Below, piece by piece: positions 1-64,000 of a stretch of 64,000 nucleotides of DNA. The stretch spans positions 369,848 to 433,847 of the forward strand of contig JAKJXP020000033.1 of assembly GCA_022225965.2 (NCBI GenBank). The letters run 5' to 3'. The DNA comes from Diatrype stigma (Eukaryota; Ascomycota; Sordariomycetes; Xylariales; Diatrypaceae). The position numbers and the translations under genes are program-made. The notes beneath the pieces were generated by a model. The model was not told the DNA's origin. It saw only the letters and a program-made list of their open reading frames with translations, and did not search any database. Numbering within the stretch: position 1 is the first letter of the stretch; each line of letters begins with the position of its first letter.

Positions 1-775
1 CGAAAAGGCTATATATAAGCCGCAAATAAGTTTCGAAAAACTTATAATACGTTATATTATAACGAAAAGGCTATATGCAAAACTTAAAAAAATTATATAT
101 AAATTACGCATAAAATTCGAAAAAGCCGTAACGTATTACGAATAAGTTGCGTATAAAATTCGAAAAGGCCGTAATATATTACGAATAAATTACGGATAAA
201 AATAAAAAAATCGTAATGTATTACGAATAAATTACGAATAAAAATAAAAAAATCGTAATATATTATAAATAAATTGCAAATAAAAATAAAAAGGTCGTAA
301 TATATTGCGAATAAATTACGGATAAAAATAAAAAGGTCGTAATGCATTACGAATAAATTATAAAGAAAAATAAAAAGATTTTTAAAAAAAGCTAAAATGG
401 TTTAATAATATAATAAAATATGCGGGCAAATTAAAATAAATTACGAAAAAGTTATAAGCAAATTAAAATACGTTAAAATAAATTACGGATAAATTAAAGC
501 AAATTTAAATAAAACCCGAAAATGTAATAATATTATTGGCCGTACGTATAAAATAAATGGGTCTTATTATTGTTTATATATAATACTTATAAAAAATGGA
601 AATTAATTGACTGGCAAAACGGAATTAGCTGGTTCGATTAGTCGCCAAAACGAACGCAACGGATCCGATTAATCGCAAGCGAAAACATTCGAGGTATTTC
701 CTAAGCCTGAATTTCTGGACATAATTTCCGTATTACACCATTTTCATAAAATAACCTCCGGTTAGGATCATAATC
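1..775 (-). repeat. RIP-mutated dispersed repeat, copy A
   Basis: Very AT-rich DNA without CpA/TpG but with many CpG. Its reverse complement matches 55986-56780 along its whole length, including the unit beginning TAACCGGAGGTTAT, the GACTGGTCGA-type segment and the tandem sub-repeats with TTACGAATAAATTACGGATA. A less mutated version of the first part lies at 50106-50285. Base 1 still lies inside the repeat, so the copy continues to the left of the window. No coding frame survives; the weak minus-strand ORF at 93-347 is only the translation of the tandem units. The element type is unknown. Confidence 0.85.
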
Positions 776-999
776 TATATCCGTTTTAGGCTTATTATAT
801 TGGCTGTCGAGATAGTAGTTAGGAAATAACCGATAGCTGGTTCGGACTCCGTAGGATCGCTCCGTGACAGTTTATTATGTGACATATAAATAGGGGGCTA
901 AGGAGTCTTGAGCGACCTGCGACCAAGTCCAACGGTCTCCAACCATTGCATCGTACTCGGAATAAGTCAGGTCATAGATCAACTTCATTGCCAACCAAG

Positions 1000-1875
1000 A
1001 TGCACGTGGCTACAACGTTGTGGGCGGCTATATTGGTACTGCCCTTCCCTTTCCTGCCTTCCACCTGCTTCGCGTCTGCGTCTGCGTCGGCTTCGGCTTC
1101 CATACAACCGGACTATGTCTCGCCGTCAGGGGTAGAAATCTTCAATCCCTCAGATTTCTTCGACGCGACCGGCCCTTGGAGCATGATGTCCCGTGCCGGC
1201 GACACTCTTTACATTGCAGGTGATTGATTCGTTGCATACGCTATCTTTCGTATAGTCTTTCGTATTGTGGTATCCATGGTTTATGTTCGCTTGATGCCCT
1301 GCTACTGGCCAACAAGTAACTAAACCGTCCATCGTAGGCATGAGGGGCATCTATCCAGAGAACAGCACCCTAGCTCCTACCGGCCTGCCTCGTGTTCGGC
1401 AGGCCTTTAATAACATGGCGACACTGGCCAAAATGGCTGGATATAGCATTGACTCATGTGTCAAGGGTCAGTAACTGTGCACTTCTGATGCATTCTTCGT
1501 TACTTTCTCGGATAACAATTGTTTGCTGACGTTTGGTAGTTGTTGTATATACCACCGACATGTATCGCTATAGGCCTATGGCCAATGATGTCCAGGTAGA
1601 GCTTTGGGGGAACAACACCAACAGATACCCACCGCGGACGATCATCGAGGTAGACAGGCTGAACCAGGACGATATCATGGAAGTTGAAGGCACATTCTGG
1701 AAAACGGATGTGAGTAAGTCTTGTCGTAACTGATATATGACTACGTGGGCATGCCCCCTTTGGATGGTAGTTGAGAACGGAGAGATTCTATGTAGGTGAT
1801 GTCGATGGTGCACCACTTGAGAGTATAAGTCATGGATATGAGAAAAACCGAGCTATTGAATATACTCGCCAGTGA
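1000..1875 (+). CDS. RidA/YjgF-family protein with predicted signal peptide
   Basis: RidA/YjgF proteins are small trimeric enamine/imine deaminases that normally detoxify reactive 2-aminoacrylate-type intermediates in cytosol or mitochondria. Exons read as 1000-1219, 1338-1466, 1540 to about 1731, and a last exon from about 1799. The joined protein has the family's order: SRAGDTLYIAG, GLPRVRQAFNNMATLAKMAG, VVVYTTDMYRYRPMANDVQ, then PPRTIIEVDRLNQDD with the substrate-binding Arg. The start at 1000 gives a clear signal peptide (hydrophobic core ending in TCFA) followed by an Ala-Ser repeat, odd for this family. The C-terminus is uncertain: donor GTGAGT or GTAAGT gives a stop at 1828 or 1875. 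The family call is strong; secretion and catalysis are inference. Confidence 0.8.
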
Positions 1876-2228
1876 TAATCAATCACATCTATCCTTGAAG
1901 TATGGCGAGTGCGTATTAGTAGTCTGCGGCTCAGTAAGGATTCAGCCCATGGTTACAAGCGGGAAGCGGGGTACCCTCACAATACCCCTTTAGTGACTGA
2001 CCAGTCACATAAACCGTTGCGACAACGTGCACGCATTAATTTATTCCTTCCTCGCAGACTTGATCTCGTACTGAATGCCGAAAAAATGGCATGCTAGGAC
2101 AGGTTCATATTCTACCATGATTTGGGACAAGGCCATTCATAACATGCCCCCCCCCCTTTAGTATGCCCAGATGAGGTTTCTTACTCGTCGTGCTGGTTTA
2201 TATCTCGGCTTACACGACACTTATCGCG
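1876..2228. other. Short intergenic gap
   Basis: About 350 bp between the RidA-like gene and the phosphatase. It holds a run of ten C at 2147-2156 and no supported gene. Its last 50 bases are open in the phosphatase frame (after a TGA at 2172) and encode a hydrophobic stretch FLLVVLVYISAYTTLIA that could be part of that gene's signal sequence. Confidence 0.6.
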
Positions 2229-4027
2229 ATGAAAATGAAACTAGTACCTCACATGGACTCAACTTTCATGCTGTCGGGGTTGATGGCAGTGAGCCAAGCC
2301 ATTAACCTCAACTGGTATCCACCATCCAAAACAGACCTTAACAATTTAACGGCTGCGCTCACCGGCGACGGCGTGTATGGGTTCATTTTCAATACGTCCG
2401 AGACGCCAGACCAGGTATACGGGTTGTACAACTGGTGCAATATGCCCCATGTCCGGAGCACCGAGTATGTCAAGGCTTCGGATGAGTACGAATTGGAGTA
2501 CGTTGAGATAGTGAGTCGAGCACAATATTTACAGTCCTTTGGTTAGTCAGCTTCGTGCTCGGATGGATGAAGCTGAACTGTTAGACTTAAGATCCAGAGA
2601 CATCACAAGAGAACCCCATACGCGAGCAACGCGTTCCCCGTGGAATCTTATCCGTGGAACTGCGACGATCAGGGCTTGTACTACTATGGACAGCCACTAG
2701 CCGGAGGAAGCAAGCAAGCCGCCAATGGCTACTGGCACGGCTATAATTCACCCATCAACCCCTTCGTGGCCGCAGGTTGGAGAGGCACCTGTTCGTTTCC
2801 TCAAATCACCTCGGGTGGGCTCGATGACTCTTGGACACATGGTCATGACTTATACGGTGTCTACCATGATCTCCTGGAATTCCTTCCCAGTCGAAGCTCG
2901 GAAGAATGGCGAAGTAACGTATTATATCGCGTAACAAACAATGTGATCACCAGTCAGGTGGCGGGTATGCTGATTAATGGCATGTGGGAAACAACCGATC
3001 CGATACCGCTCCTGGTTCAGGCTGAGGGCATTGATAGCCTGGAACCACAGTACAGCTGCGATGTTGGAAAGTCGCTCACAGACGCGATCAAGTCGTCTTC
3101 CAACGCCGACTGGCAGCAACATCTCAACTTGACCGCAGATCTGTTTGCTGCCCTGGATGCCATCTCTGGGGTGCCCGAAGACGACTCGGGATTTCACGTC
3201 AGTTTCGACCATTATTTCGACAACCTGTCCGCGCGCCAATGCCATGCCAAACCGCTTCCGTGTAAGCTGGTGGATGTTGAGGGACACAACTATAACAACT
3301 CCGCGACGACGGACGACTGCGTTGACCAGGCGCTGGCGGATGCGGTCTATCGTATGGGCCAATGGGAGTATTCGCAGATCTACCGTGACGCGAACGCCTC
3401 GCTCTCTTCGTCCGTGACCTCCTACGGCGTGTGGATCGCCGAGCTGAGCGCGCACCTGCAGGATGCGATGGCAGGGAAGGAAGAAGCCCCGATATACATG
3501 CACAACGTTGCACATGATGGATCGACAAGCCGGGTCCTCAGTATTCTCCAGGCAGATTCCATGGTCAGTCAAATCTCACTTCTCAGCAAACCCAAGGGTT
3601 GTTTCACTGGTTCGTCTTCACAGGGATAGGTACTATCTCTACTTTCGCGTGTCTTCGCGTTTCCATGGTTGCTTCGAGAAAGATGTTGTGCCTGCAGACT
3701 GGCTAACGTCTTGCGTGGAGAGGAGAGCGCTGCTAACTTCGGATGTCACAGGTATGGCCCGGAATGGGGAGCGAGATCGTGTTCGAGTTGTATAAGAAGC
3801 GAGAGGGTGGAGAGTTGGCTGGGAACGAGACTCTGGGCGAGAATCGGTTCTACGTGCGAGTGCTATTTAGTGGTCAAACTCTCCGATCATCTAATCCTGG
3901 CCTCGGATTGATGGACATGCTCCCTGTTGAGACGCTGCTCGCATATTTCGACGGACTGGTCGGAGAGAGCGCTAGTAAGGTGAAAGGGAAATGCAACGGC
4001 TCCATCCCTGTGTCAGAAGGCTATTGA
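2229..4027 (+). CDS. Histidine acid phosphatase (branch-2 histidine phosphatase superfamily)
   Basis: Predicted phosphomonoesterase, probably in the secretory pathway or outside the cell. Exons: 2229-2510, 2592-3563, 3752-4027. Splicing at 2510/2592 creates EIIQRHHKRTPYASNAF, the nucleophile motif; the usual RHGxRxP is here RHHKRTP, with the catalytic His kept and Gly replaced by His. The distal proton-donor motif is VAHDGSTSRVLSIL at about 3504-3550. After the second intron the protein continues WPGMGSEIVFELYKK and ends GKCNGSIPVSEGY, both typical of fungal members. The N-terminus is uncertain: 2229 is the first in-frame ATG, but a hydrophobic stretch just upstream in the same frame suggests a missed start exon. 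The substrate is unknown; relatives act on phytate, acyl phosphates or phosphoxylose. Confidence 0.8.
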
Positions 4028-4231
4028 CGGGTGTATGGAAAGCTCAACCCACTGACGATAGATGAATGATTGCTAATAAGGATCGAGAGACCATCGATCC
4101 GATACTTTATATTATGGAACTTAAAGCTTACACTGTTTGATAGCGATAGGATATGTACGACTATCGCAACCCTTCCTTACTGTGCTAAACGAGGTCTATG
4201 CACTTCAGAGTGCTCGTTTCGAGGATTGGGA

Positions 4232-5741
4232 CTACTTCGCTGAGACGAACTGGGCTTTAACGTCGCTCCATCTGCCTCTACGCATCGGATCAAGGTCTTG
4301 CACCTTTGCTAACCAAGCATGTGCATCTTCCCTTTCGCCTGCGCGTCCTTCAGCCAGTTCTAGCCGCCTGAGCGCGATGCTGTATTCTAAAAGGGCCTCG
4401 TAGATCCACTTCGTGTCCTTATAATCCACCAGGAGATCCTTGATATCGTCAATCTCACGGCTGAGGTAGCCGATCCTCTCCTGTAAGGTAAGGGCTGGCA
4501 CTACTGTGGCTTGTGTTTGATAGCTGGTGATTTGAGATATCAGAAACTGGTGGTAATACCAGAGGCTCTGGTCATCGGGCCCGACGTTCAGCGCGTCCTT
4601 CACCAACGCCAGCTCGTCATCTAGAAATGCCGCCCTCGTCTTGTCGTCGGCGCCTCGTTCGTCGAGTACCCGCACAATGAGCTGGCTGCGACTGTGCCAC
4701 GCCGAGAAATTGGACAGGTTCTTCTCGTACATCTTCTGTGTATAGGCCAACTCGCTCTCGGCCATGCTTTTCCCATGCAGGGCGGGGCTCTCGAGAGTGG
4801 CCACGACGTAGCGGCGGTATCCCCAGGCATGGAAGTTGCGGTTATCCTTGTCCAGCATCTTGGATACCAAGCCGAGTTCCGTCATCCAAATATCACGCGC
4901 CTGGGACAAGGGCAGGCGTAGGATGACTTGGGATAGGATCCAGCGCCGGAAATTCCAGATCCAGTAGCATTTGGGAAATCCTAGCAGGAGCGGGATAGTG
5001 AAATCCAGCTCCGCCCGTAGCACAACTCTGTCGGACTCCTGTTGCTGCGGTATCTTGGTTCTGCTGCCCTTCGCCTCTTTTGTCTCCTCATCAGCATCAG
5101 CATCAGCATCAGCCTCAGCCTCAGCCTCAGCCTCGGGGTCAGGTGTTGAACCACTCCCCCCAATCGTCGGGGAGTCTTGGCTTGGCGGGGTCGCAGCCGA
5201 GGAAGAAAGCGACGAGGGTGCGAAAGACGGTCTCGTAGTGGCGCTCGGTAAAGAACTCGGCGACGCCTTCGAGGGCCATGATCCAGCCGACGGTTTGCAT
5301 AATGAGCCAGAGATTAGACAGCGGCGACGGACGTTCCATATTGTGTAGTACTCCGGGTTGAGCCGCAGGAGCTTGGTGGTAAGTTGGAAGAGGGCCGGAT
5401 CGTCGTAGGAGGCGGCGCCCGCGGCTACTTTGGCACGGACCTGGTGCTCGAGATCTCGGTACGTCTCGATCTTGGCGAGCTCTTGTTGCCGTTGCTCGTC
5501 GGTTCGCGTTCGCGTTCGTTCGGTGCGGGCTATGCCATGCTATCACGCGCCCTCCCGAAGAGATTAGCGTTTATCGATCAGCGGCTAGATATCAGGTGTA
5601 TGTAGGTATGCAGCATGCAACGGTATTCAGGTGCTTCGTGTCCGTGTCCGTGTGGTTGTGGTAGAATAGATGACAGGGTGTTTGTGTTTGCTGCCCTGGT
5701 GGGTGCCAGGATAGGAGGGGGTTAGTACGTACACTTGCCAT
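4232..5741 (-). CDS. BET4: Rab geranylgeranyltransferase (type II) alpha subunit
   Basis: The alpha subunit pairs with Bet2 to add geranylgeranyl groups to the C-terminal cysteines of Rab/Ypt GTPases presented by the Rab escort protein, so it is needed for vesicle traffic. A three-codon first exon (5741-5733, M-A-S) is joined across an intron (5732-5540, donor GTACGT, acceptor TAG) to 5539-4232, giving 438 aa starting MASHGIARTERTRTRT. Prenyltransferase alpha (PPTA) repeats are visible: YYTIWNVRRRCL, YWIWNFRRWIL, NFHAWGYRRYV, NFSAWHSRSQL, SLWYYHQFL, KWIYEALLEY. Between the first two lies a low-complexity insertion of about 80 residues rich in Ser, Thr and Pro, ending in (Glu-Ala)n(Asp-Ala)n encoded by a GCA/GCC-type microsatellite at 5090-5138. 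The tiny first exon explains why the N-terminus is easily missed. Confidence 0.93.
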
Positions 5742-6906
5742 GTCGAAGCCTTGGGTTTCTGGCTTTACATGAACATCAATATACTACTATGAACGAGAAG
5801 AGGAGCATAAGAAGGATAAAAGCGAATATTGGTTCCAGTGTCACGACAGATGGGAAGGAATTGTTAGGGCAGTAGTGACCATCAATCAATGCCAGGTGGT
5901 TATGACGGAGCTTGCTTGCCTGTGGCCTGTCCCTCTTGGCCTGTCCCTCTTGGCCACCTATAGGTACCTACGCTACGTAATTAGTACTACATACATGTAG
6001 TCCAAGATACACTGGCTGACTGGGAAGGAGGCTCCTGGGAAGTGGGTACCGCGCCTGTAGATTGTCAATTTAGCAGCGGAATGAGCAGGTAGGTTGTATG
6101 TACGAACCTTCATACGAGGTACCTACTGTCTTTCCTTTCTCATTCTTATGTCCCACCCACTCAGGAGTTTTCCTGTACACCGAGAGTGGCCCTGCCCTTT
6201 ATATTATTTCCAAATATCGTGTGAGCAAGATATCTCGTGGTGTTTTAGGAGTAAGATTGGCTGTATATACTACCTAGGTAGGCAATACTCCACCATTCAA
6301 GGCTGCCCTTCCCACCATGCTTACATGGTATTGGGTATCGGCGTGGTATGATTCATCCTTCCATATTGCAAGTGTCCGGAGACGTTCAAGATTCAGGGGG
6401 TCTCCCGCCTTCTGAGTATACAGGATATATGGACTTCCCCAACGCTACTTCTCCCGAGTACCTTGCACTCTTGCAGCATGCCTTCCTTGCCCTGAATAGA
6501 TATCATACCTATCATACATAGCTTCTCACGCAGCCATACCTAGATATATTGGTATGTACATACATGTCTGCCTAGGTGATGAGCTTATCAAGTCGGTTTT
6601 TTTCTTGTAACTGTCCTATATATGCACTTGCACCTGGAGCACCCAAACCTACCGGCACCAGTACCTAATCCGAGGACCTATTCTCTTTTTCCTACGAAGT
6701 ATCGTCATCTTCTCTATCGTCATCAACATCGACATCATCAATACCGAGACCGTCGTGGTCTTCACTGCATCACTCGTATGCACTCGAGGGATCATTGGGT
6801 ATAGGTAGGTCCAGTACGACAGCGTTATATATATTCCTTCGTTTTATTACTGTTATACTGTTATACTGTCACTCCTGAGTTCCCGTCTTCCCTGCCAGCC
6901 GGCATC
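5742..6906. promoter_or_regulatory. Divergent intergenic region BET4 / APC activator
   Basis: 1.16 kb between the BET4 start and the start of the APC/C activator; it should hold both promoters. Several copies of a TAGGTACCTA/CCTAGGTAG-type motif occur (around 5960, 6085-6125 and 6270-6280) and a direct repeat CTGTCCCTCTTGGC lies near 5927-5950. No coding region can be supported. Confidence 0.6.
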
Positions 6907-8983
6907 ATGCCCAACCCGACACCGAGTCCAGATCGCTTTGTGCCCATCCGTAGCGCCCCACCTCTCGGAGACCGGTTCCGCACTATCAAGGATCCCCGAG
7001 AGCTCTCGGCCTCGGAGAGACTGGCCCGCACCGACAGCTTTGCGCCCGATGCCTTCATCTCCAGCCACCGTCGAACGGCAGTGCTGCCCGCCCACCCTCG
7101 CAGGGTTTCACGTTCCGACAGTACAGACCGTCGAGTAGGTGGGTGCCTGACGTTCACGATCTTGCCTCTCCAGTCTTTCCGTATAGACGGCGTACCATTC
7201 CAGAGAAATCAACAGGCTAATCGCTGTTCTTCCAACTGACTAGGCACCACCTTAGCTGTAGGTTCGGGACCCAATACGTGCGGTTTGGAGCGCCAGGTCA
7301 GCCAAGGCACCGTCTAGTCCGTCGGAGGTCTGGCACCTGCAGGATCCGGCATCGACACCGGCCGAGGTCATCTTCTCAGCCCGGGTACCAATGCCCGTCT
7401 CTACACTACTTCCTTTCCCCACTCAGGGCCCAAGGGCGCGGAGGAGCAAGAGAGACACGAGGGCCGATTGGCTCTGGCGCTGAAGATGGACCGTGTCCAA
7501 CGTGTCCTAGATTTCGATGGCTATGCCACTTTTCCCCGGTGCAAGGGGGATTCCCGGGTCCGGTCTCGAGTAGATGGCTCTAGGACGACGTGGAACGGCA
7601 CGGAATGGAGCAATGACGACTATGTCCCACAGGCTCCGAAAGAAGCTCGGGCCCTTCCGAATGCTCCTTTCAAGTTGGTCATCCCACACCCTGCCCTGCC
7701 CCCACCCCCTTTCGGCCAGTGTCCGTGCGGTGTATTGACGTAGCATTAGGGTTCTCGACGCACCTGGTCTCCGAGATGACTTCTACTGCTCCATCATGGC
7801 ATACGACGCCAACTGCAACACGCTAGCAGTTGGCCTTGGAAACCTCCTCTACGGCTGGTCGGAGTCGACCGGTGTCAATATACTCAATACGGGCCTGGGC
7901 GATGGGTCCTGGCTGACATCGCTGGCCTTCTCGTCTGAACAAGGAGAAAAGTCTATTTTGGCGTTCGGTCGGTCGAACGGCCGTCTATCTTTGATGTCTC
8001 CTTTTGAACACATGTTGCCCCGATTCGAGACCCAGCAGGCGGCACCAGTAGCCTGTCTCAGCTGGCGTCCTACCCCCATGACCCGGGCATCGCTGAACCC
8101 GTCGGGCGCAGGCATGCCGGTTCAGACGGAGGGTCTTCTACTTGGCGATGAGCTGGGAGATGTCTATTTCTACTCTGTCGAGTGGCCTGATCCCTAGGAA
8201 GTAAGTAGACACAACTGGTCTGGCGCAACAACCCTCCTCGCACAAGTCAAAGTGCATTCGCAGCAGATTTGTGGCCTGTCGTGGTCGCACACCGGAGACC
8301 AGTTCGCGACAGGTGGCAACGACAATCTATGCTGCCTATTGGACCTGAAAAAGATCGTCGACATCGATGCAGAGGTCCCGGGAGGACCGGAGGCCCCTCC
8401 TACCAGCATATGTCTACCAGCCGGTTCCGAGAGACACAGATGGCAGCACGGAGCAGCCGTCAAGGCAATCGCCTTTTGCCCGTGGCGCGAAGGCTTAGTT
8501 GCAACCGGTGGTGGATCTAACGACAAGTGCATCCATTTCTTCCATACATCGTCAGGAGCGGCGCTCGCCACCATTGCCGTGGCGGCGCAGGTCACGTCGC
8601 TAATTTGGAGCACGACGCGGCGCGAGATAGCTGCCACGTTCGGGTACGCGCAGCCCGACCACCCGTACCGCATCGCGGTGTTCAGCTGGCCGGGATGCCA
8701 CCAGGTCGCCGCCGTCCCGTGGGAGGGCGAGCACCGAGCCCTCTACGCGATCCCGTATCCAGGGGGCCCGAGCGACACGTATCGCACGAGGAAGCGACTG
8801 CGCAGCCGAACGGCAGCTGAGGGATGTCTCGTCGTAGCAAGCAGCGACGAGAGCGTCAAGTTTCATGAGGTGTGGACGGCGGGTCGCAAGGCTACCACGG
8901 GGCTGGACAGCGGATTGCTTGCTGGCAGCGACATCTTGGAGATGAGCGAGGGTATTGACAAGGAGGGCGATGTGATACGATAA
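6907..8983 (+). CDS. AMA1: Ama1/Cdc20-Cdh1 family APC/C activator with two in-frame TAG codons
   Basis: WD40 activators recruit substrates to the anaphase-promoting complex; Ama1 is the meiosis/sporulation-specific member. Exons: 6907-7138, 7262-7673, 7750-8983 (626 codons including stop). An N-terminal C-box, DRFVPIR, follows nine residues in. The middle contains GHLLSPGTNARLYTT, then a WD40 domain from VLDAPGLRDDFYCS through HSQQICGLSWS and DKCIHFFHTSSGAAL. The last two residues are Ile-Arg, the IR tail that docks on APC3/Cdc27. TAG occurs at 7315-7317 (codon 96, RQVSQGTV-stop-SVGG) and 8195-8197 (codon 364, VEWPDP-stop-EVSRHNW); the same frame continues on both sides. As I recall the family, both sites are tryptophan. 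The gene is therefore either rescued by UAG-to-UGG editing (or readthrough) or is a very young pseudogene. The first stop could also be removed by an alternative intron, 7135-7317. The Ama1 rather than Cdh1 assignment is from memory of fungal orthologues. Confidence 0.85.
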
Positions 8984-11880
8984 GGCCCATGGCAAGCAAA
9001 CAACCCTATACTTGGGATGCGGCCGCAGCTAGCTAGATTGAGAGCTCGGTGGCCAGGACGCATGGACAATGTTGTATGGAGAGCTACAGGAAAGGGCTGA
9101 AGGACTGCATTTGCCGGGCAACAGGAGAAATGGCAGTTCCTGGTCTGGTCGATAGAAATGTTCAATATGTCTTACTATTAGTTTCATTGAACCACTGTTT
9201 CGGCAACTCCAGTCATCCTTGTTCCAAGCTGTCCGTATGCCATTGCAAGGTGCCTAAAGACAAGCGAAAAGAGTATTATAGGTACCCCTGATTGTCATGG
9301 GAACCCAACTGTACTTACTCGAAACTACCTCCCGCAAAGACGTGGCTTGTGTCAACCAGAATTTGGCCATTCTGAGATAGAATACGAATGGCATATATGA
9401 TATAACTAAATCCAAAGCTATGCCGATGTTGCCTAGGTAGACTTGTCTTCGAAATTCCCGCCGTTGCAGTACCACAACATGGTTCAACACGGTTCCAGTG
9501 ACTTGGTCTCACGGTGAATGCATATAGTTAGGACAAACCCAGATACCCATCCCCCTCCCTCCGCTCTCTCTCTGCTTATCTATTTAGCTTGACCTGGTTG
9601 TTGGGGTTGGTTTGGAACAAGATATAACCTAGTAGAAACATATATGGGCGGTTTGATAGCTTATATTCCTACCTACATATATAACATTGTCGGGTCTGAT
9701 CACTTAATAAAATAAAAAAAGGTAAGTAATAATAGGCAACTTGGGGGTCCAGGGGATTTGGAACTCTCTTTAGCCGGGCAGTCTCAGCGCTGACAGTCTA
9801 GTTCGCCTCAAGATAGACGGGTGGCAGTAGGAGGTCACCTGCCCCGCATGATAGCCTATCCCCGGCGTTCGCCTGTCCCAAGCCCCGCCCCGCCCCTCAT
9901 CACCAACCTACATGATAGCCTGGGTATAGCCCCCTCGGGCGCCTCTGTTATGTTCATGGCGGATTAGAAAGCATTTGCCCCCGTCTGCAGCCCGTTCGAA
10001 ATCCAGCCAGCTATAGGTACCAGCTTGCTTGATGTGTAGGTAATGTATCATTCTCAGCTTCCTAACGATATAGATTCGCAGTAGGCTGGCTTGTGTAGCT
10101 GTAGGTATGTACCTGCAGTATGATATATGGGGACCTAACCCCCCTGACCGCCTGACCGATGACACATGAATGAATGGGATAAGATGTCACTTACTCACTT
10201 GATACTTGGTCATTTGGCACCCGTCCATGCAACACAGCGCGTAACCAGCAGATAAAACAGTTTGAGGTCTACCAAGAGGATGCCCAAGGAATGCAAACAA
10301 ACCCTACCCACGAGATATCTTGCATACGAAACACATGATAGTAGGTAGATGCCTATGTATATATATGTATGTATGTACGTACATACAAGCAGCCGTTACC
10401 TAACTACATAGGTAACTACTAGGTAGGTAGCTTCTACTATGGAACATATTACGTAGCCCTACTACAAGTAAGGTCAGAAGAGCTTCCAGTGAATGTTCAC
10501 CAGATGACCATAACTGGCACGGCACGTACATATATGTATCTGTCATATTTGTTGTACATACAAGCATAACCACATGCACACAGTACAAGTATCTGGACGA
10601 ATAATCACAATGCACACTTGCCAATAACGCTGCCATGATACGTAGTGACATGGTTATTGTTACCTGCCTATTACCTATATACCTAGGTAGCTTTCATGTT
10701 GAAATCTTATTAAAACCATCACCGAGTGGTAAAGTTGAAGGCACCATTTGCCCTCCATCACACCGTCGTTGAAGCTTCTCGGTGTTTCATTAGGCTCTGA
10801 CGTGCTGTGGGGCATCCACCTATCTGTCCATCTGCCTCTAGACTCATGTAAGTACATATGTACCTAAGTGTGTATGTAGGTACCTACCTACCCAGATAGA
10901 TAAAACAAATACACATAGAGGCAAGGCAGGGTACATCATGCTAAAAATGCAGAGACAAAGATATGCCAGTCATTGCTAGGTGAGTACCTTGGTACTATTA
11001 GGTTCGAAAGAGAAGTGCACGTGTATCACTATTGCAGACTTTTCTTTCAATGATATCTTGTCTTGTACCACCGAATTTGATGTTCCTTTCAACTTAAGTA
11101 CCTACATAAAGCCCTGTAGGTACCTATCAGCTGCCTACATACATGTACCTACATCACCAAGTTCTCCTTAGACTGCTAGATTACATAGTAAGTACCTACA
11201 TAGACGAACACTCACACCTTTACCCACCACTCACGCTTACACGATCAGTGCTTACAGGTCATACCTGTAGGTACCTCCATACCTATTACTTGCTGTATGT
11301 ACAATACAATGGCTAGGCACCCAGCGCCTAATTAGCTAGCAGGCAGCCAAGGCAACATAGCAGCAAGTGCGCACTTGCACCTTGCACCTTGCACCTTGCA
11401 CTCACACTCACGCTCACACTTGCAGTCACACGCTTTCAACTCTCCCATTGATTATTCAATCCATCAATCAATCACTTGGTCTCCTTTCTCTTTCCTCCCT
11501 CTGCCTCTCACAAACTCGCAAACTCACAACCTTACAAGCTTACAAACTCAACCTTTCATTCACCTATTCCAATCTATCCACAACCAGCTGTCCACGTCAG
11601 TAACCTTCCCTTCTTCCTCTTCTTCATCCCTCTCTTCTCCAATAGCTAAACAGGCGACCTACGACAGTCAACTTCGTGCAACAGATTGATACTTACTATT
11701 CCCGCCCTAACAACAGGAACCACTACTGCAGTACCAATAATAGCACCATCCCATCATCTCCACTAGCAATACCGACCACGCCGACGTTGTAGCTGTTGAC
11801 TACCACCAGCCCAAATAAGTTGTCCATACTCATTCATCCCCGATACACCGCACAGCAACATCGCCATCACCACCGCCAAT
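8984..11880. other. Long intergenic region, leader of ATG8 at right end
   Basis: 2.9 kb with no gene I can support; the ORFs are short and unlike proteins. It is rich in short TAGGTACCTAC/GTAGGTACCTA motifs and TATG/CATA microsatellite (10350-10390, 10850-10900, 11100-11290). From about 11380 to 11880 the plus strand becomes pyrimidine-rich, with repeats of CTTGCAC and CACACT (11366-11420), as expected for the core promoter and 5' leader of ATG8. Confidence 0.6.
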
Positions 11881-12773
11881 ATGCGATCCAAGTTCAAGGA
11901 CGAGCACCCCTTCGAGAAGCGAAAGGCCGAGGCCGAGCGCATCCGCCAGAAGTATGCCGACCGCATTCCGGTATGTCTCCCTGTTTCCATCCCCCCCCCG
12001 TTCTTGGGTATCTTCTGCTTCGGCATCGCAGCATCGCAGCATCGCAGCATCTCAGCATCGTTGCATCACGCTCCCCCAGCTTCTTTGTCTGGGTTTCTTT
12101 TTGATTTTCATCGCTACCCTCACATCCTCTCGCTGCGGCATGGCATGACACTGCCTACACTCTCCGGGTTGTGCTGTGCTGTGCTGTGCTTTGCTGCAAC
12201 CCTGTCCGGATAATCCGTACCCCGCTTTGTCCAGAAACTCTATATCGTAGACTATCTACATCGTAGACTATCTACTATATGACATATACCGCATACCGCA
12301 TACCGCAATTACAAGCGAATACTTGGGCTGACCGCACTTCTGCGAACCACAGGTCATCTGCGAGAAGGTCGAAAAGTCGGACATTGCGACTATTGACAAG
12401 AAGAAGTACCTCGTACCCGCAGATCTCACCGTAGGCCAGTTTGTCTACGTCATCCGGAAGCGCATCAAGCTCTCCCCAGAGAAGGCCATCTTTATCTTCG
12501 TTGATGAAGTTCTACCTCCGACCGCCGCCCTGATGAGCAGCATCTACGAGGAACACAAGGATGAAGATGGGTATGATCCAGCCCCTTTCTTGGCCCTTGG
12601 CCCTGCTCTTCCACGACCACCACCTCCGCCTCCGCCTCCGCCCCCTCCCCCTTTGTTCCTTTGCTCCTCTGCCTCGAAAACGCTTCTACGCCAGCTCACT
12701 GACAGGCTCTCCTTCTAGGTTCCTCTACATCACCTATTCTGGCGAGAACACCTTTGGTGAGGAAGCCGCTTAA
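11881..12773 (+). CDS. ATG8: Autophagy ubiquitin-like protein Atg8
   Basis: Atg8 is conjugated to phosphatidylethanolamine on the phagophore and drives membrane expansion and cargo binding. Exons 11881-11970, 12353-12570 and 12719-12773 join to 120 aa. The sequence is almost the fungal consensus: [20 protein letters not shown], then [60 protein letters not shown] and [13 protein letters not shown]. The Gly of TFG is the residue exposed by the Atg4 protease; the removed tail here is EEAA. The first intron is long for this locus (382 bp) and holds repeats of GCATCGCA (about 12020-12065) and GTGCT (12172-12192). The second intron (148 bp) has a CCTCCG pyrimidine tract. This is a housekeeping marker showing the left part of the window is core chromosome. 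Confidence 0.97.
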
Positions 12774-15367
12774 ATTCCCGCGATGTCCGTTTCGTTCGAT
12801 GGCGTTATGGGTACGGCTTGCTTGCTTTCTTTCCATCGCGTTGGCGATGATCAATCATGGATAGGATTGGCTGGGACTGTACACGATGTAGTAGGCGGTC
12901 ATGTCAACAACCCCGTCCACCGTAGAGGATGCTCGTCTCTTCCCGGCGGCTGCGCCTAGCTTGGACGGCCAGGAAGAGGCTATGAGAGGGCTTGACAGTG
13001 TTCTGATTCTTGGTGGATTGTCGGTGAATATCAGCTTTTCCACATGCCTCGAGTAACTAATATGGAGCTTCCCTGTGCTTTGCGAATGCCGTGTAATACA
13101 CATGTACGGTGTGTCTCTGTCCTGAATGGGGTTCGACGTGTTGTCTACCTAGGTAGTTCTGATGACATCTCAACCACTAGAGACGTCATGCCAATCTAAG
13201 CCACTAACTATGTGGGGATTCCTAGTGGCTATTTCTTAGACGACCCCTTTTCTGTGTCCCCTATCTTCTAACCCCTATCTCCTATCTTGATCTGAGTTTA
13301 TGCCTGCCCTCTCGTGAAACTTGAACTCAGGTGACTCTTGAGTTGTACGTAGTCAAGTACGGCTTGGGGTCAATCCACCTGTAGCCATTGCCACCTTTGA
13401 TGTTCTTCCCATCCAGCTGTCATCGCAAGTGTTTCAGTACACGCATAACCTGTTTTGAGACGAGATGTTTGGGGTCCCGGCCGCCCTGCTAGGTGACAGT
13501 TTTGCGGCCATATATGCCCATGACTAACGAAGTGTTAGATGTTCTTGATCGGGCGGTACAATCAGTCAGTCAAGGACCAGCGGGTTGCGGAGGCCATAGA
13601 GACAGAAGGAGACCCAGGCTCCTGTTGTTCGAATGCGTCCGCTGCAGTATCAACAAAACCTCTTCAATCCCTAGCTGATGTGCGCTTCCAGAAAGATAGG
13701 TAGGTGGCCCGATTCCAAGGCGAAGTAGCTCCCCCGACCGCTAAATGCTAAACAACTTGTACATAAAATTACGCGAACTAACTGGACCGGAACCTCCGGG
13801 TAGATAAGGGGATTAATCAGTTGTTGTTTCTTCTCGCCCTCTAGGATCAATCGAAGTTCTTTCGTCGAGGTTAGACTGCTGCTGTGGGAGAGCTGATATC
13901 GGAATGCTCAGATATATGGGGGAGGAAGACCTTGGAAACTCCTGGCATTTGTTGAGTATAAACACAAGTTGCTTAGGAGGGTTCGACTCATCAGCAAGGC
14001 AATAACCTTACTCGCGCCCTACATTATGAGGTGGCACTGCCTAATTATATCGATATCGACAGATGTGACCATGGTTTGATTGTGGTTTACCTATCAGTGG
14101 CTTGTTCAGCAGATCGGTTAGTAGTTTCTGCTATGAGAAGAAGAAAAGCTTGGTTCGAAGACGATATAAGTAGTGGATTTAAAAGCCATATTGATTCCTG
14201 AACATATTTGCATCTATAGATAAGGCAAAGGCATGTACGTACTTATAGAAAGTTTGGTGCATGATTTGCAGTAGGTCTCACCTTGGTGTATGGTATCAAA
14301 GAGTATAATATATAAGTGTATACTACGCTTAATGCTATGACATGACGGTATGGAAAAGACCTTGGGCTTGGGTTTTAGACACGTTATACCTGATGCGTTG
14401 CATACAACCAACTCACCTGGTATCCTGAAAATAGAAAGGATCGTTTCCCGATGATAGTACGAAGGTGCTGTCTTCGCAGGAAGAGCTTGCTTTGAATCGG
14501 AACATTGTGGACATCGCGTCTAGGCCTAGGACGGCTGGTTATCAGCATACGCTCTTTGTCTAGAGAGTACCGTCCACCACCTGCCTCTATACTCGACGAG
14601 AGCGAGCAACCCAGTCAAGCCCGTCCTTGCCAGTTCAACCAGGTCTGTTGTGGAGAACAAAGGTAGATAGCATTGCAGATGATGCTACTCACCCATTGCC
14701 CCTTAGCTACGTGCTTAGCTAAGCAGGTGTGAAGGGTTATCGCCCACCTGAGGAGCCAGGGAGCGCGAGCCTTTGGGGCGTTGTATTGTACAGTATAGGG
14801 GGGTTAGTAGTATGTAGTACTCCACATACAGGTATATAATCCTTAATCAACTTCACCAGTATTGCCACAACACAATATACTAAAATCATATACCATATAT
14901 TTGATCTCAATTGATACCTGAAAATGTATTACGTTGGTTAATGCCCAGAACACAATCAGAACAATGTTGGAATGTCCAGAATGTGTGTCGAAATGATGCC
15001 TTCACGACCGTCCATGGACAGTGATGCTTAGATTAGGGCCGATCAGTGGCTGCTGCCTCCACGTTGGACTTTAAGTCTTAACCACTCAGGGATGAAGCAC
15101 CCCCAGTCACTCCAGATCACTACTTAGCCATTGGAACTATGGAATTGTTGTTCTATGACGCAGCGCACGTGACTCATGATATCACTTATTAGGAGAATCG
15201 CCCGGAAAGCAATTGCCCTGAAACGAGTGTGTTTACTTGCCTTGCACACATCAATCGTGAATGCAGTCGAGTCGAGACCAGATTTCAGTATCTTATACAC
15301 TGCATCGCTCACGACACGATATCCAATCTTTATTTTGCCGAGATACCCGCACACTACTTGAGGTCTA
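12774..15367. other. Long intergenic region
   Basis: 2.6 kb between the convergent ends of ATG8 and the amidohydrolase. It contains the ATG8 3' region and otherwise no gene I can support: ORFs are under 70 codons and lack any recognisable motif. CTACCTAGGTAG-type motifs recur (13145-13155). A short D-arm-like stretch near 15065-15090 on the minus strand resembles a tRNA fragment but lacks a T-loop. Confidence 0.55.
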
Positions 15368-18300
15368 TCAATACCTAGTTGACGACTGTGACTCAATCTT
15401 CTCTCGCCTGGGAACCTCATCGACGTCTGGATCACAGCGTTGCACTCTACCCTCTTCGAAGATAAGGGCGACACGAGACCCGAATTCGAACGGGCTCCCT
15501 TCATATACTACGAAGTCCTGAGTGCGTGGTAGCAGCAAGATATCCTCGATGTTCTTTGACACTAAGTCGAGTGCCATGCTATGATTTCCAGGACCCGCGA
15601 CCCAGCTGGCCTCCCAGATGCTGTTCCGGATGTGGTTGTTAGTGTCATCGAAGTTCGAGATGGCAACTTGGACGCCCGCGGCCATCAATACCTGGGGACC
15701 TAGCTGATCCTTTAGGGGTGGCCCTGGAAGGCAATTGCGGCCTTCCCAGAAGAGAGGCTCGCATCCCCAAAAGGGCGCAGAAATGACAGGCATTTGGGCA
15801 CCTGCGAGCTCCGTTGCTAGTAAATGTGCTTCGGCACCGCCCATTATGACGATATGAGCACCTGTTTCCCACTTCAAGGCCACCATATGTGCGATGACGT
15901 CCTTATTGTTGGTGTGGACGACAACAGGAATATCTCCCTTCGCGGCTCTCTGATAGATAGGGTGTAGGTGTTTGTCTATCGTGAGGAGATCGCGCAGCTT
16001 GCTAACCTGTGATGTGATGGACGGCGTTGCTGGACCTGTATCTGCGGGTTAGAGCTTCGAGACTTCTGACACAAGACAGGAGACGCGATAGCAGATACTC
16101 ACTTTTACCATCATGCCCGACAGTGAAGTGGAGCGCGGCATCAGGCACAGAAATAGCACCATCATCGAGTACTGGGGATATGTTAGCATGGCAGCACTTG
16201 ACGTGTCCTACTGCCTACGATTAAATCCCTCCGGCAAGACAGATGGACATACCACTTCTTGCCCCGGAACGGAACAGAGAGCTAATGCCGTGGAAGGATC
16301 CTTCAGTGAGCGGCGGCGTTACGATGCGAGTAACTCCGGCCCGGTGGGCTCTTTCCAGGTGCGTGCCATCAAACTTGATACCAAACCTACTCTCGAGAGG
16401 CCTTTCGTATCCGTCGCCGGCAGAGGCACCGTCAGTCGTTGAAGGCTCCTGTCGCATCTCTACCAAGCCATGTAGGCGCGTAACAATCGTAAGGCCCTGA
16501 TGATATACTTGTTTAGAATAGGAGCACCATGCTTGGAAGGTGATGTGACTTACAGGGAGCATATATCCTTGCTTAAGTGTTATGACGGGTACATCTTCGT
16601 CCATCGCTTGTTTTGCAAAGTCGTCACATCTTGTTTCACCAACACAGACGACTCGCCCTGAACGTATCACGGCCGTCACATCTCCGGCTTCGGCCTCTTG
16701 GCCCCGCCGACCGTCATCTCCCACAAAGCTCTCTCGCAAGCCACGCAGAACCATGTCAGACAGACCTGGTTCGCACTTGCTCTCGAGCACCGTCGTTGGC
16801 CGTGGCTGCGGGGCTTCTATCTTGAATTCTGGCGACTTAGATCTGTTCCAAAGTCTATCAGAAGCATTGACCACGCTACTTCCATCGATGAAGACCTCGA
16901 GAGGCGTCGCACCCACCCTCATAGGATGCCTGTCCCAGACGACAAGATCCGCATCGTAACCTGGCTGGATGAATCCAAGTCGATTGTCGAGACCTAGAAG
17001 GCGTGCCGGCACTGCAATGACGGATGAAATGGCATGGCGGGTTTCGAGGCCAAAATGATGCCCAATCTGCGCCTCGTATGCTAGCCATTGACCGTGTAAC
17101 GCAGGATGGTCACGAGTAAGAGCAAATGGAATCCCGCTGTCGGCGATCTTTCGGGGAAAGTACGAGCTCACATCATATAGCTCCTTTTTGTCTCCCCATG
17201 AGTCCGAAAAACCAACAACCGCGATGCCTCTGTCCCGGATTTCGTCGATGAGCAGGTCGGCATGTAGTGCATGGTGTAGTGCCGTGATGTTGAAGCCGAA
17301 CTCATCTGCGTGGTCGACCATGGCTAAAATATCTTCAGTCTCATAGCCATGCACATTGACGCGGACATCGCCGCGCAGAACATCGACTAGCGTCTGCCAC
17401 TCCAGGGAGCGGGGGTACTCTTCAGAGATCGAACCTGGACCAGTTGCCTTGTCAGCTGCGGCGCACCACTGGTCCTGTTCTCGCCTGACCCGGCGTGCGC
17501 TTTCGTATGCCTTGCGATACCAATAGGACTCTCCGATTCGAGTCGATGGCCCGCTAGCTACGTTCTGGAACTGTCGTTTTTGGTTCTCTCCCATGGCCAT
17601 CTTAAGATATCTCTGCGGCTTTCCGCCTCCTTCCAGCTGGTTGACAAGCATTTCCCGCACGGAATCAGCGTGCTTCATTTTGACGACGACGCCTTCACCC
17701 GAGATTTGGTTCTTGGCGCCCGTGAGTACTAGAGATGTTGTCACTCCGCCGCTAGCGATGACGGGAATCGCGTCGTCGTGGGGCTTGAAGGCATCAATGG
17801 CGCGCCCCCACGGTGTAACCGGCGCAGAGATTTCGGTCACGTCTTCTGTTGCCCAAAGCTGTGGCGTCTCCCGCACGCCAACGTGTGAGTGTATGTCTAT
17901 GAGTCCCGGTGTCACAATCCGACCGCCAAGATCTAGCAGCTCCGTATTTGGGGACGAGATCTGCTCCAGGAAATCCAGGGGGTCGGTGGAAACCTTCGTG
18001 AAGATGCCATCTTGCACCTCAATGTTGCAGTTCCATGTGACAGTCCCGTCGCCATCAATAAGTGTCGCATTGAGGAAGATCTTCCGCAAGCCGGTGCCAG
18101 CATGTGCGGCAAGCCGGGTAGATGCTAGACTCCGGTCCACAGTCGGACGCTGTTGATCCAGGGCACATCGTGCAAGGCCATACTCAAAATCAGCCTTGGA
18201 AATTCCGCGTGGGGTTATGAAGTCTTCTCTATGAGGTGGATGCCAATAATTTGATATAACAAATGTCGTAGCGATAGAAGCGATAACACTGGACACAAGG

Positions 18301-18413
18301 ACCCGGCTTGAGGCCGGCAGGACGCCTTTCTGGCCGTAACGCTGACCACTGTTAGGGCTCCTCTGCCTGGTCTTCTCCATTTTTGTGATGCTTCTCCAAA
18401 GATGTATGGGCAA
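15368..18413 (-). CDS. Membrane-anchored amidohydrolase (metal-dependent hydrolase superfamily)
   Basis: Exons on the minus strand: 18413-16554, 16496-16253, 16171-16103, 16035-15368, giving 946 aa. A short basic N-terminus and one membrane helix (VLVSSVIASIATTFVISNYW) predict a type II membrane protein with the enzyme outside the cytosol. The amidohydrolase core begins with IFLNATLIDGDG and VTPGLIDIHSHVG, whose HxH binds metal. Further metal-site candidates are NVHGYETED, TALHHALHADLL and ALTRDHPALHGQWL, and GYDADLVVWDRHP closes the composite domain. A second, diverged half follows (HTNNKDVIAHMVALKW, IVIMGGAEAHLLA, AISNFDDTNN). The first intron is 57 bp and in frame, so unspliced RNA reads through it. 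Some databases place such fungal proteins near CE9 deacetylases; the true substrate cannot be read from sequence. Confidence 0.85.
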
Positions 18414-19266
18414 TATCTATTGAGATTAACATGGCTTTCTACTCTACAATGATTTCAAGTCTTGTAATAACAAACATATATCCCGCGATCCAACATCTTC
18501 AGCTTTCATACACGACCAAACAGATCCATTCACCAACATAATCTACTTATAAATGTCAGTTAATCAGAAGCTAGTCTACGAAGTACGGCACGAACACATA
18601 ACCAGGCATAGGTTGATAGGAGAGAAGCGGACTAACGACTCGCTAAATCGATACTAGAACAGGAAATCACCTGCCGACCATGGGCAGGGGTGCTCTACCT
18701 ACCCACGGAGGGTCACAATACGCCAACAGAAGGTCTAGAAACACCAGAACATGTTTACTGATAGCACTATTCGGCTACTAGGTAACTATGTATGTTGGCG
18801 TCATGCGTATGCACCCGGAACGGCAACCTTTTCATATTCTCATAGGGCCAGTAGATTCCGGTTCGGTCTCCGAGCCTGACTCCAGAGCTTGTTGATAAGA
18901 CGAGAGATGGCTTTGACCGAATTGCTCGCGTCGAGATATCAAAAACGCATACGCACTTGGATTAGTGCATGATAACTGGAAAAGTAGCAGGCACCTACGT
19001 GACAGCGGCTATCATACACAACAGAATATTTAAATAAAGATGTAGGGGGATCAATTTAGAGAGCAGGCCCGCAAACCCCATTCTGGGGGTGGCGATGTGA
19101 AATACCGCAAACCCACGGCCATCTCCAAGTTAATCTCACTTTTCGGCATTAAAACCGTAGCTTGAAACTTCTCATAACACACTGTGCCGTTCTAACTTTG
19201 ACCGGAATGAATTCGGACAGCGATATATCCCACACATGTCTTCATGATACGACTTTGACTACGTGT
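18414..19266. other. Intergenic region
   Basis: About 850 bp between the 5' end of the amidohydrolase and the 3' end of the permease, both on the minus strand. It should contain the amidohydrolase promoter. I see no gene and no clear repeat. Confidence 0.5.
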
Positions 19267-21065
19267 CTAGTAGACATAGCGGAAGACAGGCTTCTGCTGC
19301 TTATCGGTCAGATCAAGGAATTCTCCAATAGGGGTACCAGGTTCGTTCTCTGCCAGAGCCGCGCGATCGCGTCTCTTGTTTTCCCAGATGAGATAGAACC
19401 GCAAGACAACACTGAGGACTATGCATAGGGCGAAGCAGACGAAAGCGGCGAGGAAAGCGCTGTGGTATACAGGCGCCTCGTTGGAGAGAAACAGCTGGGG
19501 CGCGGCTACCTGTCCCACGCAGAAGGCGACGTACATCATGGCCGATGCGGTGGCTTTTTTCGTGTAGCCCGCGAAGTTACTGGATACGAGAGACATGGTG
19601 AGTGTGCCGACAATACCATGGGTCTGCACGATATAATAGGAGCCTAGGAGCCCACGCTGATTTTCCCGGGGAAGAGTATAAAGCAGAACAGCTCCGATCA
19701 GGGCGGGGATTTGACAACCTAGCGTAGTTAGCCTCAGGAGTACGAAGTAGACATGCGGCATTTTGCCTGAGCGACGTACCAGCTATAAGCCAAGTCCTGA
19801 TGTTCTTGAAGTACTTGGTCATGAAACCTCCAAACAAGATACAGATAGCTTGAATGACGCCAAGAGGAACGAGGAGTAGCGTCGAGTACAGAGTATCAAA
19901 GCCGAAACCTTTGACAACGATACTGCCAAAGGACGCGACCCCACCTGCTGGAATATCGTCAAGGAAAAAGGTCAGGACAAGGATCCAACATTGGATGTCG
20001 AGCATGCACTCCTTGAATTGAGACCATTTCCAGACGTGATTCTCGATACTTGTCCGGTTGCTTCGGACACGCTCGATGGCCACCGCTCGGTCGGGCTCCG
20101 ACAGCCATCGAGCATTCATAGGCGAGTCAGGCAGATAGTAGAGCATGAAGCTGCCATACAGGATGGTGATAGCACCGAAGATCAGGAAAAACCAGGCCCA
20201 ATTCGGGACGGCGTAGTAGTTGATGTGAGCGATACCATAGCCAAGGAGCCCACCACAAACCTGGCCGATCGAGTTGCCCAAGTACCAGAACGAGATGCGT
20301 AGGGGCTGCTCCTCGCGAGTCCACCACTGGGAGGAGATGACGATGAAGGCGGGATTAATGCATGATTCGAGACAACCAAGAATGGCCCGGATGGTCATCA
20401 AGCTTGCGAATGATCGAGCCGCCGCCGTTGTCATTAACACAGCACCCCAGAGGATGGTCGCAATGCCTACGCAGCGGCCGATGGGGAAGCGCACGATCAA
20501 CCGCGCGACTATCGGCTGAGAGACCAAGTACGCTGTTGTTGATGGTCAGTCTGCGATCTTATACACGTAGTCATCAAGGCGGCGGTATAAAGGAGGCGAT
20601 AGTGCTTACCAAGGTAGAAGACAGATCCAGATGCCCAACTATACTGATTCCCAACCAAGTGCTTGGGGCGCTGTTAGCGCAGGACTCTATACATCATGCT
20701 GCGTAGGTACCCACGTTGTCTGTTTGGAGACCAAAGTTGGCCGAGTACGACAAGGCATTCTTATCCATGAAGTTGAGGGTGTATGTGATGACCATCTAGT
20801 CTCACCATTGTCAGCGGCTCAGATCCACATGGGCCATGTTTTGCCATGTGTCAACTGGGATGGCACGATGAATGGATGGCGGGCATACCAACGGCAGTAG
20901 ATGCCGGTCAATCTTGCGGAGAACGCGCTTGTTGTCAGCACCACTCAACGGGCCGATGCGATGCTGTTCCGCAAACACCAAGGCTTTGTCGCCGTCGCCG
21001 GATCCCTCTTCCGGGACGGATCGAACTTCGGGCTTTTCCATGGTCTTTCCCATATCAGGATCCAT
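19267..21065 (-). CDS. MFS permease, allantoate/Dal5-type anion:cation symporter
   Basis: Plasma-membrane transporter of the ACS (Dal5/Tna1) branch of the major facilitator superfamily, which takes up organic anions such as allantoate, nicotinate, biotin-type vitamins or dipeptides. Exons: 21065-20889, 20795-20715, 20670-20610, 20532-19780, 19718-19267, totalling 507 aa, the usual size. Family features are the cytosolic lead NKRVLRKIDRHLLPL, TM1 with TYTLNFMDKNALSY, VGNQYSWASG before TM2, the loop RFPIGRCVGIATILWG, the TM4-5 region with GCLESCINPAF, and TM7-12 after the central loop (SIVVKGFGFDTLYSTLLLVP). The charged tail is cytosolic. It diverges from the zinc-cluster regulator at 21931, a common arrangement for a permease and its regulator. 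The substrate is unknown. Confidence 0.9.
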
Positions 21066-21930
21066 ATCAGGAGCCCTTCGATCAGCGCAGCCAGTCCGTG
21101 CAGAGATGTTGGCTTGGAGAAGAGGGGGGCGGGCCAGCTACATGGCGTTGCGTTGCTGGCAGGCATTCTGTTTATTTTAAAGAAGCCAACCAACCCTGCC
21201 AGGCCACCCTTGGCCTTGGCTGATGTTGGTTGCTTATCTCCGGGTCGTCGCGCGTCGCCGTAGCCGCTTAACGGTGTTGGACCGCGCAACCGTGTCGCCT
21301 TATCAGTGAACTTATAAGCGTCTGGTCTTCCCTCCACCCTCCCGGGCTCTCCACCCTCCCGGGCTCTAGCATACATAGTAGCAACCTAGTTATCTAGACG
21401 ACACTAACAGATTAGCAGCTCTTCAACCCCCAGTCACGCTCAGCCAAGCCCAGGTGTTCCCTGAATCGCAGCGGTTTCATAGGGACCACGGCTGCCGCAC
21501 GGCTATGGACGACTTGTGGTGCTATTGCGGGGTCTAGTCTATCCGAGATGGTTGCCGAATGGAGAAAGACACGAGGCGAGCATTAGCAATAGCATCAGAG
21601 AACTCCCCAGAGCGACGTTTTCAGTCCATCTCCACCTCTCCATCCGACTGCGATTCCAATGTTAGATACCAGATGCGAAGCGAAGTCTCTCTTCACTGAA
21701 GCTCCCTTATTACCTTACTCAGTGAGCTCAAGCTCAGGCTTAGCCACAACGATCCCTGTTCTGTCGTCTGGTTATACAGTATACATCCCCCTTACATGAT
21801 CTAGCCGAAGCACATCGCTCGCTCGCATCGCATCGTGCCGCGCCGTGCATCGTATCGTGTCGTGTCTGGATGACAAGTCGTAATTGTGTAACCGCGTCGG
21901 ATCGGTGCTCTGATTGGAAGTCGGTTCCAC
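21066..21930. promoter_or_regulatory. Shared divergent promoter, permease / Zn2Cys6 regulator
   Basis: 865 bp between the two divergent starts. At 21334-21367 there is an exact tandem duplication of a 17-bp unit, CCACCCTCCCGGGCTCT, each with a CCCGGG palindrome containing the CCG/CGG half-sites that zinc-cluster dimers bind. Other CGG/CCG triplets occur nearby (for example 21238-21260). Binding by the adjacent regulator is inference. Confidence 0.45.
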
Positions 21931-23966
21931 ATGACTAGATCAGTAACAGAGGCACCCGGCACGAAGAGAAGCCGGCCGGCAAGGACCAAGACAGGTCTCT
22001 CTCACTCCAACTTTCTTGTATTCCCACTTTGGCATGCGGTTTCTAAATCTTCGCAGGATGCTCTTCGTGCCGTCGACGAAAGGTGCGTTGTGACGAGGCG
22101 AAGCCCGTCTGTAGAGCGTGCACACGTCTTGGGCTCAACTGCTCCTTCGAGCCTGACAAGACAACAAGCGTGACTGGCACATCGCGGTACCGCGTGCGGT
22201 TCGTGAATTCCCAGTACACCAAGCTCCCGCGGGGCGAGGCCGAGAAAAATGACGTTAAGACTGCGTCGACGTCACCCGAGCAGTCCCGCCTGCACTCTGT
22301 TCCGAACGGCGCGAGCTGTGCAGAGCCGCTCAATGGCAATGGCAACAATATCCATGTCAACACCGGGGGCGTAGGCATGCCGGAAAGCATGGATAGTTCG
22401 CGCCACCGCTATACTCGAGACGAGCCGACCGTCTTACCTTCTGCTACCGGCTCCCTTCGCCATGACGCCTCGTTTGGGGTGGTGCAAGACCCGGCTAATA
22501 TTGGTGTAGCCGTTGGTCTCAATGCGCAATTGATGAGCGTGCAAGATGCCCAGGTGAACCTAGGACACATGCCATCTTTCTTTGACCTTGACATGAACTT
22601 CGACTTACTTGATGAAGATTGGTTCCCGGCTCCAGTCCCAGATACAGGAGGCGATGGCCCATTAGTTGACACGACACCACGCTCAAGCGATGTCCTAGAT
22701 TCTGAACAGGAAGAGACGGCTGTTGTTATCGGCCAAGAAGACAACGGTCTCATCCAACACTACTTGAATGTGATGACCGGCTACGCCAAGATACGGTATT
22801 CCGGTGATGAAAACCTATACAGCCAGATATTCAGCGATATGGCCCTGTTCTACGCGCCTTTATACCATTGCGTCATGGCTTGGACCGCTCTACATCTCGG
22901 CCAGACGAAATCCGAGCCTGACTTAGTACAGAAGGCCACAGAACGATATTCGCATGCTGTCTCGTTGATGCACCGTGATCAAAACGTCGCCCATCATTTC
23001 GAGCTCTCCCTTATCACCATCTGGTTTGCCCTCCAATTCGAACTGCTGGCAGCCTCGGGAATCGTCCCCTTCTGCAGGCATCTGGAGTTTACTGCCGACC
23101 TTGTGGATGCCCACCGGCGCCACCAAAAGGCCGGAGGACAGGCAGCTCCTCTTGGCCCGATCGGCAGTCGCGTGTTGGTCTGGTTGGGGGCATACGATGC
23201 CCGAGCATCCTGGATTGGGGGGACGGGACGTCTGTTGCAGAACCTCGAGCTGTTCAGCTCAGAGTACGACTTCCTCAATGCAGCCTTCCCGGAGACACGA
23301 TCAAATTCGAACGGGCAAGACACGAAGCCATGCCTACAAGACACCAAGCCATGTTTGCGCTTGAATCTAGATTTCGATACGGTAGAGGGGAGGATCGTGC
23401 ATCTACATCGCAGGGAGGTCGCAGCTCCGGTCACGGTATGGACGACCGTGCAGGACGAATTGCTGTCGATCCAAGAGAGACTCGAGAGCGACAGGACCAT
23501 CGCTTCTATTGTTTCTTCCCTGTCCAACCCTACCCGCTCTCTTGGCGGTAAGATCACCATGAAGGGCTTCAATTGTTTCTTGCTCTTAGCAACCTTTTAC
23601 AGCGTAGTCATTTGCTACCACAGGATGCTGCCCCCTCGCGTGGTGAACAGTATACCGAAAAAGTTGATTTCCGCCGAATCCGCTGCCAAACGTATCATCT
23701 CCATAACATCTACAGTATGTCGATTGCGGCCGCCTTCGCCGCAGAATATCTGGCCCCGTATCCTGTTCCTAGCTGGCATCGAAACCACAGATATGGTATA
23801 TCAAGACTGGGTAGTGAAAACTCTTGCTGATGCCGAGGTATGGGGTGCCAATTTTGGGAAGACACGCGTGTTGCTCGAGCATGTCATCAGGATACAAGGT
23901 CGAGAAGGGACCAGGGTTGACTATTTGGACGTCATGAAGCAGACCACGGGCTTATTCATTATTTAA
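21931..23966 (+). CDS. Zn2Cys6 fungal-specific transcription factor
   Basis: Exons 21931-21994 and 22057-23966, 657 aa. Splicing inside the DNA-binding domain assembles the zinc cluster: RTKTGCSSCRRRKVRC followed by DEAKPVCRACTRLGLNC, six Cys with spacing C-x2-C-x6-C-x6-C-x2-C-x6-C binding two Zn ions. The basic residues before the first Cys are coded in exon 1, so the ATG at 21931 is required. The rest resembles the fungal-specific activation/regulatory domain (Fungal_trans_2 type), with NVMTGYAKIRYSGDENLYSQ and DMALFYAPLYHCVMAWTALH. A short internal duplication (QDTKPCLQDTKPCL) is coded at about 23317-23355. It sits head-to-head with the permease and upstream of an M20 peptidase; control of these neighbours is likely but unproven. 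Confidence 0.92.
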
Positions 23967-24370
23967 TTGTATCATCTAACGGGCGGGGGAGTCCAAGGAG
24001 TTCAGTGCAGTGTGAAATCTCTATGCACCATCTCATCGGGTCGGCCATGATTTCGTTATATCCTTATTGACCGATGATCATGATTATGATCATATGAGCC
24101 CTGCAGATGTCATCCTACGATGGACTATAGTATGGTTATGATACTTACCTAATTACGACACGATAGGGCATGATACGGATACTGGCGCTACTGCGAGGAG
24201 TCCACTTTCCGGATCGGGAAAGTCTGTCGGTAGCAATGGAAATACATCTATCAGCCAATATGTCCATTTCCACCTGTACGAGGAAGTGCCTACTGGGTCT
24301 AATAAGACATCGGCAGGACCCGAAGGTGTGCTTTAGGGTAGCACGTCTTCAACCGCAACATCGAGGGAGT
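23967..24370. other. Intergenic region with ATGATCAT inverted repeat
   Basis: About 400 bp between regulator and peptidase. At 24074-24093 two ATGATCAT units flank GATT, forming an almost perfect palindrome that could be a terminator hairpin or operator. No gene is seen; the in-frame upstream ATG at 24170 is treated under rejected items. Confidence 0.45.
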
Positions 24371-26198
24371 ATGGATTCCCATCGTAGGAGACCTGAGAGC
24401 CATGGCCGGCGGGTGAGACATGCCAAGTTTCTCTTCCTCGCCGGCATTATCTGTCTCGGTTCCCCCTTACCCTTCGTCGGTGCGTCAGAAACCAGCGGAC
24501 GCTGGACTCAACTGTCCCTGGGTAGACAGCGTACTGCAGACCAGTGGTGCCCGTTACCAAATGTCACCTCGTCTAGTGATGACGGCCTCCAGCCTAGCGA
24601 TCATCTAATGAGCTCCGAGCAGCGGCAATTGCAGGTTCGGCGGCTCACAGCTGCCGTCCACGTTCCTACTGAGAGCTTTGATGACAACGGTAACGTCAAT
24701 GAGGACCCCCGTTGGGAGACGTTCGATCACTTTCACCACGTCTTAAGCGAGCTTTTCCCTCTCGTGTACGTAGCATGCCCCCCTCCACCCCCCCTATTCT
24801 TTCATTTCTGATCTGTACGGTGGCCACAGTCACTCGAAGCTTGAGCTCCGCAAGGTAAACCGGTATGGTCTCCAATATACTTGGAAGGGTTCCAATTCCT
24901 CTTTGAAGCCTCTCCTCTTTACGGCACACCAAGATGTGGTCCCGGCGGGCGATGCCTCCCTTTGGACATACCCGCCATTTTCGGCACATTACGACGGGTC
25001 GTTCGTATGGGGCCGCGGAGCAGCAGATTGCAAGAATGTCCTGATCGGGGTCTTGTCTGTCATCGAGAACCTCCTATCCCAGTCATTTATGCCACACCGG
25101 GCCATTGTGCTTGCCTTCGGATATGACGAAGAGACGGGTGGCATGCGAGGTGCAGCATCGCTCAATGCATCGTTGCTAGAAGAATGGGGCTCAGACTCTT
25201 TCCTTTTCGTTCTCGACGAAGGTGGCATGGGCGTGCAGGCCCTCGGCGACGTCTTGTACGCCTACCCTGGTGTTGGCGAGAAAGGTTACTATGATGTCCA
25301 GCTAGCGCTTCAGGTCAAGGGCGGCCACAGTTCACGGCCTCCGCCCCATACAGGAATTGGCATCATGGCTGAAGCGATCCTGGCCCTAGAAAACGAACCG
25401 TACTACCCGCGGCTCACCCAATCCAATCCATTCCGCAGCGTCCTCGAATGTAACGTCAAGTACTCGCCCGAGGCGGTCCCACCATGGCTGCGTGATGCAC
25501 TTCTTCATGGTGGCGAGGAGGAAATTGCTAGGAGGCTTTCCGAGTTGATGCCGGACGAAAGATGGTTGATGCAGACGAGCCAGGCGGTCGATGTTATTAC
25601 CGGAGGTCACAAAGTTAACGCTCTTCCAGAAGAGGTTCTGGTCCAGGTCAACCATCGTGTCGCACTGCACGAATCTGTCTCCTACGTCAATCATCACATT
25701 CGCCATGTTCTTATGCCCATTGTACGGAAGTACGGACTCCAGTTCGAGGGCTTTGGTACGGAGAGCCCGGGTGACAGTAGCACCTCGAATGGATATTTAC
25801 GTTTGAGAGGCCTGCAGACGCTTGATATAGCTCCGATTTCCCCAACTGAGGGAGGTGTATGGAACGTTTTTAGCGGCACGCTGCGGCATGTGTTTGAGAG
25901 CACAGAAATGGGGCAAGGCAAGACTGTCGTCCCTGCCGGCAATATTATGACAGGCAACACAGACACAGTGCATTACTGGAGTTTGACCAAAAATATTTAT
26001 CGCTTCACTCCCGCGAGGGAGGGGACAAGACTGAACCCGCATGCCGTCGATGAGCGAATGGGCATAACAGCCCACTTGGAGGGGATGAGGCTATACTATG
26101 GTGAGTTTTGACCCTGCACCGATATATATATATATCCACAAGATATGCTAACGATCCAAGACTTGATCCGTAATTTCGACAGCTGGGAAGACGAATGA
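24371..26198 (+). CDS. M20-family metallopeptidase (Cps1 / Gly-Xaa carboxypeptidase type)
   Basis: Exons 24371-24765, 24830-26100 and 26161-26198, 567 aa. This family removes C-terminal residues from small peptides or N-acyl amino acids using two Zn ions. The N-terminus has a basic cluster followed by a hydrophobic signal anchor (FLFLAGIICLGSPLPFVGA), as in vacuolar Cps1. The Zn-site motifs are in order: LLFTAHQDVVPAG (His), WGRGAADCKN (bridging Asp), FGYDEETGG (catalytic Glu and next Glu), LDEGG, and near the end GNTDTVHYW (last His). The dimerisation domain starts about VKGGHSSRPPPHTG. The last exon supplies DLIRNFDSWEDE; reading through its donor would instead add only EF. I chose 24371 because the sequence upstream in frame is not protein-like and the signal anchor begins here. 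It may provide amino acids taken up with the nearby permease. Confidence 0.9.
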
Positions 26199-26969
26199 AA
26201 TATTTGTTATTATAACATAAGGAGCTACAACTGCACGAATAGCGATGGGTAGACTTGGATACTAATGTCCTAGGACTTTCGGAGTGTACCTAGTCTATTC
26301 CTGTCCATAGTTGAATTACGTCTAGGGAGCATATCATGTTCAAGTGGTCGATTTGTCATGATGACACCGTAAATGTTAATGCGAACTGTATTTGGAATAC
26401 ACAACCCAGTCTGCGTAAAGGCGGCCGTCAAAGGAATTGGGGGTTGTAGGCGGTTAAGCAGATTTCTTCATTAACAGTTCCAGAAAATGAAACTCCTCTC
26501 CTTCCCCCCTTTTCCACCGGAGCCAAAGCCGGTCAGATCCCGTCATGAACCGCCTATACTATAGTTTACCCATTGATTTAAGTCATAGCTAATTCAGTAG
26601 CTCATGTTGATCAGGTTCAACGGTCCTCGGGTATGATATTTCCTAATTAGGAAACCATGTCGCCTAAAACACCCAATCACAGAACTCATAGAAAATCTTC
26701 ATTGCCGATACAGGTAGTTTCCCAAGGTGGGCAGTACATGCCACCCCAACAGTGCTGTAGAGCCGCTGAGCTCCGGGAATAAGGAAGACTACCCGCTAGC
26801 GAACGCAAAAACACACCATATCGTTGAAGCCCAACTCATGGTAAATAGAGTAACCATGAGGACTCAGCCGTACTTATCAACATCTACAATGCTGCCACAT
26901 ATGGAAGTCTTATAGAAGACAGACGGCAAGACCTATATTCACAATGTCATCGGGTTAGCTCAAAGCAAT
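26199..26969. promoter_or_regulatory. Upstream region of ABC transporter gene
   Basis: 770 bp, both neighbours on the plus strand; it should hold the 3' end of the peptidase transcript and the ABC promoter. No gene or strong motif is seen. An (AT)n run at 26122-26135 lies just upstream, inside the peptidase's last intron. Confidence 0.5.
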
Positions 26970-29900
26970 ATGGTGCAAGCACCCCTTCAACACCCCATCG
27001 CCTTCTCGGGATCGCAGGTAGCCCATGAAAACCCAAACTTCGGCGATAAACTCTCAAAAAGAACAGTGTGGTTATACCGCACCAATGCTATATCGAAGTT
27101 TGTTTCCACAGGCTACCTACACCTAGGATGTTTAGCTTTATCTCTTCTCTGGCTTTTAGCATCCGTGGCTCTAGCCAACAGATCAACCAAGCGCAAGGGG
27201 AAAGCTGGCTGCTCAAGGACGGCATCCGGCCAAGTATATGGCCGACACACAGCTCCTGAGTACTCGATACTGCAAGCAGTGTTTGCAGCCTCTGCCTTGT
27301 CTCTCTCCTTGTACTCTGGAATACAACACGGGTCATGGATAGAAACAATTATTCTGGGTTACATACTCATTCTTCTTATCGCATTATGCACGAGCAGATC
27401 CAGCCCACTGATTACGCCAATACGCCACCATATGAATGGGATCGCAGTTGCCTGCATAGTCCTTGAGGTCGTCAAACTACTCCCCCCTATCACGATTATC
27501 GGATCGCACAATACGCCAACGACCGCGGAGCTCGCCAAACTGGCCAGTTTGGCGCTCGTACCACTCGTCTCCTTCCTCTCGCCTCGTCGTCCGCAGAATA
27601 AGACGCCCAACCCGGAGTCTTTGACCTTAGCGTTTCAGGAGGCAACCTCGCCAGAGGAGACCTGCTCGTGGTTCTCATACTATGTTTCCTATGGCTGGCT
27701 AACTTATCTCACTTTGAAAGGCTTCCGGAACGACCTGACCATTGAAGATCTTCCGCCTCTGCCTGCATATGATGCGCCCCTAACCTTGTTAAGCCGCATG
27801 TGTAGAGCGCGTCTCAGAGGAGGCAAAACACTCTCGGCATTATGCAGGACGTTTCAAACAGACATCAGAACGATCTTGCTCTGGTCCGTCGCCACAGCCG
27901 TTGCCGAATACCTCGCACCATTTGCCATGCTTCACCTTCTAAGCTACCTCGAGAAGCCGGATTCCAATACCGTGATCCTGCATCCGTTCGTGTGGATCAC
28001 CCTCCTGTTTCTGGGGCCCATGGTACGATCCATCTGCTACCAGCGATCTATCTTTGTGGGTACTCGGCTCCTCGTCCGGGTCAAGGCGACGATGATCCAC
28101 GAGATATACCGGAGGGTGCTGTGGTCGCGATTGGGTGACGACTCACAGGCTCGGAACGGAGAGCCGGCGCAAGGTCCGGCCTTGGATTCACCAGGCAAAC
28201 CCGCCTCGGACGCTCTCGGGCATCATTCTGTCAAAATAGAAAGTCTGGTGTCGTATGACGCCGATAACATCTCGAATGCTACCGACGTCTTCTACGCCAT
28301 GACGGCTAGCACGATGTCCGCGGTGATTGCCATGTCTTTCTTATATCACCTCATGGGATGGCCATCGCTGGTTGGTGTCGCCGTCTTGTTGTCTTTGAGC
28401 CCACTCCCTGGTCTATTCTCCGGGCGACTATCCCGCCTACACAGGTTCGTTATGGAAGCCACCGATGCTAGGCTCTCCAAGATATCGGAGTATCTACACT
28501 CGATTCGCACACTGAAATATTTCGCCTGGGAGACAATGGCTTCGGAAAAGATCGATGCCATCCGCGCGATCGAGCAGCAGAGGATCTGGAGACGTAACAT
28601 CATCTCCATGCTAGTTTCCATGACGGGCGATATGCTGTCCCTCGTCAGCCTCCTCTGCACGTTCTCCTCCTTGGTCCTCTTCACCGACCAACCGCTACGA
28701 GCTCCCACAGCTTTTACCGCCCTAGCGCTTACAGAGATTTTGCGTGCGCAGTTCGTCTGGCTCTCCAAAGTTGCTCAGTGGGTTGCGCAAGGCCGCGAAT
28801 CATTACACCGCGTCGACGAATTCTTCGACGCTGCGGTAGAGAGGAAGAGACACCCCACTGGGCCGCCTGCGTTCAGAAACGCAACGTTCCGACCAGCAGT
28901 GTCTTCTACCTTCTACCTACGCGACATTTCTATCTCGTTCCGCGAGAGAGCTCTTACCGTTGTGACAGGACCTACTGGCAGTGGCAAGACGACTTTGCTG
29001 TTGTCGCTGCTGGGCGAGACTAGTATAGAGTCCGGAGAAGTATCTTGTCCCCCAGATGTAGCTTACGTGCCCCAGACTGCATGGCTTCTGAACACCACAG
29101 TGCGGCAGAACATTCTCTTCTTCAGCACCTACGACGAGCTTCGGTACGAGGCAGTAGTGCACGCGTGTGACCTCGCAGATGACCTGAGACAACTTCCCAA
29201 TGGCGATCTAACCCACGTTGGGGAGCAAGGATCTAGCCTTTCCGGAGGTCAGAAGCAGCGTATCTCATTAGCGAGAGCACTATACTCCCCGTCCTCCACT
29301 CTTCTACTCGACGACATCTTCTCGGCCCTCGACACACACACTATTACCAAGGTGTACGAGCGATGCTTTGGTAGTGAACTGTTGGCTGATCGAACGGTTA
29401 TCTTGGTGACCCATTTTCGAAATGCAATCGAGAACGCCGGCACGGTGGTTTCTCTCGCTCAGGGCAAAATATCCTCTATCGAATCGTCGACCACGAACCT
29501 ACCTATTGATGCGAAGTTGTACGAAGTAGGCTGTGAAGAAACCGGCATTATATTTCGTAGACTGCCGGACTGCATTGGCAGCACCGAGAGCGCCGAGGAG
29601 GACGTAGACTACGATGAGGAAGATGAAGAAGAAGGGCAATACGCAGAAACTGCAAAGTACGTGGAGGCTGTCGTAAATCTGGATGATGCTGGGCCACAGG
29701 AGCACAAAGCCTCGGGTCGCGTTCCGCGCGGGCTTAGTAAGTTTTCCGACCCCCCTACAAGCAATACAATTCCATCTTACCATGTTACAGTCGTTAAGTA
29801 TGTGCTCCTCTTCGGAGGCTACCCCGGTGCGGCTCTGGCTGTCGTCAGCGCTCTTGCCGTTCAGGTTGCATACTTCTCTATCACATTGTGGTTGTCCATC

Positions 29901-31824
29901 TGGACAGGGCATGTCGACGAAGACGATTATGCCGCTAAAGCAACGACCTACCTCCTTGTTTATGTCGGCGCCGTGATGGCGTTCGTTACACTTCAGTTCA
30001 CCAACAACTTGATTTACCAAAGAGGCGGATGGATAGCGGCCAAGACGATGCATGAAAAGCTGATCGCTGCTGTCCTTCAAGCCCCTATCTCTTGGTTCGA
30101 TAGCAACCCTGTCGGCCGCATCATCAACCGCTTCGGACTGGACACGCAATCTATGGACAGCGTTCTGGTAGATTGGCTACGTATGACTCTTGATAACGGT
30201 CTTCGGTTCGCTCTTCGCTTGGTTCGTTACATGTCTCCGTGCCCATTGTTCAATCCCCTTTACCCCTGTCACCCTACCCCCTATTTGCAGTCTGCTACCC
30301 CGCCCCCTTATTGCCACCCCCACCTCCAGATTGTCACCAAAAAGCTATCACGAACTAACATCGCCCTAGGCAAGCATTGCAGCGATCATGCCAATATTCG
30401 CCCTACCAGCCGGCTTCTTCTGTCTTATTGGATTTACTACAGGCGAGGTGTATGCGCGCGCGCAGATATCTATCAAGCGCCTCTGTGCTGTAAACTTCTC
30501 TCCCGTATTCTCCCACTTCAGCGATACCTCCGCGGGGATTGCTGTTATCCGGGCCCGACATTCCGTGGATCGTGTCTTTCAGGAGCTGCTAGCTGAAAAG
30601 GTCGCGACGCACATGCGAGCATATGAAGCACAGTACAACTGCAACCGCTGGGTTTCCGTTCGATCGGATTGCTGTGCGGCCATTATTGCCACGACAGCTG
30701 GCTGCATTGCCTACTACAAATCTGGATCGCCAGGCCTCGTGGGCTTCTCTCTGACAAATGCAATCGGTCTGAGCCAGACGATACTGACATTGGTTCGTAA
30801 CATGAATGAATTAGAGGTCGAACTGAATTCGTTCCAGCGCGTATCGGAGTATGCCAATATCGAGCCCGAGGAGCGCCCTGAAGACGCGGGTGACGCACGG
30901 AAGGACAAGGTACGGGCAGCCTGGCCCACATCTGGGCTTGTCGAATTCCAAGCTGTCACTGCCCGCTACGTTGAAAATGGACCCGATATCTTGCACCGTG
31001 TAAATTTCGTAGCTTACCCTGGCGAACGCGTAGCCATTATTGGCCGCACAGGGAGTGGAAAGAGCACGGTCGCAAGAACCCTTATACGTTCTACACACAT
31101 AGCCTCTGGCGCCGTGATGGTTGACGGCGTGGATATCGCCAATATCCCCCTCAGGCAGCTGCGGCAGAGCATCAGCCTCATCCCGCAGGAATCGGTAGTG
31201 TTTTCCGGTGACATCCGGTCGAACTTGGATCCCCGGGGCGAACTCGATGAAGCCGAATTGCACAGCATCCTCGCGTCGTGCAGCCTACTACAGGACGGTC
31301 ATGGTGATGGTAATGATAATGATAATGACGATGGTGACGAACCCTATAACAGCAGCACTACCGGCCTGGCAGCCTGCAGCCATGTGGCGGGCAGCGGCAA
31401 CAATTTCAGCAATGGGCAGAAGCAAATCCTCGGTCTTGCGCGCGCTATGTGTCGTCGCTCGAAAGTCGTCATCCTGGACGAGGCGACGGCTTCAGTGGAC
31501 CATGATACCGATGTGCGTATGCAGCAGCTTATTCGGTCTTCGTTCGCGGGCTCCACGATCATCACTATTGCTCACCGCTTGCGCACCATCATGGACTATG
31601 ACCGTGTGATAGTGATGGAAGAAGGCCGGATCATTGAGTACGTTGTCTCCGAGCCACACCCGCATGTTCTTTTCTCTGACAAGGTTGTTCCTACTAACCA
31701 TGAACAATTTGACAGGATCGGAACTCCCGCGGACTTAATTCGAATGCAGGGGCCCTTTTGGAAGACGTTAAAGAACAATAGCGATTATAACGAGCTAGTA
31801 AGCCTCATAAAACAGAAAAATTAA
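26970..31824 (+). CDS. ABC transporter, ABCC/MRP subfamily, full length
   Basis: Membrane pump exporting conjugates or drugs, with layout TMD0-TMD1-NBD1-TMD2-NBD2. Inferred exons: 26970-29736, 29791-30221, 30370-31637, 31716-31824, giving 1524 aa. Two introns (54 and 78 bp) are multiples of three without stops, so they can be mistaken for coding sequence. About five helices precede the first ABC domain. NBD1 has Walker A GPTGSGKTT (residue about 667), LSGGQKQR (about 757) and LLLDDIFSALD, where the catalytic Glu is Asp, as usual for NBD1 of this subfamily. An acidic linker (EEDVDYDEEDEEEG) follows. NBD2 has GRTGSGKST (about 1291), FSNGQKQ and VVILDEATASVD with the catalytic Glu intact. An Asp/Asn/Gly-rich insertion coded by GATAATGAT repeats (31303-31340) precedes the NBD2 signature. 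The start at 26970 is the first good ATG. Confidence 0.9.
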
Positions 31825-32792
31825 CAAGCAACTAGTCTTATAGTAAATACATATTATTAAGCGCCTTTTCCTGTGAGTTTTCGTTTTCATTTTGAAGTCT
31901 GTCGCCTTGATATCATGATTGTATGTAGTAAATTGCGTGTATGTATACGGCGGGTGGTAGCTAGATTGTCACGCTATTGTACCCCGGATTTCATGGTGGG
32001 TCTTACGAATTAGGTACTTGGTAATTATAGTGATGTGTCTAGCAGGGACCCAGGGTATAGCAGGGTGCAGGAAGACATCCCGGTCCATCTGCCCATGAAC
32101 CATCACGTGAAACATAAAGCGATAATGGATCCGACTCAAAGACATTCTTTACATCATAAGACAGCCGTCTGTATTCATAAACGCCATCAGCCACTCCGAC
32201 CTCAAGGTTGCCGGGGCTAGTGAGCTGCTACGAGCAATACGAGGCCTACATGGCGACTTGACTGTTCACCGTCAATGCGGTGCTTTCATTCTTGCCTGAG
32301 CCGCTTCCGTATGTATCCATGTTCTACCAGTCCGGCGATGATTCCTTGCCTGACCACTTAGAACATTGTGGCCACCATTCCCCGGTTGGCTGCTATTATC
32401 AGAGCTGTGCATTGTATGGCTAGCAAATCCACCAAATGCCCTCGGTTTCCGATGAAAAGCATGCGATGTCCAAGACCAGATCTGCTAAAGTTAAGGCATT
32501 CTCATGCTTCAACAGAGCTAGACTCCAGCACTGACATCGGATTTGGAGATTGGACACGGAAACAATTTCTCAAGAAGCACGTAGCCTCAAGGGACTGGAA
32601 AGGTGAAGAAACCGGGGTCATGCAGGTGGTTGGCGAGGACCTCGTGTGCCTGGGAATAGAATCTATGGCTACTAGGTGTCTCTGACGATGACTGCTATCA
32701 AGCGTGTGCCACACGATGTTGTCCGATAGTTTGGTGTGGCACTGAAAACCCGATCAGGAGTAACTACAATGTCTATTGCCCCAGTCGGTAAA
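31825..32792. other. Intergenic region between converging genes
   Basis: About 970 bp between the 3' ends of the ABC gene and the GH105 gene. It contains only short ORFs (for example 32368-32685) without recognisable motifs; no gene is supported. Confidence 0.5.
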
Positions 32793-34137
32793 TCAAGAAA
32801 CTTGTGAATGATTCTTCGCTTCCTCAAGAAGTTCGTACTCGTAACTAGCGAACAAGAATGGCGAGACACCTTTCAGATCGTTTTCGAACAGAGGCATACT
32901 AGCGTAATACTGTCAAGATAGTAGCACATCAGTACGAAACGATAAAGCATAACAAACAGATCTCAGGGGTTGGTAGATTTGTGAAACTTACTTCAAAGGT
33001 TCCATTTGAGCTTAGACTTCCTGTCTGCACCGTCCACTGGTACGTCAATGCGCCATCCGACCCTCTCGGCCTCGCAAACGTGCTCGTCATGAGTTCATAG
33101 CCGGCCAGCGCCGATTGCTGGTATCGTTGCCCTTCCACGAAGCCGAGTCGAAGCGCTTTCATCAGCCCGACGACGAACATTGAGGATCCCGAACTCTCTA
33201 TGTAGTTGCCCCAGATGCCCTCCGTGCCAGGGGTCATGATCAACCACCAGCCCTTCGTCTTGTCGTCCTGAGCCGCCACGACCGCATCGCAGAGCGATCG
33301 CAGGTACCCGAGCATGCGACCGTAACCCGGGTGCGATGCAGGAAACAACTGGAGTACCTCGACAAGGGACATGAGATACCAGCCCACCGCGCGGGCCCAG
33401 ACGTGAGGCGCGGCACCTGTCTCCGGGTCGGCCCAGACCCTGGTCTTACTCACATCAAATCCATGGACCGGCAAGCCATGGTATCGGTCTGGGTTCGAGC
33501 GTGTCCCAGCGTCAATGAGATCGAACTGGAGCGCAATGTCATCCCAGGCCGTGGCGTTTTCGGGCTCCATTTCCCGTGTCCAGCGTGCGTAGTACACATC
33601 GAGCATGAATATCCCGTCAAGCCACATCTCATCAGCGTAGTCGGGATACCGGTGATCGAAGCCGCCGAGGGAATTACGGTGCGAGCTGTCGATTTGCGCT
33701 CTGAACTGAGATGCTGCTGTCTTGTATATTTCGTCGCCTGTGGCCGCATACATGTCTAGGTAGGTGTGACCGTACCGGATATCATCAATCGAGGTGCTTC
33801 CGTTGTAGAATAGGATGTCCTTGCCGTTGTCGGCGGGGTATAGTAAGATATCTGCCATATACCGCACAAAGCCGAGGTATTTGGAGTCGCCCGTGCGTTC
33901 ATAGGCGAGCATTATACCCGATAGGCAAGCCGAGACCGTGTATGAGCCCTCGGGTTCTATCCCGTGCTTCATTATCGAGTCGGCCATCCATGTCAAGTAG
34001 CGCGGTCCTCCGCCGAACACGTCCGGCTCTACTTTCGAGTCCGGCGATACGGACCAGCCGCCGGGCAACTCGACCTGAGAGGCGCATATGAGACCAAAAA
34101 TTTGGAAGACGGAAAGTGAAAAGAGTGAGGGATTCAT
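32793..34137 (-). CDS. Secreted GH105/GH88-type unsaturated glucuronyl/galacturonyl hydrolase
   Basis: The family cleaves the unsaturated uronic acid left at the non-reducing end of oligosaccharides by polysaccharide lyases, typically from rhamnogalacturonan. Exons 34137-32992 and 32909-32793 give 420 aa. A signal peptide (MNPSLFSLSVFQIFGLICAS) indicates secretion. The (alpha/alpha)6-barrel is recognisable from YNGSTSIDDIRYGHTYLDM, GFDHRYPDYADEMWLDGIFM with the Asp expected as general acid/base, HVWARAVGWYLMSLVE, WWLIMTPGTEGIWGNYIESS and SSMFVVGLMKALRLG. The second exon supplies YYASMPLFENDLKGVSPFLF and a typical C-terminus; ignoring the intron gives a wrong tail. It is the last gene before the RIP-degraded block, and it is intact. 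Confidence 0.9.
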
Positions 34138-34620
34138 GATGCGCGGTTAAGTACTGACAGTGAAGAAAGCTCTAGAGTCTAGACCTGTGTGTAAGGATGA
34201 TTTTGATCCCACGGTGGTAGATGAAGGCTTGCCCCGTCGTTAAGTAGCTTTGCACATCGGTGGTTCCGCCGATGGCCATGCATCGCGGATCCTTCACCGG
34301 CGGTTGCGCGCATAACAACCATTGCGTGTACGGAGAACAGTGCAGCGTTGCAGGTTGGAGAACCTTGTAATCACCTCGGTAGGCGATGAGGGGGTGGGAG
34401 CAATTAAGCATTAAGCCAAGCTTTTGCGGAGAGCATAAGCGAGCGGATGGGATCTGCGCTGCATCGTCGACTTTGTCTGGGCCGATTAGGAAGTTGGAGA
34501 AGCATATTTCCCATGGGGGCAGGGGACCTGTAATGGGTTGGTTGGGGTAACTGGGAACAGAAGGACGGATATATTTATCGCACCAGTTATAGCTCATGCC
34601 TTAGTGTTAACGTAAGTCAT
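34138..34620. promoter_or_regulatory. Promoter side of GH105 gene; boundary of the AT-rich block
   Basis: Normal-composition DNA upstream of the GH105 start. It can be read as a 141-codon ORF on the minus strand (34172-34597), which looks fortuitous. At about 34620-34680 base composition falls sharply to AT-rich, marking the edge of the RIP-mutated subtelomere. Confidence 0.5.
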
Positions 34621-36555
34621 CAGCTTTAGGTTGCTTGATTATAACATAATGAAACGAAGAATTACCGTGTTGCTTTTTTTATAAGAATTTAATGAACTGT
34701 GTCGTTTATATTAGGAAAATAACTTAATATGACTATTATGCGCATAACGGCTCCGGCTACTGGGTCGTTTAAGTAAGCTTTAAAAGTTACGGAAATAACG
34801 ACGGCATAGTTTTCTGCACCGCCGCTACTAAGAACCTAATAAAAGTTCTTATTATTAATAAAAAACGCTGTTTTAAGTTGCTCATTAAAGGTTATTACCT
34901 CGAACTTTAGCGTATTTATTGCAATATAAGGGCTATAATAAGAGAGTTAAAATTACATAATTAAATAATAAGTACTTAATAGCTTAGTATATTATTATAT
35001 ATAAAGCTTTTTCGCTTTTTAAATTAAAAATCGTTTCTTTTTTTTATATAACGAAATTTATATTAAAATTTATTTTTATTTATGATTTTTTAAATAAAAC
35101 AGTATTATTAATACTTAGTTCTTATATAAAACTTAAATATTTATAATTATTACCTTAAACTTAATTTCGTATTACGTTTATAAAAAAACAGTCTTCTTTT
35201 ATAACCCGGAAACCGTATAAATGCGTCGCTTTTTTAAGCTTTAAAAATTAAATACCAGCGCTTATACGAATCGCTAAATTTATATAATAAGAGGTAATAT
35301 AGTTATAAAAATTTATAAATAAATGTTTCTTTAATTAAAAAGCTCATTACGTAATTGGCGCTTAAGCGCCGTATTAAAGGCTAACGCTTATAAAAAGAAC
35401 TTTATATACTTTTAAAACATTATAATGAAAAATATTTCTTTTAAAAAATAATTTCGTTTATATTTAATTATTTATATTTTTATAATCTTTTTAACTTTTT
35501 ATTTAATATTATAACTTTATAATATATATATATTATAAAAACGGTTTTTAATTAATAAGATTTATATTTTTATTATAATATAAGGCTTTAATAATTCGTT
35601 TAAAAGTTTAATTAATTATATACGTAAAATATTATTTTTTATATAATATAATTAAGTTATAAATTAATACTTACGCTTAAACTTTCGATATATATAAGTA
35701 TTATCGAATTAATACGAATGCTTAAAAGGGCTTAGTAATGGTTTAACTAAATAATATACGTTATATATTTATATATATATAAGATATATATAGCTAAATA
35801 ACCTGAATTAACCTTAATTGGTTGGTTTTTACCTTTTTTACGTATTAAATAATAGCATTTCCGATTTAATAACGCAGCGATATAATGTTATGCCATTATA
35901 AAAAAAGGGCCTTAGCTATTAAGATTTATATATTTCGTTTTTTTATTAAAAAAAAGTACTAATTTGCTATAACAAAACGGCGAATTCGATTTCCATACGA
36001 AATACCAAATATTTTAAAAAAGGCGAGCTAATTTTAACGATAAGGCTAATTAGCAATAAGCCCGTCGAGCCTATTTCATTATATATACTTAGAAATGCGC
36101 GTTTCGGCCTTAAGCCTAATCTAGCAATAAAACTATCGAAATCGATAAAGGTTATTTCGTTTCCGGCACTTTAATACGGGTATTTAAAAAGGCCTAGCAA
36201 TGATTTAATTAAGTAATATACGTTATATATATATATACATACAGGGTATATATAATTAAATAACCTGGATTAATTTTAAGTAATTAGTTTTTATCTTTTT
36301 TACGTATTATAAATTAAGCATTAAGGCGTTATTAAAACTTTTAATTTAATAAGCGCCTTATTATATATCGTTTAAATTTATATTTTTTCGTTATATATTA
36401 TTTAAATATACTAATGCGTTATTAAAACTTTTAATAAAATAAAGCTACTTTTTTAAATATAACTTAAATCGATATTACGTTATAATATTTTATTTATATA
36501 TATTAGCCCGTTATGAAATTTTTTAATTAAGCATTAAGGCATTATTAAAACTTTT
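34621..36555. repeat. RIP-mutated AT-rich DNA with a short direct repeat pair
   Basis: AT-rich, CpA-poor DNA without genes. A segment of about 125 bp at 35724-35848 (AAAAGGGCTTAGTAATGG to TTTTTTACGTATTA) is repeated in the same orientation at 36185-36309, about 340 bp further on. A shorter unit with GTTATTAAAACTTTTAA recurs at about 36325, 36417 and 36540. The pair could be remnants of LTRs or a duplicated solo LTR. Confidence 0.6.
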
Positions 36556-36965
36556 AACTCTTAAGACTTAGATTAACTTAAGCAAATTAATTATATATAA
36601 GAATTAATTACATTTAAATACGGTTAATTACTAATACGCGATTAACCATTAATACGCGCTTAATTACCTTTAAATACGATTAACTTATACGTACGTACGT
36701 ATTAATTAAGTAATAGCTATATGTACGTATTAATTAAGTATTAGCTATACGTACGTATTAATTAAGTAATGGCTATATATACGTATTAATTAAGTGCTGG
36801 CTATACGTACGTATTAATTAAGTAATGGCTATATGTACGTACCATTTAAGTAGGGTTAATTACCTTTAAATGCAGTTAACCACCTTTAAATACGGTTAAC
36901 CTGGCTATATTATACGTATATATTAATTAAGTGCTAATTATACGTACGTATTAATGTAAATCTTA
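36556..36965. repeat. Tandem array: TACGTATTAATTAAGT units and header of the TTAATACGCG satellite
   Basis: From 36556 it opens with the header ACTTAGATTAACTTAAGCA also found, less changed, at 38420 and 48110. At 36690-36960 about six units with TACGTATTAATTAAGT(A/G)..GGCTATA follow, with a period of about 30-38 bp. The array is RIP-altered and has no coding potential. Confidence 0.7.
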
Positions 36966-38404
36966 AGGCAATAAATGCCAAGACTAAGGCATTCGGCTAA
37001 TTAAATAATAAGAAGTAAATTCTTAAGAAATTTACTTTTATAATTATATTATATTTAAATATAAATTAAAAAAGCTTTTATTTTTTTATTTTCTATTTTC
37101 TTTAAAGAATAATTATAATAAAAACTTTAAAAATTTAATATATTAATTAGATTTATATTAATTAAATAATTAAGGCTCGTTATAATATATATAAATAATT
37201 ATTTTTATAAGTTTATATTATTTAATTAAAAATAAATAACTTTTTTTCATTATTTTATAACTTTATTTTTTATTTTTTATATAATTTTTAATACGTTATA
37301 CGATAATAACGAATAACGAAAAAGGTAATAACGGCAATAACGATAAAGCTAAAGCTATTAAGTATAATTTATTTTACTTTAGCGAAATAAACGCTCGTAA
37401 CGTAAACGAACGCTTCGAAAATTTCGCGAATTACGTTAAAAACGGTTTTGGCATTATTAACCGTATTGTTTAAAACTTATAAAATAAAATTCGCGAATTT
37501 CTTTACGAAGTTCGAAGTAATAACGGCCGATTAAAAGGTATATTCGAACCTTTATTTATATTCTTTTTACGTAATACGAATAAAAATATCTTTATAAATA
37601 AAGCCGATTTTGATAAAAACGAATTTATTTATTTCTTATTTTATATAACGAAAATATTTATTAATTATAATAAACGTATTAAGAAAAAGTTAAATCTTTA
37701 ACGATTTTTAACGAAGTAATACGAATATCGTATAATTTAAAAAAAAACGAGTTTAAATAATTTAATTTAAAGCAATTTTTTAAAATTAAAATAAAAATCT
37801 TATATATTACGAAATTAAAAGTCGAGTTATTTTTCTTATTAACTTCCGTTTTATATAAATAGCCTTAAATATTTTTAATAAGATATAAGACATTTAAATT
37901 AAATTTATATCGACTTTCGTTTTATATAAATTATGATTTAAACGAATTGCTTTAAAGTATTCGAATAATTTTAAATAAATCGAGATTTTCGTATATAATT
38001 ATAATTTCAATTAAATAATCTTTTTAAAAACGGGGTTTTAAATTCTTAATAAGCATTACATTTTAAAAATGCCATTATTTAATCCGTTATATTTTTTATA
38101 TTAAAATAAAAATATAATAAATTATATCCGATAAATAAACAAAGCATTTTATCGAATAAATTAAAAAAATCGCGATTATTATTAAATTTAAAATATTATC
38201 GTAAATTCTTTATAAATTAACTTATTAAATATTTAAATTACGGTTTATAATTAATTTCGATTATGAAATAATGATTAATTTATTAAAGAAATTATATAAC
38301 GAGCCGTATATATTATAAATTAAGTAATTAAAAAAAAGTTTATAATACGCCGTCGATTTTAATTAAGTTTTATAAGTTATTAATATTATTTTACGATTTT
38401 TTTA
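36966..38404 (+). pseudogene. RIP-degraded remnant of an unidentified coding element
   Basis: From about 37300 to 37700 the plus strand is open for over 100 codons with many Asn/Lys/Glu codons (NVNERFENFANYVKNGF, KADFDKNEFIYFLFYI). After that it is interrupted by TAA/TAG codons where Gln or Trp would be expected. This is the pattern of a RIP-mutated gene of a mobile element. I cannot identify the family. Confidence 0.4.
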
Positions 38405-38760
38405 TTTCCGAAGCCTAACCCTTAGGACTTTGGTTAATCTAAGCAGGTTAATTATATGCGGGGGTTAATTATATTTAAGCGCGGTTAATTTAACGCTTAT
38501 TAATACGGTTAACTATTAATACGCAATTAACTTAACGCTTATTAATAAGGTTAATTATTAATACGCGGCTAACCTTTTTAATACGAACGACTATTAATAC
38601 GCGGCTAACTTAATGCTTATTAATAAGATTAATCATTAATGCGCGGCTAATCTTTTTAATGCGAACGACTATTAATACGCGGTTAACTTAATGCTTATTA
38701 ATATGATTAATTATTAATGCGCGGCTAATTTATTTAATACGGATTATTATAAGAAGTTAT
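38405..38760. repeat. TTAATACGCGGCTAA satellite array, left copy
   Basis: Begins with a header around AGGACTTTGGTTAATCTAAG, then repeats the unit TTAATACGCGGCTAACTTAA with GCTTATTAATAAGGTTAA spacers, period about 40 bp. The header and first six units align in the same order and orientation with 48090 onward, so the two arrays are direct repeats flanking the Gypsy-derived interior. Confidence 0.75.
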
Positions 38761-39060
38761 TACAAAAAGCTTTCCTACTTGGAAGCTCCTTTTTTTAGCC
38801 AAAAGACAGTGGGTCTTGTCTTTTATTATATTAGTAAATCTCACCAGCTTAGCTGTAGCTAGTCTTTCTTAAAAGAATCATTATCGTCTTTTTACTCGAA
38901 GTTTATTCTTATAACTTAATAGTTAAAGATTTTCCTTAATTGCTCCGTAAAGACGCCTAAGCTTGGTAGGCAGCAAAAGTTAGCCAAAATATAAAGACTA
39001 TTTTGTTCGGAAATTTAAACGCCTTATTGGATAGAATTAACGTTTTAAGATTAAAAAAGT
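38761..39060. repeat. Less RIP-mutated segment next to the satellite
   Basis: This 300 bp keeps CpA/TpG (for example CAAAAGACAGTGGGTCTTGT and AGGCAGCAAAAGTTAGCC) unlike the DNA around it. It may be a short insertion below RIP's length threshold, such as a solo LTR. No coding sequence. Confidence 0.4.
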
Positions 39061-40860
39061 TAATACATTATTGTTTTTATTAAAGATTTAATATAGTTTT
39101 AATTATATTTATGTTAATGTATTCGTTTATATATAAATAACGGAATATATAAGATATTATAAAATAACGGATATAAAGACGTTTATGTAATTAATAATTT
39201 ATGTTTATAATGCAATTTATTTATAATTGCGATAAATATTTGTTATTTCCGAATTTAATTTCCGTTTTAATAATTGGCTTTAACAGTTCGAAAATAAATT
39301 CATTTCTTATAAATAAGCAATATTCATATAGCCATAGGCGTTTATTTCCGCTTTTAATCTCGAAAAGGAATAATATAAATCCATTAATTAAAGATTTTTA
39401 AGAGTTAATAAACAAATCGAGATGTTAAATCGTTTTTTATTAATAGCATTATTCTCGTATTTCGGAAACTAAATTAATTAAAACGGTACTGTAACAAAGT
39501 TATTAAAAAATAGTTTTTATGGCAATTATAACGGCAATAATAAAAATAAAGGTTTAGATTTACGAAAAGGATTTCGTTTATATCGTAATAATTATAAAGG
39601 TAATTTATATAAAAGATTTTGCAACAGAAACGTCCGAAAACGTGGACGTAATATTAAATTCGAAATTAATCGTTAATGAAATAAATGGATAAAAACAAAT
39701 TAAAATGTTAACATATAAACGTTTTATTTCGATAACGAATATTATGTAATTATTAATAACCTTTTTAAAGAATTTACCGAAAAACAGCTTATTATTAATA
39801 ATTATTTTATATTAGAAAATTATAGCGATAACGAATAATTCGTAAATAATAAAAACGTTTTTTTTTATATTGCCTTTTTTAATAATAATGGTAATTAAAA
39901 TAAAATGTTAATCGAATAAATATAAAAACGACGGACTTATAGGAAATGCAAAAAAATGTTTTGGTTTCGTAATAAATGTATAAAATACGTTATGGCAAAT
40001 AAATACCGTATTATTAAGCTAGTTTTTAAGTTAAACCTTAAAAATAAATCTTCGTTTTTTATGCCGCTAAAGTTCCCGTTATTTACCGTCGAAAAAGTCG
40101 AAAACGAGCATTTTTAAACGTTTCATAATAACATAAACGGAAACGTTGCCGATTTTTATTTAATGGATTCGTTAAACGAAAAAAAGGCATTCTTATTATA
40201 TATAATAGTTACAAAATCCAAAATACTTAAAGCCGGTATCGTACGTTTTCGATATATATATTTAAAATTCGTTATTAACGTATTCGAATATTTAATATTC
40301 GGATATGCGGATACCGGTTTATTAAACGAAATAATAAATAAGAACTGGTTATATAAGGATTTCTTTATAGCCAAAAAAATTTACGCCGACTTTATTACGG
40401 TAATAAGCATTAAAGAACTTATTACGTTAATCGAAAGAATAAAATGGATAATAAATGTTTCTATTAAATTAGGAGATATTTAAGTTATTTTATAATTCCT
40501 AATTAAAGCCTGGATTTATGAAAGTTTCGAATTTAAGCTATTATTTGGAAATTCGTGGCTTAATAGTTATGGAGTTATTATAAATTATATAAAAAAGCGT
40601 TTTAAATTGGCGTCTTATAAGAATTTTGGTTTTAATTTCGAAGTTATTCGAAAAACGCCTTTTATTAGAAAACGAATAATCGTTAAAGTTAATATAATTA
40701 TATTATCGCATATAATGGCTATAGTTCCTATTGAATTTGCAAAATTAAGTAATATTAATAAATACGGGAATAAAAAAGTTATAAGGCAGCGGAAATAATT
40801 AAGTGGAGATAAAAACGTAATTATATTATTTAGGCTTAAATACGTCGGTCGCGTTTAATA
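39061..40860 (+). pseudogene. Ty3/Gypsy gag-protease remnant, plus strand
   Basis: RIP-altered coding DNA. A gag zinc-knuckle-like patch is seen at about 39935-40000 (RKCKK...FRNKC). An open 106-codon piece at 40163-40483 contains the retropepsin active-site triad in FGYADTGLLNEI (DTG at about 40307-40315). It is followed by FGNSWLNSYGVIINYI, the position of the family's GxxWL-type motif, and by ASYKNFGFNFEVI at 40607 on. A counterpart on the minus strand is at 46610-47220. The reverse transcriptase part is not found on this strand; it is probably truncated. Confidence 0.6.
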
Positions 40861-43800
40861 AAAAGGTTTATTTAATTTAATAGCTTATGCCATGTAGCAT
40901 TATAATTGCTCCTGTTTTCTTAATAACGGCCCTTTCTTAAATATATTAACGTTCCGTTAATTTTATTACAATACAATTCGAATTAAAATCCTCGTATTCT
41001 TTTTTTAGTCCTTTATTATGTTTTTCGCTATATTATTACCGTGCTTTATATTTTTGTTTAATTTAATTATATAATAATATTCTTTAAATTTAAGCGCATT
41101 AATAATATTCCATAATTCAAATATATTAATTTTAAAAAACTGATAATTAAAAAAAGGTAATACATTAAGTTAAAATAACCGAATGATATACCTTAAGGAA
41201 TAACCGTTTATATTGGCGTTATAATCGCATATATTGCTTAATTATGTTTGCGTTTTTTCTTCGTATTTAATAAAAACCATGGGCTTTATTAAGGTTAAGA
41301 TTAAGATTAAACCGATATTTGCAATTGTTATAATAAGGAACTTATTAAATTAGCGATTATATTAATAATTATATTAATAACTGTATTAATAATTATATTA
41401 AAAAGTTTGCCGGTAATTACGGGCTTACTGGTTAATATAAGATCTTTAAGATATCGACCTTAATAAATTCTAAGGTTATTTTAAGCTCCGTTAAATGCTT
41501 GGTTTAAGCGATTTATTCCTTAATTATGCGTTCGTTTTTGTTATTAACGGTTTGCATTATATTCTTTAATTTTTTTAATTATATAATAAGGCTAAATAAA
41601 GTTATTTGCGTTGCAGTTATATCGTTCTTAATATCGATAACGAATTTAATTAAATCCGTAATTAAGGTTATAACCTTATTTATATTTATATGGGCTGCTG
41701 GTAATGTAATTTTTATTTAAGCCGATATGGATATAAATGGTAATAATAATACGGATGTTTCGAATTCGGATATTAATTAAGTGGCTTTTGGCGTTAAACT
41801 CTTAATATTATTAAACCATATAACCAGTTTCTTTTAGTGCTTACGCGCGTTTATTTTTTCCTAAAACATAAATAGCTTCCGGAATTTATTTGGAATTGTT
41901 AATTATATAAAGCCAACGGCTTTAAGTATTTGCTTTAATTTAATAGGTTGGATTTTATAATAAATACGAAATGCTTTAATTAAGGTCGGTTAAAATAATA
42001 TGGCATTATTCAGTTTGTTAATATTAATTATGCCATATTATTTCAAAATAATATAAATATCTTTTAAAATGGTTATTATCGTTTTTTATATTATTTATTC
42101 GCTAAAACGCATTTCCGGTTAAATAAATTATAACGCCTTAAAAATATTTTCGAATATACCAATCTTACGAAAGGTATTAATTTTAAATTAGTTTATAATA
42201 AAGGATCCGATAATGTCCTTTTTAATGTTTTTTTGTTAGGGCTAATTATTGATATTTTATATTATAATATCGATTTTTTTAACTTAATAAAATCTTTAAA
42301 TTGTTTTGATTAATGCTTATTTTTAACGATTAATAATTATTTTTTTGAATAATTAAAATCTTTTTTACCGTAATCGAAATTAGCAAATTCGTCGATATTA
42401 ACGATTATATTTATGCTAATAAATTTTAATTTAAAAGAGATTATATCGAATAATTGAAAGAATTAAGCCGCAAAGATGCCTTTAATTTTTTGTTTTCGTA
42501 ATAACATGATTAAATATTAAGCTATTTATTATTAATCTTATATATTAAAAATTTAATTCTTATATGGGTATTTTATGTTATATTTTTAATCGTTTGGTTT
42601 ATTATATTGCTTAATAATAATTTATATAATTGGATTAATTAAAGGTATAATAAAAATAAAAAATGCCTTTAATATGAACGAAAGCGTTTATTAATATGAA
42701 CGGTAAGAAATAAATCTCGTGTAATTATAAAAACTTGTTTTTCGTAATACGCGATTGCAAAAAAAACGAATTTAAAAATTACAAGTAAAAAATAAAAATG
42801 CTCGAAATGTTTTGGGATTTAAATTAATTAAAAAATAAAATTACGGTAATAAATAAGAATTGCGAAATAATTACGGAATTATAAATTAAAAGGTATAGTT
42901 TTATAATAAAAAGCCGTTCGGGTTTAATATAATAAGACCGATGCGGTATTTAAGCAAATACGCGTTTGCCTTATAATTTACGTTAAAAAGTGCTTATTAA
43001 TAATTGCATTTTTATATTTATAGGTAATATTTTGTCGATTATTTTCCATTTCGAATCGTTTGGTTTAGGTATTTCTTTAATTTTCTCGTTAAATCGTACG
43101 TTTTTAATTAATTTAATGTCTTACTTAAAGTTTGTTTTATAAGCTTTATCGTATTTTTCGATTAGTATTAAGGCGTTTTATATAAGTAATTCGTATAAGT
43201 ACCATTTATTATATTGCGCGTCGTATATTTTTATCGTATTAAATATTGGATTTTCGGTTTATGATTCGTTAATATAACGCATTTATTTATTAATTTCTTA
43301 ATTTCGTATAATTTCTATTTATTATCGTTGCTTTTAATAATAACCGTTTCGGCTTATGGCTGTTTTCGGTTAAAAAGGTTTTTATTTTTAAGAACGGGAA
43401 TTAATTAATTAATCGAAATCGTATTATATGCTTTTTAATAACATAAAAAGTTAAGTTTATATATTAAGTCGCTTATTTTCTCGATAATTATTTAAAATCC
43501 GGATCGTTATTGTAATTATTTACGTAATAGCTTTTTTAAAAGGTTATAATCTTTATATAACTTAAGGTATATTTAATTATTTATATTAAAATTAATCTGG
43601 CATTTAGTTTTGTTATATCGAACCTTAAAATTTATAACTGCGAAATTAATGGCTACTTTGGTTTTCTTTTGGTAATATTATCGTATGGTATCGAAATTAA
43701 TTATATTTTTAAATAGTTTTAATATAAACATTATGGAATTAAATTTAAAACCCATAATCATTTCGTTAAATAACTTATTAAATACGATAAACTTTAAATT

Positions 43801-46800
43801 ATTTATATTATGCTGCAATATTAATATAATAAATATCCAAGATTTATCGCTTTAATTAGCGTAATATCGAATAGCTATCTTAATATTCTTATTTTGTCGT
43901 TTTATTTAATCATCGGTTTATACGTATTAATTAATTAAAAAAGCTAACTTAATGCTTAATCTTAAAAAAAGTATTTGCCATAATTTTGAAATAAATTTCT
44001 TATTTCGATTCGATATTATTTTTTTCGGTTAATTCTAATTATAAAGTAGTAATATTATGCCGAAAATATAAGCCCAATTCTTTGCCGTATATTTTATATG
44101 GCCTAATAAAAGAATAATTTTCTTATTAAATTTATAAATAATAATTATAAATGCATTAAATATAATAAAACCGGCTTTTATTTATGGTATATTAAAAATA
44201 ACATTTCTAGCAATTTTACGATAAAATCCTAAATAATAATATAATAAGCAATAATTAGGCTATTAATAAGCATTAATTCTCTTAATTTTTTTTATATATT
44301 CGTTTTATTAATTATGCATTAAAAATAATATTCGACATAATTTAATACCTTACGGATTAATCCGTAAATAATAAATCCTTTAAGGTCTTAAAATATACGT
44401 TTAGGACCGAAATGATATTTTTTGTTATAAACCAATTTAAGAACGTTTATTACATAATTTAAAGATATATAAAGATTTTGTTAATTAAATGGAAAAACGT
44501 AATAAATAAAGTCGTTAATAATAATGTGCTTATATTATTTGCTTTAACGGCTTATGTTAAAATTAATTAACGTATTTTTTAATTTTAATTATTTGATATT
44601 TTTTAAGTAATCCTGTATTAATCGTTACCGGAATTTTGGATCCATGGTTACGTATGTTTTAACGAAATAACCGACGGCTTTAATAATATCGTTTAATTTT
44701 AATTTGATTACATTATTGGCTTTTTTAATATTTTTTGCGGTTTTTTTTATAAGTAATCTAAATAATATATTAAAAACGACGTTAATCTTATCGGAAATAT
44801 AATAAACTTATATCTTAAACTATAATAAATATGCGGATGTTATTATTAATTAAGGATTTATTTTTACGACGTTTAATATAATTAACCGTTTTTATTCGAC
44901 AATGCCTTTAATTGCTTTATAATTTATTAAAATAATAACGGAATATTTATACGATTAGAAATATATGCGTTAATTTCGTATGGTCCAAACCAAATAGGCG
45001 ATTTTTAATTTAATTGCATTATATTTTTTTTATTTTTATAAAAACTTTTAATAAAAACATAATAGGCTAAATAAAATTAACGGATAAAATTTGGCCGTTT
45101 TATATTTAATTAAAATAAAATATAATAATTCCGAAGCCTCGTTATTTTAATGCATTTATTTTTATAAATGTAATTCGGTCGTAATTTTAATAAATTAAAA
45201 CGAAATCGTTATATAATTATGCTTATAATATATTAAACGTTTCGCGCTTAACATGTTTTAATTTAAACGTTTATTTCGCTATTTACTTTTTTCGTGCAGT
45301 TTATAATTTAGGAATAAAGTTCTTTTTTTTTGCGTTTAGCAATATTTCTATCTTTCTTAATTAAAAAGAAAAGATCTTTTATTAATACCATAAAACATAT
45401 TTGCGGAAAAAAATGGTTATATTAATATAACGTTTAATTGCGTTTAATATAATAAGGAATTTAAACTTTCGAATGGCATTAAATTTATTAAGAATTATCG
45501 ACGTTCCGGACGCGTCGACTTAAAAACCGAGCAACTTAATTAAAAAATATCCGATAAAAGATTTTTTTGAATTAAAAAAAGACCGATTTTATTAAATAAT
45601 GCGAATATTCTACGTAAATAGTTATAATAATTATTAAAAAAGTCGTTATAAATAATAATGTCGTTAATATATGCCTTAGCAAAATCCTTATAAGGCATTA
45701 ATTTGTAATTAAAAAAGCATTAATCGAAAATAATTAAATTATAAAAACTTATAAATGCTACGCTGGATATTTCGAAACCTTTTAGGAATATAAAAATCAT
45801 TTTATGCCTATTTTTAATTCGAATCGGGAATTAATGGTAAAACGTTAAACCATCGACGACGCATTAATATAGCTTTTTTTAAATTTTTATTATAAGATTC
45901 TTTATATATAATAAAAAATAACTATTTTATTCCATAACGTTATTTAATAATCGTAAATTAATTATTAGTCGGCCGATTCTTTTTTTTTAATTAATTTATA
46001 AATTACGAATAATAAAGCTGTAAATAAAATAAGATTATTTATTTAATCGAGACGTTTTAAGTTATACATAAATCCGAATTTCCTTTCGACGACTGCTTTA
46101 TTTTCGGCGCTTAATAAATAAAGGGTTTTAGGTTTATATTTGTCGCGCTAATTTCTAATAAGTTTAACTTTTATTTTTTCGTTTTCGAATAACTGGATTA
46201 TACCTTTATTACGCCATATGTCGTAATTTTCGATAATTTTTTAAATAACTTTTATTTCGTAAGGGTTTTTTGCGCATATATTAATTCCGTTTTTGAACTT
46301 AATAAACTTTATATTTTCTAAGGCTTTAATATTAAGTAATGGTTTCTTTTAATTAAAGCTTTATTTATTAATTATAATGTTTCATAAATCATTATTTATA
46401 GCTTTAAGAAATATTAGTATTACATATACATTATCGTTAATATGGAAATCTTTTATAAGCTAATATTAATTTTGGTTCTTTATTTTATCGGAATTAATAT
46501 TATTTAACGTTACGGCGAAATTAATTTTTTCTTAAATAATAATAAAATATCCGTCGTTATTGAAATTTATAATTATATCGAACTTCATTTTACGTTAAAT
46601 CCTTTAGGATTAATTCGTATTGTTTATATATGGATTAATTTTTAGTATTTTCGCTTTAATAACGGCATTAAATGCTTTAATATATTCGGTAATAAAATAG
46701 TATAACTTCGTAAGTTTTATTTTTTCGTTAATTTCCGGCAAATTAATATATAAAACTAATATTTTTGCCATTATTTTAAGGGGAATTATTATTATGGCTT

Positions 46801-48070
46801 TAACTAATATTCGTTTCTTAATAAAATTTCGACGTTTAATAATTTCAAATAATATAATAACATTTTGGCAAGATTTCATAATAAGGGTTTTTTTGAAATA
46901 ACTAATTAATATGCCATTTTTATTATTAAATTCGTTTCTTAAAAAAAGATTAAGCTTAAGCTTATTAATTATTTATGTAATAATTATAATACGTATTATG
47001 ATATTTTAACCGTATATTAATATATATAAAATATCGATCGTAAATATTGCTTTTTTAATAAGTTTAATATTGCTTTCGATATTTTCGGTTATAATAATTT
47101 CGTAATTCTTAACGGATTTTTTAATATAATCCATTACGTATTTTTTAAGCCAATCTTTTGCCATAAGTTAATAAAATGCGCCGGTATTTATATATATAAT
47201 TAATTCGCTTTGTATCATTTAAATCATAATCTTTAAATAAGTATGTTTTATTAACGAATTTTAAGGGCTTATTTATTTAAGGCGTATAATGATTATTAAA
47301 TAATCGTTTTCATAATATATATTTGCTTTGTTATTTTTATCGTTTATATTTTTAATAAACGAAAACTTTAATAAGATAACGGTAGTTTTTGATATATAAA
47401 AATTGGCGTAAACATATTTAAAACAAAATATTTAAATATCGAATAATATATTACATTTATAATAGGTTCTTTTAAAAATAAATATGTCGTCTTTTTTAAT
47501 TTAGGGGCATTTAATTATGTCGTTAATTAATTCGTTCCATTTTTTATTTTCATTTTTATTATACGCATTATTGTCGAAATAATTATCGATAAGCATATAG
47601 CCGTTTACGAATAACTGGGCCTTTCGGGCTTTGCGGTCTTTTTATTTATATTTAAACCAGATTTTATTTTCGAAGTAATAAGTATTGTTTTTTTCTTTAC
47701 GGATTAAACGAATCTAACATTTTTAACGGCGGAATTAAAAATTACGGTTTATGTTTCGTAGGATTTAATTGTTTTTATATCTTTCGCGAAAAGATCGTAA
47801 TTTATTATTAAAATTATTTTTTTAAAAGCTTTAAAAGTTATTTAAATTATTTAAGTTATTATAATTACTTTATAAATTGTTTCGATCTTTATAATTATTA
47901 AATTAATCGCGATAATTGCTGCGTTTTTTATTATTTTTATTGCCGTTATTATATTTATTATTATTATTATATTTATTATTATTATTATACCAATTAGCGT
48001 TTGTTTATTTATTATTAAATTCGTTAATAATTATATATACTAATTAATATTAAGTTAAAACTAATGATAA
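40861..48070 (-). pseudogene. Ty3/Gypsy retrotransposon, RIP-killed, minus strand
   Basis: Read from right to left: a protease patch at about 47160-47215 (INTGAFYQLMAKDWL if one TAA is read as Gln, the expected DTG changed to NTG), then a connecting region at 46610-46879. Next is reverse transcriptase with AYINDIIIYNDF at 45651-45680, the YxDD box with Asp changed to Asn, followed by LRRIFALFNKIGL. Integrase-like sequence lies near 44270-44400 (GLIRKVLNYVEYYF, then a CxxC-like position lost). Order protease-RT-integrase is Ty3/Gypsy. Stops sit where Gln or Trp codons would be, and Asp-to-Asn and Glu-to-Lys changes fit C-to-T and G-to-A mutation. The segment 40861-43000 has no clear motif and may contain other remnants. 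Confidence 0.75.
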
Positions 48071-48079
48071 AAGTTAATT

Positions 48080-49290
48080 TTAAGAATTAAAAACCTAACC
48101 CCTAGGACTTTAATTAACCTAAGCAAGTTAACCATATACGGGGATTAATCACATTTAGGCGCGGTTAATTTAACGCTTATTAATGCGGTTAATTATTAAT
48201 ACGCAATTAACTTAATGCTTATTAATAAGGTTAATTATTAATACGCGGCTAATTTCTTTAATACGAACGACTATTAATACGCGGCTAACCTAATGCTTAT
48301 TAATAAGGTTAACTATTAATACGCGGCTAACCTTTTTAATACAAACAACCATTAATACGCAATTAACTTAACGCTTATTAATATAATTAACCACTAATAC
48401 GCGGCTAACCTTTTTAATACGAACGACTATTAATACGTAACTGATTTAACGTTTATTAATATAATTAATTACTAATACGCGGCTAACTTATTTAATACGA
48501 ACGACCATTAATGCGCGGCTAATTTAACGCTTATTAATACGAACGACCAGTAATGCCCGATTAACGTATTTAATACGGATAACCATTAATATGCAATTAA
48601 CCTATTTAATACGAACGACTATTAGTATGTAATTAACTTAACGCTTATTAATGCGAACGATTAATAATGTCCGATTAACGTATTTAATACGAATAACCAT
48701 TAATACGCGGCTAATTTATTTAATACGAATAACTATTAATACGCGGCTAATTTAACGTTTATTAATGCGATTAATTATTAATATTCGATTAACGTATTTA
48801 ATGCGGTTAATTTTTAATATTCGGTTAACGTATTTAATACGAATAACCATTAATACGCAGCTAATTTAATGCTTTTTAATACGAACGACCGTTAATGTCT
48901 AATTAATTTAACGTTTATTAATACGAATAACTACTAATGCCCGATTAATTTATCGGCTTATTATTACGACCGACCCTTAATGTCCGATTAACGTATCGGC
49001 CTTTTATTATAAACGACTCTTATTACGCGTATAATTTATCCGGTTCTTGTTATAAACGACCCTTATTACGCAATTTATTTAACGCTTATTAATACGAATA
49101 AGCATTAATATATAATTAACTTTAAGGCTTATTATTATGGATAATTATATTTATATAAAACTGGCTTTATAATTTTTTAATACGGACGATTATTAATACG
49201 TTATTAATTTAACGGCTTATTATTATAAATTATTATAATTAAATAAGGCTAATTTATTAGCCTATTTATTCGTACGATTATTATTACGCG
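48080..49290. repeat. TTAATACGCGGCTAA satellite array, right copy (long)
   Basis: About 1.2 kb with roughly 30 degenerate units of ACGACTATTAATACGCGGCT type alternating with AACTTAACGCTTATTAATA, period about 37-40 bp. It begins with the header CCCTAGGACTTTAATTAACC that also heads the copy at 38415. Units become more diverged towards 49290. It could be the LTR, or a satellite captured by the LTR, of the enclosed Gypsy element. Confidence 0.75.
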
Positions 49291-50105
49291 GCTAATTAAA
49301 TCATATTTAAATAAAATTAACTTAATAACTTATTAATACGAAGTATTATTATTACGTAGCTTTATTAAATTTCTTTATAATTCGTACATATAATTTTTCG
49401 TTTATTATATATAATATTTCTTTATTTAAGCTTAAAATTGCTTTATTTTTTAATATTAGCATATATTAAAATATTTAATTTTAACGTAACTTATTTATAA
49501 TTGCTTTTAAATGAATAATTATTATATTATCTTATTAATTAATTGTTTATAAATAGGTCGATATTATGCATATATTTACGTTTATAGCCTTAAATAAAAC
49601 CGATATAACCGAAACTTAAAATTTAAACCTTTTATAAATTCGAAATCTCGATATTTTACAGGTTTTATCGTTTTCGTTATATTTATTATATTATTACGCC
49701 TTCGAAATTTCGAATACGTATAACCGTTACGGCTTATTATTGGCTATATTGCGTTATAATAGCCTCGAAATCTTAATTTCTTATAAGTTTTGCCGTTTGC
49801 ATTATATATCATATAATATAATGCTTTTTAAATCTCGTTATTTTATAAGGAATAATATAATTATAATTAAGCTTTCGTAATGCATTATTTTATATTATAT
49901 TTATTAATAATAATTTTTGTTTGCAATTAAATAATGCATTATTGCCGTTATATAATAAATACATTATTGCAGCTATAGGTTTTTTTTTAATTGCTTTTAT
50001 CGGTTTCGGTTATATAATCGATACCGACATATTTAAGCTTTGGTTTTCGTTTATATAAAAGATATTAATTCGTTTAGTTTTATATATAATTTTTTATAAA
50101 TAAAT
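49291..50105. repeat. RIP-mutated AT-rich DNA
   Basis: No gene or specific family recognised; CpA/TpG are rare and CpG is retained. The right edge at about 50100 is abrupt, where a normal-composition segment begins. Confidence 0.5.
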
Positions 50106-50285
50106 AAATAATCCTAACCGGAGGTTATTCTATAAAGATGGTATAACACGGAAATTATGTCCAGAAATTCAAACTTGGGAAATACCTTTGGAATGCGGGC
50201 TTCCCATTGGTCGGGTCCACTCCACGCGCTCTAGCGACTGGTCGAACCAGCTAGCTCCATTTTGCCAGCCAATCAAGCAGCCCGC
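50106..50285 (+). repeat. Dispersed repeat, un-RIPed copy B (partial)
   Basis: Starts at TAACCGGAGGTTATTC and runs through CATTGGTCGGGTCCACTCCA and GACTGGTCGAACCAGCTAGC to GCCAGCCAATCAAGC. It corresponds to the first about 230 bp of copy C (55986 on) and to the right part of copy A in reverse. It retains CpA and CC where the other copies have TA or TT, so it approximates the pre-RIP sequence. Confidence 0.75.
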
Positions 50286-50935
50286 TTTGGAAGTACAATA
50301 CATTGGCCCAACCTACTTACCAACGCCAGACCCGTAATTCCGTACAATACACCCAATAAAAACGCATACAGCCCACCCACCCAAAGCTAAACCCGTAATT
50401 CCGTACGATACAGCCAATCATAACCCATACAGCCACCTATACAGCCACCCATACAGCCACCCATATAACCTACCTACCTGCTACAAGCTGTTGCAACCTA
50501 CCTGCCACAACTACAGCCTACCTATTACAGCTTACTTGCTACAGCCTACCAAAGCCAGACCCATAATTCCGTACGATACACCCAATCACAGCCCGTACAG
50601 CTACCCATTATAACCAGCCTACCTGCTACAGCCTACCTATTACAGCCTACCTGCTACAGCCTATTTGCTACAGCCTACCTGCTATAGCCTATCTGCTACA
50701 ATTTACCAGCTACAGCCCACCAAAACCAAACCCACAATTCTATACGATGCACCCAATTGCAGCCCATACAGCCACCCATTATAGCCTACCTACTACAGCT
50801 ATTACAGCCCACCTATTATAGTTGCTACAGCCACACCAATTACCAGCCACTTCCTGCTACCAGCTACATACCTATTGCAACCCTTATTTCCTTACCGTTT
50901 AACGGACGTAAGCCCGTATAACCTCCGATTAGGTT
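50286..50935. repeat. GC-normal minisatellite, TACAGCCTACCTGC units
   Basis: About 650 bp of ordinary composition. It is built from short units (CTACAGCCTACCTGC, ATACAGCCACCC) grouped in blocks that start GCCAGACCCGTAATTCCGTA and reach CACCCAATCACAGCCC; block starts lie at about 50325, 50385, 50553 and 50720. No ORF of interest. CpA is abundant, so this repeat escaped RIP. Confidence 0.75.
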
Positions 50936-50947
50936 CTAACAGCTTAA

Positions 50948-51023
50948 GGGTTTTCTTTTTTTCTTTTTTTTTTCTTATTAAGAATTAAAAAAAAAAAAAA
51001 AAAAAAGAAAACCCTTAAGCTGG
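50948..51023. repeat. Perfect hairpin / MITE-like inverted repeat 1
   Basis: Left arm AGCTTAAGGGTTTTCTTTTT and right arm AAAAAGAAAACCCTTAAGCT are exact reverse complements of more than 20 bp, separated by T- and A-rich DNA. No internal gene. Consistent with a tiny terminal-inverted-repeat element or an extruding palindrome. Confidence 0.75.
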
Positions 51024-51037
51024 CCTAGATATCTTTT

Positions 51038-51130
51038 TTTTTTAAATACGTATATAAAATAACGTTTAAAAAATACGAATATAAAATAGCCTTTAAAAGA
51101 TACGGATAAAAAATAGCGTTTAAAAAATGC
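51038..51130. repeat. Short tandem repeat between the two palindromes
   Basis: About three units of TTTAAAAAATACGAATATAA with AATAGCG spacers, period about 32 bp, filling the gap between the two inverted-repeat elements. Confidence 0.6.
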
Positions 51131-51132
51131 GT

Positions 51133-51222
51133 GGAAATTTTTCGGGCCTTTTTTAAAAAAAAAGGCTCCCCGTAGCGCAGCGAAAGGCCGTAGCCTGTTT
51201 TTTTAAAAAAGGCCCGAAAAAT
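51133..51222. repeat. MITE-like inverted repeat 2
   Basis: Arms of about 27 bp (AAATTTTTCGGGCCTTTTTT to the left; its reverse complement to the right) enclose about 36 bp with CCGTAGCGCAGCGAAAGGCC. The arms are perfect although the surroundings are RIP-altered. The size, about 90 bp, is too short to be RIP-targeted and fits a miniature inverted-repeat element. Confidence 0.7.
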
Positions 51223-53465
51223 TTTATAATATTTTCTTTTTTAATTAAGTTTATAACGTAAATATCTTTTAATATTTATGTATTTAAAATAAAGGTTTTA
51301 GCGTTATTTCGATTTATTTTAATTAATACTTTATTTATAGCCTTTGTTTTTTTATTTTCTTTTACGTTTCCGTTTATTTTATACATTTCCGACGCGTAAT
51401 ATTTTCCGTTTAATTATAATATATCATTTTTTTTATATTATATTACGATAAACCTTTTTCGTTTAATTCGTTATTTTTTTTTTATTATTTTATTTTTGCT
51501 TTAAAGTAATAATTCCGAATTTATATGCATATATATTATCATATTATAACTAAAACGTTTATTTTTATTTTATATGTTTTATATGTATTCATATTATTTT
51601 ACGGCTTATTTCTTACTTTTTTTATTACATTATATTCTTTTATATATATATATATTCGTTATTATTATGTTTTTCCTTATTTTTATTTTTATATACCTTT
51701 CGTCGTTTCGTTTTTTTATATATTATATATTATATAATTTCATTTATTTCCTTATGTAATTTACGTTATTATATATTTATATATACTTAAGAAACTTAAT
51801 ACGATTCGTTATTTTTTCGTAAATAAAACCCTTTTTTAAGCTCTTATTTTTTGCATTTCTTTATTATGCTTTTATTTATTTTTTTGTATTTTTAATTCCT
51901 ACGAATATTTCGTTATAATTATTACGCTTTTTTCGCCTTAAAGCTACCAGTATTCCGTAATTTTTAATTTTAAAATTAACGTTATTATAAATATTAATAT
52001 TTCTTAATTTATTTTTTCGATTTATTATAAAATTAACGTCCGAAAATTAATTTTAAAAATTTACTTTTTTGCTTTAAAACGTTATTAATATTTTTTTATT
52101 ATTATTATGCCTTAGCATTTTATTTATTACGTTAATTATGTATACATAATTACGCGTTTTAATTTGTTTCTTTATGTTATTATCGTTACCGATATTCCGT
52201 ATATTTATTAAAAGGTTTACGACGCGTAATTTTTTTTTAACCGATTTAATACTAACGTAATTCGTAACGTTATTAAATGGTTTTGTAGCTAATAACAAAC
52301 TTAAAATATTTTAGCCGTTCTTAATTACTTTAACGGTAGCTTTTTTTTTATAATCGAAAACTTCGGTAATAGCTTTTTTCGGCGCCAATAAAAAGCCGCC
52401 TATAATTAACAATTTTAAGTATCCGCTTAATTCGTTAATTCGAATCTTTTCCGGCCGCTTTAAAAAAAAAGCCGTACGTATTTGGTATTTATTATTAATA
52501 ATTATAATAACGACGGTAACTTATTTTTATAAATAAAACGCTTTCGATTAATTAATAACGCTACGATTAAAAATAAAAAGCTTATAACCAAAAAAAACCG
52601 TACGTATTTAATATCCGTTAATAATAACGACAATAACGATAATAACATATTTTTGCGGCAATAACGCCTTCGTTTATATAATTACGCCAAAGCCGAGGCT
52701 TTAAAACGTAAGCGGCAAAGGCTTTAAATCTTCGCCGAAACCGATTTAATGGCAAAAATACGGGTTCGGGCTTAAAAGCGCTAACGCCAGCGGGCCTAAG
52801 CAAATACAAAAAAACGGGTTCGTTTTTTAAAACGGCAGCGGCAACGGGCGTATATAAAAGCGACGGCGCTGGCTTAAATTAAAAAGCGTCCGAATAGGCC
52901 GCGGGAAATTATTCAAGCGGAGCTATAAACGGATGTAAAAATATAAGGGCAAATTAAAAAAAATAATTCGCAACATTAAAAAACCCGAAATTAAAAATGC
53001 CGGCAATAACGGGCATAAAAAGAAATTAATTCGAAGGCCAATAATTAAAAGAATTAAAAATAACGATTCGAAGTAATAATAAAAGCGCATACGAATATTT
53101 AACCAAAAACGAAATTATTAAATCGGTTTTATAAGCGCTTATATTTAAATTTATTCCAATTTAAAGCATTAATGCAAAATAAAGCTTAAAAGCGTTTATA
53201 TTAATAACGGGCAAAAAACGCGCGTATTTGGGCTTAAAAGAAATAACGTCGACGAATAAAGCTAAATTCGGAAGCAATATTTTAATACCGCTTTTTAAAA
53301 TTTAAACGCCGATAATATTTCCTATAACGGCAAATAACGCTAGCAATACGTTTGCGACGGCGAATAAAGAGCAAATAAAAGGCGGAAAAAAAAGCCCGGA
53401 TTCGAATCCGTAAGCGTATACGAATATAAGTTAAAACATTAATATACGTTAAATTCCTTATTTAT
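51223..53465. repeat. RIP-mutated AT-rich DNA, partly CpG-rich
   Basis: Low-complexity T-rich DNA to about 52300, then CpG-rich but CpA-poor sequence to 53460 with coding-like Lys/Asn/Gly runs on the plus strand (NAGNNGHKKKLIRRPIIKRI at about 52996). No family is recognised. ORFs at 51525-51759 and 52618-52809 are too simple to be called genes. Confidence 0.45.
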
Positions 53466-53479
53466 TACGGTAATTTTAT

Positions 53480-53740
53480 ATATTACGTAATACAGTAATC
53501 CCTAGGATTATTTAGTACTACGTACCTCTACCTAGTACTGCCAAGAACTATATAAAAATCCTTGAAGTTCCTAGTACTCCATAGCAATTCATGCTTTTAT
53601 TACTTCATAACTTTACCCTTATATTGGTAATAAGTAGTACTAAACATTGCATAGCGGTGCTGTGCCCCTATATATAGTCGACGTTATCGACGCCGCCGGC
53701 ACTCCTAGCTAGAAGCAGGAAGTCCGGGACGTCCATAACA
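53480..53740 (-). mobile_element. Un-RIPed segment, possible solo LTR
   Basis: 260 bp of ordinary composition in an AT-rich block. Read on the minus strand it starts TGTTATGGACGTCC, has a TATA-like TATATATAGGGGC about 75 bp in and an AATAAAAGC polyadenylation-like signal further on, the order of an LTR. The other end (expected ...CA) cannot be fixed, and no second copy is seen in the window. Confidence 0.4.
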
Positions 53741-53899
53741 TTATATGGCTTAACGATCTTAATTAAAAAGCGTTATTTATGTAATTAAATATACTTAAAA
53801 AATAATAAATAAACGTATTTTTATAATAAAAACGTTAATAAAAAATATAACGATTTCGTTTCTTTTAATAGCATTTATTTTCGTAATTCCGCGATAATA

Positions 53900-54289
53900 A
53901 TGAAAATATTTCCTATAACATCGCTAATATCTTTTTTAGCCTTGCTTTTTTTTCCAGCCTCGTTAATTCCGCTAATTCCGCCAATTCCGTTAATTCCGCC
54001 AATCCTTTTTTCAGCTTTAATGGCCCTTTTTTTAACCTCGTTTTTTCTTTTTCCAGCCTTACCAATCCGGCCAATTCCGCTAATCTTGCTAACCCTTTTT
54101 ATAGCTTTAGCGGCCCGTTTTTTAACTTCGCCCCTTTTTTTTTTAGCTTCGCCAATCCGGTTAATTCCATTAATCCCGTTAATTCCGTTAATTCCGTTAA
54201 TTCCGTTAATCCCTTTATTTTTATTTCCCGTTTTAATCTTTTTATATTCTTTATTAATACCGTTATTTAACCCGTTTCTTTTCGTTTAA
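53900..54289 (+). repeat. Simple repeat TTAATTCCG, reads as Ile-Pro-Leu repeats
   Basis: A nine-base unit TTAATTCCG (ATTCCGTTA) is repeated, giving an open 129-codon frame of IPLIP repeats with hydrophobic LFLFPA segments. The other strand would read GINGINGI. The complexity is too low and the setting too degraded to call a gene. Confidence 0.5.
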
Positions 54290-54539
54290 ACCGTCGTAAC
54301 AGCTTTTAAAAAATAAATTTTACGTTATAAAATAATAACCTTAATACTTTTTATTTTATTAATCGGTTTTATCGTATACATTAATAATATGTATCGATTT
54401 TTATCGATTATTATAATATTAATCCAAATTTTAGCCCTAATCGTCGTATAAAAGCCCGCAATTTTTTTCGAATATTATTTTTACTTATTTTTCTTAAAAA
54501 TACGAAATATCGTTTAATTCGACCTTTTTTTCCCGTATT

Positions 54540-54835
54540 TAATAGCTATGGTTTAATTCCACTTGCGTTTTCCGTATACCGCGGCCATGGCCCGAACGGG
54601 CGTCCGTTTTAAATAAATAACGGCCATAACGCAAATGCCCTTTCGAATTAAGCCGATAACGGTTATAGCTTCGATTTATCTTCGTTTTCCGTAAACCGCG
54701 GCTATAATTCGAACGGATTTCCGTTTTAAATAAATAACGGCTATCGCATAAATGCATTTCCGAATTAAACAAATAACGATTATAACCTAAACGTATTTTT
54801 TGGTTAAATAAATAACGGCAATAAGCCAAATAAAA
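54540..54835 (-). repeat. Tandem repeat of about 117 bp with open minus-strand frame
   Basis: Two full and one partial unit, each starting at a CCGCGG site (54580 and about 54694). The minus strand is open for 96 codons and translates to repeats such as YNRYLFNSEMHLCDSRYLFK and YSRGLRKTKINRSYNRYRLN. It may be a fragment of a repetitive coding region; no family is recognised. Confidence 0.5.
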
Positions 54836-55985
54836 TACGGCGGCTAATAACGTTATTTATAATTCTTAATAAAAATTAATACATAATTAAATTAATTAAT
54901 AAAATAATAAATACGTAAAATAAATTTTTTATTTTTATTATATTATTTTATTTTATGTTTTATATTATTTATATATATTAATAATTCTTTAATTAAAATT
55001 AAACGCATATATATATTTACTTTTTTATTACATAATAAATTACTTTATTTTAAATAATATTTATATTTATTATTATTTTCGTTATTTAAATTTTAAATAT
55101 ATATTTCATTTTAATTACGGCTTTAAAAAATAATAATTCGATCGGTTTATAATTTCCGCATAACTTTCTTTCGTTAACCGGTAATATATAATATATTTTT
55201 CGTTTTCTATAACGAATTATTTAATTTTTCCGAATAATGGCCGTAATATATATATTATGCCAAAAAAAAGGGTTTAATCGGGCCCGTATATAAACGATTA
55301 GGTTAAACATAATATCGTTAAATATTCGACGATATAATTAATTAACGTAAATCGCTTAATAACGAAACCCCCTTTTATTAAAATAACGGTTATTTTAAAA
55401 TAAAGGATTATCGTAACGCTTATAATAAAAACTGTCGCTTTTAAAAAAGGCTTTCTTAATACGAGGCCTTTAATGCCGCTTATAAAGAATAATTCCGAAT
55501 TATATTATTACGTCTTATAACCGCTACCGCTTTATTTTATACGGCCGGATTTAATAAATACTATGGCATAATTTTATATAATAATATAAATAATTCCAAA
55601 TTAATTGCTTTTTTTTTAATACCGGCGGCTATAAGGTTTTTTTTTTCGCAAGCAAGCTTTTATTTATTCGCATTTATAATTCGAATCGTTAATATTTATT
55701 AATTATTTACGTTATTCCGTATTTAATTCCCTTTCTTTTAATCCTATATATTTCTTAATAGCATTATCTTAATTTTATAACATAACAGCCTAAATAATGC
55801 AAACTTTTTGGCTTATAATAAATCATTCCTGCATTTTTTTAAACTTTAAAAGCAATACTTTTATATAATAAATTACCCATAATTTATAACTTTAGCCGTT
55901 CGATTATTACGATAATCGGGCTATCGAAATTATAATTATAAGCGGATTTTATAAACGCATCCGCATTTATAACATAATATAATTT
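54836..55985. repeat. RIP-mutated AT-rich DNA
   Basis: No gene, family or internal repeat recognised. Confidence 0.45.
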
Positions 55986-56780
55986 ATTTTAACCGGAGGT
56001 TATTTTATAAAGATGGTATAATACGGAAATTATGTCCAGAAATTTAGGCTTGTCCTAACCGGAGGTTATTTTATAAAGGTAATGTAATACGGAAATTATG
56101 TTTAGAAATTCAGGCTTGGGAAATATTTCGAACGTTTTCGCCTGCGATTAGTCGGACCCGTTACGTTCGCTTTAGCGACTGGTCGAGCCAGTTAGCTTCG
56201 TTTTGCCAGTTAATTAATCTTTATTTTTTATAAATATTATATATAAATAATAACAAAATCCATTTATTTTATACGTATGGTTAATAATATTATTACATTT
56301 TCGGATTTTATTTAAGTTTGTTTTAATTTATTCGTAATTTGTTTTGATTTGTTTTAATTTGTTTATAACTTTTTCGTAATTTATTTTAATTTATTCGCAT
56401 ATTTTATTATATTATTAAATTATTTTAGCTTTTTTTAGAAATTTCTTTATTTCTTTTTATAATTTATTCGCGATATATTACGATTTTTTTATTTTTATCC
56501 ATAATTCATTCGTAATGCATTACGACTTTTTTATTTTTATTCGCAATTTATTTATAATATATTACGATTTTTTTATTTTTATCCGTAATTTATCCGTAAT
56601 GCATTACGGCTTTTTCGAATTTTATATGCGACTTATTCGTAATACGTTACGGCTTTTTCGAATTTTACGCGTAACTTATGCATAATTTTTTTAAGTTTTA
56701 TACGTAGCCTTTTTGTTATAATATAACGTATTACAGGTTTTTCGAAACTTATTCGCGACTTATATATAATTTTTTCGAAT
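55986..56780 (+). repeat. RIP-mutated dispersed repeat, copy C
   Basis: Inverted counterpart of copy A (1-775). The first about 60 bp unit (AACCGGAGGTTATTTTATAA to AGGCTTG) is duplicated in tandem at 55991 and 56056. It continues through GACTGGTCGAGCCAGTTAGC and then sub-repeats with TTATTCGTAATGCATTACG. Compared with copy B, C is mostly T (AGCTCC to AGCTTC, GCCAGCC to GCCAGTT). Confidence 0.85.
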
Positions 56781-57029
56781 TTTATTAATATAAATTATTT
56801 TACGAATTTCAAGATTTGTTATGTTTATTAATAATTTTAATTATTAAATTAATTTATTTATAAGCAATATTTATATATTTCTATTTAAAAATATTTTTTT
56901 TGTTATAATTATATTTTATAAAACGTATATATACTTATGTTTTTATTTCGAATTAATATTAATTTTATTTTATTATATAAGCATTTTATTTTTATATCGC
57001 GGTAAATAATTTTTTTCGTATTGCTTTTG
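56781..57029. other. AT-rich spacer
   Basis: No feature recognised. Confidence 0.4.
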
Positions 57030-57520
57030 GATATGCGGTTTTTTAATTTCCTGGTTTTTTCTAGTTTGGTTCTTTCTAACCAGCTTTTTTTTAGCCAGCT
57101 CTTTTCCAGCCAGCTTTTTTTTAACCAGTTCCTTTCCAGCCAGTTCTTTTCCAGCCAGCTCCTTTTTAGCCAGTTCTTTTTTAGCCAGCTTCTTTTTAGC
57201 CAGCTTTTTTTTAGCCAGTTCTTTTTTAGCTAGCTCCTTTCCAGCCAGCTTTTTTCCAGTTGGCTTTTTAGTCTCTGGCTTTTTAGCAACCGGCTTTTCT
57301 TTAGCCAGCTTTTTTTTAGTTGGCTCCTTAACAGTTAATTCCTTAATAAATGGCTTCTTAATAAATAACTCTTTAATAAATGGCTTATTAATTTTTGGCT
57401 TATTAGTTTTTGGCTTTTTAATAACTGACTTATTAATCTCTGGATTTTTAGCAGTTAATTTTTTAATTTTAGCCTTTAATTCATTTTTATTCGATTTTTT
57501 ATTCTTTAATAATTTAATTA
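57030..57520 (-). pseudogene. Lys-Glu-Leu-Ala repeat reading frame
   Basis: Units of about 15 bp (AGCCAGTTCTTTTTT on the plus strand) read on the minus strand as ELAKKELAKKKLAGKELAGK. An upstream part from about 57500 reads KAKIKKLTAKNPEINKS and then KKP/KEL repeats, and the frame ends KPHIQKQYEKNYLPRY near 57000. The frame is open for about 165 codons. Such a lysine-rich coiled or histone-H1-like tail could belong to a protein coded further right, but that region is degraded. The plus-strand ORF of Phe-Ser-Gln repeats is its shadow. Confidence 0.45.
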
Positions 57521-57529
57521 CGTCATTTG

Positions 57530-58190
57530 CTTAAATTTAATCGATATTATATAAATTTAATTTACGAAATGCTTAATAATATGTATTATCGTAATAAATA
57601 GGTTTAAAATAATTTATTTCGTATAATTGCCGTTCGTTTTAAATAATACATTATTTAACGAAATTATCGGTTGCGGCGACGTTATTAAAAAAAACCGTCG
57701 CAAATCCCGATATTATTTAATTTACGGGCCAAATTAAATTTTAATAACGATACGTTTTAATTAAATTTAAAAAACGAATCGATATTATAAATTCCTTTTT
57801 AAGTTTAATTTTATTTTATTTTTAATTATTATTTGCCTTTTTTATTTTTTATTATTTTAAGCTTTTTAAATTTATTAATAAAATAATTTTCCAATTTAAT
57901 ATTATTAAAAATACAATTACGCCAATATATTTAATTTGTTTTTTTGCCGTTTTTATTATTTTCTAATCCGATTATGGCATTATTTATTTTTTAGCTGCAT
58001 AATAAGCCGCATAATAAGCCGCATAATTATTCGCTTAATTGGGTTATTCGAATTATTCGTACTTTTGTTTCGGTTAATTATTACGTAATGCTTAAACGTA
58101 TATCGACGTTAATATTAAAATTAACGCCATAATTTTTTTAATTATAACATATTAATCCTAGTTATAATTTATAGGCCTTTTTCGATTTTT
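57530..58190. repeat. RIP-mutated AT-rich DNA left of the Helitron
   Basis: No specific feature; may include the 5' end of the Helitron or degraded sequence linked to the lysine-rich frame. Confidence 0.4.
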
Positions 58191-61100
58191 CGTTTCCTTT
58201 ATTTTTCAAGCAAGTTCGAACGCAAAAACGAAAACAATTTCGAATACATAATTATGCGTTTTTTCGAATAATTAAATATAAATAACAATAACAAATTCGA
58301 CTTTTAAAATATCGTAATTTCGACGAAAAGCCGGTATAATATAAAGGTAACGACTAAAAGCTTACGTTATTTCCTAAAGACGCAGTTATTAAAAGGCGAT
58401 TCGATAAAGCCTTAAAAACGGAGCAAATGTATTTTTATTTGCGTTATTAATATAAATAATTCGACGTTAAGTTATTAAATATAAGTCTTTATATTGCTTA
58501 TTAAATAAAGAATAATAAGAAATTAATAAACGAATTTTTTTATTTTTTTGCTAGCAATAATTTAAATTTTGGCGACGTTTTTTTTTGGTTTATTTCGCTT
58601 AAAGTAATTAAGAAATTATTTATTATAAAAATTTATATTATAATTAATGTTTTTATTATTCGTTTTATTATTATATAATTTAGCTAATTAATTAATTTCT
58701 TATAAATTCGTAATTAGCAATATAAATATACGGAATATATTATGTATTTTTACGTAATATTAATAAGGTATATAACGAATTGCCTTTATTTTTAAAGCAT
58801 TTCGATATAATTTTTTTTCGTTTTAAGAATATCAATAATGTTTTAAAAATAAAACGTTAATTTCGTCGGCGGTTTCGTATTTATCGCTAAATTATATATA
58901 TATGGTTGAACTTTTTTTTTGCAAATTATTCGGACTATATAAACTTTATATTAAATCATTATAATTTATTTCAATTATTTGAAAATAGCGATATTTACGA
59001 TTTGCTTAATATTTACGAAACGAATAAAATATATATAGCGGTAAATCCAGACGCGGGTTTCGTAAATGAAATTATTCCAAAAAATGTCGATACATGCAAT
59101 AAAGTGGCGATTTTTAATTTATTTATTAAAGCATTTAAATTAAACCGCTTAAAAAAAGATAATAAAAATGATTCGTCGTTTTCGAAGCCGAATATACCGT
59201 TATAAACAATTTAATTAAACGCTATTTATTATTTTTTAATGCCATTTATGCGGCAAACCCTTTTTAATAAATTTAATTAATTTTGCGTTTTATTTTTTTT
59301 TACGTATCTTATATTTTATTCTTATAATAAGGCCGATTTTATTAAGTTTCGATAACGTATTATTAAATATTAAGATTATTTTAATTATATTATGCATTAA
59401 AAAGATAATTGTTTTATTAAGCATTATATTTTTCGATATATTGCATTAAATATTTTAATATATAAATAAGCCCGTAATTATAGCCGTTATTTTATAAATA
59501 AGAAATTTAATTCGTTCATTTTTAAGCGCCAATTATAAGAGGCTCTTAAAAATTCGGATAAGCTTAAGGCATAGGTTATTTTTAATCGTATTATCCGGTT
59601 TATAAGTATTATTAAAGGCATTCGTTTTTTTTGGTATAAATATCGGCGAAAACTAAAAGTTTTTTTTTATTACTTAAAATTGCCGTTTACGTTTATTATT
59701 TTAAATTCGGTAAATTTTTATTAATAAAACTTATATCGTTATATGCCTAAATTTAATCGATAAAAGCAATTAAATAAATATAAACGAATAAATTTATATT
59801 GGTACTTATTACGTAAGAATTCTTATATTGCTGCGTAGCATTTTTTTTTTCGGATTACCTTATTTCGAAAAATCGTATTAGCGGAAAAATTTAATTTCGG
59901 CGATTTTTGGTATCGTTTCGAATAATAAAATCGTAATAGCGATTATGTTTATGGATTATATTAATTTAAAGGTAGCCCTTTTCCGGATATGGATATATAA
60001 AAAAGTCGGAATATATACGTTAAAATTTAAAGTTATTATATTATTGCTATAAATCTTAAGCCTTAAAAAATTAACCGCGGCGATACGAATAATAACCTGT
60101 TATATATTAATTTTTTTTATACGGAATTTACGTAATAATGATTAAATAATATCGTAAATCGTTATTAATATTATAAGTATTTTATTGCGTATTATGTTCG
60201 GATTATTAAAAAAGCGGCTAACGAAGTTCGGAAAAAAGGCAAAGAATTATTAAATCCCGTTTATCGCTTTAATTTTTTACGCTTTATGCGAAACGAATTT
60301 CGCATTGTTAAAATAAAAGATAAGTTTTGGTAATTATTTAATGCCGTATATAATAATATTTATTTTAATTAATTTAATTTATTAATAATTATGTCGTAAT
60401 TAATTAATACGAATATTTCTTTATATATTAATAATGCGGCTATTATTAATTATGTAATCAAATATTGCAACAAATCCGAATAATAATTTGTTATATATGC
60501 TTAAATTATTTAATTTATTTTGCCGCATATAATTAATAATAACCTTATGTTTTTATTTATTTTTAAGCTTATAAATAAGCTTATTAAAAAAAGGGATTAT
60601 TTTATTTAAAAAGTTTGTTATTATTTATTATAATTCCTTTTATAAGAAAATAATTATGTAATATATAGCGTCGATTATTGCTTTTTTGAAAAACATATTC
60701 GAATCTTGGATCTTAATAGCGAAAACGACGAGATTAAAAAGAACGTTATAGCTTAAAAGAAATATAAGCAAAAAGGTACATTTATGAAATACGTTTCGTA
60801 TTTCGAATTCGTCGAGCGCTGGAATTTTAAAGATTAGGATTTTAAAAAGTAATATGTTATTAATGCATAGCTTAAAGTATTAAATTATTTTTTTCGTTAT
60901 AAATTTATTCGAACTTATTAATAATTCTTTAATTTTTATCGAATAAAGCTATTATTAAATCATTTTTATCGTTATATTAATGAATTATTAATTAATAACG
61001 AAATTAAATTCGATAATTATGTCGCAATATATATATATTATATGTAATATTATATTTATAAAAATAATTATTACGGTACGATTAATTAAGAAAATATTTA

Positions 61101-62600
61101 ATCCGATAATAAAAAATTCGAGCCTAATTTAAATAATGCGAATAATATTATTTTAAAAAATTAGCAATATATTATTCGAATAATATTAAATTTTTTGCCC
61201 GAATAAAAAAACGTTAAATTATTTAGTTACCGTAATATTAATATTAATTATAATTAATCCTTTTATATTAATCGATACGTTTATAAGAATTTCGTTAACG
61301 ATAATTATTAAAAAAAACGCCGTAAAAAATATTCCGACGATTACAATATTAAGAATTTGCCATTAAATATGATTAAAACCTTAAATTTTAAATAACGAAT
61401 TATATATAATATAATAATTAATTATTATTAAAACTTTTTTATTAATAATTAATTAAAGCAGTTATTATTATACGTTAATGGTAATAATGGAATTAAAAAG
61501 TTTTATTTTATTAAGATTATATCGTTATATTTTTAGCAATTATTTATAATAAGCAAGTTATTTATAATTCGAATTGTTTTAATTAACGTAATTAATAATT
61601 AAATTGGCGGCCAAATATTGTATTTTTTATTTCGCTTATTTATCGATAACGAATATAAGTTCTTAATAAAAAATGTTAACTTATTAAATACTTTGTAATA
61701 ACGCTTTTATAGCGTTTATTTTTTTATTATCGACAAAAAAAGCATATTTGGTTTGTAAAACTTATATTAAATTAATCGGCGGCTTTAAGAATTTTTTTTA
61801 ATTGCCGCAATAGCTATTTTAACGGTTTAAATATATTACTTATCGAAGATTTCTTTTAATTATTTCCCGTTATAAATAAGCCGTTATATATTTTTAAATA
61901 ATTAATTAAATATTATAATATTATTAAATACGGGTTATATAAAGCTTTTAAGCGTTCGGTATTTCTTATTATTATTTAGCGTTAATAAAGATTCGAATAA
62001 GCCCGATTTTGCGAAGTCTTATTAAAGTTGCGATAATTTAAGGTTTTTGCCGCTTTTTAGGAGCTATTAACGTTTAAATACGTTATAAAGCTTTTTTTTG
62101 CCGAAATTATAAGTTTCGATAATGCTATATGCATTTATTTTATTAAGATTCGTATTAATTAATATAACCATAATTATATAATACGGTTTATAAATTTAAT
62201 TATTTAGGTTTATGCCAAATATAAAGGATTTGATATAAATAAAGCCGTTTTTCTTAATGCTAATAACCTTTTAAAAGCTTTTTTATTTGCATTAAATACC
62301 GGATTATGTTAATACGTAATTTATAAGACCATATTGGTTTTATAAACGGAACTTAAAATACGGTATACGATATTTTTTAAATTTAAGGCTTAAACGTTAT
62401 AAATAATGCTTCGGAAATTATTATAATAGCTTTTAATAATTATATTAATTCGGCATTTATTAATTCGAATGGCCGCAAATTTCGTAATAATTAAGACAAA
62501 GCTGTCGTATTTATTTTTCGGGTTCGATAAAATTTTGTTATAAAAAATATTATTTATTATCGAAAATAATTTTTTTTACTTATTGCATATATTATTATAA
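58191..62600 (+). mobile_element. RIP-killed Helitron (Rep/PIF1-like helicase)
   Basis: The plus strand carries, in order, the marks of a fungal Helitron RepHel protein, with TAA/TAG at expected Gln/Trp sites. The Helitron N-terminal domain is seen at about 59611-59760 (FFWYKYRRKLKVFFYYLKLP, NLYRYMPKFNR). The HUH replication-initiator site at about 59930-59975 reads SDYVYGLY where GSxHxHGxxW is expected, both His changed to Tyr by C-to-T. Then come KAANEVRKKGKELLNPVYRF (60212) and INNAAIINYVIKYCNKSE (60425). The PIF1-type helicase has LNFK-RIIYNIIINYY (61382), Walker A decayed to YVNGNNGIKKFYFI (61471) and Walker B with IIDKKSIFGL (about 61727). An ORF at 58906-59205 is the longest open stretch. 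Ends (TC...CTRR) were not found. Confidence 0.8.
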
Positions 62601-63887
62601 TGCATAAATCTTAAGGCGTTATTTTGTATTAAATAATATGCAATATTTCGAATCGTAAATTTATTATTAGATTATTATATATAGCCGTTTTTAAAATGTT
62701 TATATTATAAGGCTTAATATTCGATATTTTATTTAATCGCGGCCGTTTTTATTACGAAAATAATTATCCGTTTATATAAATAAAATTTAACGATTATAAT
62801 ATCCGTTTAAAGTATGTTTTAATTTGGCTTTTATATATAATTTATTTTCGGCAATTTTTTATTTATTAATTTAATAGCGATAATTTTAATAATAGCAGTT
62901 TTTATAGCATTAATTTTATTTCGTAGGAAATTTTTAAATATAAATGCAATAGCTTTTTTTTTATTACGGCAATTTTTCGTATTCTTTATGTTTTTTTAGC
63001 TTAATTTTGTATTTTCTTTTTTATTTACGAATATATATTAAATATTTTATCGCTTTATAATTATAACCGTTTACCTTTAATTTAAATCGTATATAGCTTA
63101 GCCGTAATTAAATTAATGTTTTCGTCGTAAATATTTGGCCTATCGTTTTTTTTGGTTTGGAATTTTGCGAATATGTTATTTTTAAAGGTACATGTTTTTT
63201 TTAATATTTTATAATTTCCGTATTTATATTTTATAGCATTAATTCCGGAAATAAATTAATAATTTTAAAACGGCCATATATAATAAACGTTGGCTTTATA
63301 TTATTAATACGGCATAATGTTAAATTATTTATAAGCTTAAGTATATAAGGCCGCTTTAGCATTTATATTAATTAATAAGAAATGCATAATTTTATTTATA
63401 AAAAGGCCGATTTTAATAATTACGTATATTTCGTATGCTTATATCGGCGATTTTTTATTAATCGTATAAGTCGAAAATAATTAAAGCCCGATTATTATAT
63501 TTTAAAATTTAATATTTATAATGTTTTATTTAATAAATCGTTTTTAAACCATTTTTATTAAAAACGTAATAATTAAATAAAATAATGCTTATATATTATT
63601 AATATGTAATTTATATAAATACGTATAATAAATATATATTTAAATAAAAATGGCATTTAATTTAATTAATATCGCAAATTTTTTATAAAAGCGATAAAGC
63701 TAATAAAATATAACGAAAAAAAATATATTAATTGGTTTTTTAAAAATATCGGTAATTTGCTTAATATTAATATAATCGATAATAATTTAAATAAATTTTT
63801 GGTTTTTTTTAAGCGTACGATAAAATGGGCTTTTTTCGATGCTGGAAATAAGAATATTACGAATAAGCGGCTTAGGTTTTTAATAAT
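62601..63887. repeat. Subtelomeric AT-rich DNA up to the telomere
   Basis: RIP-altered sequence, perhaps containing the Helitron's 3' end. The plus strand from about 63700 to 63888 is open for about 60 codons (INIIDNNLNKFLVFFKRTIK) and stops at the telomere repeat. Family unknown. Confidence 0.4.
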
Positions 63888-64000
63888 GGGTTAGGGTTAG
63901 GGTTAGGGTTAGGGTTAGGGTTAGGGTTAGGGTTAGGGTTAGGGTTAGGGTTAGGGTTAGGGTTAGGGTTAGGGTTAGGGTTAGGGTTAGGGTTAGGGTT
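63888..64000 (+). repeat. Telomere, TTAGGG repeats
   Basis: 113 bp of perfect TTAGGG repeats (about 19 units) running 5' to 3' outward to the last base, so the window ends at a right-hand chromosome end. The junction is GGGTTAGGG directly after TAATAAT, without a degenerate transition zone. Confidence 0.98.

Follow-up and report, generated by a model that had tools for sequence, protein, structure and literature searches.

The AMA1 gene of Fusarium graminearum (FgAMA1) is reported to need UAG-to-UGG editing in sexual reproduction (Hao et al. 2019; PMC11156358, PMC9600606, PMC11050156, PMC12582100), and in the Neurospora kinase gene PUK1/stk-21 (NCU03242) a premature UAG at a conserved Trp, standing in a TAGTGG arrangement, is edited in perithecia (PMC4817773). 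RID is described as another gene with a premature stop codon (PSC gene) in F. graminearum (PMC4817773). In yeasts, a Tad2-Tad3-Ame1 complex was reported to edit mRNA; its cofactor Ame1 is a DUF726 protein, in which a Met-Val pair made the binding of Tad3 possible in Sordariomycetes (PMC11087585). Why genomes keep stops that editing must remove, whether through a neutral ratchet or through selection for a stage-specific lock, is an open question. Here we describe an AMA1-type gene of Diatrype stigma with two in-frame TAG codons, which an initial annotation had read as candidate sites of A-to-I recoding.

The AMA1-type gene and its two in-frame TAG codons

The gene lies in the window, by which we mean the whole 64,000-nucleotide stretch of DNA that was analysed (contig C33, 369848-433847, of a 49-Mb assembly in 224 contigs) and the end of which is the contig end. 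Its features are given below in window coordinates.

6907..8983, + strand: AMA1-type APC/C activator gene with three predicted exons, 631 codons plus TAA (from the translation and full-length homologues)
6907-7138, 7244-7673 and 7750-8983, + strand: predicted exons in one frame, with the TAA at 8981; borders as predicted, not from cDNA
6931..6951, + strand: DRFVPIR, codons 9-15 of the translation, a C-box-like motif
7139..7243, + strand: predicted intron 1 (GTGGGT...TAG), phase-consistent, with a CTAAT branch-like site at 7217
7292..7340, + strand: predicted RNA hairpin that places A7316 in the loop (fold of 61 nt, -19.8 kcal/mol)
7315..7317, + strand: in-frame TAG as codon 102, standing at the Trp conserved in GTV-W-SVGG; A7316 is the predicted site of editing
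7674..7749, + strand: predicted intron 2 (GTTGGT...TAG), from a sequence scan
7754..8749, + strand: CDC20/Fizzy-type WD40 propeller region, codons 223-554, from a match to the profile PF24807
8195..8197, + strand: in-frame TAG as codon 370, standing at the Trp conserved in VEWPxx-W-EV; A8196 is the predicted site of editing
8975..8980, + strand: C-terminal Ile-Arg tail, codons 630-631 of the translation, 3' of both stops

The TAG codons at 7315-7317 and 8195-8197 are the sole in-frame stops, and the frame needs no frameshift; the earlier statement that neither a frameshift nor another stop lies between the C-box and the Ile-Arg tail is borne out by the three-exon translation. That annotation had drawn a 625-codon frame from 7262, which is intact and holds both stops where it placed them, but the fuller model has 631 codons and 7262 falls inside exon 2. 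Two TGA codons counted by the genome search, one per matched stretch, lie within the predicted introns, at 7237 and 7736. The translation, with both stops written as X, matched PF24807 with an E value of 1.4e-58 and 199 bits (curated cut-off 200) and aligned to solved chains of Slp1, Cdc20 and Cdh1. The divergent neighbour of AMA1 is a gene for a protein prenyltransferase alpha subunit with PPTA repeats (4232-5539, - strand). The window is AT-rich from 34000 to the contig end at 64000 (about 24% GC, vs 51% in 1-34000), and beside this block, at 16221-34146, lie genes for an amidohydrolase, an MFS transporter, a Zn-cluster regulator, an M20 peptidase, an ABC transporter and a GH88 hydrolase. 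A search of the 64-kb window against Rfam gave no match.

AMA1 is single-copy in the genome, a Cdh1-like gene on contig C53 and a Cdc20-like gene on C31 being separate loci. The top two matches of the translation are Monosporascus proteins and three more from this genus stand within the first 23 (63-72% identity for all five); most other near-top matches, among the best 120 of 1415, come from Xylariales, and the matches place the source organism probably in Xylariales, close to Monosporascus. Matches covering 99% of the query include the Ama1-named proteins P0050 (Bcama1), P0058 and P0091; the closest relative, P0042, is a protein of 416 residues that matches 65% of the query at 83% identity. 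From these full-length Ama1-named matches and the separate Cdh1 and Cdc20 loci we assign the gene as an AMA1 orthologue, not Cdh1 or Cdc20, and its predicted role is that of an APC/C activator serving as a meiosis-specific cell-cycle switch.

We aligned 186 homologues (the best 120 of the 1415 matches and 66 new ones from the best 120 of 167) and inspected the columns of both stops. At codon 102, Trp was found in 159 proteins, Tyr in 3, Leu in 1 and Glu in 1, with the residue absent in 22, so that Trp makes up 159/164 of those present (97%); at codon 370 the counts were Trp 135, Ser 3, Tyr 1, Arg 1 and absent 46 (135/140, 96%). The expectation that both stops fall at Trp positions of the family is confirmed by these columns. 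If two stops arose by substitution at random, the probability that each was a change of TGG to TAG is 0.015-0.042, and the argument that decay would not pick just Trp codons and TAG, correct in that both stops stand at Trp columns, is weak by itself; it amounts to more than chance because the orthologues carry Trp at both codons. Besides the two TAG, the frame holds 14 TGG codons, and 17 Gln and 12 CGA codons, each one transition away from a stop, are intact, with no TAA or TGA in frame. With UAG at orthologue Trp codons of an otherwise intact, conserved frame, AMA1 has the makings of a PSC gene.

Edited sites in F. graminearum favour C/U at -2, U at -1, A/G at +1, G at +2 and A/G at +3 and +4; about 62% of the sites there lie in loops, and loops matter more where the neighbours are less preferred (PMC9600606). 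The site at codon 370 (CCCU-A-GGAAG) has all six preferred neighbours, as the sole one among the 52 UA sites of the frame, and A8196 is predicted in a stem, not in a loop, which counts against editing. The site at codon 102 (GUCU-A-GUCC) has three of the six, and A7316 lies in a predicted hairpin loop, a far from rare placement, found for 15 of 50 UA sites. With n = 2, the modelled folds would fit the trade-off between loop and neighbours. The U before both adenosines, pointed out earlier, is there; it is implied by any TAG and is therefore not independent evidence.

Relatives' gene models and alternative origins of the stops

In relatives, the presence of TAG was inferred from protein gene models and not from nucleotide sequences. 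We counted internal gaps of at least 5 core columns and found 243 in 127 of the 186 proteins, counts that come from related sequences and are not independent. The last skipped column was a conserved Trp in 54 of the 243 gaps, where 2000 random placements gave 6.6 on average and 17 at most, and the 54 gaps end at codons 370 (29), 545 (11), 275 (7), 102 (3), 596 (2), 326 (1) and 507 (1). Seventy-three gaps start at a consensus Val (GT, a phase-0 donor), 43 of them ending on Trp, and such a start was found for 26 of the 29 exact skips at codon 370. The last codon of a phase-0 skip must end in AG, so that codon cannot be TGG.

Taxon sets were assigned from source names (a few rows being named just Xylariomycetidae sp.), with Leotiomycetes as the comparison group. 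Of the 60 models named as Xylariales, 44 skip codon 370, with 29 resuming exactly at 371, and 16 have Trp there; these 16, as well as P0042 with its Trp at 370, count against the editing reading. Among 38 named Leotiomycetes, by comparison, 36 have Trp, one Ser and one Arg and none skips the codon, though 2 of 29 gaps in this group do end on Trp, both at codon 545 in Lachnellula. As to the check proposed earlier, whether related species keep the TAG, the models of many avoid the same codons, as a TAG there would make them do, and some Xylariales read Trp at codon 370. None of the five Monosporascus models has Trp at either 102 or 370; at codon 102, two resume exactly at 103 and three read Tyr right before the skip, as a splice within the TAG (between TA and GT) would give. 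Residue 102 is absent in five Fusarium models taken for the F. solani complex, and codon 275 in 20 of 28 Fusarium models including that of F. graminearum, in keeping with the published finding that FgAMA1 depends on editing of a premature stop. When each skip is treated as TAG and five proteins with another residue are left out, the Fitch count for the skip state at 370 is 11 changes over 181 tips vs a shuffled mean of 42; the state is phylogenetically clustered, with turnover.

Two further patterns were seen in these models. The Lachnellula proteins P0075 and P0077 skip exactly Trp 545, as do several models from Xylaria, Nemania and Fusarium; for another Leotiomycete, Botrytis, editing is reported as not found in apothecia (PMC11156358). 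In Hypoxylaceae (e.g. P0031, P0036, P0040, P0048) a second gap recurs at codons 543-568, which covers Trp 545 and ends elsewhere, perhaps marking a further stop at 545.

The skips in relatives could also be taken at face value, with both TAG codons spliced out, always or as an alternative form, by short introns that end at them. The stretch 7258-7317, phase 0 and 60 nt long, has a perfect GTAGGT donor and a TAG acceptor, and its removal as an intron, which counts against the editing reading, would take away the first TAG; many relatives' models splice at the TAGs in this way, and both splicing and editing are reported for FgBUD14 (PMC11156358). The skipped stretches are, however, conserved coding sequence in full-length homologues, the donors available for the second TAG are weak (GTAGCC, GTTCAG, GTCTAT), and a scan of 7258-7317 found no CTRAY branch-like site. 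Furthermore, annotation is described as putting false introns at editable stops, an error of exactly this kind in edited genes (PMC4817773, PMC11169179). We consider splicing of the two codons improbable.

Slightly less probable still is a young pseudogene, i.e. an AMA1 lost by two nonsense mutations and otherwise undecayed, for instance in a strain without a sexual cycle. Such a gene would carry two in-frame stops as this one does, its sister P0042 has Trp at 370, and G-to-A at both sites fits a RIP-like CpA-to-TpA change on the opposite strand, the alternative named by the initial annotation. The composite RIP index is nevertheless -0.37 gene-wide, against +0.52 in the AT-rich block; 203 nt round the first TAG score +0.61, a small sample that points opposite to the gene-wide value. 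Against loss also speak the missing frameshift, the standing Gln and CGA codons, the position of both stops at Trp columns and the fact that many relatives probably have stops at these codons too. Relaxed constraint 3' of the stops was looked for in identities and branch lengths, and both were like those of relatives: 3' of the second stop the protein is about as similar to eleven outgroups as those of Monosporascus and P0042 are (e.g. 77.7% identity to P0003 vs 76.9-78.8%), its root-to-tip distance of 0.99 lies within the 0.86-1.25 spanned by 21 other tips (the tip used for rooting not counted), and its terminal branch of 0.12 compares with 0.169 for P0042. The AMA1 protein is not evolving faster than its relatives', also 3' of both stops. 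An assembly or sequencing error, or plain readthrough of the stop codons, is the least probable account, since an error would have had to strike each of two near-invariant Trp codons independently, which is improbable, and relatives' models avoid the same codons.

Editing machinery and a second candidate target

The genome holds four DUF726 loci, and the Met-Val pair was found solely in one of them (C25:343932-344990). In this locus the positions E+15, R+17, D+58 and H+98, counted from the nucleophile Ser, are as in FgAme1; its Met-Val pair stands one residue nearer to the Ser, a difference in spacing that counts against the editing reading. The other three, among them the paralogues on contigs C16 and C26, have Asn-His, Arg-Asn and Leu-Asp at the pair position. 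A Tad2-like gene (L059, with HAE and PCxxC) and a Tad3-like gene (L063, with HAA and PCxxC) are also present, both assigned by motif. Tad2, Tad3 and an Ame1 of the Sordariomycete type are by these motifs, not by a tree, the putative orthologues encoded in this genome.

A PUK1-like kinase gene of the AGC/NDR type (C5:143689-144471) carries TAGTGG (L075:3778-3783) in an Asp-Trp-Trp-Ser-Leu-Gly motif. Among the best 120 of 1303 homologues, the first Trp of this motif is skipped in 76 models and present in 44; by source names, the skips comprise 70 of 73 Xylariales, none of 26 Leotiomycetes, none of 3 Pyricularia, none of 3 nameless and 6 of 15 other models. Magnaporthe oryzae is reported to have G at the site (PMC4817773), with which the unskipped Trp of the Pyricularia models would be in line. 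From its domain, motif and skip pattern we regard the C5 kinase as PUK1-like and as a likely second target of editing. The number of in-frame TAG codons among kinase matches was considered as a genome-wide test and rejected: all translated ones bar one were introns ending in TAG or lay on the wrong strand, which makes the kinase TAGs unusable as a test for TAG excess; the exception, the sole kinase match translated with a TAG inside conserved coding sequence, is the C5 kinase.

The frames of two RID-like DNA methyltransferase genes (C59 and C175) are open, which gives no support for RID as a PSC target here and counts against the editing reading. A Spo11-type match was found in the genome and fits a meiotic organism. 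A scan of the genome for the MAT alpha box gave no match, the control likewise matching nowhere, and an HMG-box scan gave 19 matches, none of them assigned as a MAT gene. In addition, contigs C102, C71, C29 and C136 hold four deaminase domains of the OTT_1508 type, to which the Neurospora OLD antiviral editors belong. Viral contigs scanned for relatives at the nucleotide level gave five pattern matches, none of them a relative.

Proposed gating of AMA1 and comparison with known systems

Taken together, the Trp columns, the skipped codons, the machinery and the likely second target support the initial reading as A-to-I recoding, and we hold A-to-I editing that corrects both premature UAG codons in AMA1 to be highly probable and by far the best explanation of this sequence. 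Under this explanation any AMA1 transcript in hyphae would yield a fragment of 101 residues, with the C-box and without a propeller, and a transcript edited at the first site alone would stop after 369 residues, with an incomplete propeller and without the Ile-Arg tail. Deamination of both adenosines would take place in perithecia, and a complete activator, including the propeller and the Ile-Arg tail, would come solely from doubly edited transcripts. The two sites would act as a lock with two keys, since leakage equals one editing level multiplied by the other. Such gating would keep hyphae free of an active meiotic APC/C activator, which agrees with the trade-off between survival and reproduction put forward for other PSC genes (PMC11156358, PMC12754623).

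We lean slightly towards a wider view, in which AMA1 has been locked anew several times. In different Sordariomycete lineages, Trp 102, 275, 370, 545 and perhaps 596 would independently have become UAG and dependent on editing; the present species, like Monosporascus, would have two locks forming an AND gate, with leakage in hyphae nearly impossible, and the 14 standing TGG codons would be the pool for new locks. Lineages that lock different Trp codons of AMA1, some of them two at once, would make the question of neutral ratchet or selection testable by comparison. If the editing explanation is true, AMA1 and PUK1 are mis-annotated in most of the Xylariales models listed (44/60 and 70/73, respectively) and editing operates in the order Xylariales. 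A literature search by terms found, among the papers it covered, no report of premature-stop A-to-I editing in Xylariales, a general review naming Monosporascus and RNA editing being left aside. The mechanism and the gene have been described before; what looks new is the order, the pair of sites, a site at codon 370 that Xylariales apparently share, and a set of locked Trp codons that apparently turns over.

Compared with described systems, the gene is closest to FgAMA1, which belongs to the same family and has a premature UAG in need of UAG-to-UGG editing. The editing of the F. graminearum orthologue, suggested in the initial annotation, is in print (PMC11156358, PMC9600606), but it appears to concern a different Trp: F. 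graminearum and many Fusarium models skip Trp 275, whereas the present gene has TGG there and its stops at 102 and 370. PUK1/stk-21 resembles it through the UAGUAG or UAGUGG site, and the PUK1-like kinase of the present genome has the TAGTGG that is edited in Neurospora; PUK1 differs in being a kinase with tandem stops, whereas the AMA1 stops stand 268 codons apart. CHE1 and ZAO, edited in hyphae by the OLD deaminases, share UAG-to-UGG editing, a U just before the edited A and annotation artefacts of the same kind (PMC11169179, PMC12754623), but this editing is vegetative or virus-induced and its targets are zinc-finger proteins, and for AMA1 it is expected in the sexual stage. The genome's own Cdh1 and Cdc20 of the Fizzy family are WD40 APC/C activators like AMA1, with 43% and 40% identity over the best stretches, and differ from it in having no stops over the matched region.
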